DNA from: Fabrea salina
Taxonomy: Eukaryota; Ciliophora; Heterotrichea; Heterotrichida; Fabreidae
Assembly (NCBI GenBank): GCA_022984795.1
Contig: JALIHJ010000076.1
Span: 1 to 64,000 of the forward strand
Direction: 5' to 3'
Length of the DNA stretch: 64,000 nucleotides
Part shown: positions 1 through 64,000 of the stretch, in pieces
Layout of the letters: the number at the start of each line of letters is the position of its first letter
Position numbering within the stretch: the first letter of the stretch is position 1
Made by a program: the position numbers and the translations under genes
Notes under the pieces: generated by a model
The model's input: only the letters and a program-made list of their open reading frames with translations
The model's database searches: none
What the model was told of the DNA's origin: nothing

Positions 1-18
1 TAATCAAGAATTCAATAA

Positions 19-1359
19 TTAAATTAAGTTAACTGACCATACATAATGAGTATGGCCTTTTAGTTCTTGAGTCTTGTTGCCTGTAGAGAGGTCCCAAACT
101 TTCACTGAATAGTCTCCATTGCCATCTCCAGACACTAAGTACTTGTCGTCACTTGATAGGTTGACTGAAAGTACTGCTCCAGTCTGTCCTTCTAGTACTT
201 GAGTAGTTTCTCCAGAAGTCAGACTCCACACTCTGATGGTTTTGTCATAACTTCCTGAGACTACAAACTGCTCGTCACTTGAAATAGCAACTGACCAGAC
301 ATAACTACCATGTCCTTTCAGCACTCTAATCAGGTCTCCAGAAGTAAGACTCCACACTCTAACAGTGCAGTCATCACTCCCGGAGACAATGTATTGGTCA
401 GTCTTGGAAATGGCCACTGACCAGACACAATTACTATGGCCATGAAGGACTCTAATCACTTCTCCAGTAGCTAGACTCCACACTCTGAGTCTTTTGTCAT
501 AACTACCAGAGACAATATATTGGTCCTTGGTAGAAATGGCCAATGAACTAACACAACTACTATGGCCTTTGAGAACCTGAGTGGTTATTCCAGAAGCTAG
601 ACTCCACACTCTAAGTGTTTTATCTCTACTCCCAGACACAACCCACTCGCCATCACTAGAAATGGCCACAGAGTATACCCAACTACTATGCCCCTTGAGT
701 ACTTGGGTTACTTGTGCAGTAGCTAGACTCCACACTCGAATGGTGGAATCATGACTACCAGACACTAGTATCTCTTTCTTAAGAGACACAGCAACTGATC
801 TGACACATCCAGTATGGCCTGTAAGCACTCTAGTCTCTCCATCTTCCCAAATCCTTATGGTCTTATCGTTACTACCCGATATAACCACAGGCTTTCTAGA
901 GAGTACTTGGGGTAGTTGGTCTTTAGTCTCTAATTGTTGGTGGAGAGTTGTTTCTTGGGACTCAGCAACTTGGTTTTCTAGGGCTTGGAGTTGGTTGTTG
1001 AAGCCCAGTTGGTTGATTAGTTGCTCGAAGGTGTATTTGGATCTGACTTGATTGACTTGTTGGATGGTTGAAGCAATGTTGGATTGGGAGTCAAGTAGGT
1101 CATTTTTGAGTTGTTTGAGTAGAGCAAGTTGCTCAGAAGTCACTCTCTCAACTTCTGAGACAATGAGAGTGCTTAGTTGGATGACTTCTTTTTTCTGGCG
1201 GGAAATCATCCTCAGCACTTCATTCACTTGATCACTTTCAGTCAGAGGATTAATAGGGTGACCTTGAGTAACATGACTGGCAACTATATGCTCACACAAC
1301 AACTCTCCACAACTACACTTGGAAATAGCTTGGCACTTCGAAGGACAGTTGGCTTGCAT
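19..1359 (-). CDS. B-box-like / coiled-coil / WD40 beta-propeller protein
   Basis: About 446 residues. The start is the ATG at 1357-1359 (MQANCPSK), directly after TTTATA; upstream in-frame codons lack an ATG, and a paralogue at 4317 also begins MQ. Residues 1-40 carry a Cys/His cluster (CPSKC, CSCGELLCEH, then H and GH) like a B-box zinc site. Residues about 60-150 are a predicted coiled coil. From about 160 there are WD40 repeats of 42 residues ending in VRVWSL/IRVWSL; the last half-repeat (ELKGHTHYVWSV) complements the first, giving a closed seven-blade propeller. WD40 proteins are scaffolds; the partner is unknown. The repeats are nearly identical at DNA level with a 126 bp period. The stop lies about 42 bp from the inferred telomere. 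Confidence 0.85.
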   Translation of the reverse strand: MQANCPSKCQAISKCSCGELLCEHIVASHVTQGHPINPLTESDQVNEVLRMISRQKKEVIQLSTLIVSEVERVTSEQLALLKQLKNDLLDSQSNIASTIQQVNQVRSKYTFEQLINQLGFNNQLQALENQVAESQETTLHQQLETKDQLPQVLSRKPVVISGSNDKTIRIWEDGETRVLTGHTGCVRSVAVSLKKEILVSGSHDSTIRVWSLATAQVTQVLKGHSSWVYSVAISSDGEWVVSGSRDKTLRVWSLASGITTQVLKGHSSCVSSLAISTKDQYIVSGSYDKRLRVWSLATGEVIRVLHGHSNCVWSVAISKTDQYIVSGSDDCTVRVWSLTSGDLIRVLKGHGSYVWSVAISSDEQFVVSGSYDKTIRVWSLTSGETTQVLEGQTGAVLSVNLSSDDKYLVSGDGNGDYSVKVWDLSTGNKTQELKGHTHYVWSVNLI

Positions 1360-1757
1360 TATAAATGGGAGGTGGAAAATGGTGGTAAATTTAGGGGGCA
1401 GCAATTAAGTTTTAGGGAGTAAGAAATCTAAGTAGTTGAGATACGTTAGTGACTAGTTCTAACCAACAACAGCTTGAGTAAGAGCAGAACACTAATCTAC
1501 CACGTAGTGCTTGAAGCAGACAAACAAAACCAAACAAATAGGTAAGAACAATGTCAACACTATCTTCAACTAGAAAAGAAGAAACAAAACTCAATGAAGA
1601 GACTTATGAAAACAGAATTCACTCAGAAACAACTTGCATGAAGTCGATAAATTACACCCTAACTAGTCTATAGACTCACATGAAGTAATGGTTACTACTA
1701 AACAAGATTGAAGATTTATGCATCATTCAAGGGGCTTATGTTTTACAATGAGAACCA
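1360..1757. other. Intergenic, subtelomeric
   Basis: About 400 bp between the WD40 gene start and the 3' end of the heptad-repeat gene. I see no open frame with coding character, no RNA gene and no repeat beyond a 10-base telomere-like fragment (ACACCCTAAC) near 1647. TTTATA directly precedes the WD40 start codon on the minus strand. Confidence 0.5.
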
Positions 1758-2291
1758 TTAATTAATTCTTCGGATCAATTCCTGTACTAGCGCTTCGAGT
1801 CTTTGAACTGCTTCCTTTACTTCCTGGATCGCTTCACGGTTTTCTTGAATAGCTCTACGGTTTTCCTGGATCGCTCTACCGTTGGCTTGGATCGCTTCAC
1901 GATTTTCTTGAATAGCTCTACCGTTGGCTTGGATCGCTTCACGATTTTCTTGAATAGCTCTACCGTTGGCCTCAATAGCTCTACGATTTTCTTGAATTGC
2001 CCTTCCGTTGGCCTCAATAGCTCTACGGTTTTGTCGAATAGCTGCACTATTAGCTTGGATAGCTACACGATTGGCTTGAATAGCTGCACTGTTAGCTTGG
2101 ATAGCAGCACGGTTGTTTTGGATCTCTCTAGCGTTTGCTTCTATCGCTCTGGAGTTCCCTTGCACAGCCCTTGATATACCAAAGATCTCTGAAGGTATAG
2201 TGCCTTCTTTAGTGACCTCTCTAGTCATATTTTTTTTTTCTTCAGATGAAAACTCACTTGAAGACTTGGGAGACTGTGTGTTATCTTGCAT
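1758..2291 (-). CDS. Long Ile/Asn heptad-repeat coiled-coil protein
   Basis: 177 residues, start ATG at 2289-2291 preceded by TTATAA. Residues 1-40 are polar and Ser/Glu-rich. Residues 43-154 are unbroken 7-residue repeats of the type RAIQEN-x / EAIQAN-x: sixteen successive [I/V]-x-x-N units, then a more ordinary leucine-containing heptad tail. With Ile in position a, Asn falls in position d of every heptad. I-x-x-N cores of this kind (N@d layers) are known from trimeric coiled coils such as bacterial trimeric autotransporter stalks, so a parallel trimeric rod is inferred. No signal peptide or membrane segment. Function unknown. A disrupted second copy lies at 59848-60382. Confidence 0.75.
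   Translation of the reverse strand: MQDNTQSPKSSSEFSSEEKKNMTREVTKEGTIPSEIFGISRAVQGNSRAIEANAREIQNNRAAIQANSAAIQANRVAIQANSAAIRQNRRAIEANGRAIQENRRAIEANGRAIQENREAIQANGRAIQENREAIQANGRAIQENRRAIQENREAIQEVKEAVQRLEALVQELIRRIN
1830..2165 (-). repeat. 21/42-bp tandem coding repeats (heptad array)
   Basis: The DNA encoding the heptads repeats with a 21 bp period; pairs of heptads form 42 bp units that recur almost exactly around 1880-1970. This explains the open shadow frames on both strands and suggests recent unit expansion by slippage or unequal exchange. Confidence 0.85.
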
Positions 2292-2449
2292 TTATAAGCA
2301 AGGATTAATCAACTAGGGAAGAATGCATAACGCGCCATTTGAGACAAGCTTAAAATGGTATCTTTACTGAGTATCAACACTTGAAAAGGAGACTCAAAGA
2401 CAAGCTAGTTGAATCAACAACAACACCTATTTCACAGGTATTCCAAGAT

Positions 2450-3337
2450 TTAATATATTTTGAAAGAATTAGGGGGATCTATTAGCCTGATGGAGTGAAC
2501 TGAATTAGTATGACGTTCTAGAACTGCAACTTGTTCTCCAGTAGCTAGCTTCCGAACCTTGATGTTTCCACGCTCATCTCCAGACACTAAGAACTTTCTC
2601 CTCTTTGATATTCTTACTGACTTGATAGCTGCTGTGTGACTCATCTCAACTCCAAGTTGACTCTTGGTTTCAGTGCTCCAAATCTTAATACGCCCATCCT
2701 TACCGCCAGAAACTATGAAGGCTCCAAACTTTTCAGGAATGTCCACTGAAAGCACAGGTCCAGCATGACCTCTAAACACATGAATTTGTTCTCCAGTTGC
2801 GTAGTTCCACAGCCTAACAGTTCCATCCTCACTTGCAGAAACCAATAATTTTTCATTTGAAGCAAGAGCCAAGGAACAAACAGTAGAGGTATGGCCTTGC
2901 AGAACTGCTTCTTTTCCAAGCCAAAACCTGATTGTGCTATCCTTGCTGCCTGAGAAAACAAACTGTTCTTTTTTCGAAAGAAGCACTGCAGAAACACTGT
3001 CAGTGTGCCCTCTATACACCATATACTGCTCTCCACTACCAGAATCCCACAACCTAACGGTTCTGTCCTGGCCTCCGGAAGCCACCACTAGGTCTGACTT
3101 AGGCATGGACAAACACAAAACAGGACCGTCGTCGATGCCGAAAGTTCTAAGTAGGTTCCCACTAACAATATCCCAAACCCTAATGCTGCCGTCGGAGTTT
3201 CCAGTAATAGCAGAATGGTTCTTAAACATGCACATTGACTCAATTTTAGAAGAAGATTCTTGCATAATTACAGTTGGTATAGCGTTCTCCCAAACTCTAA
3301 CAGTGTTGTCTTCGGCACTTGAAACAATGACAGGCAT
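2450..3337 (-). CDS. WD40 beta-propeller protein (second)
   Basis: 295 residues starting MPVIVSSAEDN, with about seven WD40 blades (TVRVWE, SIRVWD, TVRLWD, TIRFWL, TVRLWN, RIKIWS, NIKVRK), more divergent from one another than those of the gene at 19-1359. Its first blade matches the point where that larger WD40 protein passes from coiled coil to propeller. The preceding gene (3530-4317) encodes the matching B-box/coiled-coil half. All of 2450-3529 is in the same frame as that gene's Ser-rich tail, interrupted only by TAA at 3356-3358 and TGA at 3530-3532. It is either a separate gene 18 nt downstream of a neighbour ending at 3356, or the product of gene fission. Confidence 0.75.
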   Translation of the reverse strand: MPVIVSSAEDNTVRVWENAIPTVIMQESSSKIESMCMFKNHSAITGNSDGSIRVWDIVSGNLLRTFGIDDGPVLCLSMPKSDLVVASGGQDRTVRLWDSGSGEQYMVYRGHTDSVSAVLLSKKEQFVFSGSKDSTIRFWLGKEAVLQGHTSTVCSLALASNEKLLVSASEDGTVRLWNYATGEQIHVFRGHAGPVLSVDIPEKFGAFIVSGGKDGRIKIWSTETKSQLGVEMSHTAAIKSVRISKRRKFLVSGDERGNIKVRKLATGEQVAVLERHTNSVHSIRLIDPPNSFKIY

Positions 3338-3529
3338 GTCTTCTTGAACGTCTTCTTAGTTGAATGGAGAGATTCCAGAAGGAACGCTGGTGGCAGAGGG
3401 TTCCTGAACAACGTAATGCTCACTTTGAGTTCTTGAGTACTCGGTATTATTTTGCTGGGTTAATTGTGCGCAGGATGAATCTTCACTTGAAGCAGAAGAA
3501 CTATTAGAAGAACTAGCAATGCCAGGAGG

Positions 3530-4317
3530 TCATGGAATGCAGTTCTTCCGACTTGCAGGACCACTTTCAAGACCACCGGGTTTCTTTATCTGCTTCTTCT
3601 TGTCGTCTGAGCTTGAATCCGAAATTTCTTGCTTTTTGAATCCAAATGCGCCCTTAGCCTTGGGTTTCTTTACCTGGCTCTTTTTGTCGTCTGAGCTTGA
3701 ATCCGAAATTTCTTGCTTTTTGAATCCAAATGGACCCTTAGCTTGGGATTTTTTCATTCCAAATGGACCTTTAATTTGTTGAACAAGCTCAACTGTTGGA
3801 ACAGAGTTCTTTCCACTTGAAGAACTAGAAGAATCAGGAATACGAGAAGGGACAGCTTCTGGGAGGAGTTATTTTGAAGACCCAGAGAGCCTTTCTGAGC
3901 TGGAATACTTTCATCTCCAAGGTCAGTATCTTGAATGGACTGCTTGAATTCTGCCACCTGGCTCTTGAGGGAACTCTTGAGTGAATTTAGTTCTTGGTTG
4001 AATTTGTCACGGTCAGCTTCGGTAGGTCTGGAGTGCAACAAGAACTTGACAAGCCTTTCTTCTAAATCTCTGAGTCCAGTTAGTTGGTGCAAACTCAACT
4101 TTTCAACGCCACTGATCAAAGACTCACGCAACTTCAAAACAGTTCCCTTCTGACGGGAAGTTTCAGCAAGAACTTGGTTTAAGTCAGTTACCTCGCGTGG
4201 CAAAGGGTCGATAGAGTGACCTTGTTCAAGGTGAGTTGGTATTTTGTGAGAGCAAAGCAACTCCCCACAACGACACTTGGACATAAAAGGGCAGACCTGG
4301 GAATAAGTAGTTTGCAT
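3530..4317 (-). CDS. B-box-like / coiled-coil protein with Ser-Lys repeat tail
   Basis: Start ATG at 4315-4317 (MQTTYSQVCPF). The N-terminus has the same Cys/His cluster (CPFMSKCRCGELLCSHK, then H and GH) as the WD40 protein at 19-1359. A coiled coil follows (about 45-150), then a Ser-rich basic tail with two near-identical blocks (FGFKKQEISDSSSDDKK), which look like casein kinase 2 sites. The frame changes near 3866, between LGLQNNSSQ and the frame reading PEAVPSRIPDSSSSSSGK. The change is also present in the second copy at 61620-62400, so it may be a natural frameshift or an unusual 23-nt GT..AG intron. After TGA 3530-3532 the frame stays open 57 codons (Ser-rich) to TAA 3356-3358; if TGA is read as sense the gene ends there. 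Confidence 0.6.
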
Positions 4318-4635
4318 TATTAGTGGATAGGAAATGGACAGATTTAAACAAGACAATGTAATTAGCGAGTATAAGTAGACTAATTAACTTTACTTAAGCA
4401 CATGGAAGTTTATTCCTTTGAGAGGTTCAGAGTGTGCAGAGAATATTCGCCTAACAAGGAAGCAGTTCTGCCCAGACTTTCAAGTGTACTTGAGTTCGAG
4501 AAAATAAACAGCACAAAAACACGTCAAGGATTTGAGTCAATGATTGTCTTTAACGTGCCAAAGAAACACTGATACAATCTTCTTTACAAGAGAAGCAGAA
4601 AAGCAACACTCAGAACTTAAACCCTGCTTATAAAA
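4318..4635. other. Intergenic, subtelomeric
   Basis: 318 bp upstream of the B-box gene. AT-rich, with no coding-like frame, RNA gene or clear repeat seen. TTAATTAG overlaps the 3' end of the small gene that begins at 4636. Confidence 0.4.
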
Positions 4636-4855
4636 CTAATAGTTAATTAGTTGATTCTTCTCAAGAGCTCCTCTAGTAATTTGTACTCTCGGTTGCTTGT
4701 CTGACTTCGTGTATCGCCCTTGCGTTCCTGTCAGTTGCCTTTGTGTTTCTGTCAGCTTCTTACTGACTTGTCTTCTATTTTCTTGGATGTCCTGGAAATG
4801 CCAACTATTTCTCAGGAACAATTCCTTCGTGTACAGGTCCTCTCGTCATATTCAT
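4636..4855 (-). CDS. Small basic hypothetical protein
   Basis: The minus-strand frame from 4821 to the TAG at 4636-4638 encodes about 61 residues rich in Gln, Arg and Thr (DIQENRRQVSKK, TETQRQLTGTQGRY). In the second copy (62721-62942) the same protein is intact for 73 residues from ATG (MNMTKEDLYTKEL). Here, two bases are missing after the matching ATG (4853-4855) near 4843, so one of the copies carries an indel. QENRR recalls the heptad protein nearby, but no family is recognised. No signal peptide or membrane segment. Confidence 0.4.
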
Positions 4856-5232
4856 TTCAGATGGTGGCTCATTTGAGACTTCAGTCTTTTTGGAGACTCA
4901 CCTTCTTTGGTCTGGTTTTTTAAATATTATGAACGATCTAACTAACTAAATAAGATACGTAATTCAAACGCGCAAGATCAGGAAGCACCTAGAATTGATC
5001 AACAATGAGAAGAAAAGACAACTAACAAAGCAAAAACAACTTCTTCATAAGACCAGAAGACACTAATACTATTTGAACATAACCATTCAACCAGATTCAA
5101 TGCAGAACTGAATTCTAACTCGTTGCTCCAAATAGTTACTCCACTGACGACAGAACACAAAGTACTCCTTGGAATTTGATTCGCCATTATGAGTTTAAGT
5201 TTTCGGGTAGGTTCTGAAAACTCAACAATGGA
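4856..5232. other. Intergenic leader of GTPBP1-like gene
   Basis: About 375 bp. It contains a 15-codon upstream frame (ATG 5189-5191 to TGA 5234-5236) whose stop overlaps the GTPBP1 ATG as ATGATG. No other feature is seen. Confidence 0.4.
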
Positions 5233-6588
5233 ATGATGAACTCAACCGAAGAAAGCGAGTCAAAATTCAAACAATCAGAACCCAGAACTGCTCGAGAAGA
5301 CACAAGAGTAGCAGTAATAGGCAATGTGGATTCAGGGAAATCCACACTTGTAGGAGTGCTTACGAGAGGCGTAGTTGACGACGGAAGGGGCTCTGCTAGG
5401 AGACTAGTGTTTAACTTTTCACACGAAGAGGCCAACGGCAGAACTTCGAGCATTGGACAAGAAATCATGGGCTTCGACAGCGGAGGCTCGCAAGTCACTC
5501 CCGAACGCTTTACTGAAAACAAAAACAAAACTTGGTCTTACGTAGCAAACCACTCCCAGAAACTAGTGACTTTCCTCGACTTGTGCGGCCACGAAAGGTA
5601 CTTGAAAACAACAGTTTTCGGACTAGTAGGACTGATGCCCGACTACGCAATGATAGTGGTAGGAGCTAACATGGGAGTGACCAGAATGACGCGGGAACAC
5701 ATTGGCTTGGCTCTTTCCATGAAGATCCCCATGTTCTTTGTAGTCACCAAAGTAGACATTGCTCCAGACAACGTGTACAAAAAGACCCTAGAGACTCTCC
5801 AGAAAATACTCCGCAGCCCAGGAGCAGGGAACAGAATGCCTTTGCTGGTGGACAGCCAAAGCGAGTTCGAAGAAATGGCTGAAATGGTAGAAACCAAACT
5901 GTGCCCCATCTTCAGAGTTTCGAACGTGACAAGTGAAGGACTGGAGGAACTGAAGAAGTTTGTGCACTGCTTGAAGGCAAGAACCCTGAACACAGGAGCT
6001 TTTGGGTCTGCAGAAGAGCCTGTGGAGTTTCTGATCGACGGAGTGTTTCTAGTGACTGGAGTAGGCGTGGTGGTTTCGGGAATAATGAAGGCAGGGACAG
6101 TGCACCTGAACCAAAGTCTCTGTTTGGGACCTGACAAAAGTGGGAACTACCGAACAGTGACTGTGAGGGGAATCCACATCAAACGGACCAACGCAGAAGA
6201 AGCACGGGCAGGACAGTCTGCTTGCTTCAACATCCGTGCTGCCAACAAGAAAGAACAACTCAAGAAAAACCAGATCAAAAAGGGCATGGTGGTGGTGGAC
6301 AGAAGTCTGACTCCTGAAACAGCTTGGGAGTTCGAAGCTAAGGTTGTGATTCTGCACCACGGCACCACAATCAGGCCTAACTACCAACCCATCATCCACT
6401 GTGGAGTTGTAAGGCAAGCTGCAAGGGTAGTTTGGATGTCTTCAGGGCTCTTGCGCACAGGAGACGAAGGGACTCTAAGGTTCAGGTTCATGTTCCGTCC
6501 GGAACTCATTCACAGAGGCATGAAGATCCTTTTCAGAGAAGGAAGAACGAAAGGACTAGGGGAAATATTCAAGGTTTACCCTATTTAA
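5233..6588 (+). CDS. GTPBP1: GTP-binding protein 1/2-type translational GTPase
   Basis: 451 residues, starting at tandem ATGs 5233/5236. The G1 motif GNVDSGKST lies at residues 30-38; [14 protein letters not shown] matches the GTPBP1/2 switch I region; G3 is DLCGHE, followed by [10 protein letters not shown]4 is TKVD. Domain 2 (VPGVG-like VTGVGVVVSG) and domain 3, ending FREGRTKGLGEI, are complete. GTPBP1/2 are EF1A-like factors linked to ribosome rescue and mRNA decay in animals. Shorter than animal GTPBP1 because the disordered N-terminal extension is missing. A 15-codon upstream frame ends inside the start-codon pair and could modulate initiation if transcribed. A truncated, indel-bearing second copy runs from 63321 to the window end. 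Confidence 0.9.
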   Translation: MMNSTEESESKFKQSEPRTAREDTRVAVIGNVDSGKSTLVGVLTRGVVDDGRGSARRLVFNFSHEEANGRTSSIGQEIMGFDSGGSQVTPERFTENKNKTWSYVANHSQKLVTFLDLCGHERYLKTTVFGLVGLMPDYAMIVVGANMGVTRMTREHIGLALSMKIPMFFVVTKVDIAPDNVYKKTLETLQKILRSPGAGNRMPLLVDSQSEFEEMAEMVETKLCPIFRVSNVTSEGLEELKKFVHCLKARTLNTGAFGSAEEPVEFLIDGVFLVTGVGVVVSGIMKAGTVHLNQSLCLGPDKSGNYRTVTVRGIHIKRTNAEEARAGQSACFNIRAANKKEQLKKNQIKKGMVVVDRSLTPETAWEFEAKVVILHHGTTIRPNYQPIIHCGVVRQAARVVWMSSGLLRTGDEGTLRFRFMFRPELIHRGMKILFREGRTKGLGEIFKVYPI

Positions 6589-6789
6589 TGTAATTGGTTA
6601 TGTTATATTGTGTAGAACTCAGGGTTGGAGAAGTGCACTTTGATCCCAAAGGCTTTGTGTCTGGTGGTTTGGTTTCGTAGAAGTAATTGGAAACTTAAGT
6701 TTAAACAAGGCCCGTTGTTCCTTGGAAAATCTGCTAAGCTAATAGTAGTGCTTTGAACTATAAATATTGAAGTTGTAGTAACAAATGTA

Positions 6790-9012
6790 ATGAAATTTCT
6801 GGTGTTTGTTGTTTCTTTGCTAGGGGCCTTTTCAAAGGTTGAAATAACTCAAAGTGGGTCTCTTCCCAAAATTGCACTCGAAAGCATAAAACAGCACCTT
6901 TCTAAGCTGGATTTAGACTGCAAAGTCCAAATCTCGGTAGAAGATTCTAAAACTACAGGGAAGGCCTTTAGTTTTGAAACGTCTGCAAACAAGATTACTG
7001 TTAAGGCAGAGTCTGGAATGTACCAAACATATGCTGTTTACCACCTTTTAGAGGAGGTTTTTGGGTTTTCCTTTTTGCACCCCCTCGAAACAGCCAGATC
7101 AAGCAGTAACTACTGCAGCCTTTCTGAAATCGAAGCTGTGGACTTGCCGCACTGGGAAGTTAGAGGAATGCACATCCACACTGAACACCCTTTAATGCAC
7201 GTAGAACTCTTGAACGGGTTCGGAAAGTTTCCTTCAACTGAAAACTGGGAAGACCAATTGTGGGAATGGAACAAAGTCCTGGAATGGTGCATTGCCAACA
7301 GACTTAACTACGTGGAGTGGGTGCTTCTTAAAGACCAAACGTGGATTGAGTATTCCGAAAGCAAGTCGAGGCAAGAAAAACTCTCCAGGTTAGTAGATAT
7401 GGCGCATGAGTGGGGAATTAAAGTCGGAATAGACACCCCAATAGCCATGATCCAACAACACGCTTTTGCACTGATTAGAAACAACGACGACCCACTTGGT
7501 CAAATAGAAAAGAGACTGGAGTACCTAAGAGGCGCGGGGTTCGACTACATTTCTTCGGAAATGGGAACTACTGAGTTTACCCACGGCTCTGCAACTGACA
7601 TGCTTAAGTGGCTCAATCACTCAACAACTTACTCGAACAAGATCGGTATGGACTTTTACACGAAAGTGCATTGTTCAAAGGGCCAGAACTTGAAGAACTT
7701 CGTGAACCCACTCACTAACGAAACAGGAATGGACTACAACTTTCTGCCCTACTACGCTGTGGAGGAGTTAGGAATACTTCCTCATACAGTGGAGTTCTAC
7801 TCGCTGGAAGACCCTGCTCCTGTGTATGGAAACACCAACTTCAGTTACATACTGGACTTCATGATGCTGGAAGCAGACAAAAGGAACACAATTTGGTTTC
7901 CAGAAACTGCTTACTGGATTACCTTCGACGTAAACGTTCCTTTGTTTTTGCCTATTTACGCAGAAAGCAGGATAAAGGACGTGCATACAATCGTCCAAAA
8001 AGAAAAGGAAAAGAACGTTAAACTCCAGGGACAAATATTTTTCGAGTCTGGCTGGGAATTCGGCTACTGGCTCAGCAACGTGATCACAGCACGTTTGTCT
8101 TGGAATCCACTAGTTGACTCTAAAGACCCCCTTTCGGACGCTTTGAAGCCCTTCACTAGAGTTTTGGGCCATAACGGAGACCAAGTGGGGAACCTGATTA
8201 AAGAAGTAGTCAAAGTCCAAGCAGACACTCTCATCTACGGAAAAGTTGATGGAAAAGCTCCTAGTGATCCTAAGTACTTAACAGGAATGGCTTACCTGGA
8301 AGGCTACGACACTGTTATGGACTTAGCTTACTTTGCAAGTCTGTTCATTGACCCCGGGATCGCAGTAATGCCAAACAGAGTTCCTCCAGTGTTTGTGAGA
8401 CATGGTTTGGAGCACTTTCTAGGCATTGATTATGAAACTCAAATTTTGCCTTTACTGAACTACCAGTCCAGAGTTTACTCTGAGCTTTCAACTAAACTTG
8501 GAAGTCTTCAAGTAAGTCAGAATCAAAACTGGTTACTAGAAATCCAGGATTCTCTGGAAATCTTTGCAAAAAGAGCTGAGTTCAATGCTCTTTTATACAG
8601 CTATGCCCATAAACTCCACCTTGGAGACTCTACTGGAGACTTGCTGAGTGAGATGCTGTCCCTTCTGAACTCTACCCAGGCGATTGTAGACAGAAGAGTG
8701 GAAAACTTTAAAGTGCCTGCGGAGAGAATAACCAGTTGGAGGCCCAACCCTACAGGCTACTGCTACACTTACTTGTGGACAGCTAAGACTCTCTACTACT
8801 GGTGGAGGGACCTTTTGATGGTGCACTACAACCACCTTAGTCCTTGTTACTACAACATTCGTGACATGGTTTACGAAGAATTCGGCAGTGGCTTATTCCT
8901 TGATGTTGAACACTTCTTTTACAAGGTGTTCGGAATTTTCAGCATTAACGACTGGTTTGACGAGTGTCTTGGGTGCCCTAAAGAAGGTCCCTTGCTCGAA
9001 AATTTAATTTAA
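6790..9012 (+). CDS. Secreted glycoside hydrolase-like protein
   Basis: 740 residues with a signal peptide (MKFLVFVVSLLGAFSKV). Residues 20-115 resemble the N-terminal alpha/beta domain of GH20/GH67-type enzymes, with a typical segment GMYQTYAVYHLLEEVFGFSF followed by an FLHPLE-like strand. The segment HWEVRGMHIHTEHP opens a likely TIM barrel containing NRLNYVEWVLL, GFDYISSEMGTTEFTHG and TIWFPETAYWI. Acidic residues in these strands could be catalytic, but I cannot assign the pair. The C-terminal third is helical. A secreted or lysosomal/food-vacuole glycosidase is inferred. ATG at 6790 follows a TATAAAT box about 30 bp upstream. Confidence 0.6.
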   Translation: MKFLVFVVSLLGAFSKVEITQSGSLPKIALESIKQHLSKLDLDCKVQISVEDSKTTGKAFSFETSANKITVKAESGMYQTYAVYHLLEEVFGFSFLHPLETARSSSNYCSLSEIEAVDLPHWEVRGMHIHTEHPLMHVELLNGFGKFPSTENWEDQLWEWNKVLEWCIANRLNYVEWVLLKDQTWIEYSESKSRQEKLSRLVDMAHEWGIKVGIDTPIAMIQQHAFALIRNNDDPLGQIEKRLEYLRGAGFDYISSEMGTTEFTHGSATDMLKWLNHSTTYSNKIGMDFYTKVHCSKGQNLKNFVNPLTNETGMDYNFLPYYAVEELGILPHTVEFYSLEDPAPVYGNTNFSYILDFMMLEADKRNTIWFPETAYWITFDVNVPLFLPIYAESRIKDVHTIVQKEKEKNVKLQGQIFFESGWEFGYWLSNVITARLSWNPLVDSKDPLSDALKPFTRVLGHNGDQVGNLIKEVVKVQADTLIYGKVDGKAPSDPKYLTGMAYLEGYDTVMDLAYFASLFIDPGIAVMPNRVPPVFVRHGLEHFLGIDYETQILPLLNYQSRVYSELSTKLGSLQVSQNQNWLLEIQDSLEIFAKRAEFNALLYSYAHKLHLGDSTGDLLSEMLSLLNSTQAIVDRRVENFKVPAERITSWRPNPTGYCYTYLWTAKTLYYWWRDLLMVHYNHLSPCYYNIRDMVYEEFGSGLFLDVEHFFYKVFGIFSINDWFDECLGCPKEGPLLENLI

Positions 9013-9341
9013 TGGGATGTGGAGCCTTGGGCCTTGCAAGGCGGGAGAATGGATGCTTCCAGTTTAAGTAGTTCTTGCCTTTGTAATTCAGTTTGTGTTT
9101 TGGGGAGTCTTCATAAGTTTCCCGCATGGCACCTTAAAGATCTGTCCTTTGGATCTTTGTTTAAGTAATCAGATAAATTCATTAGGCACAATAGGTTTAG
9201 GCCCTGAGTGTGGACTTTTGAGTGGACCAAAATTGAATTTGAGTTAGTTAAATCAAGGGATAGATCCAATAAAGAAAAGGTGTTACAAGTTTCATATTTA
9301 AATCAAACATATTAGGACCAAAGTTTCAATATCAATATAAT
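9013..9341. other. Intergenic
   Basis: 329 bp with a perfect 12-bp palindrome GCCTTGCAAGGC (about 9036-9050) just after the glycosidase-like gene, and AT-rich sequence near the next start. No coding frame or RNA gene recognised. Confidence 0.4.
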
Positions 9342-12300
9342 ATGAAACAATCTTGTGTAAGCGAGCATTGTGGCGGCATGGACATGGTCTGTGCCTGTGA
9401 AGACAACCTTGTGTTTATGTGTCCCCATAAGGTAGTGGAACACTTGAGTGAGAACTCTGCTTATACCCACTCACCAGCTCCACTTCCCCATAACGAAATC
9501 ATCAAGCTCCTCAAGCACCTCCAAGAGCGGTGCCAGTACTTCGAAGGGCTTTTCTCCAACCAAGCAGCTCTTCTGGTGAAGGACCTCAAAGAAAAAGGAG
9601 AGGTTTACCAGAAAAAGAAGGCTCAGGAAATCGAAGACCTAAATGTAGAAATTGAAAGCCTGAAGCGTTCTCTGATGGAAAAAGAAAACGAAGTCAGCAA
9701 CAACTGCTTGGAAATCAAAAGACTCAGGGAAATTGAGATTCAAGTTAAAGAATGGGAGGCTAAAGTGTTTGGACTCGAAAGAGACAACAGTCAGCAAAAA
9801 GGTGAGATAGAGCAACTCAACTCCCAAATCAGTGACTTGAAGCAAAAGGCTCTGGAAAAAGAGTTCTTCAAAAGCAAAGCTGAGGAGTTGGAGACCTTGA
9901 ACGGGAACCTCAAAAAATCAATGGAAGAACAAGAAAAAAAGGTAAAAGAAAGGGACGTCCACATATCTTCCCTTAACGCTGAGCTCAACGAAAAAGGCCT
10001 TAAGATCAAAGACCTGGGCTTCCAGATTGATGAACTCAAAGAAGACAGGATTCAGTACGAATTCCTGCAGAAGAAGTTCAAAGAACTGGAAGAAGAAAAC
10101 ACCAGTAACAAAGAGTTAATGGACGACTACTACCGGAAGTACAAAGAAGGGTCCTACAAAATCACAAGTTTGAACTCGGAGTTGAGTGAGAAGGACAAGG
10201 AAATCCAAAGTTTGAGGTCGCAACTGGAAGAACTCAAGTTAGAAAAAGTGATGAAGGAAGACCTTGAAAAGAGACTGAAGACTTCAACTGAAGAAAACTC
10301 CAAACTCAGAGAAGAAGCAAACGAGTACAACAGAAGACTCAGAGAAAAAGAACTCGAAAACTCCAAACTCCAGTCAGAGGTTGAGCAAAAGGAAAAGCAA
10401 ATCCAGAGTCTAAATTCAAAGCTCAGGGAAATAGACATCCTCAAACAAGAAAAAGAGGAACTCAGCAGAAACTCAGAACAACTCAGAGCAGAAAAAGAAG
10501 GACTTAAAAAGCAACTAGAAGAGTACTTTGAAGACTTAAAGCAAAGGGAACAGAAAATAGCTTCTCTGAACTCCCAACTCAACGAAAAAAGTGCACTTGC
10601 AGACGACCTGGAGTCCAAACTCAGAAAGTCCGAAAAAGAAAACTCACAACAGTTAAACGAAGAAATAAACCAAAACCAGAAAAACAAAAGCAAAATAACC
10701 CAACTAGAAAAAGAACTTGAGGCACTGAGGAAAGAAATCTCTGCAAAAGACCAAGAAGTCAAAGACCTGAAGTGCAAACTTTCTGAGTCTGAAGAAGACA
10801 AAACAAGGCTAGAACAGAGAGTAGCTGAACTGTTCCAAGAAAACACAGAAAAACTAGCTGAGATGGAAGAAAGGAACAAGGCTTCAGGAGAAGCAATTCT
10901 GAAAGAAAAACACTTAAGGATTTTGTGTGCAAACTACCGCAAACAAAACGTGCTCACAGTTAGTTGTTTGATGAATGAGTGGAAGTTATACTGCAAGTTG
11001 CTGAGGGACGAAGAGTCCAAAGAGGATGTCCACGAAACCGAAGAAGCAGAGGAAAGTGCTGCCATTACTTTGGAGACTGAAAAGAACCAGTTACTTAGGG
11101 AAAATGTACTTATGAGGGAGTACCAGAAACTAGACAAGGTTTCGAAACCAATGAGCACAACTAACTTGTTTAAGTTCTTAGAAGAAATGATGGATAACAA
11201 GTACAAAACAGACCAGAAGGACTACGAAGACAAAAGACAACCCAGAACCATTACTGACTTCACTATGGAGTACTTAAACAGGAAGTTTGGAATCTTGAGT
11301 TTGGCACTTAAGTTTTTGGCACAGTTCATGCCAACTCTCAAGGGACTAGTGGGCCAAGGCCACAAGTATGCTGAATTTTACGCCAGACTACTCCAGGTGT
11401 TCCATAAAGACCCAGTTCCTTACAACTTAGGGCTCTACTTAGTGAAGGCCAGAATTCGGTTTTTGGAGTTGATAGAAAAAGCAAACAGACTCAAGGAAAG
11501 GTTTGGAATCAAGTCTAATACAACAGCTGGAGTGACTCACGGCAAAGCTGCTAACGAGTACGCAGGCACTGGAGGAGAGGCTATGCTGGATGATGTACTT
11601 GACATGGTGTATGTGGACTTTGCTACAGACCCAGAAAGCGGAACCTTGATGCTTAAACTCCTTAAGCCCAGCACAGTGAGTTTCAACAACCACATAGCCT
11701 TTTTGATTTCTCATAAAATGAAAAGGGCTGGAAAGAGACCTGAAGAAATCTTTAGATTGCTTGACAAAGACTCTGGAGGCAGTATTGACGCAGACGAGTT
11801 CATTAAAGGAACTAAGTCCGACCTTGACTTGTGGTTGAACGACGAAGACATTAAAAAGTTCTTTGTGAACGTTGACACTTCAGGCAATGGCGAGTTAGAA
11901 CTAGATGAGTTCTTGGCGTGCATTAACTTTGAGAAGTACGATAAGTGCGCCAAAAGCAGCGAATACGTAGTTACTAAGTCCAACTACCTGAACGCTTTAA
12001 TTGAAGTGTACGACTTCAGGCAGTTGAGAGACGCCACCAAACTTGAAAAGATGATGAGTCAAAGGAATCTGAGTGAACTCAACGTAATGGAGTTCGACAA
12101 CTTCATTACAACTCTAGACAATGGAATTCCCCCCGCCAGAATTCAGGAGTTCTTCACAGAAGCACTTTTACTCAGTGAGAAAAGGGAGTCTAACATAGTG
12201 ACTAAGTCTGCACTCATAAGGTTCTGTGTAAGAAACGGAATTGGGGGGTATGGACTAGGGTCTTTCGTGATCCGGGAACTGTTTGACCGGCTTGGAGAAA

Positions 12301-12476
12301 GGAACTTTGTTGCAGAGTTCTCAAGATCAGCTTCGCAGTTGAAGATAGAAGAAACTAAGAGCAGCAAGAGGAGAAGTGTTAAACTGCCTAAAGGAGAGTC
12401 TCCGATGATTTTGCAAACAGAAACCATAAAAGAGGAAACCACTGAAAGGAAACGTTCAAGTACGCTCAAACAATAA
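9342..12476 (+). CDS. B-box-like / long coiled-coil / EF-hand protein
   Basis: 1044 residues. The N-terminus (CVSEHCGG, CACEDN, CPHKVVEH) is a Cys/His cluster of the same style as in the two subtelomeric B-box-like proteins, and is likewise followed by a PL-containing segment. Residues about 60-530 are one continuous coiled coil rich in Glu, Lys and Leu. A helical region follows, then two EF-hand loops in the C-terminal third (DKDSGGSIDADEF and DTSGNGELELDEF), and a basic Ser-rich tail. A calcium-responsive cytoskeletal or cortical scaffold is inferred. ATG directly follows an AATATAAT sequence. It lies 59 bp upstream of another EF-hand gene on the same strand. Confidence 0.8.
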   Translation: MKQSCVSEHCGGMDMVCACEDNLVFMCPHKVVEHLSENSAYTHSPAPLPHNEIIKLLKHLQERCQYFEGLFSNQAALLVKDLKEKGEVYQKKKAQEIEDLNVEIESLKRSLMEKENEVSNNCLEIKRLREIEIQVKEWEAKVFGLERDNSQQKGEIEQLNSQISDLKQKALEKEFFKSKAEELETLNGNLKKSMEEQEKKVKERDVHISSLNAELNEKGLKIKDLGFQIDELKEDRIQYEFLQKKFKELEEENTSNKELMDDYYRKYKEGSYKITSLNSELSEKDKEIQSLRSQLEELKLEKVMKEDLEKRLKTSTEENSKLREEANEYNRRLREKELENSKLQSEVEQKEKQIQSLNSKLREIDILKQEKEELSRNSEQLRAEKEGLKKQLEEYFEDLKQREQKIASLNSQLNEKSALADDLESKLRKSEKENSQQLNEEINQNQKNKSKITQLEKELEALRKEISAKDQEVKDLKCKLSESEEDKTRLEQRVAELFQENTEKLAEMEERNKASGEAILKEKHLRILCANYRKQNVLTVSCLMNEWKLYCKLLRDEESKEDVHETEEAEESAAITLETEKNQLLRENVLMREYQKLDKVSKPMSTTNLFKFLEEMMDNKYKTDQKDYEDKRQPRTITDFTMEYLNRKFGILSLALKFLAQFMPTLKGLVGQGHKYAEFYARLLQVFHKDPVPYNLGLYLVKARIRFLELIEKANRLKERFGIKSNTTAGVTHGKAANEYAGTGGEAMLDDVLDMVYVDFATDPESGTLMLKLLKPSTVSFNNHIAFLISHKMKRAGKRPEEIFRLLDKDSGGSIDADEFIKGTKSDLDLWLNDEDIKKFFVNVDTSGNGELELDEFLACINFEKYDKCAKSSEYVVTKSNYLNALIEVYDFRQLRDATKLEKMMSQRNLSELNVMEFDNFITTLDNGIPPARIQEFFTEALLLSEKRESNIVTKSALIRFCVRNGIGGYGLGSFVIRELFDRLGERNFVAEFSRSASQLKIEETKSSKRRSVKLPKGESPMILQTETIKEETTERKRSSTLKQ

Positions 12477-12535
12477 CTTTAAACTACTAACTTCAATTAT
12501 ACCTCAATTGACTAATTTAACTAGGTTGTAGTGAA

Positions 12536-13948
12536 ATGGAACCCCAAGGAAGAAATCCTTTGAACTTGGCAAGGTGGGCCCAAAAAAGCGTTGAAAAGAA
12601 ATCCAGAGGTTTGGGACTAGGAGCTGCAGCACGCGTTGCATTTGACCCCAAAATAACAGCAGAAAGATACCAACAGCTCAAAAAGGCCTTTGATGAGATC
12701 GATGCAGACAGCTCTGGGAAGATTTCACTAGAAGAAATACTTAACTTTTTTAAAAGGATTTCAGACGACACTGAAGAAGAGTACGTAAGGCAGATATTTG
12801 AGTCGATGGACAGAAACCAAGACGGGGAGGTCAGCATAGATGAGTTCATTGGTGGGTTCTTGGAACAAGTAAACGGGTTGACAGAAGCTATTGCAAAACT
12901 CAAGCAACAAAACTCAGAAAAAAGAAAAGAACTAGCTGAACTTGAAAAAGAACTTCAGGAGGTAGCTTCTACTGAGAGAATCAACCAGTGGGGAGTGATG
13001 GAGGGAAGTACCCTTACTGTCAGAGTTGTGGAAGCACAGAACTTAAGCAGTGTTGGTGGGAAACCCAGCACCTACGTGACTTTGCTTTGTGAGCGCCAAA
13101 AAATTTCCACAAACGTAGTTCCTAGCAACAGGAACCCTGAGTTCGACGAAACATTCAGCTTCAAAATAAACGTGGGAACAGGGGAGTTGCTGGTGCAGGT
13201 TTACAACCAAGGAAGACTTTCAAAGGATGACTTGCTAGGTTCATGCTCAGTTCCTCTAGAAGAATTCAAAGACCAAGTGCGCCACGAAAGGTGGTTTTCC
13301 TTGAGTGGGCGCAGTGGCAGCTCCAGAATTCTTTTGTCTATTCAGTGGGTCCACAAAAGGAGCGAAATGTTAGAGTCAACTATAAAGACTCTGAAAGAAG
13401 AAGTAGAAACTGATGACGCAGAGGTAGGGAGGATGGAAGCTGAGCTGCGCAAACTAGGAACAGACCCCCTGGGAATGTTTACTAAGGAAACTTGGATGGA
13501 CCGTGTGGAGGGGAAAATTATAGCTGAAGTTCAGGACTTTACAGAGAGTGCACTTAGTAGTGTGTCTAACTGGGGTCTGCTCCAAACACTTGCAGTGCTG
13601 ATAGTGACTTTTCTGGCAGCTCTGACGTGTTTTTCGCGGCCTGACTATGCTTCTTTGACTTGGAGTATGGTGGCTTTGATGAATGAACTGAAAGGTTGGA
13701 AAGTCAACAACTACCGTTACGTTATTGCGGGTTTAGTAGTGACTATAATTTACGACTTCTTTTTTGTAATAACTGATATTGAATACCTGGTATTTGAAAT
13801 TCACGAAGAAGCTTACATTAATGTGGAAAGGTTTTCATTCACAATGGCTTTTTTCAACTTCATAACGAAATTGTTGGCCTTTCCAATAGTTGTCAACAAC
13901 TACGTGAGTGCAAGAAACAGACCCCAGCAAGTTTTGGAGCAGAGTTAA
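12536..13948 (+). CDS. EF-hand / C2-domain multi-pass membrane protein
   Basis: 470 residues. Two EF-hands (loops DADSSGKISLEE and DRNQDGEVSIDE, about residues 55-105), a short coiled coil, then a C2 domain at about 155-260 (LTVRVVEAQNL, RNPEFDETFSF, KDDLLGSCSVPL). A second coiled coil precedes three or four hydrophobic helices at about 345-455 (LLQTLAVLIVTFLAALTCF, YVIAGLVVTIIYDFFFVITD). A calcium sensor that binds phospholipid and is anchored in an internal membrane is inferred. The stop TAA (13946-13948) directly abuts the stop of the convergent TTLL gene. Confidence 0.8.
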   Translation: MEPQGRNPLNLARWAQKSVEKKSRGLGLGAAARVAFDPKITAERYQQLKKAFDEIDADSSGKISLEEILNFFKRISDDTEEEYVRQIFESMDRNQDGEVSIDEFIGGFLEQVNGLTEAIAKLKQQNSEKRKELAELEKELQEVASTERINQWGVMEGSTLTVRVVEAQNLSSVGGKPSTYVTLLCERQKISTNVVPSNRNPEFDETFSFKINVGTGELLVQVYNQGRLSKDDLLGSCSVPLEEFKDQVRHERWFSLSGRSGSSRILLSIQWVHKRSEMLESTIKTLKEEVETDDAEVGRMEAELRKLGTDPLGMFTKETWMDRVEGKIIAEVQDFTESALSSVSNWGLLQTLAVLIVTFLAALTCFSRPDYASLTWSMVALMNELKGWKVNNYRYVIAGLVVTIIYDFFFVITDIEYLVFEIHEEAYINVERFSFTMAFFNFITKLLAFPIVVNNYVSARNRPQQVLEQS

Positions 13949-15844
13949 TTAAACATCATTATCACTTTCGTAATAAATAGGTTGTTGGAGTTGGATTTCT
14001 TTTTGGGAAACCAAAACTTCTTCTTCTTCGTCCACTTTGCCCAGCCAGTTAATTATCTGACTCAGTATTCCGTGGCCTTCCCTGTTAATTAGTGTGGAAA
14101 CTAGTTCTAGCGAGGAGTCTCCTGAGGTCTGTTTGAGCATGCTTTCCAACTCAGCTGCTGAAAACTCTCGCAGCACAGACTTTTTCCGTGGGTCTTTGAG
14201 CTTCGAAAAGGCTTGTTGTCTGTGCTTCATTTCGATGAGTCTGGTTTCTAGTCTTTGCCAGAGTTTCAAACTAACTTCTTTGCTGCCATCACCGGACTTC
14301 CATACCGGACTCATTATGAACTTTTCCAAACACCTCTTCCAGATGAAACTGAGTTTTTCTTCTTTTATAGCGCGCAAAGCATGCCATATTCTGGACATGT
14401 ACTCAAGCAGCACATCGTCTCCAGTGATCACGACCTTGCCGGGAGTGTTTGTTGCTTCTAGAAAAGGAACTGGTTTTTCAACTACAACTGACCTGACTTC
14501 TGTTTCTTTGAAAAACAGAGTTTTGTACAGTGCTTTGTTGATGACTTTGGGAGGTTGGAAAAACTTTTCGTAGTAGTCAGTGCCTTGTGCAGGGTAAACC
14601 CTCAAAAAGTTGCCCTTGCGTTTGAACTCCTCCAGAGTGTCTCTGAGGGCTTGCATGAACCTGTTGGACTTTGTTAATTTGGCTTTGCGTGGGTTTTTGT
14701 AGGGCAGAGTGGTTCTGGTGTTTTTATTGGTGTAAGGCCTGACTCCCACTAAATTGAAGGTGTCAGTTAACAAGTTAGTTTTAATATGTTCGTCCAGTGG
14801 ACTGCCAATTGCTAGAGAAGGGGAAAGGTTGACTTCTAGTAGCCAAGGCTTGAAGTTACTGTCAAGTATCACGTCTAGTCCCAGTAAGTCAAAGCAGTTG
14901 CCCCAGCAGTTGAGTTTATTGCAGGCACTTGAAACAAAGGGTTCAGCAGTTATGATGGTTTTAATGATTAAGTCATGAATTCTACCCATTATGTAGTCAG
15001 TGTCCACTCCAGAGTTTTCAAGGTGCCTCAGGAGTCCCGACAAACTCCACTTGTGGCCGAAGTCGTCGTCGGTGTAGTTGACGTTTTTAATGTAGTTGCC
15101 ATTTCTTTTGTTGATTGAGTAGTTGGTGAGGTGGGAGTAAACGTTGTTGATGTTGTCTTTGGAAAAAGGTTCACACGCAAACCTCACAAGGCCTTCTTTA
15201 TACATGTAGATTCTGAGGGGTTCGAAGCTAGTGACTAAAACGTAAATTCGGATGTCGAATTTAAGCCCGTTGATGAGCAAGGGGTTTTGGATGTACTTGG
15301 AAATGATTAACTGTTGGTCTAGTGGGACTTGGTTGACTGAGTTGACAATGAATATTCCTTTTCCTTGGGAAGAAGCAGGGGGCTTTACTATCCAAGAAGA
15401 CTCTCTGTCGTTGTGGAAGTGTGCGTAGAAGTCAGCAAACTCTTCAGGAAGCACGTAGGTGTCAGGAATGAACTCAAAGGCCTTTCTGCCGTAGACTTCT
15501 TGCATTTCAACCATGTTGGCACAGAGTTTGTCCTTTCTGGTTATCTCAGTTATTGAGGGGAAGTGGTTGATCTTTTGGAAAGGACTTAAGTTCCGGTAGA
15601 AGTTTTCTTTGAGGGCTCCGTTGCACCAAAGCACACTCCAGTCTTGCTGGGCAGTAGGGCTGAGGCCTGCCTTTTCGAAGACATTGCAAACTGCACGCAC
15701 TTCAGACTTCATGAACTTGTAAAAGACCTGAGGGTACTTAGTAGACTCGCTGAAGTCAACTGGCTCGGGAAGGTTGGAGTTATCGAGTTTCCTATACAGC
15801 TCTTCCCAAGCTTTTTCTAGTTGGCGATCATCTTTTGCTTGCAT
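13949..15844 (-). CDS. Tubulin-tyrosine-ligase-like (TTLL) glutamylase
   Basis: 631 residues. The TTL core shows ATP-grasp elements: SSWIVKPPASSQGKGIFIV, KFDIRIYVLV, YSHLTNYSINKRN and LLGLDVILDSNFKPWLLEVN, ending with the E-x-N metal-binding pair and LSPSLA. This is the pattern of TTLL polyglutamylases, which add glutamates to tubulin tails in cilia and cortical microtubules. A C-terminal extension of about 200 residues is unassigned. The start (MQAKDDRQ) follows TTAGTAAG. The stop abuts the EF-hand/C2 gene with no bases between. Confidence 0.9.
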   Translation of the reverse strand: MQAKDDRQLEKAWEELYRKLDNSNLPEPVDFSESTKYPQVFYKFMKSEVRAVCNVFEKAGLSPTAQQDWSVLWCNGALKENFYRNLSPFQKINHFPSITEITRKDKLCANMVEMQEVYGRKAFEFIPDTYVLPEEFADFYAHFHNDRESSWIVKPPASSQGKGIFIVNSVNQVPLDQQLIISKYIQNPLLINGLKFDIRIYVLVTSFEPLRIYMYKEGLVRFACEPFSKDNINNVYSHLTNYSINKRNGNYIKNVNYTDDDFGHKWSLSGLLRHLENSGVDTDYIMGRIHDLIIKTIITAEPFVSSACNKLNCWGNCFDLLGLDVILDSNFKPWLLEVNLSPSLAIGSPLDEHIKTNLLTDTFNLVGVRPYTNKNTRTTLPYKNPRKAKLTKSNRFMQALRDTLEEFKRKGNFLRVYPAQGTDYYEKFFQPPKVINKALYKTLFFKETEVRSVVVEKPVPFLEATNTPGKVVITGDDVLLEYMSRIWHALRAIKEEKLSFIWKRCLEKFIMSPVWKSGDGSKEVSLKLWQRLETRLIEMKHRQQAFSKLKDPRKKSVLREFSAAELESMLKQTSGDSSLELVSTLINREGHGILSQIINWLGKVDEEEEVLVSQKEIQLQQPIYYESDNDV

Positions 15845-15877
15845 CTTACTAAACCATTCTTTTGGATTACTTATTAC

Positions 15878-17239
15878 TTAGTGTTGGTGCAGCTTGTGGG
15901 GAGTTCTCGTTTCTTTTAAGAAAAAGCACACAAAAAAGAGTGAAAAGTAACCTGTTATGGTGACTAGCATCGAAAGAAACACTCCTCCAAGTTCGAAAAG
16001 AAAGGCCACCAAAACAGGACCTACTATGTTGGAAACTCTAGAAAACACAAGGAGCCACCCGTTCCCTAGAGTTCTTATCTTGGTTTCAAAGGCTTCAGCA
16101 GTGATTGTGTAGAGTCCTGAGTAGCCCATGTTCACAAAGGAGTAGTAAAGCGACGTCGAAAGCAATATAAGGGCAAAGTTAGTAGTAACTAGAAAGGGCA
16201 CTAGAAAGAAACTAGTTGCCAAGAACCCAATAGCAGTAGTCCACTTGCGGCCTAGTTTAGTGTCCACGCAATAGGCAGCTAGGAGTTTTCCAGGGACTCC
16301 ACTGATTTGCTGAATCAAAATGACAGTGTAGGCTTCGATGTTGTTATTAGTTGGCAGAAAACTAGGCATGAAAAACAAAAGTCCGGAGTAGCCGTAGCCT
16401 GACAAAAAGAACAGAACTGTCAGTGTAAGAGTAGTTACTCTGTTGTGTTGGTCAAACAAAGAAAGCACTCCAGCTTTGTCAGAAACGTTTTCTTCTACAA
16501 TGTTGGCTTCGTCCCAGTCATTAATCATGGGGAAGTAGTGGTCTACTTCGGAACTCCCATTAAGCTTATAAATGTAGGTAAGGGTTTGGTCAAGCACTGT
16601 GCTGAGTCCCTTTTGGTGCAAAAACATAGGGGTTTCCACTAAGTCCAGCCTTAAAAAAGCCACGTAAACTGTGTAGAAGAAAGTGACCAAAACCACTAGT
16701 CTCCAGAGTTCAATGAACTCCAAAGCGAAGTACGACAAAACCAAGGCGCCTCCGTAACTAACAGCTGAGCCTAAGCTCCACGCCACACTCATAAGGGTGA
16801 TTTTGGAGCGTTTAGTGGGAGGAAAGCACTCAAAAGCGATTGTGTTGGTCAGTGCAAAGTCTCCTCCGTTTCCAAGACCGACCACCATGATGCTACAAAT
16901 CATTCCAGTGTAACTTTGAGCCCACAAAAGACTCAACAAACCTACTAGAGAAACTAAAATCTGTCTTTTGAAAGCAAAGACTCTTCCGTACTTGTCAGAA
17001 ACATACCCAGAAAGCACACACCCCAAAATAGTTCCGCAACTAAGTGAAGCAGCTAAGATTCCCTTTTGCTTTTGGCCTAAATTTTGAACTTCGTGCATGA
17101 TGACTGAAACCATAGTAGCAGTGCTCATAATAATGATCCAGGTCTAAATAAAACTTACGTGGAAACAAACCCAAAACACCTTTTTTTGGTACTTCCCCCA
17201 GCCAAGGTTCTCTAGAATCAACTCAATCTTTGTACTCAT
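15878..17239 (-). CDS. Major facilitator superfamily transporter (SVOP/SLC22-like)
   Basis: Two exons joined across a 15-nt intron (17144-17158). Exon 1 runs from ATG 17237-17239 (MSTKIELILENLGWGKYQ), the classic N-terminus of SVOP/sugar-porter carriers; splicing restores helix 1 (FWVCFHTWIIIMSTATM). The MFS signature GYVSDKYGR lies between helices 2 and 3, and a second half begins after a central loop; about 12 helices in total, about 448 residues. The substrate cannot be told from sequence. Without the intron the gene would seem to begin at 17128 and lack its first helix half. It is divergent from the Nudix gene, 55 bp apart. Confidence 0.85.
17144..17158 (-). other. 15-nt spliceosomal intron
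   Basis: Minus-strand GTAAGTTTTATTTAG. It ends in an in-frame TAG, and removal joins two exons of a canonical MFS N-terminus without changing frame. The length of 15 nt is the known heterotrich intron size. It matches the other candidate (49750-49764) at 12 of 15 positions, including an A at position 10. Confidence 0.9.
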
Positions 17240-17294
17240 TTATAAACTCCAAGTACTCCATGTTTAAGTACCATTTACTGGAAAAAAATCGGCT
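17240..17294. promoter_or_regulatory. 55-bp bidirectional promoter (MFS / Nudix)
   Basis: All regulatory DNA between two divergent ATGs. TTTATAA abuts the MFS start and TTTAAGT lies midway toward the Nudix start. Confidence 0.5.
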
Positions 17295-17735
17295 ATGAAA
17301 GTGGGGTGCGGAATATTTCTGGTGAACCAAACAAACCAGTTCTTAGTGGGAAAAAGAACTTCAAGTGGAGAGTATGGGTTGCCAGGGGGCTCAGTTGAGT
17401 TCGGCGAAAGAATACAAGAAGCAGCTAAAAGGGAACTATTGGAAGAAACTGGGATCGACCTTCCTGTTTCTGAACTCAAAGTAATTGACGTGTTTAACTT
17501 CATTTCTAGCGATTTGCACTGCATTGACTTTGTTGTAGTAACTAAAGCGGACCCTCTCCAGGAACCCAAAGTTATGGAACCCCAAAAGGAAGAGCACTGG
17601 ATTTGGGTGACTTACGAAGACTTAAAGCACCTAAAGACTTTCAAGCCTTTGGAAGTGATGATTGAAAGAAATGGCCACATTTACTATGACAACATACCGA
17701 ACCTCGAAAGTTTAAGTTTAGATTACCAGTTTTAG
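17295..17735 (+). CDS. Nudix hydrolase (NUDT15/MTH2-like)
   Basis: 146 residues. A complete Nudix box GGSVEFGERIQEAAKRELL followed by EETGI fits GX5EX7REUXEEXGU, so metal-dependent pyrophosphohydrolase activity is expected. The LPGGSVEFGE context resembles NUDT15/MTH2-type nucleotide sanitising enzymes. A full-length small family member in one exon. The TAG stop overlaps the TAA of the convergent DENND4 gene by two bases. Confidence 0.9.
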   Translation: MKVGCGIFLVNQTNQFLVGKRTSSGEYGLPGGSVEFGERIQEAAKRELLEETGIDLPVSELKVIDVFNFISSDLHCIDFVVVTKADPLQEPKVMEPQKEEHWIWVTYEDLKHLKTFKPLEVMIERNGHIYYDNIPNLESLSLDYQF

Positions 17736-20700
17736 GGAGAAAAAACTTCAGGCTTGTCTTCAGTGTCTAAATTAGCAAGAAGGGGACTGTTGAGTCCTTT
17801 GTTGTAGTTTTCGTTTCTGAATTCCTCAATGTAGGGCGCAAAGAGTTTTTTGAGAGACAAGTTCCTCGAAGAAGACTTAGTGGTGTTGTCGGAACTGATG
17901 CTGGAGTTCCGCGACCTAGAACGCACGAAGTTCTGGATCTTAGTGTCGATTCCGTTGTAAGAAGCATTTGAGTAAGAGGAAACTCCACTGACACTGCTGG
18001 TGTCTGAGTACTCGTCCGCAGAGTAGTTAGACATAGGACGGCTTCTGGAGTGCTCAGCGTTCCTGCTGGATTTGGGGGTTTTAACTGGACTTTTGATGAA
18101 GTCAGAAATAACAAGGGGGATGTTTTCTGGGTCGAAAGTGGGGTTTAAGAAGAAGTTGGGGAGTTTCATCAAGTCGAAGTACAGTGCCATGTTCCAGAAA
18201 AGGATTCTGTGTTTGTCCACAAAGTCTTTGGCCAGTAAAACACTGTCTCCGTCTTTGTACATTAAGTTCTCGAGTTCTTTGCGAATGATGGGGGGACTCA
18301 AGAACTCTACCTGGATGTTTTTGACAACTTGGTGTTCAATTATAACTAAGAACCTAGCTGCAAACTTCTTTTCGCAGTTAGGACAAGTAGTGGTGTAGTT
18401 GGAGTAGGACCTTTCCCAGCCCATCATGATGTCTTCGTGCATTAAGTTGTAGGAACAACTGGGACACATGTCCTCAGTTATGAACACACACCTTTCCAAG
18501 TCCAGAGTCAAGCAAAGCGAGTCAGGCGGAAGGTCAGAAAGTGTGAGTACGTTTTCAAAGGTCTTCTGCATTTCAGGGGCTTCTGCCACTGCACTGACGT
18601 AGACTCCGTGGGTACAGGCGTCAGGTTCTATCCCTTGGTTTTTCATTCTTTTAAATAACGAAAGAACTCTTTCCCTGAGCCCACAACGTCCACAAGCTTC
18701 AATGAGGCGGCGGTACAGGTCTTCGTCAGGCTTAACGGACTTTTTCTTCATGTTGTCCATGACTTGGAGGGCCAAGTCCATCAAAGAAGCTGACTGCTCC
18801 CTAAACCTAGGCATGCTTGCTGTGAGGGTCAAGAACCACACCCTGTGGATTGTGGACAGCAAAAACTTAGCCCACTCAGCATGGGACATCCTCATGAGGG
18901 TTTCGTCTTTAAGGTTCAAAGTAGGTTTAGGAGCAGCGTTGGTTGCTAGCTGCTGGACTCGGCGGGGCTCAGAAAACATAGTGTCTTCGAGTCTGGGGAA
19001 CCTTTCGTAGCGGAAAACCATGCCTGGTTCTAGGCCAATGTCGTTGGCGTACAAAGTTGGCAGGGTTTCAGAAGTGTAGTAAGGCTTCACGTAAACGGGG
19101 TCGTTCCTTGTCCTTTTGAACTTAATGGCCTTGTCGAAGTAAGTTATTTCGTAACTGATTCCTCCTGAGAAAATCCTTTTTTCAATGAAAGAAGCAAACA
19201 AAGAAGTTTCTGTGACTTTGTAAAGGAAGTTGTCAGAACGGTTGCTTTTGTGGTAAGAAAGAAAAGCTGGAATGTTGAAGCACTGTCTGGCTTCAGTGAT
19301 TTTGTCTATTCCTCCGTCTATCTGGATGAAGTACCTTTGGTAGTTCTTCAAAAGTGCAGTTTGGAACTCCAAAAAGGCATCTTGCACTCTGTAGTGGTCA
19401 AAGCGCTGGCTTTCGGAGTCGTCGTGGAAAACCATACTAAAGGCTTCATCGCAAGTGCACCGGTGGGGGTCAGTGGGTGAGTAAATGTTTGCACAAGTCA
19501 TCAAGCGGTTGTAGAGTTGGCGGTGGAGTTTGTCAGGAAGTCTAGGCAAAGGTTCTCTGAGGTGAATAGAACCGTTGTCAAGGTCCACCTGGACAGCGTC
19601 AACAGGCACTTCGATGTCTGAAGTGAGCATGCCTGGAGACACTCCTATTATGTAGGGGAAAATGGTTTCTATGTAGTTTTTGAGAGGAGCTGGAAGAATA
19701 GGAATAAGCACTTGTTCCCACTTGAAAGGGTACACCAAAGAAGTAAGTGCAAGTGCTACGTTGGTCAAAAGGGACTTTTGGGTGGAAATCAGAAGTACCT
19801 TTCTTTCTATCATGAGGCAACTCCAAAGGGAAATAACGTCGTGGACTCGGAGTGAGCGGAAGAGGTACTCTAAGCACGAGTAAGGAACGTAAGGCAGGTA
19901 CTCAGGAGGAGGTCGAGAAAACTCTAGTTTTTCACGGCCAATGTTGTACAGGACACAAGTTACGCCTTGGTCTGGAAGGGGCACTTCCTGAACTAAGTTG
20001 CAGATGATGCGCTCTAGAGGCACTTCGTAAGCTGACAAGTGGAGTCGGTAGATTTCTTTGAGGATAGAGCGGTAGTTGTCCAGGAAAGGCCAGTGGGAAA
20101 CCAAGCATATGGCTTTGGGCATGTAAACCTTTGACGAAGCAGTGACTTGGATGTGGAGTTGCTTTGCTATGGCTTCAGTTATGGGTTCGTAAAATATTAA
20201 GCAAGTAATGTAGATTCTAGGCACTACTTTGCCAGAACTTCCTTCAACAGTAGTTAGGATGAAGGAAAAGCACTTGCAGGACTCCTGTTCACCAGTGAGT
20301 TGTATTCCTTCGTTGAAGCAAAACATCTGTATTGCCTGACTTAGAGGAGAGTCCCCGTAGTCTTTTTTAGGGAAACGGTCTAGCAACTCAGCTTTGTAAA
20401 CCATCTGCATTGGCTTAGTATTGCGGAAACACAAAAAGGAGTCCCGGTTCCTGCCCAAAGCAAAGTTGATGTGCTGGTAGCCTTCAGGAATCACTGCAAT
20501 CTTCTTCCACTCGCCTTTTTCGTTTTGCTGCACTGAAGCAGAAACCAATGTGACGTCATTGACAGGAAAAGCCTGGGTGTTTTCGGTGTAGCAAACAGTC
20601 ATCACTAAACTGAGCCCAGGTCTTTCTTTGGCAGAAAGAATGTGGGTGATGTCGTAGGTTCCTTGGTAGTAGTGGTGGTCTTGGTCAGTGTGGGAGTACT

Positions 20701-21115
20701 TGTAGGGGGCCTGGGAACTCTGCACTACCGGGACAGGCTCAATTGGGTGAGTGACTGGAACTTTGACGAAAGAGTCTTCACAGGGTAAGTAGTAGAGTTC
20801 TATTTTGCTAATGGCTTTTCCATTCCAGGAGTTCCTTACTTGGCCGTTGCGTCTTCCGTAAACTATTTCTAGCCAGAGTCTTTTACCGTCCTTTGCTGCT
20901 AGTTCGTAGCAGCTCAAAAACTTAGTTTTGCTTGCCATAAGGACTTCATCCTCGTTTGTGATTCTTAGCCTTAAACTAGAAATGGCATTTAAAATCGAAG
21001 TTCCGTCTGAAACGTCTTGGAGTCCTTTTTCTGTGTAAATGGCTTGTGCTTCAATTAGGTGTTGGTCGTTGAGTCCGTAAACTGCAAAGTAATCGATTAA
21101 TCTTGGAATTTCCAT
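17732..21115 (-). CDS. DENND4: DENND4-type Rab GEF (MABP-DENN-PPR-zinc tail)
   Basis: 1127 residues. An MABP-like N-terminal region (about 60-260) precedes a tripartite DENN domain; the core includes YEPITEAIAKQLHIQ, PLERIICNLVQEVPLPDQG and ILPAPLKNYIETIFPYIIG, with dDENN to about 690. A PPR-like helical pair at about 800-865 (KPDEDLYRRLIEACGRCG) and a C-terminal CPSCSYNLMHEDIMMGW...CPNC segment match the tail of animal DENND4, which activates Rab10-type GTPases in membrane traffic. The last 130 residues are Ser-rich. Start ATG 21113-21115, 11 bp from the upstream tandem gene. Confidence 0.9.
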   Translation of the reverse strand: MEIPRLIDYFAVYGLNDQHLIEAQAIYTEKGLQDVSDGTSILNAISSLRLRITNEDEVLMASKTKFLSCYELAAKDGKRLWLEIVYGRRNGQVRNSWNGKAISKIELYYLPCEDSFVKVPVTHPIEPVPVVQSSQAPYKYSHTDQDHHYYQGTYDITHILSAKERPGLSLVMTVCYTENTQAFPVNDVTLVSASVQQNEKGEWKKIAVIPEGYQHINFALGRNRDSFLCFRNTKPMQMVYKAELLDRFPKKDYGDSPLSQAIQMFCFNEGIQLTGEQESCKCFSFILTTVEGSSGKVVPRIYITCLIFYEPITEAIAKQLHIQVTASSKVYMPKAICLVSHWPFLDNYRSILKEIYRLHLSAYEVPLERIICNLVQEVPLPDQGVTCVLYNIGREKLEFSRPPPEYLPYVPYSCLEYLFRSLRVHDVISLWSCLMIERKVLLISTQKSLLTNVALALTSLVYPFKWEQVLIPILPAPLKNYIETIFPYIIGVSPGMLTSDIEVPVDAVQVDLDNGSIHLREPLPRLPDKLHRQLYNRLMTCANIYSPTDPHRCTCDEAFSMVFHDDSESQRFDHYRVQDAFLEFQTALLKNYQRYFIQIDGGIDKITEARQCFNIPAFLSYHKSNRSDNFLYKVTETSLFASFIEKRIFSGGISYEITYFDKAIKFKRTRNDPVYVKPYYTSETLPTLYANDIGLEPGMVFRYERFPRLEDTMFSEPRRVQQLATNAAPKPTLNLKDETLMRMSHAEWAKFLLSTIHRVWFLTLTASMPRFREQSASLMDLALQVMDNMKKKSVKPDEDLYRRLIEACGRCGLRERVLSLFKRMKNQGIEPDACTHGVYVSAVAEAPEMQKTFENVLTLSDLPPDSLCLTLDLERCVFITEDMCPSCSYNLMHEDIMMGWERSYSNYTTTCPNCEKKFAARFLVIIEHQVVKNIQVEFLSPPIIRKELENLMYKDGDSVLLAKDFVDKHRILFWNMALYFDLMKLPNFFLNPTFDPENIPLVISDFIKSPVKTPKSSRNAEHSRSRPMSNYSADEYSDTSSVSGVSSYSNASYNGIDTKIQNFVRSRSRNSSISSDNTTKSSSRNLSLKKLFAPYIEEFRNENYNKGLNSPLLANLDTEDKPEVFSP

Positions 21116-21126
21116 TTATTTGCTAA

Positions 21127-21714
21127 TTATAGTTTGGAGTATATTATTACTGGGTCAACTTTTAGGGCTGAAGTTGGGGAGTAGTTTACAGAGACACTTA
21201 CGAAGTCTGAGTTGTGGGTGAAACTAGCTTTTACAGTAGTTGTGCTTTCAGACTCTAGAGAGTCCAGCCAGATGATTCTTTGGTCGGCTTTCAGAAACAC
21301 AGGACTGACTTTCTGAGCGGAGTGCAGGTTGGTGAAAACTAGCAGGTGGGAGTGAGGCGGCAAAGAGGTTTCTACTGGGAAACTCTCAAAGACCCCTACT
21401 TGTGTCCACTGGGGTACTTCCAAAAAGCTGAGGAAAGAAGAGTAGTTGTCTTGGACTTCTCCTTCAACTTTAACTTTGCCACTTAAAATGAGTTCTTTTC
21501 CCTCAAGGGAGTTTACGGAGATGAGTTCTGACTCAAGTAGTTCTGTTTCTATGTTGAGTGCACTGAGAGTCCCGAGTTCTGCCCAGTCACAAAGAGTTTC
21601 TCCTTCCACAAGAACTCCTCCAGCCTGGAGAGTCCCTGTGACGTTGAGGTCTCCTTTGTTTTTGAGGAGTTGTGCGTAGGTGTTCCAAACGCAAAGCAAC
21701 AGCAAAAGTGCCAT
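21127..21714 (-). CDS. Small secreted protein of unknown function
   Basis: 195 residues with a signal peptide (MALLLLLCVWNTYAQ) and no further membrane helix. The middle is a run of short beta-like repeats (LNVTGTLQAGGVLVEGETL, ELISVNSLEGKELILSG) reminiscent of a beta-solenoid stem; the rest looks like a beta-sandwich. No family recognised. It is divergent from 21746 across only 31 bp and lies 11 bp before the DENND4 gene on the same strand. Confidence 0.65.
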   Translation of the reverse strand: MALLLLLCVWNTYAQLLKNKGDLNVTGTLQAGGVLVEGETLCDWAELGTLSALNIETELLESELISVNSLEGKELILSGKVKVEGEVQDNYSSFLSFLEVPQWTQVGVFESFPVETSLPPHSHLLVFTNLHSAQKVSPVFLKADQRIIWLDSLESESTTTVKASFTHNSDFVSVSVNYSPTSALKVDPVIIYSKL

Positions 21715-21745
21715 TTATTCGTTTTAAGTGAACATTTAAATAAGA
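21715..21745. promoter_or_regulatory. 31-bp bidirectional promoter
   Basis: The entire interval between the ATGs of the divergent genes at 21714 (minus) and 21746 (plus). It holds TTTTAAGTG and ATTTAAATAAG, and must contain both start sites unless one transcript starts inside the neighbouring gene. Confidence 0.55.
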
Positions 21746-22720
21746 ATGGAAGAAGATGACCAAATGCTAGAGTTCCTGGAAGAGTCCATAAAGAACCTTT
21801 GCGTTTTGATGCACACAGAGTTGTCTTCGTCGGGTGAAGAAAATCCTTACGGACTGGAAATAGAAGAAGTAATCCAACTGTCTCCAGAACAGGCTTTAGA
21901 CCACATTTCAAGAGTCCTTGACGAACTCATCCAACTCAAAAAACAAATCTCGCAACTAGAGAACTACCAAGACTTCAAAAACTCAGACAACTACGAAAAA
22001 GCACTTCAGAAACTAGAAAACGAAGTCAGGAACCACATCAAAGTAGAACAACAACTTAAAATCTACATCGACAACCTGAAGTCCAAACTTTCAGAAGCAG
22101 AAAAAACTGGTGAGGAACTCCAACACAACAACCAAAACTTAATTGAGCAAATGAAAAACGACAACAAAGCACTCAGGAACCTCATCAAAATTCGAGAAAA
22201 AGAAATCCAGGAACTCAAAGCCAGAAAGAACTCCCAAAAAAAACTGCCGAAAAACAAGACTTCGCGGGAACCAGACAAAGTACTTGACTTAGAAAGAAGA
22301 AGCAACAAACTCCAACAAGAAATTAAGAACCTCCAAAGCATCCTCAACGACAAAACTAAAGAACTCAACAAACAAAAACACCAAAGAAAGAAAATCCAAA
22401 GCATCGGCAACTTCCCAGAACCCACTTTCGACCAAGAAAAAGCAGTCGTTGAGTTCTATAAAAAGAAATACGAAGAAAAGTGCCTTGAAACCGAACAACT
22501 CCAAAAAAGAGTCAAAAGGAACCAAGTCTACGAAAGACCAATCAAGACTGACAGGTCCGTGTCACCACTATTAGCTTCTCAGAACAAAAACAAGCCCGAA
22601 GACTTCAACGGACTAGCTTCTTCAAAGTCCTCCAACAACTTTCATCGGGACGCTTCGACTGGAAAGCTAAAAAGGTCCAAGTCCAAGCCTAAGTATAAAG
22701 TTTCTAGTCTCAAAAAATAA
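21746..22720 (+). CDS. Coiled-coil protein with basic tail
   Basis: 324 residues. After an acidic N-terminus (MEEDDQMLEFLEE), residues about 60-260 are a strong coiled coil (LKIYIDNLKSKLSEAEKTG, KVLDLERRSNKLQQEIKN). The last 70 residues are Lys/Ser-rich (LKRSKSKPKYKVSSLKK) and could bind microtubules or nucleic acid. No named family. The stop is 13 bp before the next same-strand gene. Confidence 0.75.
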   Translation: MEEDDQMLEFLEESIKNLCVLMHTELSSSGEENPYGLEIEEVIQLSPEQALDHISRVLDELIQLKKQISQLENYQDFKNSDNYEKALQKLENEVRNHIKVEQQLKIYIDNLKSKLSEAEKTGEELQHNNQNLIEQMKNDNKALRNLIKIREKEIQELKARKNSQKKLPKNKTSREPDKVLDLERRSNKLQQEIKNLQSILNDKTKELNKQKHQRKKIQSIGNFPEPTFDQEKAVVEFYKKKYEEKCLETEQLQKRVKRNQVYERPIKTDRSVSPLLASQNKNKPEDFNGLASSKSSNNFHRDASTGKLKRSKSKPKYKVSSLKK

Positions 22721-22733
22721 TATAGGTAATATA

Positions 22734-24548
22734 ATGGCAATGAAACTGAACCTCCAACCGTACCCTAAAGACCACTACCAAGAAATAGCTTTTGTCCAAA
22801 AGTCCAAAGAGTCTGACTTCTTCCTGGCTTTCGGAATAGCACTTCTGGAAACCCTCAACAGACTAAGACTTCGAAAAGACATTTACGAACAAGTCTTGAA
22901 TAGAATGCAAAGGTGCTTCAGTGGATTTCCACAGAACTTAAGTGGTTCTTTAGAAGTAATTCAGCGGTTATTTAGCTGCATTGACCTCGTTGAAGTGGAA
23001 ACTTCCAAAGAATGGCTGGATCACTATTTCACTTCAGAAGAAAACATTTCTACTCAAGTGGAAGACTTTGTGATTGGTTTGATCCTTTCTGCAAACCCAA
23101 GTGCAAGGGACTCCATGAACACAGAAGTTGAAAACTTAAACTACTTGCTGACACCAGTGCTTGAAGCAATTGGAATCAACTTAAGAGTTGAAATCCACGA
23201 AAACAAACCACTGGAGTTGTTCGGGTCACCTCAACTAGCACCTTTGGTGGTAATGTTTTTGTATGGAACCAACTACGGCTTAATTTACCATTCAAAACAC
23301 AAATACGTAGACGCAGGAGGCCAGTTAGAAAATGAGTTCCCTTTTTTCTCACATAAGCCTGATAACTCTCGGGACGTAAAGACTTTCTTGACTCTGCTTG
23401 ACAACCTTTATGAGTGCATTGACCTTTCAAAAATCAAAAACTTACAAAGAACAAAGCAACTAGTTAATGAAATAAACAGGTCCCTTCCAGTGACTGAAAG
23501 CGTCCTCCGAAAGCTAGAAAGTAGCCTTAACAAGATCAGTGCTTGTGGCCACTCGTCTGGACTCTTCAAAACAGACTGTGGAGACCAGCACTGTGCTGAG
23601 TGTTTGAGGGAGCTTATAAAAGAACAAATTCAAGAGAAAAAAAGTTTAAGTGAAATGACTTGCCGTTGTAACAAGAAAATATCTCCCAAAAACATAAACT
23701 CCATTTACCCTGAAGTTTCCAAAGAATTAGATAAGAGTGGAGCCTTTCCCCAAACGAAATCCTCTCAACTTCCCTCTTATAATGCTTCTCAGGCTGATTC
23801 AAAAATTGTTCCTATCATCAGTTCTCAAAGTCAGCTCTCTGGCTCTCAGCAACACCCACCTACGAGGCAACCCACTAACTCTCAGTCTCAACCCTTCGGC
23901 TCTCAGCAGCACTCACCTATGAAGCAACCCACTAACTCTCAGTCTCAGAGTCCAGCGAACCCCATGCATCAACGCCTATCTTTGGACCAACCCTTCAACT
24001 CTAAGTTCCCTAATTCCAATCCTTCCCAATTTCAAGTTAAGAAACTTAATCCCCAACCTGAAAAGATACTTACAGAGTGTTATGTTTGCAAACAAGGAAA
24101 GGAAGAAGACGAATTCAACTTAGTAAAGTGCTCTGACCACTCCATCTGCAACGAATGCCGTTCAAGACTCTTTGCAGAGGGCTCTAACTCGTGTCCGAAG
24201 TGCAATCGCGAGTATGGCGACAACGACATAGACTTACTTAGGTGTGTTGCTATGGCCTTTGGCCACGAAATCCAAGAACGCAAGGAAAAAGATCAGTTCT
24301 TCTGTGAAAAGTGCCGAACTTACAAGCACCAGAAACTAAAGTTTGACTGCAAATGTGGAAAAGAAACCTGTAAAAGCTGCAGCCAGGGTTCTTGTGCTTT
24401 TTGCAAAACCCAAACTAATCCAGTCAAAGGAATCAGATGCAATGCCTGTGGACAAAACTTACCTAGAGAAGAAATCTTTCTGTACCCCTGCCAGCACCCT
24501 GTGCACCAGGCTTGCGTGCAAGAAAGGTGTCCTGTGTGTCCGGGTTAA
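22734..24548 (+). CDS. Otubain-like (inactive) domain fused to RING/IBR-type zinc fingers
   Basis: 604 residues. Residues about 15-190 follow the otubain layout: ESDFFLAFGIALLETL aligns with the otubain DGNCFYRAFGF box, TQVEDFVIGLILSANPSARD with its central helix, and VVMFLYGTNYGLIYHSKH with the GHYDILY strand. The catalytic Cys is replaced by Asp and the His by Asn, so it should not cleave ubiquitin. A Cys/His cluster follows at about 265-310, then a Ser/Gln-rich linker. A C3HC4-type RING (CYVCKQGKEED...CPKC) is followed by an IBR-like cluster (CEKCRTYKHQKLKFDCKCG) and a final C-x2-C...CQHPVHQAC...CPVC module, an RBR-like order. A ubiquitin-binding E3 ligase is inferred. Confidence 0.7.
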   Translation: MAMKLNLQPYPKDHYQEIAFVQKSKESDFFLAFGIALLETLNRLRLRKDIYEQVLNRMQRCFSGFPQNLSGSLEVIQRLFSCIDLVEVETSKEWLDHYFTSEENISTQVEDFVIGLILSANPSARDSMNTEVENLNYLLTPVLEAIGINLRVEIHENKPLELFGSPQLAPLVVMFLYGTNYGLIYHSKHKYVDAGGQLENEFPFFSHKPDNSRDVKTFLTLLDNLYECIDLSKIKNLQRTKQLVNEINRSLPVTESVLRKLESSLNKISACGHSSGLFKTDCGDQHCAECLRELIKEQIQEKKSLSEMTCRCNKKISPKNINSIYPEVSKELDKSGAFPQTKSSQLPSYNASQADSKIVPIISSQSQLSGSQQHPPTRQPTNSQSQPFGSQQHSPMKQPTNSQSQSPANPMHQRLSLDQPFNSKFPNSNPSQFQVKKLNPQPEKILTECYVCKQGKEEDEFNLVKCSDHSICNECRSRLFAEGSNSCPKCNREYGDNDIDLLRCVAMAFGHEIQERKEKDQFFCEKCRTYKHQKLKFDCKCGKETCKSCSQGSCAFCKTQTNPVKGIRCNACGQNLPREEIFLYPCQHPVHQACVQERCPVCPG

Positions 24549-24989
24549 TTAACTATCTCCATTAACTACTAAGTTAGGGTTGTGGTCTACTTTGTTGGAA
24601 AACTCAGTTGGAGTCAAAGCTACGAGTTTAAGTTTGTTTGACAAGTTGGTTACCTGGGGCAGAGTTGAGGTTTTAGCTGAAAGAGCACTGCGCACTTGAA
24701 GCAAGACTTCACTTCCTTTCAAGGAGTGAGCGTTGTGTGTAAGTAAAGAACGAATCCACTCCAAAGCTTGAGGAGAAGCGTGGACCCAGTAACGACCTAG
24801 GAGGAACTGGATAAGGGTTTGGGTGTAGGAACTAGGCATTTCTCTGGGAGGCTCGACGTTTTCCAAACACCAGTCAAGGAGTTCCCAGTCTTGGGTCTGA
24901 ACAGCTTGGAGCAACAAAGAAGAGTTCTCTTGGGGCTCCAGAGGCACAGAACTTTGCACAGTTTGGACTCTTGCGTCCTGAACTTCCAT
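24549..24989 (-). CDS. Utp12-domain protein (small-subunit processome, WDR43/UTP5 C-terminus-like)
   Basis: 146 residues. The segment SLLLQAVQTQDWELLDWCLE, followed by TLIQFLLGRYWVHASPQALEW and IRSLLTHNAHSL, fits the helical Utp12 domain found at the C-terminus of U3 snoRNP WD40 proteins. Here it stands alone with no propeller. The ATG (24987-24989) is one base after the TAA of the RAP gene on the same strand; the stop abuts the stop of the convergent RING gene. A stand-alone role in the t-UTP subcomplex is inferred. Confidence 0.55.
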   Translation of the reverse strand: MEVQDARVQTVQSSVPLEPQENSSLLLQAVQTQDWELLDWCLENVEPPREMPSSYTQTLIQFLLGRYWVHASPQALEWIRSLLTHNAHSLKGSEVLLQVRSALSAKTSTLPQVTNLSNKLKLVALTPTEFSNKVDHNPNLVVNGDS

Positions 24990-24990
24990 T

Positions 24991-26031
24991 TTAATTAACT
25001 AGTCGCAGTTTCCTTTTAGTGTAGATGGTTTTTTCGACTTGGTCGAAGTATCTGTTCCATTCAAAAAACGGAATGTTGACTATTTTGTACCCCAGTGACT
25101 TAAGCAGACGGTACTTGAGTTCGACTTGTCCAATGAGTTTGTTTTTAGCAACTGTGTCAAAAGTTTCGCCCCTAGCAGGCTTCATGTAGTGCATAGGTCC
25201 GTCAGCGTCTATAACGAGTCCTTTGCTTTCGAAGTCCACCACGTAAGTGTCCAGCAGGTTAACATTTTCAGAGAACTCCTTGCGCATCCCGAGAAGTATG
25301 TACTTGATTTCCTGGTGCATTTTTGAATGTGGCGACTGGGAGCTGACTAACTGGGAGTTTGTGGACGTTTGCTGGATGATAGGTACTTTGGTGGAGAGCT
25401 TTTTCAGGTAACTAGAAAGTGACTCTCCAGAAAAAAGAATCCCTTCGAGCAAACTAGGGGCTTCTTGGGAAAGAGCTAGTTGGATGATTCTGCTGTTCTG
25501 GATGCCTTGGGACGAAGGTTGGAAGTTGGACCCTAGTTTCTCCCAGAACTCCCAGTTGTAGTACTTAAGCACACACAAGTTAACTGCAGCTTCAAGTGCT
25601 TTGGGTCCTTTGAAGTCGCCCAAACTATCCACAATGTGGTTCAGGAGCTTTTTGCTGGGTCTGTTGATTGTCCCGTACACGTTAATGAGCTTGTAAGCGG
25701 ATTCCGAGGTAAGTTTGCTGTCTAGGAGTTGGCTTTCGATTCTGGAATAGTTAGCCTCAGACATCTCGAACCTAGCCCGGGTGAGCCAGTACAGCACTGT
25801 GGACAAGTCTTCAGTTTCGAAGTCATGTCTGTTCAGAGCCATTTGGAAGTTCTTGTAGACTTCCTGGTCAACGTCTTCTCTGCCCCAAGGGGTTATGTAG
25901 CCCTTCAAGCAAAGGGAATTTAGTTTTTCAGTGAGTCCTTTGGTGTTAGGGGATGCGTTCTGCAATTCCTTAATGAGTTCTTTTGATATTCTAAGTGCTT
26001 CTTTAGGGGCCCTTAGGGAACTTATTGCCAT
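24991..26031 (-). CDS. RAP-domain (FASTK-like) RNA-binding protein
   Basis: About 346 residues from ATG 26029-26031 (MAISSLRAPKE); further upstream frame extends into the divergent protease gene and is not used. The middle is helical-repeat-like. The C-terminal 60 residues are a RAP domain: GLVIDADGPMHYMKPARGET, then LLKSLGYKIVNIPFFEWNRY. RAP proteins act in mitochondrial or chloroplast RNA processing; this cell type implies mitochondria. Divergent from the i-AAA protease gene across 34 bp. Confidence 0.8.
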   Translation of the reverse strand: MAISSLRAPKEALRISKELIKELQNASPNTKGLTEKLNSLCLKGYITPWGREDVDQEVYKNFQMALNRHDFETEDLSTVLYWLTRARFEMSEANYSRIESQLLDSKLTSESAYKLINVYGTINRPSKKLLNHIVDSLGDFKGPKALEAAVNLCVLKYYNWEFWEKLGSNFQPSSQGIQNSRIIQLALSQEAPSLLEGILFSGESLSSYLKKLSTKVPIIQQTSTNSQLVSSQSPHSKMHQEIKYILLGMRKEFSENVNLLDTYVVDFESKGLVIDADGPMHYMKPARGETFDTVAKNKLIGQVELKYRLLKSLGYKIVNIPFFEWNRYFDQVEKTIYTKRKLRLVN

Positions 26032-26065
26032 TATCCAACTAAGAACAGTAAGCCAGCTTATAAAT
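26032..26065. promoter_or_regulatory. 34-bp bidirectional promoter (RAP / i-AAA)
   Basis: The sole interval between two divergent ATGs, both for predicted mitochondrial proteins. CTTATAAAT abuts the protease start. Confidence 0.5.
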
Positions 26066-27736
26066 ATGTTAAGGGCTTTAAGAAGGGTCTCCAGCAACAG
26101 TGCTGTTTTCATGCGCAAAAAAGACTCAAGCAGTTCTAGACAATCCGACTCTAAGTTGAACCAAGAGTACTTATATGCAATCAAAAACAAAAGCCTCATG
26201 GACTTGGTTGGGAACTCTTCTATAGGCACCAAGGAGAACCCTTTAAAGTTGAAAGAGGTAGGCACCACCAACCCTCCTAGTGTCCTAGGACCAATTTTGT
26301 CCATTGCAACTGTGGGGATCTTAATCTACATGCTAGTTTCAGACAGAGGAGGCATGGGAGGGATTTCTTCTATACTGAACGAGAAGAAGCACATCTCACT
26401 GGCCGAAGCTTCCAACGTCACCTTTGAGGACGTCAAGGGAGTTGATGAGTGCAGAGCTGAACTCGAAGAAATCGTGGACTACCTAAAGAACCCCCAGAAG
26501 TACCACTCTTTAGGAGCCAAAATGCCCAAAGGAATTCTGATTACAGGAGACCCAGGCACAGGAAAGACCCTACTAGCCAAGGCAATAGCAGGGGAGTCCA
26601 AAGTAAAGTTCTTCTTCAGTTCAGGTTCTGACTTCGACGAGTTGTTTGTAGGAATGGGTGCGAAGAGAGTCAGGGAGTTGTTTGCAGAAGCCAAAAAGAA
26701 CGCACCGTGCATTATCTTCATTGACGAAATAGACGCTTTGGGTTCTTCCAGGAAAAGCAGAGACATCAACTACAACCGCCAAACACTCAACCAACTCTTG
26801 GTGGAAATGGACGGATTCGAACCCAAAGAAAACATTTTGGTGATTGGAGCAACTAACTTTGCAGAGAGTCTGGACCACGCTTTAAAGAGACCTGGTCGCT
26901 TCGATAAAGTAATTGAAATTCCCAAACCTGACCTCAAAGGAAGAAATGAGATCCTCCAACTTTACTTCAGCAAGGTCAAACTCGACCCTAACTTCGACAT
27001 AAACAACATTGCAAAGCGCACTGTAGGAATGACTGGGGCTGACTTAGCTAACCTCGTCAACCTTGCTGCACTCAACGCAATCAAGTCAGACCACGAATAC
27101 GTCACGAAAGAGGATGCCGAACTCGCACACGAAAGAATAATCATGGGTGTAGAAAGGAAGTCACTCACTATGAAAGACGAAGAAAAACATAACACAGCTA
27201 TTCACGAAGCCGGTCACGCAATTGCAGCGCACTTCACGAAGAAAGCAGACCCCGTCCACAAAATCACAATTCTGCCTAGAGGCAATGCCTTAGGATTCAC
27301 AATGTCACTTGCTGAAAAAGATAGGTTGCACTCCAACAGGAACCAAATCCTTGCTATGGTCGATGTTGCCATGGGAGGACGTGCAGCTGAAGAAATATTT
27401 CAGGGCCAAGACTTACTTACTACAGGTTGCTCCAGCGATATGTACAAAACGACTCAGATTGTTTATGAAGCTGTCAAAAGAGGAATATTTAGCGAACTCA
27501 CAGGTTTAGTGGACACGTCCGTGGTTGAAGAGGAAGGCATAGACCAAAGAGACCTAATTGACAAAGTAGTTAAGGAAATACTTGAGGAAAGCTACAACAG
27601 AACCAAAATGCTGCTAGAAAGCAAAAAAGAGATCATTGAGAAATTAGCTGATGTTTTATTAGAAAAAGAAACCATAGACAGAGAAGAGTTCTTAGAAATC
27701 GTAGGTCCCGGCGAGCAAGTCACCACTAGCCAGTAA
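26066..27736 (+). CDS. YME1L: Mitochondrial FtsH-type AAA protease (YME1/i-AAA-like)
   Basis: 556 residues from ATG 26066. The N-terminus [19 protein letters not shown] is a mitochondrial presequence. One membrane helix ([15 protein letters not shown]) precedes the AAA domain, as in i-AAA enzymes. Walker A is GDPGTGKT, Walker [11 protein letters not shown], and the second region of homology is [19 protein letters not shown]. The zinc site is HEAGH, with the distal acidic ligand in TGCSSDMYK. All catalytic residues are present. It degrades inner-membrane proteins facing the intermembrane space. Confidence 0.9.
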
Positions 27737-27889
27737 TATAGTTAGCTGTGTCTTCTTAATATTAGTGCTTTCTTGTGAGTTCTTGCTTGAATGAGCTGTT
27801 AGACTTCAGTCAGAGGTAAAAGTTCTTCTTGAGTCTAGAAACTCAGCTACCGAAAGAGAATTTCTTTGAATTGTCTTCAGTTAAGTTAT

Positions 27890-30800
27890 TCAATCTTTAT
27901 GCTTACTTATGCCGAAATCAGGGACTTGATGGTTGTCTTCGACAAGATTTGGACTTGAGGCAGACTCCTTGTTTTCTTCATATGGACTTGTAATGTTTTG
28001 TTGGGTGCTTATGTTTTCTACTGGGGTTGCTTTCTTTTTGCAGCAAGAGTGGAGTTTCAGGATGAGTCCTACTACAACTGCTAGAGACTGGATCACCATG
28101 AGTCCGCTTGAGATCCACAGTATGGCTGTTTCTAAAGTGCTTCCCCAGCCCTCTAAGTCTTGTTGTAGGTAGTAAAGTACTAGTCCAAAGATCAGAGTTA
28201 CTCCAGTTTCTACAATGAAGGATGTTGCTTGAGTAACCTTGTCTTTGTAGGGTCTAATAAGTACTAAGAATACCAGAAACCCCAGCATCAGTAGTAAGTT
28301 AACTACTCCCTGAACTAGTGGAAACTCACTTAGCAGTATGAGGCTAGCTGCAAACAGGAGTCTTTTGAGAATGAAGACTGGGTAGGTGAGGGTCCTCATA
28401 GTTGTATCACACTTGAACTCGTAGAATAAGCTTCCCCAAGTTTTGTAGAACTCAGAGTCAGTTGAGTTTGACTGCACTTGGTCTTTGTTGGACTTGAGGA
28501 AGATAGCTAGAGTTAGTGGAGTAACTGTCAGCAGAATCAAGAAAAAACACCCAACTAAGAAGCTTGAAACTACTTCTATCTTGACTTGGGGTAGTGAAGT
28601 GAATTGGATGAGACAAGGAATAACCAAGTCAAGGTAGGTCTGAATCCAGTACCTAATAAGTATACTGAATTTGAATTTACTCAGAACAAAGTTGGAACCT
28701 GTTTGAATGCATCTAACTCCGACCTTAGAAATAACCCAAACTAAGACCCATGATCCAAGCAGCCCTAGTAGAATAGTAATACTTCCACCTGCATTCAGCA
28801 CAAATAGGTTGGAGTCAAATCTGTATTCTCTTGAGTAGTAGTGAGTGTTTGGGCTGGTGCTGTCTGAACTGTAGTTAATGACCTTAGGAATCCTTTCTGA
28901 AAGACTCAGTCCTTTAAAGTGTCCTCTGAGAGCAGGAGTCAGTGGGTTGCTGCTGATTGGAATGTAGGTAAGGATTTGAATAGTGTTGAGGAATTGCCAG
29001 ACTCCTGAAGGATTGAAACTCAACAGTCCAGCTCCTCCTGATACTCCTGTGGTTATAGAAGTTGTAGTTTTTGCAGTATCTTGAGCTTGTTGAGTGGTTT
29101 GGTCGTCTGGGTTGAAGAAACTGAGTTGAGTTTGGAGAGTTTTGGACTCAAGCAGGAAGTTAGACTTACTCAGTAGTTGGGACCTAAACTCCAGAAGTAT
29201 GATTTCTCCCTTTGTTACGTAGGAGTTCAAGTCTAGGTTGAGTTCATACTTAGCAGTGTTTAGAGTATCCATGGTGAACTCAAACCCAATGGACTTGTTC
29301 TGAGTGTAAAGGTCGAAGTCACTCAGTTTTAGAGTTTGGTTGAGATTCTCTGAGAATTCCAGTGTGAGAGTGTTGTCTTCATTGGTTAGATTGGCAGAGA
29401 ATGTTCCTCTGTTGCAGAACCCTTGGTCTTCAATGTATCCTTGGTTGCATTCACAAGTGTTATTATTAACTGATGCATTTTCTACACAACTACTACATTC
29501 TTCAAACTCGCACTCAGTGCATAAATCATTGCCACACAAACTGCAAGTAGAGTTGTTGATACACCCAAACTCACAGTTAGGTTGGCAGTCTATGCACTGG
29601 TCTCCATTCCAGAACTGGTCTATTTCACAGAGTGGTAGGCATTTGTCTGAGTTTTCTAGTGGACAGAACTCACACTCTTCGCAGTCAGAGTCTTGAAGTA
29701 GATCCTGTAGACTCACTACTGAGTTGTAGATTCTGACTTCCCAAATGAAGCCAGTGAAGAAGTTGCTGAAAGTGCTTGAAGAGTGTTTGGCCCCTATTGA
29801 GAAGTGGAAGTTGGAATCCGAGTCTTTGAGCCAGTTTTCTCCTAAAGTCTTTGATAGCACCGAAGTAGAGTTGTAGTAGCTCTCTAACTTGAATTGATCT
29901 TGGTCAATAGAAGTTCTGACACTCACTAAATTCCAGTAGTTGTTTAGCTTGTCTGTGGACTGATAAGTTTCTTCTAAAGTTACATAGAGACTGTAGTCTG
30001 ATAGCCCGATTTCTAGGATGTTTGCGTAGTTGATGTGTTGCTTGTAGAGTAGAGTGCCTGAGGAGGAGAGTGATCGAATCCACATACTCAAAGTGAACTG
30101 GGGAGCTAGGATTAGTAGAGGCTCTGAAACATCACCATAGGGAGGCAGTTGCATCACTGAACTACCTCTAAAGTAGTAGCCTTTGTCTTTAGTGGGATAG
30201 GGATCAGTCTCATGGAAGAAAGGGTAGAACTGGTTGTTGACTCCTGTAAGTACTGGAATTGAGTTTTCTGAGTCGTAGACAACATTCTGCAGAGTGTTGA
30301 ATCTAAGGTTGGGCAAGTTAGAGCTGAAATAGAGGGGAGCCCAGCACTAGAAATTTGGTTTGAACCAAGTAGTAACGAGTTTCAGAGCAATAAGTACCTA
30401 GTAGGAGTAACATTAGACAGTTATCAGCAAACCAGTTCTATTGAGTAGTAGAGTGGAGTCATAAAATGTCCACTCTTTGTAAGTGACTCTTGGTTGGTAG
30501 CTTACACAACTGAAGGAGTCTAGTTGGCAGGTTATCAGAGTGTCTGAGTAATAGTTTGAATTGCCAACAAGTCAGCAGGTCCTACTTTCACTTGAAGTTG
30601 AGAGGAGTCTTAGGGAACTTCTGCATTGATGGTTACTGTTTTGAGTGCCTGCAGAGAATTTGATGAGTGGCTGGAAAGAACAGTCTCCTCTGCACATAGT
30701 GAGTCTGTTGTCTATCCAGACTCTGAATTGAGGCTTGGTTTCATAAGTTCTTAAAAAGTCAGAAGGTATCACAAACCAAAACTGGGAGTCTGCGGAAGCT

Positions 30801-32333
30801 TTTCGCAGAGTTTCTCCTTCTACTTCACTGCCGTCGTCGAGTTTGAACTTCAAGTCAGAGGAACTGGGATTCATGTAGCTTGGAAGGAGAGCGTAGATGT
30901 AGTTTCCATGACAGTAAACATACAAGTTGAAGTAGGTCTTGCTTATGCGAAGTTGATGGAGATAGTTCTTTGAAGTACAATCTGCAGGGTTGAAACCACC
31001 TACTATTTCCTTGCTTTGTCCTTTGTAAACAAAGGAATAGCTGTTATCAACAGTATTAGAAGTCAGATCTAGTCTTTTGATCATAGGAAATCCATTTCTC
31101 TGACCATTTCCAGGCATTTCTACTCCCAGTGCAAAGGAGTTCCTTTCTCCTGAGCTGTGGTGTTCTATTTCTAAGTAGTAGGACTCTCCCGCTGTCAATG
31201 CTATAGAGTTCGACTGGTTCTCTCCCCATACAAAGTACACATGCTCGTTTGACTGTTTACTTGAGTTGATGATTTCTTGCTTGTTGAGTGGGTTGAAGTC
31301 AGTACTTAAGTATACTTTAACACTTCCTCTGAAAGAAGTGTAGAATATATAGTCTCCTGTCCTTGGTGGCTTTGAAGAGTCCATAGATCAAGGAGTCATA
31401 GTTGTCCATAGTCGTCAGAATGGTTGCTGAAGGTATGACTATTCTCTCGATTAACTCACTCTCGACTCCAATGTTGCCTGCAGTATAGGTCTTTCTCACT
31501 AGTCCTGCACTACCTTCATAATATTCTTGATTTTCTGAGAAAAAGTAGACTCCACTTCTGAACTTAATGCTTTTGAAATTTGTTTCTTTGACGTGGCACT
31601 GGGATCCATTTAATTCAACCTGAACTTTAGAAGTGTCATCTGGAAATGACTTTCCCGTTATAATAACTTGCACTCTATTCTCTGAGTTAACTGAAATTGC
31701 TTCAACAACAGCTAGAGTTCTGAACCAGTATTGGTCTCCTTCTAGTGTGTAGCCCCCTGTCCAGTGTAATGATCTTGATTCATTCTTTAATTTGTAATCT
31801 ACACCATAATCTCCATGCACATTGTTTCCTATTGCTCCATTTAAGATATAGGGTCTTGAGTTTTCCACATATTCATTTTCAAATGTCACTTCAAGACCTT
31901 TTATTTCCAAGTAGTTAATGAAATCTCTAGAGTTTTCCCAAGTAAGATAATAAAGACTAACAGTCTCACCAGCAGCTCCTTCACTTGGAACCAAGCTCAT
32001 TATAGGAAAAGGCCAATCCCACTTAAACACACTGCTCTCTGAGTATATTTCCCCAGAGTTGTGCAGTACTTTTAGTTCAGGGTTACTTGCATCACTTCCA
32101 TCCCAAGGAGGAATAAGGCACTCGATCTCATCTGCCTTGAGAGAGAGTATTTCGCAGTCCCTTCCATCTAACGTCACTTGATAGTTGCTAGCATCAAGGT
32201 CATCTGTGAAGTCCCCAAATAAGTACAGGCTGCTCAGCCCTTGAAATATTTCGGGATCAGTAGTTCCTTTATTAGGAGTGGCTATTTCACTCACACTCAC
32301 GGCTTGGCACAATCCTATTAGCAATAAAATCAT
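27890..32333 (-). pseudogene. Decayed IPT/PA14/LamG/Cys-rich multi-pass surface protein (array copy 1)
   Basis: A paralogue of the intact gene at 33206-36829. The start region (ATG 32331-32333, MILLLIGLCQAVSV) encodes a signal peptide, IPT segment and PA14 domain. The frame changes at about 31350, within the segment matching LFRAPRTGDYTFY; a second change and a stop follow at about 30540-30660, where the paralogue reads VVTINGEKFPGDP. Between 30320 and 30560 homology is eroded. From 30316 the frame is open again through a LamG-like domain, Cys-rich repeats and the C-terminal membrane domain to TGA at 27890-27892, with an in-frame TAA two codons on. At least three breaks, against none in the intact paralogue, mark it as decaying; parts may still be transcribed. 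Confidence 0.65.
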
Positions 32334-32460
32334 ATTTATTAACCTTTGCACTTTACTTTAAATTTACTTCTAGCTATCTAAACTGAAGCCAAGCACACTC
32401 AGCATTGGTCTTAGAGTTAAAATCCCTTTCCTACAAATACGATAAAAAGAGGGTTTCGGA

Positions 32461-32483
32461 CATTTTGAATTTCTTCAACAACC
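32461..32483. repeat. 23-bp direct repeat, unit 1
   Basis: CATTTTGAATTTC followed by TTCAACAACC, identical to 32724-32746. Confidence 0.8.
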
Positions 32484-32723
32484 AATTTACCCACCCAAAG
32501 TTGTAAGTTGCAAGTTAGTTTCTACTTGATCACTCTAAAGTTCTATTAGAAGACTTAGAAAGTATTCAACCGATTTCAAGTTAATTAGCTACTTTAATGA
32601 CTAATGTGTTTAAGTAGCCCACCAGTATGAACACGACACTAACACCCTAACTATTTGAATAATTACTAACCTCAAAGACTTGATTTAAGCTGCTAATCTG
32701 TTAAAGTTAAATTCCAGAAAATC

Positions 32724-32746
32724 CATTTTGAATTTCTTCAACAACC
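32724..32746. repeat. 23-bp direct repeat, unit 2
   Basis: Identical to 32461-32483, in the same orientation, 263 bp away. It could be the footprint of a duplication or a regulatory element used twice. Confidence 0.8.
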
Positions 32747-33205
32747 CTTAAAATTCAAGTTAGTCAGAGATGTGTCTCATGGAGCCTCATTACAGGCCTT
32801 TAAAGAACTGGGCTTCCAACAGGCATTGATAAAGAAGCCCTCGTCAAAGAATTTTCAGTTAAGAGGTATTGCCATAATTCTCTGTTCAGAGGTTTTATGG
32901 GAAAGCCTGCCGATTCAGCGTTTGACTACTTATTCTGCTTTACACTAAAGACAACAACTAAGTCAAAGAAGATTCAAACCAAGAGACAGCTAACAACTAC
33001 TCTCATAAAAAGAAAAACTTAATAGTTTATCATTAATCCTCCTGACCCAAAAGGATAAAGATATGCCAGTACATTAGATCAAGAATTCCAAGAATTAAAA
33101 AAGTCCTGGTGAGCCACTTTTGCAAAACCCAGGATTCAATGTAGATAGTCGCCCGATGACCACAAGGTCGGTTTAAATAAATAAATAAATACTTTATCAT
33201 TAAGC

Positions 33206-36200
33206 CTACGCTTTTCTTCCTTCGAAGAACTCTAGAGCTTTTGAGTTACTGTTAATTTCTTCAATCTTCAGTTCCTCAACAACTGCATTATTACGGGCTA
33301 TTCTGCGCTTGACTAACTCAGCAATTGTCTGGAAGAAGATCAGAACAGAAGCCAGCACTTGGACTCCCATCACTGCTAGTGTAGTGTAGATTATAACTTC
33401 TTCAACTTGTTTTTCGTAGTTAAGGTCTTCTCCCGAAAAGTAGTTCACCAGTCCAAACACTGCAAAACAACCCAGTTCAGAAACAGTGTTTGTAACTTGC
33501 AGAATGCTTTCGGAGTAAGGTCTAACAGCAACTAAGTAACCTAAAGACCCCAAGGCCAAGAAGATATTGATGAGTGATTGCATTACTGGAAAAGCACCCA
33601 TCAACATAAGGTTCAAGCAGTAAAGCAGTCTTCTCAGTACAAAAAAGACGTAAAAGTACCTAGCAAACTTACCTCCTTTAACATCGAACTCGTAAAACAA
33701 GGACCCAAACATTCCATAAAAAGCTGACTCTTCACTGAGTCTTGTAATCTGTTCAGATTTCTTAGCAATGAACCTAAGCACCAAAACAGGAGACACTAGA
33801 AGAAATACTCCAAAGACCAATCCTACTACCCAGTTAGCAATGGCCAGTAGTTCAGCACTGAAGTTCCACAACTGAATCAAAACTGCCAAACAAATCTCAA
33901 GGTAGGACTGAATCCAGAACCTAATGAACACTCCGTACTTGTACTCACCAAGCTGTTTAGTGAACTTCTTGTGAATAACCTTCACTTTGCACTTTGACAG
34001 TCCCCAAGCTACAGGCCATAGCACTAGAATAAGGATCATCACAGAAAGCGAGTTGCCTGCATTGGTGAGGAACAAGCTAGACTCAAACCCATAGTCAGAG
34101 GAGTTACTGTGATTGTTAGGAGTTTTTTCTTGGAGGAGTTTAAAAGGGCTAGGAATAGGCACCATTTCATTGAAAGAAGAAAAGAACCCAACTAGCACTG
34201 GAGTGAGTTTGTTCTTGGAAATGGGAATCAAGGCTAGTATCTGCACAGTGTTGATTAAAGACCACAGACTAGCTGGGTTGGGGTTTAAAAATCCCACTGT
34301 TAGACTTGTACCAGATGCTAGTGCCACTGCACTTTGACCAGTTCTAGTTCCTTGCTTTACTTGACTGGTTTCTGGGTTGTATGAGTAGAACCTTCCACTT
34401 AAAGTTTCGTTGAAAAGGAACCTTTCATCTGCGTCTCTGAGTTCAGAAGTGAACTTCAGAGTAAAGGGCTGACCTTCTTCTACGTAGTTTTTGAACTTGA
34501 AGCTTGTGAAGTAAGTTCTGTTGGACCTTTTCTCTGTTGAGTAAGTAGTGCTTGTGTCTTGTAGTAGAATCAAGTAGTCCTCAGTAGTTAAGTTCTTGCC
34601 AGGTGGACTTGTGAACGTTAAGTTTAAGTAGTTTTCTTCTTTGACTTCTAAGTTTGCGTAGAAGTAGCTTTTCTGGCAACCTTCAGTATTGCACTCACAA
34701 GTAGAGTTCTGAGTTAAAGATGAATTTTCAATGCAACTAGTGCATACTTCTGCTGAGTCACAAGTTGTGCAGAGACTAGGACAAGTTAAGCAATTGCCAG
34801 ACTCAAAGTAAGTTTCTTCAGCACAAAAAATGCAGTCTCCTTCAAACAGATTGTACCCGAAATTGCATTGTAAGCACTGGTCAAGAAAGCATCTAAAGCA
34901 GTTATCAGGACAGGTCAGAGAAACGTAGTAGTCAATGCTTGGATCCATAGGCACAGTGTAAGTGCCTCCTCCGTAAGTTATCTGGGGTTGGTAATCCCCT
35001 TCAGTGTAAGAATCTAATTGGCACTGTATTGAAGAAGCTGAAGCAGACAAGATTCTGCATACATTAGAGCCTAGCTTGACTTCTAGCTTAGAAATATCAG
35101 TTGGAAGGTTCTCTCCAGTAATGGTTACTAGTGCTGAACTCTCAGAGAAGCTTCTGATTACAGGCAAGTATTGGTCAGTGAAGGAACAGTCTCCTCTGCA
35201 TGTAGTGAGTCTGTTGTCAATCCAGACTCTGAGTTGGGGTCTGGTTTCATAAGTTCTCAAGAAGTCCGAAGGAATCACAAACCAGAACTGGGACTCCGAA
35301 GAAGCTTGATGCAGTGTTTCTCCATAAACTTCACTTCCGTCTACTTTGAATTTCAAGTCATCGGGGTCAGGGTTCATGTAACTTGGCAGCAGCGCATAAA
35401 GGTAATTGTCGTGACAGTAAACGTATAGGTTAAAGTAACTCTGGCTGATAGTAGCTTGATAGTGATAATTTTTGGAAGCACAATCAGAAGGGCTGAAAGG
35501 GTTTGTCAATTCACTCTTACCTTTGTAGATAAAAGGGTAATTGTAACTGAGAGTGCCTGAACTCAAGTCTAGTCTCTTCACCATAGGGAATCCATTTCTG
35601 TACCCACTGCCAGGGATCCTCACTCCCAAAGAAAAAGAATTTCTTCCTGCAGAGCTCAAATGCTCTATTTCTATGTAGTAAGACTCTCCTTCCACCATAG
35701 CTATAGGCCCAGATTCATTGCTCTCAGAGGTAAAGTACAAGTATTCATTTGATTCTTGACTTGAGTTAATGACTTCTTGCTTGTTGGAAGACCTAGAGTC
35801 CAAACTAAGGTACACTCTAACACTTCCTCTAAAAGAAGCATAAAAGGTGTAATCTCCAGTCCGGGGAGCTCTAAAGAGTCCGTAAATCAAGGAGTCATGA
35901 CTTTCAGTAGTTGTGAGTATCGTTGCTGAAGAGATAACTTCTCTGTTCACAAGTTCACTAGCAACTCTAATGTTTCGTTGAGTGTATGTTTCCCTTACTA
36001 AACCTGCACTTCCTTGATAGTACTCTGAGTTCTTAACATCAAAGTAGACTCCATTGATGCACTTAATACTACTGAAACTAGCTTGAGTAACTTGACACTC
36101 AGTGCCGTCCAGTTCCACCCTTATTCTGGAAGTTTCACTAGGAAAAGACTTACCTGTGATGCTAACACTCAACCCCAAACCATTCCCTTGCTCCACAGAA

Positions 36201-36829
36201 AACCCTTCTACTGCAGCAATGGCTCTGAACCAGTAGCTTTCTCCTTCTAAGCTATATCCTCCTGTCCACAAAATTCCTTTTCTCTCACCCCAATATTTGT
36301 ATGAGATGCTTTGGTCTCCGTGGACGTTGCTTTGTATTTGTGGAGTCAGAATCAATGGATCTTGGCTGTCTAGTAAGTTATTTTGGAATGCCATACTGAC
36401 CCCTTTGATTTGTACAGATACATCATCCTGGTAATCCACATACCTAACGAAATACAGGTTAACATCATCCCAGGCAGGCGCTTCACTAGGATTAAAGCCA
36501 ACTAGAGGAACAGGCCAGCCAAGTTCAAATGCACTATTTTTCGAGTAAATTTCACTAGAGCCGTGCACAACTCTTAAGTTAGCACCGGTACTACTTCCCC
36601 AGGGAGGAATAATACACTCAATTTGATCTGTTTGCACAGACAATATTTCACAGTCTTCAGTTCCTACTTTAACTTGATAGTTGCTTGACTCCAAATCATC
36701 TTGGAAGTCCCCAAATAGAAATAGACTACTGAGGCCATAAAACTTCGTAGGGTCAGTGGTCTCTTTATTTGGAGTAGCTACTCTAGTAACAATAGCAGCT
36801 TGACATAATCCTAGTAACAATGCTATCAT
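33206..36829 (-). CDS. IPT/PA14/Cys-rich multi-pass surface protein (intact array copy)
   Basis: About 1207 residues from ATG 36827-36829 (MIALLLGLCQAAIV), chosen because all array copies share the AAATATGAT start context and signal peptide. Order: IPT/TIG segment (about 15-250), PA14 domain (about 270-400, LIYGLFRAPRTGDYTFYASF), a spacer domain, a second IPT domain (about 560-640), Cys-rich EGF/furin-like repeats (about 650-740), a beta-rich stretch, then seven or eight membrane helices (about 890-1170), including YGVFIRFWIQSYLEICLAVL and a VAVRPY motif, and a cytoplasmic tail. PA14 and IPT occur together in fibrocystin-type proteins; a carbohydrate-binding receptor or mating/food-sensing surface protein is inferred. 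Ends in TAG. Confidence 0.8.
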   Translation of the reverse strand: MIALLLGLCQAAIVTRVATPNKETTDPTKFYGLSSLFLFGDFQDDLESSNYQVKVGTEDCEILSVQTDQIECIIPPWGSSTGANLRVVHGSSEIYSKNSAFELGWPVPLVGFNPSEAPAWDDVNLYFVRYVDYQDDVSVQIKGVSMAFQNNLLDSQDPLILTPQIQSNVHGDQSISYKYWGERKGILWTGGYSLEGESYWFRAIAAVEGFSVEQGNGLGLSVSITGKSFPSETSRIRVELDGTECQVTQASFSSIKCINGVYFDVKNSEYYQGSAGLVRETYTQRNIRVASELVNREVISSATILTTTESHDSLIYGLFRAPRTGDYTFYASFRGSVRVYLSLDSRSSNKQEVINSSQESNEYLYFTSESNESGPIAMVEGESYYIEIEHLSSAGRNSFSLGVRIPGSGYRNGFPMVKRLDLSSGTLSYNYPFIYKGKSELTNPFSPSDCASKNYHYQATISQSYFNLYVYCHDNYLYALLPSYMNPDPDDLKFKVDGSEVYGETLHQASSESQFWFVIPSDFLRTYETRPQLRVWIDNRLTTCRGDCSFTDQYLPVIRSFSESSALVTITGENLPTDISKLEVKLGSNVCRILSASASSIQCQLDSYTEGDYQPQITYGGGTYTVPMDPSIDYYVSLTCPDNCFRCFLDQCLQCNFGYNLFEGDCIFCAEETYFESGNCLTCPSLCTTCDSAEVCTSCIENSSLTQNSTCECNTEGCQKSYFYANLEVKEENYLNLTFTSPPGKNLTTEDYLILLQDTSTTYSTEKRSNRTYFTSFKFKNYVEEGQPFTLKFTSELRDADERFLFNETLSGRFYSYNPETSQVKQGTRTGQSAVALASGTSLTVGFLNPNPASLWSLINTVQILALIPISKNKLTPVLVGFFSSFNEMVPIPSPFKLLQEKTPNNHSNSSDYGFESSLFLTNAGNSLSVMILILVLWPVAWGLSKCKVKVIHKKFTKQLGEYKYGVFIRFWIQSYLEICLAVLIQLWNFSAELLAIANWVVGLVFGVFLLVSPVLVLRFIAKKSEQITRLSEESAFYGMFGSLFYEFDVKGGKFARYFYVFFVLRRLLYCLNLMLMGAFPVMQSLINIFLALGSLGYLVAVRPYSESILQVTNTVSELGCFAVFGLVNYFSGEDLNYEKQVEEVIIYTTLAVMGVQVLASVLIFFQTIAELVKRRIARNNAVVEELKIEEINSNSKALEFFEGRKA

Positions 36830-36849
36830 ATTTAATTTAATTAAACGTC

Positions 36850-38313
36850 TCATGGATACCCCAATAGCTCTTGAGCCTTGTCTATTTTAAAATCTGTGGC
36901 TACGACTAAAAAGTACAATTTGTCGTCAGAATATGGTAAATATCCTCCTTTTTCAATTAGAGAATCAGTGGCATCATTAGCTCCTAATTCAAAACTGTTA
37001 GCACAATTGTAATTACCAATAGTCAAAACTGCTTCAGAGGTCTCTTCAATCTTTTCGCCACTAGAAGTGAAAGTTTCTATCTTTGCAACCTTAGCTCCTG
37101 AAAGAACTTCTGCATAAACGTAGGTGTTTATTGTGGTGCCACTTGGGATTTTGCTGAATGTAGTGTCCCATGGCGTTCCTCCACAAAAAGTAATTTCAAC
37201 TAGATTTGAATTGGTTCGTTCGCAATTAACGTAATTAGAACCACCAGCAGTATAGCAACCCTCATCTATAACCGAAAAGTTTTCAGTAGTTATTTTAGCC
37301 TTACCAAAATGAGGAATGGGCTTTGTAGTGGTAAAGCTGATGGTGGTGTACAATTTCATGCCTACAGCATAGTCATTGATCTCAAAAGTTTTAGTAGGAG
37401 TTACACTTGGAGCCGGGCTAGAAGCAGCAGTCACACCTGTAGGACCCCATCCAATGAACCTCTGCACAAGGTTATTTACTCCTAGTCTCCACACTTGGAC
37501 TTCCCACTGCTTGTTGTTGATTTCTGCCCCTGGAGCAGTGAAGCTTTCAATTTCAAGTTCTATTTTCTCAGAAACAGAAACGTCTTGAGAAATGCCATAA
37601 ATGTACACTGTTCCTGCTTCATTGAAACAGTCCAGAGTCTCTTGGCCAGTAGACCCCTTTAAAGAATTTAAACCTTTGCAACTGGGACTTTGAGGTGCTG
37701 CCCAGTAAGAAGCTTCCGAATCTGCTGCAGAGTTAGGAGGAATCACCATAAGAATGTCGTGCTTATACAAGTCAGTCTGCAAAGTAAATTCTAAAGTGAT
37801 TTTGTTTTCTGAGAGAACTACTGGGTTAGGCGAGTCAGCTAAAACTGATAAAGAGGAGCTGTGGGTAGATGGCGCAATGCCCACAAAGCCAAAGTTGTAG
37901 TTAGCATCGACTATTTGGCCTCCTGAAGAGTGCCTAGTAAGTATTTTGAAAGGTCCATAAATTCCAGAACTAGAGGGAAGGTCAACTAGCAAGGTAAATT
38001 AATTGTCACTATTTCCTTGGACACCTTGCTCCGAAAGAACATAGGGCAACCCATAGGCATTCACAGCTCCAGAATGAACATTAAAGTCACTTGAAGGAAA
38101 GTGAACTTCAACTACTCCCTGAGCAAGAGTAGTGGAGGGCCTGAAGTTAAAGGTCATCTGAACGTTACTAACTCCAGCGTTCACTCTTGAAAGTGAGATA
38201 GGTTCCTTCCAGTTTTCTTGTGAGTGTTGTATTTTGCCTATGCCAATACTTCCATCCACTAAAACGCATACACCCAAAGCCAAAACAATCACTAATATTT
38301 TTCGCATTATCAT
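36850..38313 (-). CDS. Secreted beta-rich protein with internal in-frame TAA
   Basis: 487 codons with a signal peptide (MRKILVIVLALGVCVLVDGS; ATG 38313 or 38307). One frame runs throughout, broken once by TAA at 37999-38001. On either side the protein is beta-strand-rich and of similar composition (MTFNFRPSTTLAQGVVEVHF before; KITLEFTLQTDLYKHDILMV after), so it reads as one protein. A 24-nt GT..AG stretch (37989-38012) covers the TAA and its removal would keep frame, but it is longer than the 15-nt norm. The end is TGA 36850-36852 with TAA two codons later. No family recognised. The start overlaps the stop of the upstream array copy as TAATG. Confidence 0.55.
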
Positions 38314-41300
38314 TATGAAATACAGACAGAGCGCTTCAAACCGTAGTCTAAATACACTCTAAAGGACTCCAACAAGTTCATTCCTTCAAACAAGCCTCTG
38401 AGACCAGGAGTAAGGGGATTGGTGCTCAGAGTTATGTATGAAAGAATCTCTAGGGTGTTCATGAGCTTCCACAAAACTGAAGGATTGGGGTTGAAGAAAC
38501 TGAAAAGAGCCGTGGTAGCTCCTGCCCCTGCAGCTACTGCTTGTGCTTGTTCTCTAGCTTGTTTAGTCATTATTCCAGCTGGGTCGTGTTCTTTAAGTGC
38601 TGTTTGGAGTTCTTGGGTCACTAAGAGGTAGTTGGACTCACTTGTGATGTTGGGAATCAGAGTCAGAGAAACTGTTTCGCCTTCTGCAACGTATGAGTCA
38701 AACTCCATAGTGAAGTCGTAAGTTCTAAGGTCAACCTCCTGAAGTTCATAAGTGTACTTAATGGTTTTATTCTGAACAGAGAACTCAAAACTAGATGGTT
38801 CTAAGGAAGAGTTAAGAGTCTCTGTGAAGCTAAGAGTAAGGGTGTTGTTTTCGTTTGTGAGGTTGGCAGAGAATGTGCCTCTGTTGCAGAACCCGTACTC
38901 TTGAACATAGCCTTGGTTGCACTCACAGGTACTTTCAGTCACCAAAGCATTTTCCACACAACTACTGCACCTTTCATACTCACAGTCCACACACAAGTCA
39001 TTGCCACACAAACTGCAGGTAGAGTTGTTCACACACCCAGAGTAACAGTTAGACCTGCATTGCTCACACTGATTTCCATTCCAAAACTCATCTATGCTAC
39101 ACAAAGGTAAGCACTTGTTTGAGTTGTTAACTGGACAAAACTCACACTCGTTACAACTCTCTAGTAAGTCTCTTAAGTCCACTGCTGAGTTGTAAACCCT
39201 GATCTCCCAAATGAACCCCTCAAAAAAGTTGCCAAAGGTTTCTGAGTGTTTAGCTCCAATAGTGAACAAAAAGTTAGTTTCTGCGTCCACCAACCAGTAA
39301 TCTCCCATGCCCTTTGACAGCACCCTAGTGTTGTTGTAGTAGGTTTCTAGTTTAAACTCAAACTGGTCAAAGAAAGTTTTTACAGTCAGCAAGTTCCAGT
39401 AACTACTTACTCTAGTTTGGGATTGAAAGGACTCATTAAGTTTTAAGTAAACCTGGAAGTCTAAAAGTCCAATCTCTAGGATGTTTGTGAGGTCATGTTG
39501 CTTTGAAAGCAAAACTCCCGATCCAGAGAGTGGTCTAGTCCACATACTCACTGTAAACTCAGGAGCTAGTACTAGCAAAGGTTCTGAAACACCTTTGTAA
39601 GGCGGCAGTTGCATCACTGAAGTTCCTCTGAAGTAGTAACCCCTGTCTTTAGTAGGGTAAGGATCAGTTTCATGGAAGAAGGGGTAAAACTGATCGTTGA
39701 TTCCTGTGAGCACTGGAATTGAGTTTCTGGAGTCTTTCAGTGAGTTCTGCATTGTTTTAAGTGTCAACTGGAACACAAAGTCAGAGATCTCTATAAAGGA
39801 CCCAGTAGAAGAACAAGTGTAACTTGTAGGACACACAGAACTGCACACTCCTTGAACTAAGTACTTGCCTTGGCACTCTATGCACTCAAAAGCCGAAGGA
39901 GAATAACACTCTATGCAGCTTTCAGTGCACACCAAAGAAATATAGTTAATGCCAGGGTCCAGTGGAACAGCATAGTCTCTGCAAGTCATTTGAGGTTGGT
40001 AGTTTCCTTGGATGTAGGACTCTAACTGGCAAGTTATCAAAGTGTCTGAGTTTGTCTGAACTGTGCACTTTGAAGTCCCTATTTTAATCTCGAACTCAGA
40101 TGGGTCTCCAGGAAACTTCTCTCCGTTAATGGTTACTACACCTGAACTCTCAAAGAAGCTTTTAATGACTGGCTGGAAAGAGCAATCCCCTCTACACATG
40201 GTTAGTCTGTTGTCAATCCAAACTCTGAGTTGAGGCTTAGTTTCATAAGTTCTTAAAAAGTCAGAAGGGATCACAAACCAGAACTGGGAGTCTGTTGAGG
40301 CTTCTCGTAAAGTTTCTCCATCTACTTCACTGCCGTCTTTGAGTTTGAATTTTAAATCAGAGGGGCTGGGATTCATGTAGCTAGGAAGAAGAGCGTAAAT
40401 GTAGTTATTGTGGCAGTAGATAAACAAATTGAAGTAAGTTGCACTTGTGTAAGTTTGAAGGACAATTACCAATATCGAACCCATTCAAGATTGCCTTGTC
40501 TTGTCCTTTGTAAACAAATGGACGTTTATTGCTGTTAAGGGTATTAGAGCTCAGGTCCAGTCTTTTGATCAGAGGAAATCCATTTCTTTGACCACTCCCA
40601 GGCATCTCTACTCCCATAACAAAAGAATTGCGCCCTCCCGAGCTTAGGTGCTCTACTTCTAAGTAGTAGGACTCTCCAGCTGTCAAAACTATAGAGTTTG
40701 ACTTATTACCTTCCCATATGAAATAAGTATGCTCGTCTGACTCCTCACTCGAATTAATTATTTCTTGCTTGTTGAGAGGGTTGGAGTCGGTACTCAGATA
40801 AACTCTAACACTCCCTCTGAAAGAAACATAGAATGTATGCTCCCCTGTTCTGGTCGCCCTGAAGAGTCCGTAGATGAGCGAGTCGTAGTTGTCCATGGTC
40901 GTAAGAATAGCTGCTGAAGGAATGACTGTTCTCTGAACTAGTTCACTCTCCACTCGAATGCTTCCTGGGTTGTAAGTTTCCCTGACCAATCCTGCACTTC
41001 CCTCATAGTAGTTTCTGTTCTTCAAATCGAAATAGACTCCACTGCTGCACTTAACAGTGTTGAAGCTCGCTTCTGAGACTTGGCATGGTGATCCATCTAC
41101 TTCTACCTGGACTCTAGAAGTGTCACTAGGAAAGGATTTCCCTGTGACTGTAACAGCTACTCCTTGTTCTAAATTAGCTGACACTGACTCCACAGCACCT
41201 ATAGTTCTGAACCAGTACTGCTCTCCTTCTAGATTGTACCCTGATTTCCAGTAGACTCCTTTTAGCCTACCTGAAGTATTATATTCCACACTCTGGTCCC

Positions 41301-41829
41301 CGTGCACATTATTGCCTACTTGTGCACTAAGAATGTAAGGATTAGAGTTTTCTACATATTCACTCTCGAATATTGCTTCTACTCCGTTTACTTTTAAATG
41401 GTCAATATGATCCTTTTTAATTTCTTTGTGAAGAAAACAAAGGCTAGTAATATCTTGAGCAGTTCCTTCGCTCGGAATCAAAACTAATGCGTAGCCACCC
41501 CAGCCCCACCTTAATTGATTGCTGTCTGGGTATGAGTATATTGAAACGGAGTTGTGCAGCACTTCTAAGTCGGGGTATGACCCATCATCATTGTGGTTCC
41601 AAGGAGGAATGAGGCATTCGATTGTTTCTGCCTCAATAGAAAGTATTTCACACTCACTTGCTCCTAGCCTAACTTGGTAATTTTGAGGGTTCAAATCGTC
41701 TGTAAAGTCCCCTAGTAAAAAAAGGCTGCTTAAACCGTTAAAGCGGTCGGGGTCAATGGTTTTATTATCTGGAGTAGCTATGTTAGTAACCGTCGCTGCT
41801 TGGCATAATTTTAGCAATAGCAAAATCAT
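38313..41829 (-). pseudogene. IPT/PA14/LamG surface protein, truncated before membrane domain (array copy 3)
   Basis: Start ATG 41827-41829 (MILLLLKLCQAATV). Signal peptide, IPT, PA14, spacer domain, second IPT, LamG-like domain and Cys-rich repeats are all present. There is one frame change at about 40465-40480, where the paralogue reads YFNLYVYCHDN; one base too many in CTTAC would explain it. The protein stops at 38313-38315 just after the conserved segment LTPGLRGLFEGMN, so the multi-pass C-terminal domain of the other copies is missing. It could be a secreted decoy form with a single sequence error, or a decaying gene. LamG and Cys-rich parts are closest to copy 1. Confidence 0.6.
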
Positions 41830-41961
41830 ATTTATCACCCGCTTTAACTAGTTAGATGATTAATTCGGGTAATCACACTCAAGTCACTGTTCACTAGAAG
41901 ACAGAAACAAAGTCCACTCTAAAGACCACAGAGTTCAAGAATTGACCTATAACTAATATAA
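41830..41961. promoter_or_regulatory. 132-bp divergent promoter (array copy 3 / solenoid gene)
   Basis: Between divergent ATGs; AATATAA abuts the plus-strand start and GATAAAT the minus-strand start. Confidence 0.4.
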
Positions 41962-44900
41962 ATGTCTGAATCCCTAGGCACTTTCAGAGAAAGCAACGAA
42001 GAAATTTACGACTTAATGAACAACGGAGTTTACAGGTACGACCCAGAAGAGGTCAAAGAAGTCCTTAAAGACAACATCATTTCCAAAAAGTTGTCTAAAC
42101 TGCTCAACTTCTACGAAAAGCCCAACCCACAAAGCAGAGAAAGGTTCCAAAAGTCAGAGATGAACTTAGGAGGCACCCAAACCTTCAAAGAAGTACTTAA
42201 GACCTTTGTAGTTGAGTTGTCCCAGAAAATCGAACTCCAAGAAGAACAAACTTCAGACTTAGTTAGGGTGTTCTTTATAAAGCACCAAGCACTCTTCAAC
42301 AAACTCAAAGGCGAAGAAGGCGACCAGGTCCGAAAAGACTTCCAGGTCCTGTTTAACCCCATCACTCAGTTGTACTACAACGAGCGTATTACTCTTCTTA
42401 AGACTTTAGGAGTCATTGTAGGCACCAGCAGGGCAGAAGGCAACCCAGGACAGCTTCCTTGTCTGGAGTTTTTGGGAGAAGCTTTCAGAGAAAACTCCGT
42501 TGAAAACCTTGTTTGGGAACTTTACTGCCAAACTTCTGCGCGGGAAATTCCCCAACAGGTTTACGCTCCCCAAGAACGCGAAGAGTGGATTCTGCAGTGC
42601 TTGCAAGAACAAAAGGAACTCTTAGAAATCTTAGTTCTGGCCCATAATGCCTTTGCACACATTGGCTCTGCAAGGTTCCTAGACTACCTGCAAACCTTCA
42701 CTAAACAAGAGTTCCAAGGCAACTTCAAACAACTTTACAAAGACTCTTTTTTGGCTGAGTACAAACTAGCCCAGAGACTGCTGATTTCCCAAATAGGAGA
42801 CTTAAGCATGTTTGTGTTGTTGTCTGCAGTGAGACTCGACGCCTTTGCTGAAAGAGGGTTCTTGGAAGGATTCAATCCCCACAAAAACCCTTACAGCTTA
42901 ATTAACAACCAAGAAAACACACCTAAGATCCTTGAGTTCTTCAAAACACTTTTAGAAGGCAATGAGTTTGTGAGTGAACACATGGGATCAGTCGTGGTGA
43001 GTTGGTTGTGCTTGATGACTTGGGCCCAAACCCTTCCTCAAGGCTACACTGTGTTTAGCCCAGGAGACCAAGATCCCGTTCAACAACTAGCCACTAAGTT
43101 CTACGTGCTGGACTTTCTCCGCAACACCACTCAGAGAGAAACCTTCCAGGACTCCTCTTTAGAAGTGGCTTCAGCCCTCAAATACACCCTCATGAGTTTG
43201 GTTTCTGCTGTTCAGTCACAAACCAACGTAGAGATGGCAAAGGACTACGGAGTCTTTGTAGAAATAACTTGTGCTTGTCTCAGGAACCAAGGCTCTTCAG
43301 AAACACTCAAGCACTTTTGGTACGAAGACTTTCCTAACCAAGTAGGCCTCTACTCTATGCTGCACCACCTAAGCATGAAGTTCCCCCACGACGGAGAACT
43401 CTTCCTCAAGTTCGTGAACGTTTTAATAGGCAACTCTGAGAACCCCTACGCCGAAGAAGTCATCAAGTACCTAGACACCCTAACTCACTTCACTACAGTG
43501 GTGAACTTTGAGGAAGTGATGTCTAACCCAGACCAAAGCTCTGAGTACGAGTTCGTGGCTGCAAGCCAACTAGTGTCTTCTACCAACCAAAGAAACATGA
43601 TAATAATTCCAGGCAGGACCAGAGCTAAAAAGCTTGGAGAGCAGGGCAGAACTCGACTTTTAGTGAGTTTCAACATCAGGTACTCTTTCTGGCCTTTTGT
43701 GTTTAACTACTGGGAAACAGAAGTCCAAAGGATCAAAAACGGGTACCCCTACACCACTCAGGACTTAAAAGTTTTGTTCGAGTACATCAAACTAGTTTGC
43801 GAAGTAGTCATGATTGACCCCTCTGTGACTCCTGCCTTAGAAAAGTTCGGCTTAAGGGAACCTGCAAACCACCCTTCAGAAGTCCACGTTACCCGAAGAA
43901 CTCCTGAAGTCCCCAAGACCGAACTAGTTTACTTACTGATAGAGTCCTTTATAGAGCTTTCGAAGCTGACAAACACTCCTTTAGAAGTCCTTTCAGAACT
44001 AATAGAAACCACTCTGGCAGTTTACGCAAGTGAAAACAAAGAAGTAGAGAACCACGCAGTTGCTACTGTTTTAGCGAGGGTTTCAGCTGAAAGGCACGGT
44101 ACAAGGGGGATATTCCACTCACACCCCCTGTTTCTTTCAGCAAGCAAACTCAGAAGCGTAGAAAAAGAAGCTGAAAGGTACAACGTAAGTTTAGCAATGA
44201 TGGAGTTGGTGTCCTACATCTTGGAAGACGAAGCTGTGCTGCTTCTGTACCCACTTGAAGACTCTGTTGTGATCCAGGAGTCCCTTAAGTTCGGCTTAAC
44301 TGAAGTTTTGCCTGAGTGTTTTTTGTGGCCTGACAACTACAAGTGGCAAGCTGCAAACTTAACTTTGAAGTTCCTAGAAAACTTGGTCTCTAAGTACTTC
44401 AGGTTCGTCAAACAAAAGCCTCCTTCTTCCAACCAAAGGAACTCCTTACTGAGTTTAATCACTACCCAACTTAACAAAGTTGACTGTGCACAGTTTATCT
44501 TGCACTCCTTAAGGGTGTCTCACTACTTAAACGAACTTGAAGAAATGGTTTTTGAAAACGTGCACTGGACCTACGCTACCAAGAAGCATGAGTTCCAAGC
44601 CGAAGACCTCAGAAGCATCAAAACCATGGTTTTCAGGGGACTGAGTTTGCTTAAGTTAGTTACTGAACTAATCATTTACACAGAACAACTTCCCCAAGAG
44701 CACGGACTAGACTTTCTGCACTTGATTCGTGAAATGAAGTCAGCAGTTCTGCAGACTCTGAGTGAAGACTCCCTTCCTTTAGTGACTGCTTTGATGTCTT
44801 ACATAGACTTTGCCTTTGAGCTCTCCTTAGTTGAAGAAACCCAAGAAAACATTGCTTTGGTTGCTTTGGAAAACATCAACTTGTTTGTGATTATTTGGAA

Positions 44901-47616
44901 GAACTCAGTCCAAAAACCCGCCTTTGAAAACTTCTTCTCTTCAGGCACACAAATGATCAAAGACAACTTTTTGAAGCACTGTTCTGAAAGCATTCTTGAA
45001 AAAAAAACCAACAGTTCAGTGCAGCTGCAGCTAGGCATGCTGGAACTCCTTGTTAGCTCTTTGCCTTACCAAGTGTCTTTTTGCAACTCTTTGTTTGCTT
45101 CTCAGAACTTCTCACAGGAGTTCACCCTAGTTGTAGAAGCTTACAAAATGCTTCCGAGAGAAGAGTCCAGCACTGAAAAGATGCAACTTTTAGAGCACTA
45201 CTTGTGTTTTTATGAACAGTTAGTTCTTTGTGAGCACAACTACTCCATTTTGGAGTCTTTAATTGGGTCCAAAGAAAAGCTGATTTCTTCGTTTATAGAA
45301 GCTGTCAACAAAATGTTTTCTGAAACCAAAGAACCTTCTGGGTTCGAAGCTTGTGTGTGCATGCACTGTTACTCACTTGTGTTCAACTTACTTACTGTGT
45401 GCCACCACCAAAACCCCAAGTTCTCAAACGACTCCCTTGAGTTGGTGTTCAGAAGCCAAGTACTGGCTAAGTTCCTTAAGTTGGGAGTGAAGAGTTGCTT
45501 GACTGAAATGACTCTCTACAGAATGCAGGAAGCCAACAACAAACTGGCAGACTGCAACACCGACCTTGCTTTGGAAGACTTTGCTGTAAGGCAACTCGAC
45601 GACTCGCCCAACTGGAAGTTCTTTGAGTGCAACTCCAACCAGTACGGCACTAAGTTCCAACTCGACAGTTTAAGAATGACTTTGGCTCTGGAAATGTGTG
45701 GAGTGCCTGCTTCGTTTTTGGGAGACTTGATTAGCATTGCAGAAACTTACAACGTCGAAACTTCACTATTGGACTGCCAAGAGCTTATGATGGACAGTTT
45801 CAAAAAGCTGTTTGGAGTGCTTTCGAGTTATGGAACTAAAGGAGAACCACTTACGGGCCTGCCAGTTCCTTGGCACTTTGAAGAAACCAAACAAGTTAAG
45901 TTCGTGGTGGGGTCCCAGGGTCCTGAAGCTTCAGCAGAGTGTTTTAGAATACTTACAGTGGTTGTGGAGAGTTTGTGGTTGGACACCAAAAAAGAACTCA
46001 ACATCTTTGTAGACTTAGTGAGGAGGAACTTAGAACACAGGTACCAGATTTTGAGTTTTTGCTACAACTTAGCTTTGCACATAACTACTGACTCCAAAAA
46101 CGAAGCTGTTGAAAGAGCTAAGGACGAGTTCTTCAACTGCTCAATTAAAGTCCTTGCTGAAATGCACGAGTTCCTTGGCCAAGTCCAGTTCTTGAGTCCA
46201 GACTTACTTACTTTGCTGATCCTCATGGAAGGATTCTTTTTAAGATCTGCAGAAATCCAAGGACGTCCAGGCCAGTTTGTAGTTTCAATGATTCCTCAAC
46301 TAAAAAGGTTCTTAGTAGCAGACAGTCCTTCGTTTGCACTGTTGATAGCTCTGATTACTGAAAGTTTGAAGTTCATGAAAACAGAAGACTACCCCTACAT
46401 CTTCAAGAACTTAGGCGTCACCAGAGTGCTTTTTGAGAAAATCATGAACCCCCGCTGCACTCACCAAGACTTCTTAGCTGCCATTAAGTTCTGCCAAGCT
46501 TACTCCAGCAACAAGCAGTGTGCCAGACAGCTTTTGTCAGAACGCATTTTGGTCCAGATCTCGAACTCCCCAACTATCAAGGACTTCCAAACTGAGTACG
46601 AAGGCAAGCACAAAAACCCCAAACACATTCTGTGGTGCTGGGTTCTGTGGATGATGAACGGCATGCACGACACTCTTTTTGACGACAAAGCTTTTCTTAA
46701 CCAAGTAATGGACTTTCTGAACTCTTACTCTGAAAGAGTCACTAAAGTCCTTAGGTTCAACTACGTAACAGAAGGCAGGTACGGAGGCCACATTGCTAGT
46801 AGCAAGCAGTTTTCTCTGGCTTACGTGGAGGAACTCCAGCTCCTAACTAGTTTGCTGGCAAAGCTTTCTTCGAACTCAAAACTGTGGAGGTCTTCCCACA
46901 AGAACTCATTGGAGTTGTGGCTCAGTGAAGCTATGCAGCACACCTTCAGGGCCTTTTCTTCACAGGCAGAGACTCTCCAGAACTTCCCACCAATTTCTAT
47001 GAATGAAGACGCCTTAACAGCTAAAACAGTCAGTGGAACTCCCGAAACACCTACCAGAGTGTCTCACTCAGAAGAAAGAGTGACTATTTTTGACAGAGTC
47101 CAAACTACTTACTACGAATACATCCCTAAGTCCCAACCTTCAGGATTTTCTTTCAGTATAGAAAGTGGATTACTGCGTTCACTATACAATTTAATTACGG
47201 CTTTGATACAACAAGCCCAGTTCGACAAACACGTGCCTTTCCCCAACAGCACTTTACTTGACTCCTGCAAGTTTGTGTTGCTGTACTACACAAAACTTAA
47301 GGCCAACCACAACATCTACTCAGAACTAGAAAAACTAGCCAACTCTTTGATCAAAAGTGCAGAGTTTTCGCTTGCTTACGGTTCACTGAACCACCTCTTC
47401 GAACTAGACTTGGAGAGTCAACTGCAGATGGCAAAAGAAAGTTTTGAAATGAGTTTTTACTACTTTTTGAAGTCAGACTTAGCTACGAAGAGCGAACTTA
47501 AAGCAGAAGCACAAGGAGTGTTAACTGGGTGGATTGGCCAAGTCGAAACTTCAACCTCAAGACACGAGCCAGAAGACCCCTTTATAGCTTGGATGCAAGA
47601 ACAAGTTAGAGTTTAA
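41962..47616 (+). CDS. Giant alpha-solenoid protein, Nup205/Nup188-like
   Basis: 1884 residues in one unbroken frame, almost wholly alpha-helical, without membrane segments or enzyme motifs. Length, helical-repeat character and an early helix pair (NPITQLYYNERITLLKTL) resemble the Nup192/205 and Nup188 inner-ring scaffold nucleoporins, where a comparable YQERL-type helix occurs; the middle segment SFNIRYSFWPFVFNYWETEV and the long C-terminal helices fit too. Assignment rests on architecture more than motifs; another HEAT-repeat scaffold is possible. The stop is followed after six bases by the next ATG. Confidence 0.5.
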   Translation: MSESLGTFRESNEEIYDLMNNGVYRYDPEEVKEVLKDNIISKKLSKLLNFYEKPNPQSRERFQKSEMNLGGTQTFKEVLKTFVVELSQKIELQEEQTSDLVRVFFIKHQALFNKLKGEEGDQVRKDFQVLFNPITQLYYNERITLLKTLGVIVGTSRAEGNPGQLPCLEFLGEAFRENSVENLVWELYCQTSAREIPQQVYAPQEREEWILQCLQEQKELLEILVLAHNAFAHIGSARFLDYLQTFTKQEFQGNFKQLYKDSFLAEYKLAQRLLISQIGDLSMFVLLSAVRLDAFAERGFLEGFNPHKNPYSLINNQENTPKILEFFKTLLEGNEFVSEHMGSVVVSWLCLMTWAQTLPQGYTVFSPGDQDPVQQLATKFYVLDFLRNTTQRETFQDSSLEVASALKYTLMSLVSAVQSQTNVEMAKDYGVFVEITCACLRNQGSSETLKHFWYEDFPNQVGLYSMLHHLSMKFPHDGELFLKFVNVLIGNSENPYAEEVIKYLDTLTHFTTVVNFEEVMSNPDQSSEYEFVAASQLVSSTNQRNMIIIPGRTRAKKLGEQGRTRLLVSFNIRYSFWPFVFNYWETEVQRIKNGYPYTTQDLKVLFEYIKLVCEVVMIDPSVTPALEKFGLREPANHPSEVHVTRRTPEVPKTELVYLLIESFIELSKLTNTPLEVLSELIETTLAVYASENKEVENHAVATVLARVSAERHGTRGIFHSHPLFLSASKLRSVEKEAERYNVSLAMMELVSYILEDEAVLLLYPLEDSVVIQESLKFGLTEVLPECFLWPDNYKWQAANLTLKFLENLVSKYFRFVKQKPPSSNQRNSLLSLITTQLNKVDCAQFILHSLRVSHYLNELEEMVFENVHWTYATKKHEFQAEDLRSIKTMVFRGLSLLKLVTELIIYTEQLPQEHGLDFLHLIREMKSAVLQTLSEDSLPLVTALMSYIDFAFELSLVEETQENIALVALENINLFVIIWKNSVQKPAFENFFSSGTQMIKDNFLKHCSESILEKKTNSSVQLQLGMLELLVSSLPYQVSFCNSLFASQNFSQEFTLVVEAYKMLPREESSTEKMQLLEHYLCFYEQLVLCEHNYSILESLIGSKEKLISSFIEAVNKMFSETKEPSGFEACVCMHCYSLVFNLLTVCHHQNPKFSNDSLELVFRSQVLAKFLKLGVKSCLTEMTLYRMQEANNKLADCNTDLALEDFAVRQLDDSPNWKFFECNSNQYGTKFQLDSLRMTLALEMCGVPASFLGDLISIAETYNVETSLLDCQELMMDSFKKLFGVLSSYGTKGEPLTGLPVPWHFEETKQVKFVVGSQGPEASAECFRILTVVVESLWLDTKKELNIFVDLVRRNLEHRYQILSFCYNLALHITTDSKNEAVERAKDEFFNCSIKVLAEMHEFLGQVQFLSPDLLTLLILMEGFFLRSAEIQGRPGQFVVSMIPQLKRFLVADSPSFALLIALITESLKFMKTEDYPYIFKNLGVTRVLFEKIMNPRCTHQDFLAAIKFCQAYSSNKQCARQLLSERILVQISNSPTIKDFQTEYEGKHKNPKHILWCWVLWMMNGMHDTLFDDKAFLNQVMDFLNSYSERVTKVLRFNYVTEGRYGGHIASSKQFSLAYVEELQLLTSLLAKLSSNSKLWRSSHKNSLELWLSEAMQHTFRAFSSQAETLQNFPPISMNEDALTAKTVSGTPETPTRVSHSEERVTIFDRVQTTYYEYIPKSQPSGFSFSIESGLLRSLYNLITALIQQAQFDKHVPFPNSTLLDSCKFVLLYYTKLKANHNIYSELEKLANSLIKSAEFSLAYGSLNHLFELDLESQLQMAKESFEMSFYYFLKSDLATKSELKAEAQGVLTGWIGQVETSTSRHEPEDPFIAWMQEQVRV

Positions 47617-47622
47617 TTAAAA

Positions 47623-48204
47623 ATGATTTGGGTGATATTGGTTTGTCTAGGAGCAGCCCAAGACGCTTCACAGGAATCCAGCAACTTTGACCTGGAGTCC
47701 CAACTTGAAAAACGGTCTCTTTGGTTCACTTGTTTGTCTGTGGTTAGGAGTGCTTACGAACGCGACTCAGAAACAATCCAAAAAGTAGCCCAAGAAAACA
47801 ACTTGCCTGAAGACCGTTTGCAACACAAAGTGATGGCTGACGTTCTGCTGAAGTGCTCGAATTCCTTGAGCAACCAAAAAGTTGAAGAGATCCTAAACAC
47901 TGAAAACCTAGACCTAGAAGACCCTGAAGTTAAAGAAGCAAGTCAGGTAGACCTGCAGAGTTTCAGTAACGAAGAGGACTTAGAACTCACTGAAGAGCAA
48001 CTGAAACTTTTGGACGACATCAACTGGGAGCTCAAAAAAGCACAACAGTTTGTTCAAGCAAATGAAGAACTCCAAAACCAAATAGGCATTCTTCCAGCTC
48101 CTGTTTACTATGGAAGTTTGGTGTTTGGGATGATTTTTCTGTTTGGGTTGTTCTTTTTAGGTATAAAGTTACTTAGCCAAAAGCCTAAAAAAAAGAAAAA
48201 GTAA
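47623..48204 (+). CDS. Small type I ER membrane protein
   Basis: 193 residues. Signal peptide (MIWVILVCLGAAQ), a helical acidic lumenal part with two Cys, one membrane helix near the end (YYGSLVFGMIFLFGLFFLGI) and a short tail ending PKKKKK. The terminal lysines fit a dilysine ER-retrieval signal (K at -3 and -4). No family recognised. The ATG lies six bases after the solenoid gene's stop. Confidence 0.65.
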   Translation: MIWVILVCLGAAQDASQESSNFDLESQLEKRSLWFTCLSVVRSAYERDSETIQKVAQENNLPEDRLQHKVMADVLLKCSNSLSNQKVEEILNTENLDLEDPEVKEASQVDLQSFSNEEDLELTEEQLKLLDDINWELKKAQQFVQANEELQNQIGILPAPVYYGSLVFGMIFLFGLFFLGIKLLSQKPKKKKK

Positions 48205-48246
48205 TTAAGCACTCTAGAAGTAATAGGTTAAAGTACCTGTACATAT

Positions 48247-49675
48247 TCACACTTGCGAAAGAACAATGTGCTGGAATTCTTTTAAGTCGATTTCCCCGTC
48301 CCCGTTTTGGTCCACTAACTGAATGAATTCTTCCCAAACTTGCTGGTTGCACTTGTTATCTCCTTGAAGTATTTTCTGGAGTTCTTCTGAGGAAATACTT
48401 CCACTTCCGTCTCTGTCAAACACTTTAAAGGCTTCGTTTAAGTTTTCTTCTGAAAGCACAGTTCCAACGTTGAAGCTTCCTTTTAAAAACTCAGTGTAGT
48501 CTATGAACCCACTGCAGTCTGCATCAAGCTTTCCAAGGACTTGGTTAGCAAGTTCAGAAGCTGCTTCAGAGTCCACTAACTTAAAACTACTTTCAAGTTC
48601 TTCAAAGTCAAGTTTTCCGTCCCCTTTGGAGTCAATAGCTCTGAAGACCTCCCTAGCTTTTCTTAGTTCTGGAGCAGACATGCACTGGGTGGCAATGAAG
48701 GTGTAAACTGCGTCTTTCAGTTTGTTGTCTACTTTGAAGTTCTGTAAGTTCTTTAGGGTGCTAATGATTTCTTGGTTACTCGAGTTGCTTTGAAAACTGT
48801 TTTGGAGGATCCACTTGTGACCAAGGGCTTCTTCTGCAGAGTACCTTTCACTTACAGGACAAATCAGCTTACCCAGCAGTTCCTTAGCTTCTTCTGACAC
48901 TGCAAGTCCTTTTAAACTGCTTGGAGTTACCTCGGAGGGAAAAACTCCACACAAAAGAGAGTACATCACTACACCTGCACTCCAAATGTCGCACTTTTCG
49001 TCGTAGTCCTTGCTTAGTACTTCCGGAGCTAAGTAAACAGAGTTGTTTACCACTTCAAAAATATCCTCAGAAGTACCTTCAGTGACTTTGCAAGCAAGAC
49101 TTAAGTCTATGAACTTAACGTTGAAGCAGTCCCGCGAACTCTCTACAAGAACTGACCCAGGACACACGTTCCGGTGCATAATGCCCTTTCCGTGCATATA
49201 AGCAAGGGCTGAAAAAATGTGCTTCATTGCCTGGGAAGCTTTAGGTTCAGTAAAGCCTTTCTTTTTAAGTATTTCTTGGTGCAGTTCAGTTCCTCTGCAG
49301 AACTCCAAAACCACGTAAAGTCTTTTCCAGTCCTCAAAGAACTCAAAAATCCGTACCACGTTAGGGTGGTCTATTATCTTCATTATCTGGATCTCGCGTT
49401 CTACTTGGCACCGCAGCATTTCAGAAGTTATCTTTTTCTTTTCTGTAAACTTTCACAGCACGTTTGCGTCCAGTTTCTCGGTGGAAGCAAGCTCTGATCT
49501 CTCCAAAAGCTCCTTTAGACACTACGTGGGCTATTCTGTAAACTTCTTCGAACTTTTTGGAGTTTTCTTGGATGAAGCACCCTGCTAGTACCTGGAGTTG
49601 GTCTGCTTTTTCTACTTGGTTGACTTCAGGTTCCTGTTCTATGTACCTGCGTTTTGTCGAGACCGAACAGCCCAT
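48247..49675 (-). CDS. CDPK-type protein with degenerate kinase site and four EF-hands
   Basis: Start ATG 49673-49675 (MGCSVSTKRR) offers a myristoylation/palmitoylation signal. The kinase domain has a glycine loop (KGAFGEIRACF) and the ATP-binding lysine (RAVKVY), but HRDLKPEN reads HRNVCPGSV and DFG reads DLS: the catalytic Asp, Lys and loop Asn are all changed. APE is kept (LAPEV). Four EF-hand loops follow (DSKGDGKLDFEE, DADCSGFIDYTE, DRDGSGSISSEE, DQNGDGEIDLKE), all with ligand residues. A calcium-binding pseudokinase scaffold at the membrane is inferred. The frame shifts by one base in an A/G-rich run at about 49430-49443 (RKEK then ITSEMLRC), most likely a homopolymer sequence error. 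Confidence 0.85.
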
Positions 49676-49746
49676 CTTAATATTCCAATGGAAATAAAAG
49701 TCAACTCCCACTCGGCCAGAAGACCCAAAACAGTTAGGTGCAACTT

Positions 49747-50412
49747 ATGGTAGGGTTTACTTAGTCACCAAGAATTCGGAACTGCCTCACTTCCAATCCA
49801 CCAAAAGCGCTGTTCCAGAACAGGCACAAAACCCACTGCTTTCAAACCACCGCCTAAAAGGAAACCCAAGCAACCCCCTTTGAAGTTCCAAGCTGTCCAA
49901 GACGAAGACGGACGCGTTTCTTGCAGACGCTGTGGAAGGAAGTTCGCCCCTGATAGAATCACCAAGCACGAAACAGTTTGCATAGGACCTATTAACCAAA
50001 ACCCCAAAAAGCTTCTTCCTGTTGCAAAGAAGAAACCAGTTAAGTCTGGAATGCCACTTTGGAAACAACAGCACCTGGACTTCATCAACTCAGTGCGCTA
50101 CGCCAAAAGATGGACCGAGTTGAAAAGAAGGGAGGCGACCTTAGAAAAGTCGCACCTCCTCCCCAGTTCCACGATCCTACCCAGCACTACAAGCAGTGTC
50201 CTTACTGCTCTCGAAGGTTCAACCCTGATGTTGCCCAAAGGCACATTCCTAAGTGTAAAACCACCATCAACAAACCCAAACCTCCTCCCAAAAGCAACCC
50301 CAGACCCCAAGTCAAGCCTGTGAAGCCTTCGCCCCAAACTCGGTGTAGGGTTTGCCGCAAACAAATCTCAGTCAATGCACGAATCTGTGGATCTTGCGGA
50401 GCTAGGCGATAA
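49747..50412 (+). CDS. ZC2HC1: ZC2HC1-family zinc-finger protein
   Basis: Two C2HC fingers: CRRCGRKFAPDRITKHETVC and CPYCSRRFNPDVAQRHIPKC, with the family linker WKQQHLDFINSVRYAK between, then a Pro/Lys-rich stretch and a C-terminal CRVCRKQISVNARICGSCG ribbon, as in animal ZC2HC1A/B. The likely start is ATG 49747-49749, followed at once by a 15-nt intron. The frame slips in the A-run at 50103-50107 (one A short) and once more between 49765 and 49880; both are probably sequence errors. The exact function is unknown; ciliated-cell expression of relatives suggests a ciliary link. Confidence 0.75.
49750..49764 (+). other. Candidate 15-nt intron right after the start codon
   Basis: GTAGGGTTTACTTAG, directly after ATG, ending in an in-frame TAG. 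It matches the MFS intron at 12 of 15 bases, including GTA, TTTA and TTAG blocks. Confidence 0.65.
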
Positions 50413-50440
50413 AGTAATAACCATATTCTGTTATTATCTA

Positions 50441-53400
50441 ATGTTTGAAGACTTGTTTATTGAAGAGGGAGAAGAGGACTACATGGTTCTGTCAAGCGAA
50501 GCTCCTAGACACTCCAACTTAGCAGAAACCCAACCAACACCTCCTAACCCCAGAGGCTACTCTAGTTTGTGTGGACTCTACAACCAAGGCACTACCTGCT
50601 ATCTGAACTCAGTGATCCAGTCCATGTTTATGACTCCTGAGCTCAGGAAAGCCGTGTTTGAGCTTCCACTTTGTGAAGGCAACTTAGAAACCCCCAGCAA
50701 CTGGGTGCCTTCTGGACAGAAGCGAGAAATCTTGCTGGCCTTACAAAGACTTTTTGTGGAGATGCAAACTTTAGACGTAAGTGCTTTGTCCACACAAGAC
50801 CTGACTGCTAGTTTCAGGTGGACAGGTGACGAAGTGCTTATTCAGCACGACGTGCAAGAACTCAGTAGGGTTCTTTTTGACGCTATTAACCGTTCACTGA
50901 GCGGCACTCCTTACCAAGACTTGATTTATAACTTATACAAAGGAACTGCTTGCAACCAAATCATTTGCAAAACCTGTGGAACTATCAGGGAGATCGAAGA
51001 GGAGTTTTGGGACTTGTTGCTTCAAGTAAGTGGGTTTTCTTCGCTTACTCAGAGTTTAAGGTCCTTAGTGAAGTTTGAACTGCTGCACGGAGACAACCAG
51101 TACTTCTGTGAAGTCTGCAACTCCAAAAGCGACGCTGAAAAAGGCTACAAGTTAAAACAAATACCACCTATTCTGACTTTTTCACTGAACAGGTTTGAGT
51201 ACGACCTTCAAACTTTAGAGCGCAAAAAGGTAACTAAGAAGTTTGAGTTTCCTTTGGAGTTAGACATGCAGGAGTTCCTAGGTCAAGAGTCTAAGTACGA
51301 ACTGTTTGCTGTAGTCATTCACATTGGAAGTGCGCACTCAGGCCACTACCATGCTTACATCAGAGACTTACTAGGAACTGGAGTTTGGGAGCCAGTTACA
51401 GAAGAGTCTAAAGAATTCCAAGACTTGCAAACTGAACTCTCTAACGAAGAACTGCACCAAAACTGGTTTGACTTCAACGACACATCTGTGACTCCCATTA
51501 AATCAGGAAAGATTCCTAAGCAGTTCGGAGGCCAAACCGAAACAGCTTACATGCTTATTTACAGAAAGGCTTCCCAAAACACCACTGCAGAGTTGCCTAG
51601 GGTTCCAGAGTACTGGGAACCTGTAATTGAGAACCTAAATCAAACTTACAAAAAGTCCCGCGAAGAGTACGAGGAACTTAAGAACTGGATAGAAGTCCAG
51701 GTCCAGCCAGCAGAGTTGTTTGCCTTTGAAGATGGACTTGTGAGGTACCTGGACACTCAAACTAAACTTACGGACCAAGGAGTTTCTGTCAAAGCCAGAG
51801 TTAGCTTTACTGTTTCCGAGTTCAAAGCCAAGGTCCAAGAACTGTTTCCGAAGGACTTGCTTTGGAATAACTACTTTTTGGTGGAGGGAATTCCCTTGAG
51901 CAACAAGTACTTCCACTTAATTAGGAAAATTGACTTGGAAGAAACAGTGTCTTTGCAAGAAGCTAACTTCAGTCACAAGTCCTGCTTTTTGCTGGTGCCT
52001 TTCAGTCCAGACCCAAATGTAGCTGTTGCGCTGGAAAATATTGGAGAAGAGCACGAACCCATCACCATTAACTTGGTGGTGTTTGACGAAAAGCAGCCCA
52101 TCACAGTCAACAAAGGCTGGACTGTGGAGTACTTGATGCTGAAAGTAATGGAACTCTCAGGGCTCTCTCCAGACACACAAACACTCAGGATGCTCAAAGG
52201 CTACAGTGAGGACAGAGACATCTTTCCCAACGAATACAGCAAAACCCTCCACAGCTTAGGGTTCTACCACTCAATGAAACTGAGTGTCAAACTTAAAGAA
52301 GAAGAGTTCCCTGGACTCCCAGCAGCACAGTCTGAGTCCAGCGATAAAGTAACAGTGCTGGCTAACTACGAAGAAGACCCTAACAACGTTGTCCAGCACT
52401 GGGTTTCTCTCAACTCAAGAATCAAAAACCTGGTTAAGGAACTGAAGGAAGTTTTTGAGTTGCCCAACAACCAACCTGTAAGACTTAAGTCACACATCAG
52501 AAACGCTTACTTCACCCAAGAAGAAATGAACCTTAAACTCAAGAAAATCGAAGAGTTCGACGACGGAGGCTACAGAGTTACTGTGGAAAAGGGAGAACCG
52601 CCCCACACGGGGGAAATGGTGCTCCAGATAGCTTTTGAACCTGACGAAGACCCCAAAGAAATATTTGTGTCTCCCAAAGACAAGTTTTCAATGATAAAAC
52701 CCAAAATTGAAGAAGCTTTAGGGATTGACATGAAAAACTACAAAATTTACAGAACAGACTGGCTCAGAGAACCCATTTCGGTGCTTAAAAACGAAGAACA
52801 AACACTCCAAAAAGCAGTGCTTAAAGACGCTGATCTTCTACTGATAAAGCCTTTAGACGAAGTGCTTGCTACAGAAATGGTTAAGTTGAACCTGTTCATC
52901 TCAAGAACAGGAACGCCTGGAGACTGCAAACCCTTAGCAGACATTTCAGTTAACGAAGAAACAACCTTAGCTGAACTCAAAGAACAAGTTTTTAACCTGC
53001 CTGAAGTCTACCAAGAAGACAAAACTCCCAGTCAAATACGCATTAGGGAACGCACCAACACTTACTGGTTCGGGAAGGTTTACAGAGAAGACTCTAAGTC
53101 ACTTAAGAAACTAAACATAGGCTTCGGAGCAACTTTAGTAGTGCAGTTACTCAACTCTCCAGACACTTCTTCCCAAACAGCACTTCACTTGTTCGTGGCT
53201 GAAAGACTTGTTGAACAAAAAGAGATTGGACCCATGGTTAGTTGTGTTTTTGAAGGAGGACCCACACCCAACGTAGACAAACTTTACAAGTTCTGCCTTG
53301 AGACTCTTGGCAAGGACTGGAACCTCCGGGATGTTACTTTGGCTAAGTTCATTGCCCACAAGTTCGAGTGGCAAGTAATTGAGGACCAAAGAGACCCATC

Positions 53401-53665
53401 TGAAAAGGGGTCTTTGCTTAACCAAGTTAAGGCTGCCAGAAGTGCCCAAGGCATCTACAACCTGCGTAAAGGACCCTTCCAACTCAAGGACGGGGACCTA
53501 ATTGCGCTTAGAAACGAACAACTCAACATTTCTGGCCAGGACGACTTTCAGTGCGTGAGTGACAAGAAGAAGAAGGAAGAGTACCTTAAAAACAAAAGAG
53601 AACAACACGAAGAAACTGCTCCACAAAGACCTGAACGAGCAATCAAGATCGGCGACTTTAACTAA
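50441..53665 (+). CDS. USP40: Ubiquitin-specific protease USP40-like
   Basis: 1074 residues from ATG 50441 (MFEDLFIEEGEEDYMV). The Cys box GLYNQGTTCYLNSVIQSMF, QHDVQEL, the zinc-ribbon pair (CKTCG, CEVC), the His box FAVVIHIGSAHSGHYHAYI and the Asp in WFDFND are all intact, so it should be an active deubiquitinase. The long C-terminal part contains several ubiquitin-like folds; the end (LRDVTLAKFIAHKFEWQVI, then LKDGDLIALRN and a final IKIGDFN) parallels USP40 rather than USP47. It starts 28 bp after ZC2HC1 on the same strand. Confidence 0.9.
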   Translation: MFEDLFIEEGEEDYMVLSSEAPRHSNLAETQPTPPNPRGYSSLCGLYNQGTTCYLNSVIQSMFMTPELRKAVFELPLCEGNLETPSNWVPSGQKREILLALQRLFVEMQTLDVSALSTQDLTASFRWTGDEVLIQHDVQELSRVLFDAINRSLSGTPYQDLIYNLYKGTACNQIICKTCGTIREIEEEFWDLLLQVSGFSSLTQSLRSLVKFELLHGDNQYFCEVCNSKSDAEKGYKLKQIPPILTFSLNRFEYDLQTLERKKVTKKFEFPLELDMQEFLGQESKYELFAVVIHIGSAHSGHYHAYIRDLLGTGVWEPVTEESKEFQDLQTELSNEELHQNWFDFNDTSVTPIKSGKIPKQFGGQTETAYMLIYRKASQNTTAELPRVPEYWEPVIENLNQTYKKSREEYEELKNWIEVQVQPAELFAFEDGLVRYLDTQTKLTDQGVSVKARVSFTVSEFKAKVQELFPKDLLWNNYFLVEGIPLSNKYFHLIRKIDLEETVSLQEANFSHKSCFLLVPFSPDPNVAVALENIGEEHEPITINLVVFDEKQPITVNKGWTVEYLMLKVMELSGLSPDTQTLRMLKGYSEDRDIFPNEYSKTLHSLGFYHSMKLSVKLKEEEFPGLPAAQSESSDKVTVLANYEEDPNNVVQHWVSLNSRIKNLVKELKEVFELPNNQPVRLKSHIRNAYFTQEEMNLKLKKIEEFDDGGYRVTVEKGEPPHTGEMVLQIAFEPDEDPKEIFVSPKDKFSMIKPKIEEALGIDMKNYKIYRTDWLREPISVLKNEEQTLQKAVLKDADLLLIKPLDEVLATEMVKLNLFISRTGTPGDCKPLADISVNEETTLAELKEQVFNLPEVYQEDKTPSQIRIRERTNTYWFGKVYREDSKSLKKLNIGFGATLVVQLLNSPDTSSQTALHLFVAERLVEQKEIGPMVSCVFEGGPTPNVDKLYKFCLETLGKDWNLRDVTLAKFIAHKFEWQVIEDQRDPSEKGSLLNQVKAARSAQGIYNLRKGPFQLKDGDLIALRNEQLNISGQDDFQCVSDKKKKEEYLKNKREQHEETAPQRPERAIKIGDFN

Positions 53666-53709
53666 CGAACTTTTGGTAATAGTTAAACTGGTGTATCTGA
53701 CATATTTTA

Positions 53710-55367
53710 ATGATTTGGCTGTTGCTAGTTGGAGTTTGTCTAGGTGATGAAAAGACCCACACTTACACTAAAGGAGAGGAAGTGGTTCTTTGGTTCAACA
53801 AGTTAGCCCCTGTTAGCAACCCCCAAGAAACTTATAGTTACCAAGAAGTGCCGCTTTGCACCGGCAGTAAGAAAAAACACCTTTACTCCTTAGGACTAGG
53901 TGAAGCTTTGGAAGGCAACAAACTAACAGATAGTGGACTGGACATCCAGTTCCTTGAAAACACCCACAAACAAAGGTTCTGCACCAAAAGGCTTCTGGAC
54001 TCTGAAGTTTCCAATCTTGCAAGTATGATTGCAAGGTCTTTTTGGCTGCAAATGTACATAGACGACTTGCCTATTTGGACAGAACTAGGGAAAGTTGACA
54101 AGTCGACAGGGGACGTTTACATATTTACTCACTACAAAGTGTTGATATCTTTTAACCATGAAAACATCATACAAGCCCAAGTCCACCCTGACTCTTTGCA
54201 GAAGATTTTTGACGCAAAAACCAAGTCAGGTGTTTTAAGTTCACTGGAACTGCACTACTCAGTTTCTTGGCTGTATACAACTATGCCTTTTTCCAGAAGG
54301 TTTGAAACTTACCTAGACCCGGGCTTTTTCGAAAACAACATCCACTGGCTTTCGATTCTGAACTCCTTGCTTATGGTGCTGGTGCTTTGTGGAACTGTAG
54401 GACTCATTGTTTGGAAGACTGTTAAAAAAACTCTTCTTGGGAAGACTTAGAAGACTCTAACTTTTGGAAGAAAACTGCAGCTTTAAAACCTCCTAAGCAC
54501 CTGGAACTGTTCACAGGACTCTACAGTTCTGGAGCCCACATACTAGGAGTGGCTTGTGTAGGACTGGGGGCTTGTGTAGTGCACCCTATGTACGCCCAAA
54601 GAGGAATGCTAACAAGTATTTTGTTGGCAGCTTATACTCTTTTAGGTGTGCTGGGGGGGTATGTTTTTTCTTACTTTTACTGCAGCAACGGAGGCACTAA
54701 GTGGGCAGCCACTGGGCTTTACAGTATGTTTTTGTTTCCAAGTGTAGGAGTGCTGAACTGGTTTCTGTTGCCTAACGCAATTTGGGTAGTTGCTGGAGTT
54801 GGAGTGTTTTACGTTCCCTTGTTTGTAGTTGGTGCTGTGGTTGGACGTGTTGTTTCAGTTAGCATTCCAACTAAGAAGCACTCCTTTTTGCCTTCTCCTT
54901 CAACTTTAACTACTAAGCCTTGGTACTCCAGTCCGGGGTTTTTGGTGGCTTTTGGAGGAGTGCTACCTTTTGGGTCGATTTCAGTGGAAACTTACTTTAT
55001 TTTTACATCTTTTTGGAATTACAAGTTTTACTATGTTTACGGGTTTGCAGTGTTGGTGTTTTTGATACTGGTTCTGTGTTTAGTTTGCGTTTCGATAGTT
55101 GCCACTTACATTACTTTAAGCAACGAAGACTACAGGTGGCACTGGGCGAGTTTTTTGAGCAGTGGAAGTGTAGGAGGTTACCTTTTGCTTTACTCGTGTT
55201 ACTACTACTTGTTCAAAACCCAAATGGAAGGTTACTTGCAGACTGCTTACTACTTCGGAGCCACTGGAGTTCTGAGCTTTGCCACATTTTTGGTAGCAGG
55301 AGCAATCGGGTACTCTGGGTCACTTTTGTTCGTCAACAAACTATTTAAGGACGCAAAGAATGACTAA
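53710..55367 (+). CDS. TM9SF3: Nonaspanin TM9SF3-like protein
   Basis: Signal peptide (MIWLLLVGVCLG), then a lumenal domain typical of TM9SF3 (GEEVVLWFNKLAPVSNPQET, FWLQMYIDDLPIW, YSVSW, DPGFFENNIHWLSILNS), then nine membrane helices with PPKH, LPFGSISVETYFIFTSFW and YYVYGF motifs, ending GYSGSLLFVNKLFKDAKND. These proteins sort membrane cargo in Golgi and endosomes. The frame breaks once at a seven-A run (54424-54430): one more A restores the family sequence WEDLEDSNFWKK, so it is probably a homopolymer undercall. Confidence 0.9.
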
Positions 55368-55378
55368 CTTAATAATAA

Positions 55379-56335
55379 ATGCTTAGCCGACGCGGAAGTG
55401 CAAGTCCTTGTCAGGATGTGATTTTCGAAGCAGCAGAGGACCTTTACAGCAACGCTACTTTAGTTTTCACAAAAGGAGCCCACAAAAGAATCCAGTTGAC
55501 TCGGCCTCGAGTAGCTTCCTCGTACTGTTACGAGTTCTGTGGAATGGTAGGCGTTCCCTTTTCAGCTCTAAGGTTCACTCTAGACTCAAGGCCTCTCAAC
55601 ACAGAGTCTTACTTGTTAGGACCTTGTATCATTAAAGTCCACCACTCCTGTGACATCCTCCAGAGTTCACAAAACTCACTCCAACCTGCTTTGCTTGACT
55701 TACTGAGCACTGGACTCCAAGCTGACGTGCAAATCAAAACCCGGGACTCTGTTTTTTACGCACACAAGTGCATCTTAATGTGCAGGTCTGCTAAGTTCAA
55801 AGCTATGTTTTCTAACTCCATGTCTGAAGCTGACACTTGCTTGGTGGACTTGGTTGAGACAAGTTCTTTTCTCTTTGACAAGTTACTTAAGTGGATTTAC
55901 ACAGGAAGTGCCATTATGCCTGAGAACTGGTCAGAGGTTTGTGACTTACTCGTTATGGCAGACGAATACTTCTTAACTGACTTGAAGATGCGCTGTGAAG
56001 AAGACTTAGTTTCTAAGCTCAGACCTGACAACTTAATTGAACTTATGGTTATTGCTCACCAACTGCCCTTGCTCAGCAATACACTCATTAACGAATGCAA
56101 AGAAATGTTTGTGAAAGAATTCCCCAAAATCCGGGACTCCAACCCCAACTTAGAAGAAATGATCAGTTCTGTTCCTGGACTCATGACTGAACTCTTTTCT
56201 AGGTTCCACAGAGTCTCCAGCAAAGCCAGGAAGAGAAGAGTGACTTTCCGGATCAACGAAGACATAGTAGACACTCTAGACGACGTGTCGACAATAAACT
56301 CAGGGTACTCCTCCACAGCTAGTTCTTTTGCGTAA
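55379..56335 (+). CDS. BTB/POZ-BACK protein
   Basis: 318 residues. A basic N-terminal region of about 100 residues is unassigned. The BTB domain spans about 115-215 (ADVQIKTRDSVFYAHKCILM, FKAMFSNSM, LLKWIYTGS), followed by BACK-like helices. Such proteins dimerise and often recruit cullin-3 ubiquitin ligases. The C-terminal tail is Ser-rich. Start ATG 55379 follows TTAATAATAA. The TAA stop abuts the stop of the convergent channel gene. Confidence 0.85.
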   Translation: MLSRRGSASPCQDVIFEAAEDLYSNATLVFTKGAHKRIQLTRPRVASSYCYEFCGMVGVPFSALRFTLDSRPLNTESYLLGPCIIKVHHSCDILQSSQNSLQPALLDLLSTGLQADVQIKTRDSVFYAHKCILMCRSAKFKAMFSNSMSEADTCLVDLVETSSFLFDKLLKWIYTGSAIMPENWSEVCDLLVMADEYFLTDLKMRCEEDLVSKLRPDNLIELMVIAHQLPLLSNTLINECKEMFVKEFPKIRDSNPNLEEMISSVPGLMTELFSRFHRVSSKARKRRVTFRINEDIVDTLDDVSTINSGYSSTASSFA

Positions 56336-57472
56336 TTAATGTATTATAGAGATTTCGTCAGGGAACTCCAGTTCTACAGAAATGCTCTTCATAGACTCCA
56401 CCCACTTCCTCCAGTAGTCCAGAATCTTCTTTTTTTGCCTGTCTTCCATGATTAGCAACCCCAAGGGAACTAGTTGTTTGTCTAGGCGAGTTTTCTTTTT
56501 CTGAGTTTGTTGAGTTTAAGAACTACTTCATGTTCTTTTTGGTTTATGTAGTTCTTCACGCCTCTGTTTGCTCCTTTTTTAACGTTTCTGCCGAAATTCC
56601 TTTTAAAAACTGCGTAAAGCACGTCGTTATAAAACAAATACCCTTCTGAATTCACTTTTAAGTCCATAGCTAACAACACCTTCCAAACTGCTTCATAAGG
56701 CTCATCTGTGGTTACTCCTAGTTCGGAGCCTACTTCGTACATAAGTTCAGGAAGTTTTTTGTAGTGAATTACGCACTCTTTTGTGGGTTCTGAGTTAGCT
56801 TTCCAAGCAGTTTTGAATTCCTTACTGAGGGCCACAAACACTCTAAAAATGCTTTCGGGGTTCGTTTTGTAGTCCTCGTAACTCTGAACTACTACCATCA
56901 AAAAGATGTTTAGCATGATGAAACTAGTCATCATCACAAAGCTTAAAGTAGACTAAGCACACTGAGTAACTTCTGTGCTCCATAGTGTCAAACATCACAT
57001 GGTGCCAGTTTTCTCCAGTAGCAACTCTGAAAAGGGCCAGCACTGCCATTCCGAAGTTGTCGAAGTTAGTGTACTCGTCCAGCTCCTTACCTCGGACTCC
57101 GTAAAACAAGTGGGCACCTAAGATTGAGTAAATGATCAGTATTAGTGTAAAGATCGACAGCACGTTTAAAATCCCTGGAAGGGAGTTGTAAGCTACGATT
57201 GAGATTCCTTCAATTGAATTGAACAGCTTCGCAGCCTTAAACAGTCTGAAAGCCCTGAAAGTCCTCAAAGCCAAAAGCAACTGAGGTCCTACCCGAATCA
57301 TTTCGGTTTCTTCCCCAATTGAGTAGTTCAGAATTAAGTCCACCACTGAACAAACCACCACAAACAAGTCTAAGGAGTTCCACTTTTGCTTGAAGAACTT
57401 TTTAAACCCCAACCCAATCACTTTGATGACTACTTCAGAAACCAACACAAAAGTAAAGGCCAAGTTCAGGAG
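56336..57472 (-). CDS. Cav/NALCN-like voltage-gated cation channel, C-terminal part only
   Basis: The last repeat of a four-domain channel: S2-S3 (SVVDLILNYS), S4 with spaced arginines (LLLALRTFRAFRLFKAAKLF), S5, a pore loop ALFRVATGENWHHVMF and S6 (FIMLNIFLMVVVQSYEDY), then a cytoplasmic tail with an EF-hand-like fold. The pore Glu in ATGENW is the calcium-selectivity position of Cav channels. The frame breaks near 56941 and near 56495, both repairable by one base in short runs. The last 38 codons end in TAA 56336-56338. The N-terminal three-quarters are missing: the gene is cut at the telomere array. Confidence 0.8.
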
Positions 57473-58077
57473 TAACACCCTAACACCCTAACACCCTAAC
57501 ACCCTAACACCCTAACACCCTAACACCACCACCCTAACACCCTAACACCCTAACACCCTAACACCCTAACACCCTAACAACTCAACACCCTAACACCCTA
57601 ACACCCTAACACCCTAACACCCTAACACCCTAACACCCTAACACCCAACACCCCACACCCTAACACCCTAACACCCTAACACCCCAACACCCTAACACCC
57701 TAACACCCTAACACCCTAACACCCTAACACCCTAACACCCTAACACCCTAACACCCCTAACACCCTAACACCCTAACACCCTAACACCCTAACACCCTAA
57801 CACCCTAACACCCTAACACCCTAACACCCTAACACCTAAATACCCTAACACCTCTAACACCCTAACACCCTAACACCCTAACACCCTAACACCCTAACAC
57901 CCTACCCTAACACCCTAACACCCTAACACCCTAACACCCTAACACCCTAACACCCTAACACCCAAACACCCTAACACCCTAACACCCTAACACCCTAACA
58001 CCCTAACACCCTAACACCCTAACACCCTAACACCCTAACACCCTAACACCCTAACACCCTAACACCCTAACACCCTA
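57473..58077. repeat. Telomere array (CCCTAACA)n
   Basis: About 75 units of an 8-bp repeat, C-rich on the plus strand, with scattered irregular units (CCACCACCC, CTCAACACCC, CTAAATACCC, CCTACCC) of the kind raw long reads give. A C-rich plus strand belongs at the left end of a chromosome, so it caps the sequence to its right (58078 onward), not the truncated channel gene to its left. CCCTAACA is a heterotrich telomere sequence. Confidence 0.95.
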
Positions 58078-58118
58078 TGCATCAAGAACTACCAATCAAG
58101 TTAATCAAGAATTCACAA

Positions 58119-59453
58119 TTAAATTAAGTTAACTGACCACATAATGAGTATGGCCTTTTAGTTCTTGAGTCTTGTTGCCTGTAGAGAGGTCCCAAACTTT
58201 CACTGAATAGTCTCCATTGCCATCTCCAGACACCTGGGTACTTGTCGTCACTTGATAATGACTGAAAGTACTGCTCCAGTCTGTCCTTCTAGTACTTGAG
58301 TAGTTTCTCCAGAAGTCAGACTCACACTCTGATGGTTTTGTCATAACTTCCTGAGACTCACAAACTGCTCGTCACTTGAAATAAAGTAACTGACCAGACA
58401 TAACTACCATGTCCTTTCAGCACTCTAATCAGGTCTCCAAAGTAAGACTCCACACTCTAACAGTGCAGTCATCACTCCCTTTATATCAATGTATTGGTCA
58501 GTCTTGAAATGGCCACTGACCAGACACAATTACTATGGCCATGAAGGACTCTAATCACTTCTCCAGTAGCTAGACTCCACACTCTGAGTTCCGTCATAAC
58601 TACCAGAGACAATATTGGTCCTGGTAGAAATGGCCAATGAACTAACACAACTACTATGGCCTTTGAGAACCTGAGTGGTTATTCCAGAAGCTAGACTCCA
58701 CACTCTAAGTGTTTTATCTCTACCTCCCAGACACAACCCACTCGCCATCACTAGAAATGGCCACAGAGTATACCCAACTACTATGCCCCTTGAGTACTTG
58801 GGTTACTTGTGCAGTAGCTAGACTCCACACTCGAATGGTGGAATCATGACTACCAGACACTAGTATCTCTTTCTTAAGAGACACAGCAACTGATCTGACA
58901 CATCCAGTATGGCCTGTAAGCACTCTAGTCTCTCCATCTTCTCCCAAATCCTTATGGTCTTATCGTTACTACCCGGATATAACCACAGGCTTTCTAGAGA
59001 GTACTTGGGGTAGTTGGTCTTTAGTCTCTAATTGTTGGTGGAGAGTTGTTTCTTGGGACTCAGCAACTTGGTTTTCTAGGCTTGGAGTTGGTTGTTGAAG
59101 CCCAGTTGGTTGATTAGTTGCTCGAAGGTGTATTTGGATCTGACTTGATTGGACTTGTTGGATGGTTGAAGCAATGTTGATTGGGAGTCAAGTAGGTCAT
59201 TTTTGAGTTGTTTGAGTAGAGCGTTGCTCAGAAGTCACTCTCTCAACTTCTGAGACAATGAGAGTGCTTAGTTGGATGACTTCTTTTTCTGGCGGGAAAT
59301 CATCCTCAGCACTTCATTCACTTGATCACTTTCAGTCAGAGGATTAATAGGGTGACCTTGAGTAACATGACTGGCAACTATATACCACACAACAACTCTC
59401 CACAACTACACTTGGAAATAGCTTGGCACTTCGAAGGACAGTTGGCTTTGCAT
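58119..59453 (-). pseudogene. Copy of WD40 gene 19-1359, disrupted
   Basis: Same gene in the right-hand copy, broken into several frames by small indels. The start ATG (59451-59453) and stop positions are recognisable. Likely sequencing errors rather than biological decay. Confidence 0.8.
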
Positions 59454-59847
59454 TATAAATGGGAGGTGGAAAATGGTGGTAAATTTAGGGGCAGCAATTA
59501 AGTTTTAGGGAGTAAGAAATCTAAGTATGAGATACGTTAGTGACTAGTTCTAACCAACAACAGCTTGAGTAAGAGCAGAACACTAATCTACCACGTAGTG
59601 CTTGAAGCAGACAAACAAAACCAAACAAATAGGTAAGAACAATGTCAACACTATCTTCAACTAGAAAGAAGAAACAAACTCAATGAAGAGACTTATGAAA
59701 ACAGAATTCACTCAGAAACAACTTGCATGAAGTCGATAAATTACACCCCAATCCGCTCCATAGACTCACATGAAGTAATGGTTACTACTAAACAAGATTG
59801 AAGATTTATGCATCATTCAAGGGGCTTATGTTTTACAATGAGAACCA

Positions 59848-60382
59848 TTAATTAATTCTTCGGATCAATTCCTGTACTAGCGCTTCGAGTCTTTGAACTG
59901 CTTCCTTTACTTCCTGGATCGCTTCACGGTTTTCTTTGAATAGCTCTACGGTTTTCCTGGATCGCTCTACTGTTGGCTTGGATCGCTTCACGATCTTCTT
60001 GAATAGCTCTACCGTTGGCTTGGATCGCTTCACGATTTTCTTGGAATAGCTCTACCGTTGGCCTCAATAGCTCTACGATTTTCTTGAATTGCCCTTCCGT
60101 TGGCCTCAATAGCTCTACGGTTTTGTCGAATAGCTGCACTATTAGCTTGGATAGCTACACGATTGGCTTGAATAGCTGCACTGTTAGCTTGATAGCAGCA
60201 CACGGTTGTTTTGAATCTCTAGCGTTTGCTTCTATCGCTCTGGAGTTCCCTTGCACAGCCCTTGATATACCAAAGATCTCTGAAGGTATAGTGCCTTCTT
60301 TAGTGACCTCTCTAGTCATATTTTTTTTTTCTTCAGATGAAAACTCACTTGAAGACTTGGGAGACTGTGTGCTATCTTGCAT
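59848..60382 (-). pseudogene. Copy of Ile/Asn heptad protein, disrupted
   Basis: Start ATG 60380-60382. The heptad array is one unit pair shorter and broken by single-base indels compared with 1758-2291. Confidence 0.8.
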
Positions 60383-60540
60383 TTATAAGCAAGGATTAAT
60401 CAACTAGGGAAGAATGCATAACGCGCCATTTGAGACAAGCTTAAAATGGTATCTTTACTGAGTATCAACACTTGAAAAGGAGACTCAAAGACAAGCTAGT
60501 TGAATCAACAACAACACCTATTTCACAGGTATTCCAAGAT

Positions 60541-61429
60541 TTAATATATTTTGAAAGAATAGGGGATCTATTAGCCTGATGGAGTGAACTGAATTAGTAT
60601 GACGTTCTTAGAACTGCAACTTGTTCTCCAGTAGCTAGCTTCCGAACCTTGATGTTTCCACGCTCATCTCCAGACACTAAGAACTTTCTCTCCTCTCTTT
60701 GATATTCTTACTGACTTGATAGCTGCTGTGTGACTCATCTCAACTCCAACTTGACTCTTGGTTTCAGTGCTCCAAATCTTAATACGCCCATCCTTGCCGC
60801 CAGAAACTATGAAGGCTCCAAACTTTTCAGGAATGTCCACTGAAAGCACAGGTCCAGCATGACCTCTAAACACATGAATTTGTTCTTCAGTTGCGTAGTT
60901 CCACAGCCTAACAGTTTCATCCTCACTTGCAGAAACCAATAATTTTTCATTTGAAGCAAGAGCCAAGGAACAAACAGTAGAGGTATGGCCTTGCAGAACT
61001 GCTTCTTTCCAAGCCAAAACCTGATTGTGCTATCCTTGCTGCCTGAGAAACAAACTGTTCTTTTTTCGAAAGAAGCACTGCAGAAACACTGTCAGTGTGC
61101 CCTCTATACACCATATACTGCTCTCCACTACCAGAATCCCACAACCTAACGGTTCTGTCCTGGCCTCCGGAAGCCACCACTAGGTCTGACTTAGGCATGG
61201 ACAAACACAAAACAGGACCGTCGTCGATGCCGAAAGTTCTGGTGCAGGTTCCCACTAACAATATTCCAAACCCTAATGCTGCCGTCGGAGTTTCCAGTAA
61301 TAGCAGAATGGTTCTTAAACATGCACATTGACTCAATTTTAGAAGAAGATTCTTTGCACAATTACAGTTGGTAGCGTTCTCCCAAACTCTAACAGTGTTG
61401 TCTTCGGCACTTGAAACAATGACAGGCAT
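60541..61429 (-). pseudogene. Copy of WD40 gene 2450-3337, disrupted
   Basis: Start ATG 61427-61429; WD40 blades are recognisable, with several frame breaks. Confidence 0.8.
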
Positions 61430-61619
61430 GTCTTCTTGAACGTCTTCTTAGTTGAATGGAGAGATTCCAGAAGGAACGCTGGTGGCAGAGGGTTCCTGAA
61501 CAACGTAATGCTCACTTGAGTTCTTGAGTACTGGTATTATTTTGCTGGGTTAATTGTGCGCAGGATGAATCTTCACTTGAAGCAGAAGAACTATTAGAAG
61601 AACTAGCAATGCCAGGAGG

Positions 61620-62400
61620 TCATGGAATGCAGTTCTTCCGACTTGCAGGACCACTTTCAAGACCACCGGGTTTCTTTATCTGCTTCTTCTTGTCGTCTGA
61701 GCTTGAATCCGAAATTTCTTGCTTTTTGAATCCAAATGCGCCCTTAGCCTTGGGTTTCTTTACCTGGCTCTTTTTGTCGTCTGAGCTTGAATCCGAAATT
61801 TCTTGCTTTTTGAATCCAAATGGACCCTTAGCTTGGGATTTTTTCATTCCAAATGGACCTTTAATTTGTTGAACAAGCTCAACTGTTGGAACAGAGTTCT
61901 TTTCCACTTGAAGAACTAGAAGAATCAGGAATACGAGAAGGGACAGCTTCTGGGAGGAGTTATTTTGAAGACCCAGAGAGCCCTTTCTGGAATTTCATCT
62001 CCAAGGTCAGTATCTTGAATGGACTGTTTGAATTCTGCCAATTCGGCTCTTGAGGGAACTCTTGAGTGAATTTAGTCCTTGGTTGAATTTGTCACGGTCA
62101 GCTTCGGTAGGTCTGGAGTGCAACAAGAACTTGACAAGCCTTTCTTCTAAATCTCTGAGTCCAGTTAGTTGGTGCAAACTCAACTTTTCAACGCCACTGA
62201 TCAAAGACTCACGCAACTTCAAAACAGTTCCCTCTGACGGGAAGTTTCAGCAAGAACTTGGTTTAAGTCAGTTACTCGCGTGGCAAAGGGTCGATAGAGT
62301 GACCTTGTTCAAGGTGAGTTATATTTTGTGAGAGCAAAGCAAATTCCCCACAACGACACTTGGACATAAAAGGGCAGACCTGGGAATAAGTAGTTTGCAT
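61620..62400 (-). pseudogene. Copy of B-box-like gene 3530-4317
   Basis: Start ATG 62398-62400. The Ser-Lys tail is identical and ends at the same TGA; the frame change seen at about 3866 is also here. Extra indels lie in the coiled coil. Here the tail frame extends upstream through SVPTVELVQQIKGPFG, supporting that as the true reading frame. Confidence 0.75.
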
Positions 62401-62720
62401 TATTAGTGGATAGAAATGGACAGATTTAAACAAGACAATGTAATTAGCGAGTATAAGTAGACTAATTAACTTTTACTTAAGCACATGGAAGTTTATTCCT
62501 TTGAGAGGTTCAGAGTGTGCAGAGAATATTCGCCTAACAAGGAAGCAGTTCTGCCCAGACTTTCAAAGTGTACTTGAGTTCGAGAAAATAAACAGCACAA
62601 AAAACACGTCAAGGATTTGAGTCAATGATTGTCTTTAACGTGCCAAAGAAACACTGATACAATCTTCTTTTACAAGAGAAGCAGAAAAGCAACACTCAGA
62701 ACTTAAACCTGCTTATAAAA

Positions 62721-62942
62721 CTAATAGTTAATTAGTTGATCCTTCTCAAGAGCTCCTCTAGTAATTTGTACTCTCGGTTGCTTGTCTGACTTCGTGTATC
62801 GCCCTTGCGCTCCTGTCAGTTGCCTTTGTGTTTCTGTCAGCTTCTTACTGGCTTGTCTTCTATCTTCTTGGATGTCCTGGAAATGCCAACTATTTCTCAG
62901 GAACAATTCCTTCGTGTACAGGTCCTCTTTCGTCATATTCAT
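62721..62942 (-). CDS. Copy of small basic hypothetical protein, longer frame
   Basis: 73 residues from ATG 62942 (MNMTKEDLYTKELFLRN). Two bases present here but absent near 4843 keep the frame open. Four residue changes relative to the left copy, all from single transitions. Confidence 0.45.
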   Translation of the reverse strand: MNMTKEDLYTKELFLRNSWHFQDIQEDRRQASKKLTETQRQLTGAQGRYTKSDKQPRVQITRGALEKDQLINY

Positions 62943-63320
62943 TCCAGATGGTGGCTCATTGAGACTTCAGTCTTTTTTGGAGACTCACCTTCTTTGGTCT
63001 GGTTTTTTAAATATTATGAACGATCTAACTAACTAAATAAGATACGTAATTCAAACGCGCAAGATCAGGAAGCACCTAGAATTGATCAACAATGAGAAGA
63101 AAAAGACAACTAACAGCAAAAACAACTTCTTCATAAGACCAGAAGACACTAATACTATTTTTGAACATAACCATTCAACCAGATTCAATGCAGAACTGAA
63201 TTCTAACTCGTTGCTCCAAATAGTTACTCCACTGACGACAGAACACAAAGTACTCTTGGAATTTGATTTCCGCCATTATGAGTTTAAGTTTTCGGGTAGG
63301 TTCTGAAACTCAACAATGGA

Positions 63321-64000
63321 ATGATGAACTCAACCGAAGAAAGCGAGTCAAAATTCAAACAATCAGAACCCAGAACTGCTCGAGAAGACACAAGAGTAGC
63401 AGTACAGGCAATGTGGATTCAGGGAAATCCACACTTGTAGGAGTGCTTACGAGAGGCGTAGTTGACGACGGAAGGGGCTCTGCTAGGAGACTAGTGTTTA
63501 ACTTTTCACACGAAGAGGCCAACGGCAGAACTTCGAGCATTGGACAAGAAATCATGGGCTTCGACAGCGGAGGCTCGCAAGTCACTCCCGAACGCTTTAC
63601 TGAAAACAAAAACAAAACTTGGTCTTACGTAGCAAACCACCCCAGAAACTAGTGACTTTCCTCGACTTGTGCGGCCACGAAAGGTACTTGAAAACAACAG
63701 TTTTCGGACTAGTAGGACTGATGCCCGACTACGCAATGATAGTGGTAGGAGCTAACATGGGAGTGACCAGAATGACGCGGGAACACATTGGCTTGGCTCT
63801 TTTCCATGAAGATCCCTATGTTCTTTGTAGTCACCAAAGTAGACATTGCTCCAGACAACGTGTACACAAAAAGACCCTAGAGACTCTCCAGAAAATACCC
63901 GCAGCCCAGGAGCAGGGAACAGAATGCCTTTGCTGGTGGACAGCCAAAAGGAGTTCGAAGAAATGGCTGAAATGGTAGAAAACCAAACTGTGCCCCATCT
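63321..64000 (+). pseudogene. Copy of GTPBP1-like gene, 5' part, cut by window end
   Basis: Starts at the same tandem ATG. The G1 and switch I regions are recognisable; at least five small indels break the frame. It runs off the window. Confidence 0.8.

Follow-up and report, generated by a model that had tools for sequence, protein, structure and literature searches.

A probable chimeric join behind an internal telomere array in a Fabrea salina contig

The window analysed here spans the first 64,000 nucleotides of contig C77 (67,077 in total), from a Fabrea salina assembly of 18,328,466 bases (18.33 Mb) in 103 contigs, and it contains an internal telomere array whose junction with the preceding DNA, at 57472/57473, is very probably an assembly artefact produced by a chimeric read, whichever step did the joining and with amplification included among those steps. 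We reach this reading because the sequence interrupted by the array continues differently in a second contig, C90, because the copy beyond the array is of poor quality, because differences between the two contigs rise just before the junction, and because the same assembly holds other joins at telomere tips, which seem to have been made without inserts. The junction most likely has no biological importance and marks a misjoin. Left uncorrected, it and its counterparts would leave later work with a telomere that is falsely internal, a channel gene cut short and genes present twice; in contig C18, bacterial-looking DNA would pass as part of a ciliate chromosome.

The junction and the DNA on either side

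The anatomy described in the first-pass annotation holds: a 605-bp telomere array lies inside the sequence, its strand orientation caps the piece to the right, the left-hand piece stops inside a channel gene with no telomere of its own, and the right-hand piece repeats the start of the window. Telomeres in this assembly consist of (CCCTAACA)n, and the internal array has a period of 8, 76 copies and 94% matches (TRF). No G occurs between 57473 and 58077, and the array therefore has one strand orientation along its entire length. No TGTTAGGG array was found on the left-hand piece at the junction, where the sequence breaks off within an Ion_trans channel gene (Table 1). The contig itself starts at a natural chromosome end that lacks its telomere, 24 bases inside the telomere boundary of the right-hand copy.

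Contig C90 shows how the interrupted sequence continues. Positions 759-15948 of C90 match C77 42290-57473 at 99.75% (15158 of 15197 columns), and C90 then extends past the junction point; the two contigs belong together across this 15.2-kb overlap. With window positions 55500-57472 as query, the matches were C90 13972-15947 at 100% (rounded), the query itself and two weak partial matches. Where C77 enters the telomere, C90 runs on in different sequence, and an uninterrupted frame of 1662 codons (C90 14811-19796, minus strand) spans the junction point and contains four Ion_trans stretches (Pfam domain, E 1.6e-214). The window retains only the last part of this gene, in two minus-strand frames (56485-56952 and 56927-57487) broken by an indel. 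The true sequence thus goes on elsewhere without the junction and with the frame open, as expected of an artefact. Of the two observations that, according to the first-pass annotation, would together tell against a real junction, namely at most one read across 57473 and a channel gene that runs on into different sequence, the 1662-codon frame in C90 provides the second. Differences between C77 and C90 number 8 in the last 1683 bases before the junction and 5 in the preceding 12,500 (p 3e-5), a rise of the kind expected if coverage dropped on the approach to a wrong join. We take the contig up to the junction as true chromosome sequence; our checks of it against second copies covered 42290-57472 (in C90), 1-9004 and 40138-48643.

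The right-hand copy differs markedly in quality from the left. Positions 58102-67077, the last of which is the contig end, align to 1-9004 with 8802 of 9058 columns identical (97.2%), a match over 9 kb that we judge to be far beyond chance. The alignment contains 120 mismatches, 86 of them transitions, and 136 gapped columns across the 9 kb, and errors of the right-hand copy are present in 18 of 18 full 500-base bins. The left copy has 8 stop-to-stop frames that reach 150 codons, the longest of 749 codons, and the right copy has 1 (166 codons). The piece past the junction therefore combines low consensus quality with the loss of long frames, as an artefact predicts, and it looks uncorrected. 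A circle or concatemer predicts a second copy equal to the first, which is seen in contig C17 (discussed below) and not in C77. A divergent allele or an old duplication as the source of the right-hand copy was ruled out because the differences wreck the reading frames.

These observations suggest how the contig may have arisen. The natural telomere tip of a molecule from the left end of the chromosome would have become attached to a second molecule, whose broken end lay at 57472, most likely, we infer, by ligation during library making or through two molecules being read as one. The assembler would then have extended through the chimera, giving chromosome 1-57472, the telomere and a poorly corrected chromosome 1-9004 in succession, probably on the strength of one or a few chimeric reads. 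True reads stop at the tip, so that no true read would contradict a chimera running past it, which may be why the surviving chimeras lie at tips. Natural DNA ends may be a general trap of this kind.

Table 1. Features of the window and telomere-tip joins in the assembly
Feature	Contig	Position	Strand	Remark
Contig body, taken as true chromosome sequence	C77	1-57472		42290-57472 equals C90 at 99.7%
WD40-repeat gene adjoining telomere, 461 codons	C77	22-1404	-	two copies in C77 owing to the join
Candidate alternative telomere addition site	C77	40138		(CCCTAACA)n caps right-hand piece, C90 36788
Candidate alternative telomere addition site	C77	48643		(TGTTAGGG)n caps left-hand piece, C90 45255
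3' part of four-domain cation channel gene	C77	56485-57472	-	cut by junction, indel-split in window
(CCCTAACA)n telomere of right-hand molecule	C77	57473-58077	+	tip at 57473
Second, error-rich copy of chromosome left end	C77	58078-64000, on to 67077		97.2% identity to left copy
Tip join	C77	57473		partner: own chromosome, ends at 57472
Tip join	C90	35800		partner: piece of same chromosome, window 40138-48643
Tip join	C17	291210		partner: own contig 285711-286322
Tip join	C18	about 289091		partner: 2.06 kb, 56-76% GC, bacterial-looking
Tip join	C19	285526		partner: multicopy subtelomeric element
Tip join	C24	4127		partner: noisy piece of C14 190948-193936

Telomere-tip joins elsewhere in the assembly

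Joins of this type recur in the assembly. We looked for array tips preceded by other DNA with three patterns and by reading some contig ends; one of the patterns gave 89 places, mostly errors within terminal arrays as judged by eye. The six tip joins in Table 1 are a lower bound, because the search was not exhaustive and the joins in C90 and C18 came from routes other than the pattern searches.

In three of the six (C77, C90 and C17), the partner comes from the same chromosome as the tip, each time in direct orientation. The tail piece of C90 matches its partner region in 8281 of 8575 columns and carries a telomere of the opposite orientation at its far end (45255-45681). In C17, the DNA attached to the right telomere tip is a copy of the contig's own interior from about 5.5 kb upstream, identical at 610 of 612 positions; this second copy appears better than single-read quality, and C17 is the best candidate if any of the self-joins is real.

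Other tips are joined to unrelated DNA, as expected if such joins can be artefacts. Contig C24 starts with a telomere, then a noisy copy of C14 190948-193936 and then a second telomere of the same orientation. The insert is 90% identical to C14 (2653 of 3053 aligned columns in a separate alignment), and its longest frame has 139 codons versus 331 in C14; on this evidence, the start of C24 is two molecules joined. In C18, the right telomere tip is followed by a high-GC tail (C18:289095-291149) that has no second copy in the assembly. One 100-codon frame of this tail, compared by tblastn with a collection of bacterial and archaeal genomes only, has at least 472 relatives among at least 594 candidate stretches, and the best 80 of these are 51-61% identical and come nearly all from Rhodobacteraceae or other alphaproteobacteria. 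The frames of the tail overlap across the two strands and reach at most 218 codons; none of the seven compared with Pfam found a match. Judged by its GC content, the lack of a second copy and the tblastn scan, the tail is probably a contaminating chimera with Rhodobacteraceae-like DNA; a true transfer is unlikely, as the stretch occurs once, at a contig end and past a telomere tip. Unless it is such a transfer, C18 shows that tip joins can be made artificially in these data. The sixth case, C19, has two same-orientation telomere arrays around a 1.4-kb multicopy subtelomeric element (within C19:285078-287000) that has 43 matches in the assembly, itself included.

The sequence at the tips indicates what was joined. 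Among 64 contig starts examined, a set that excludes C77 and C90 with their non-telomeric starts, 60 are telomeric (59 by a script rule, C31 by eye) and four, C3, C17, C37 and C87, are not. Starts with a regular first repeat begin with AACACCCT in 16 of 42 cases, against an expected 5.25 (p 2e-5); 22 right ends were tallied, and 6 of the 19 regular ones have the permutation AACACCCT. The tip arrays at the C77 and C90 joins begin AACACCC, the commonest permutation at telomeric contig starts, and the natural tip therefore seems to have been joined directly, with no insert. The arrays start with ACACCC in C18 and C19 and with TAACAC in C17; in C24 the array starts with ACACCC or as many as four bases before it, those four being common to C14. 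Where the true continuation is known, the bases shared at the join number 1 in C77, 0 in C17 and 4 in C24 (by eye); an overlap of 0-4 bases does not single out any one joining mechanism.

Weighing the alternatives

The first-pass annotation offered a chimeric read, the untrimmed overlap of a contig treated as circular, and a real circle or concatemer, and it argued that an end joined to itself points to topology rather than to a random chimera. The chimeric read is the best supported of these. The self-joining is a genuine observation, in C77, C90 and C17, but the inference drawn from it is weakened by the joins in C18 and C24, and further by the contig start, which lies 24 bases from a telomere end whereas a circle could have been opened anywhere, and by the uncorrected look of the repeat. 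The self-joins nevertheless weigh against an artefact: with random partners, it is very unlikely that three contigs would each rejoin their own chromosome. Under length-weighted random partners the probability is about 3e-7, a figure reckoned after the fact and from a biased sample, since C77 was the contig under study and C90 came to light through the overlap between the two. The remaining four joins comprise one self-join (C17), one to another contig (C24), one to bacterial-looking DNA (C18) and one to a multicopy subtelomeric element (C19). The second copy in C17 also tells against an artefact, being too well corrected for a single read. An amplified rDNA or RNA-rich minichromosome was considered as the cause of self-joining and set aside, as no Rfam family reached the gathering score in the window.

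Chimeric reads of the kind we favour are described for ligation libraries. At least 1.7% of reads are reported as chimeric with one 2D ligation kit (PMC5600009), and averages of 0.61% and 2.26% are given for two groups of ligation data sets, where the chimeras include same-chromosome ('gapped') as well as cross-chromosome joins and inverted repeats are the commonest type (PMC13141652). The joins here resemble these in placing two molecules in one read and differ in that the self-joins are direct. Palindromic reads from a missed adapter were rejected because both copies are in direct orientation. Chimeras could also form during whole-genome amplification, a route that we count within the artefact reading and consider possible though unlikely. 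The polymerase would run off the telomere end, and the free 3' end of the G-strand would re-prime on another displaced strand from that chromosome and continue copying. Because amplification favours rejoining of the same molecule, as in the intramolecular rearrangements described for MDA (PMC1855051), it would account for C77, C90 and C17 and would explain the self-joins better than ligation does. Yet more than 85% of the MDA chimeras in that report are inverted, whereas all three self-joins here are direct, and more than 70% use 2-21 bases of complementarity, compared with the 1, 0 and 4 found here.

Two further explanations were weighed. In one, the repeat is the untrimmed overlap of a contig assembled as circular, with no chimeric read required; the match between the end of C77 and its own start does begin exactly at base 1. 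Some read must still link 57472 to the tip, with at most 1 base shared, and C90 continues differently from the same point. We regard this explanation as unlikely because the contig starts at a natural chromosome end rather than at an arbitrary point, and, taken with the other observations, we give it almost no credence. In the other, broken macronuclear chromosomes were joined in the cell, tip to break, as circles or head-to-tail dimers. Three direct self-joins are what circles would require, and the second copy in C17 is well corrected, but the bacterial-looking partner in C18 and the other-contig partner in C24 suggest that joins in this assembly are artificial, the right-hand copy in C77 looks uncorrected, and the second piece of C90, ending in its own opposite telomere, leaves no simple circle as assembled. 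We therefore consider a real molecule very improbable, and it is equally doubtful that tip-to-break joining of same-chromosome copies is frequent enough to enter an assembly. If such joining did occur in the macronucleus, it would mean that natural telomere tips are not fully protected from end joining. Extrachromosomal circular DNA is described in Oxytricha, where excised germline-limited elements were verified by circular-DNA sequencing, 2D gels and inverse PCR (PMC6765146). Head-to-tail junctions there likewise appear as chimeric reads; unlike those germline-limited elements, the joins here are known from the assembly alone.

Candidate telomere addition sites

The chimeric-read interpretation of the C77 junction leaves a different class of internal telomere to be considered. 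The tail of C90 contains an 8.5-kb piece of the chromosome with a telomere on each side, in capping orientation, while C77 is uninterrupted at both places, as expected of telomere addition at internal sites. By eye, the bases shared with the repeat number about 5 at 40138 and about 2 at 48643. The insert in C24 is similarly capped, at about C14 190947. All three resemble alternative telomere addition sites, and the evidence for each is a single error-rich stretch. Blepharisma stoltei provides a parallel: its telomere repeat is the same CCCTAACA, 1.3% of its HiFi reads are reported to be bounded by telomeres at both ends, and 46,705 candidate alternative telomere addition sites (ATASs) are listed for Blepharisma, 38,686 of them with a single read (PMC9942806). 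The internal telomeres here are comparable, and the C90 tail piece resembles one of those doubly capped molecules. The array at 57473 is unlike them: it caps the right-hand piece and touches 57472 with its tip rather than its base, and thus was not added to the channel gene.

The chromosome end at the start of the window has one further feature. The first 2.4 kb, which include a WD40-repeat gene adjoining the telomere, have 74 matches in the assembly, self included, and many of these fall close to contig ends, indicating a WD40-repeat gene family near telomeres.
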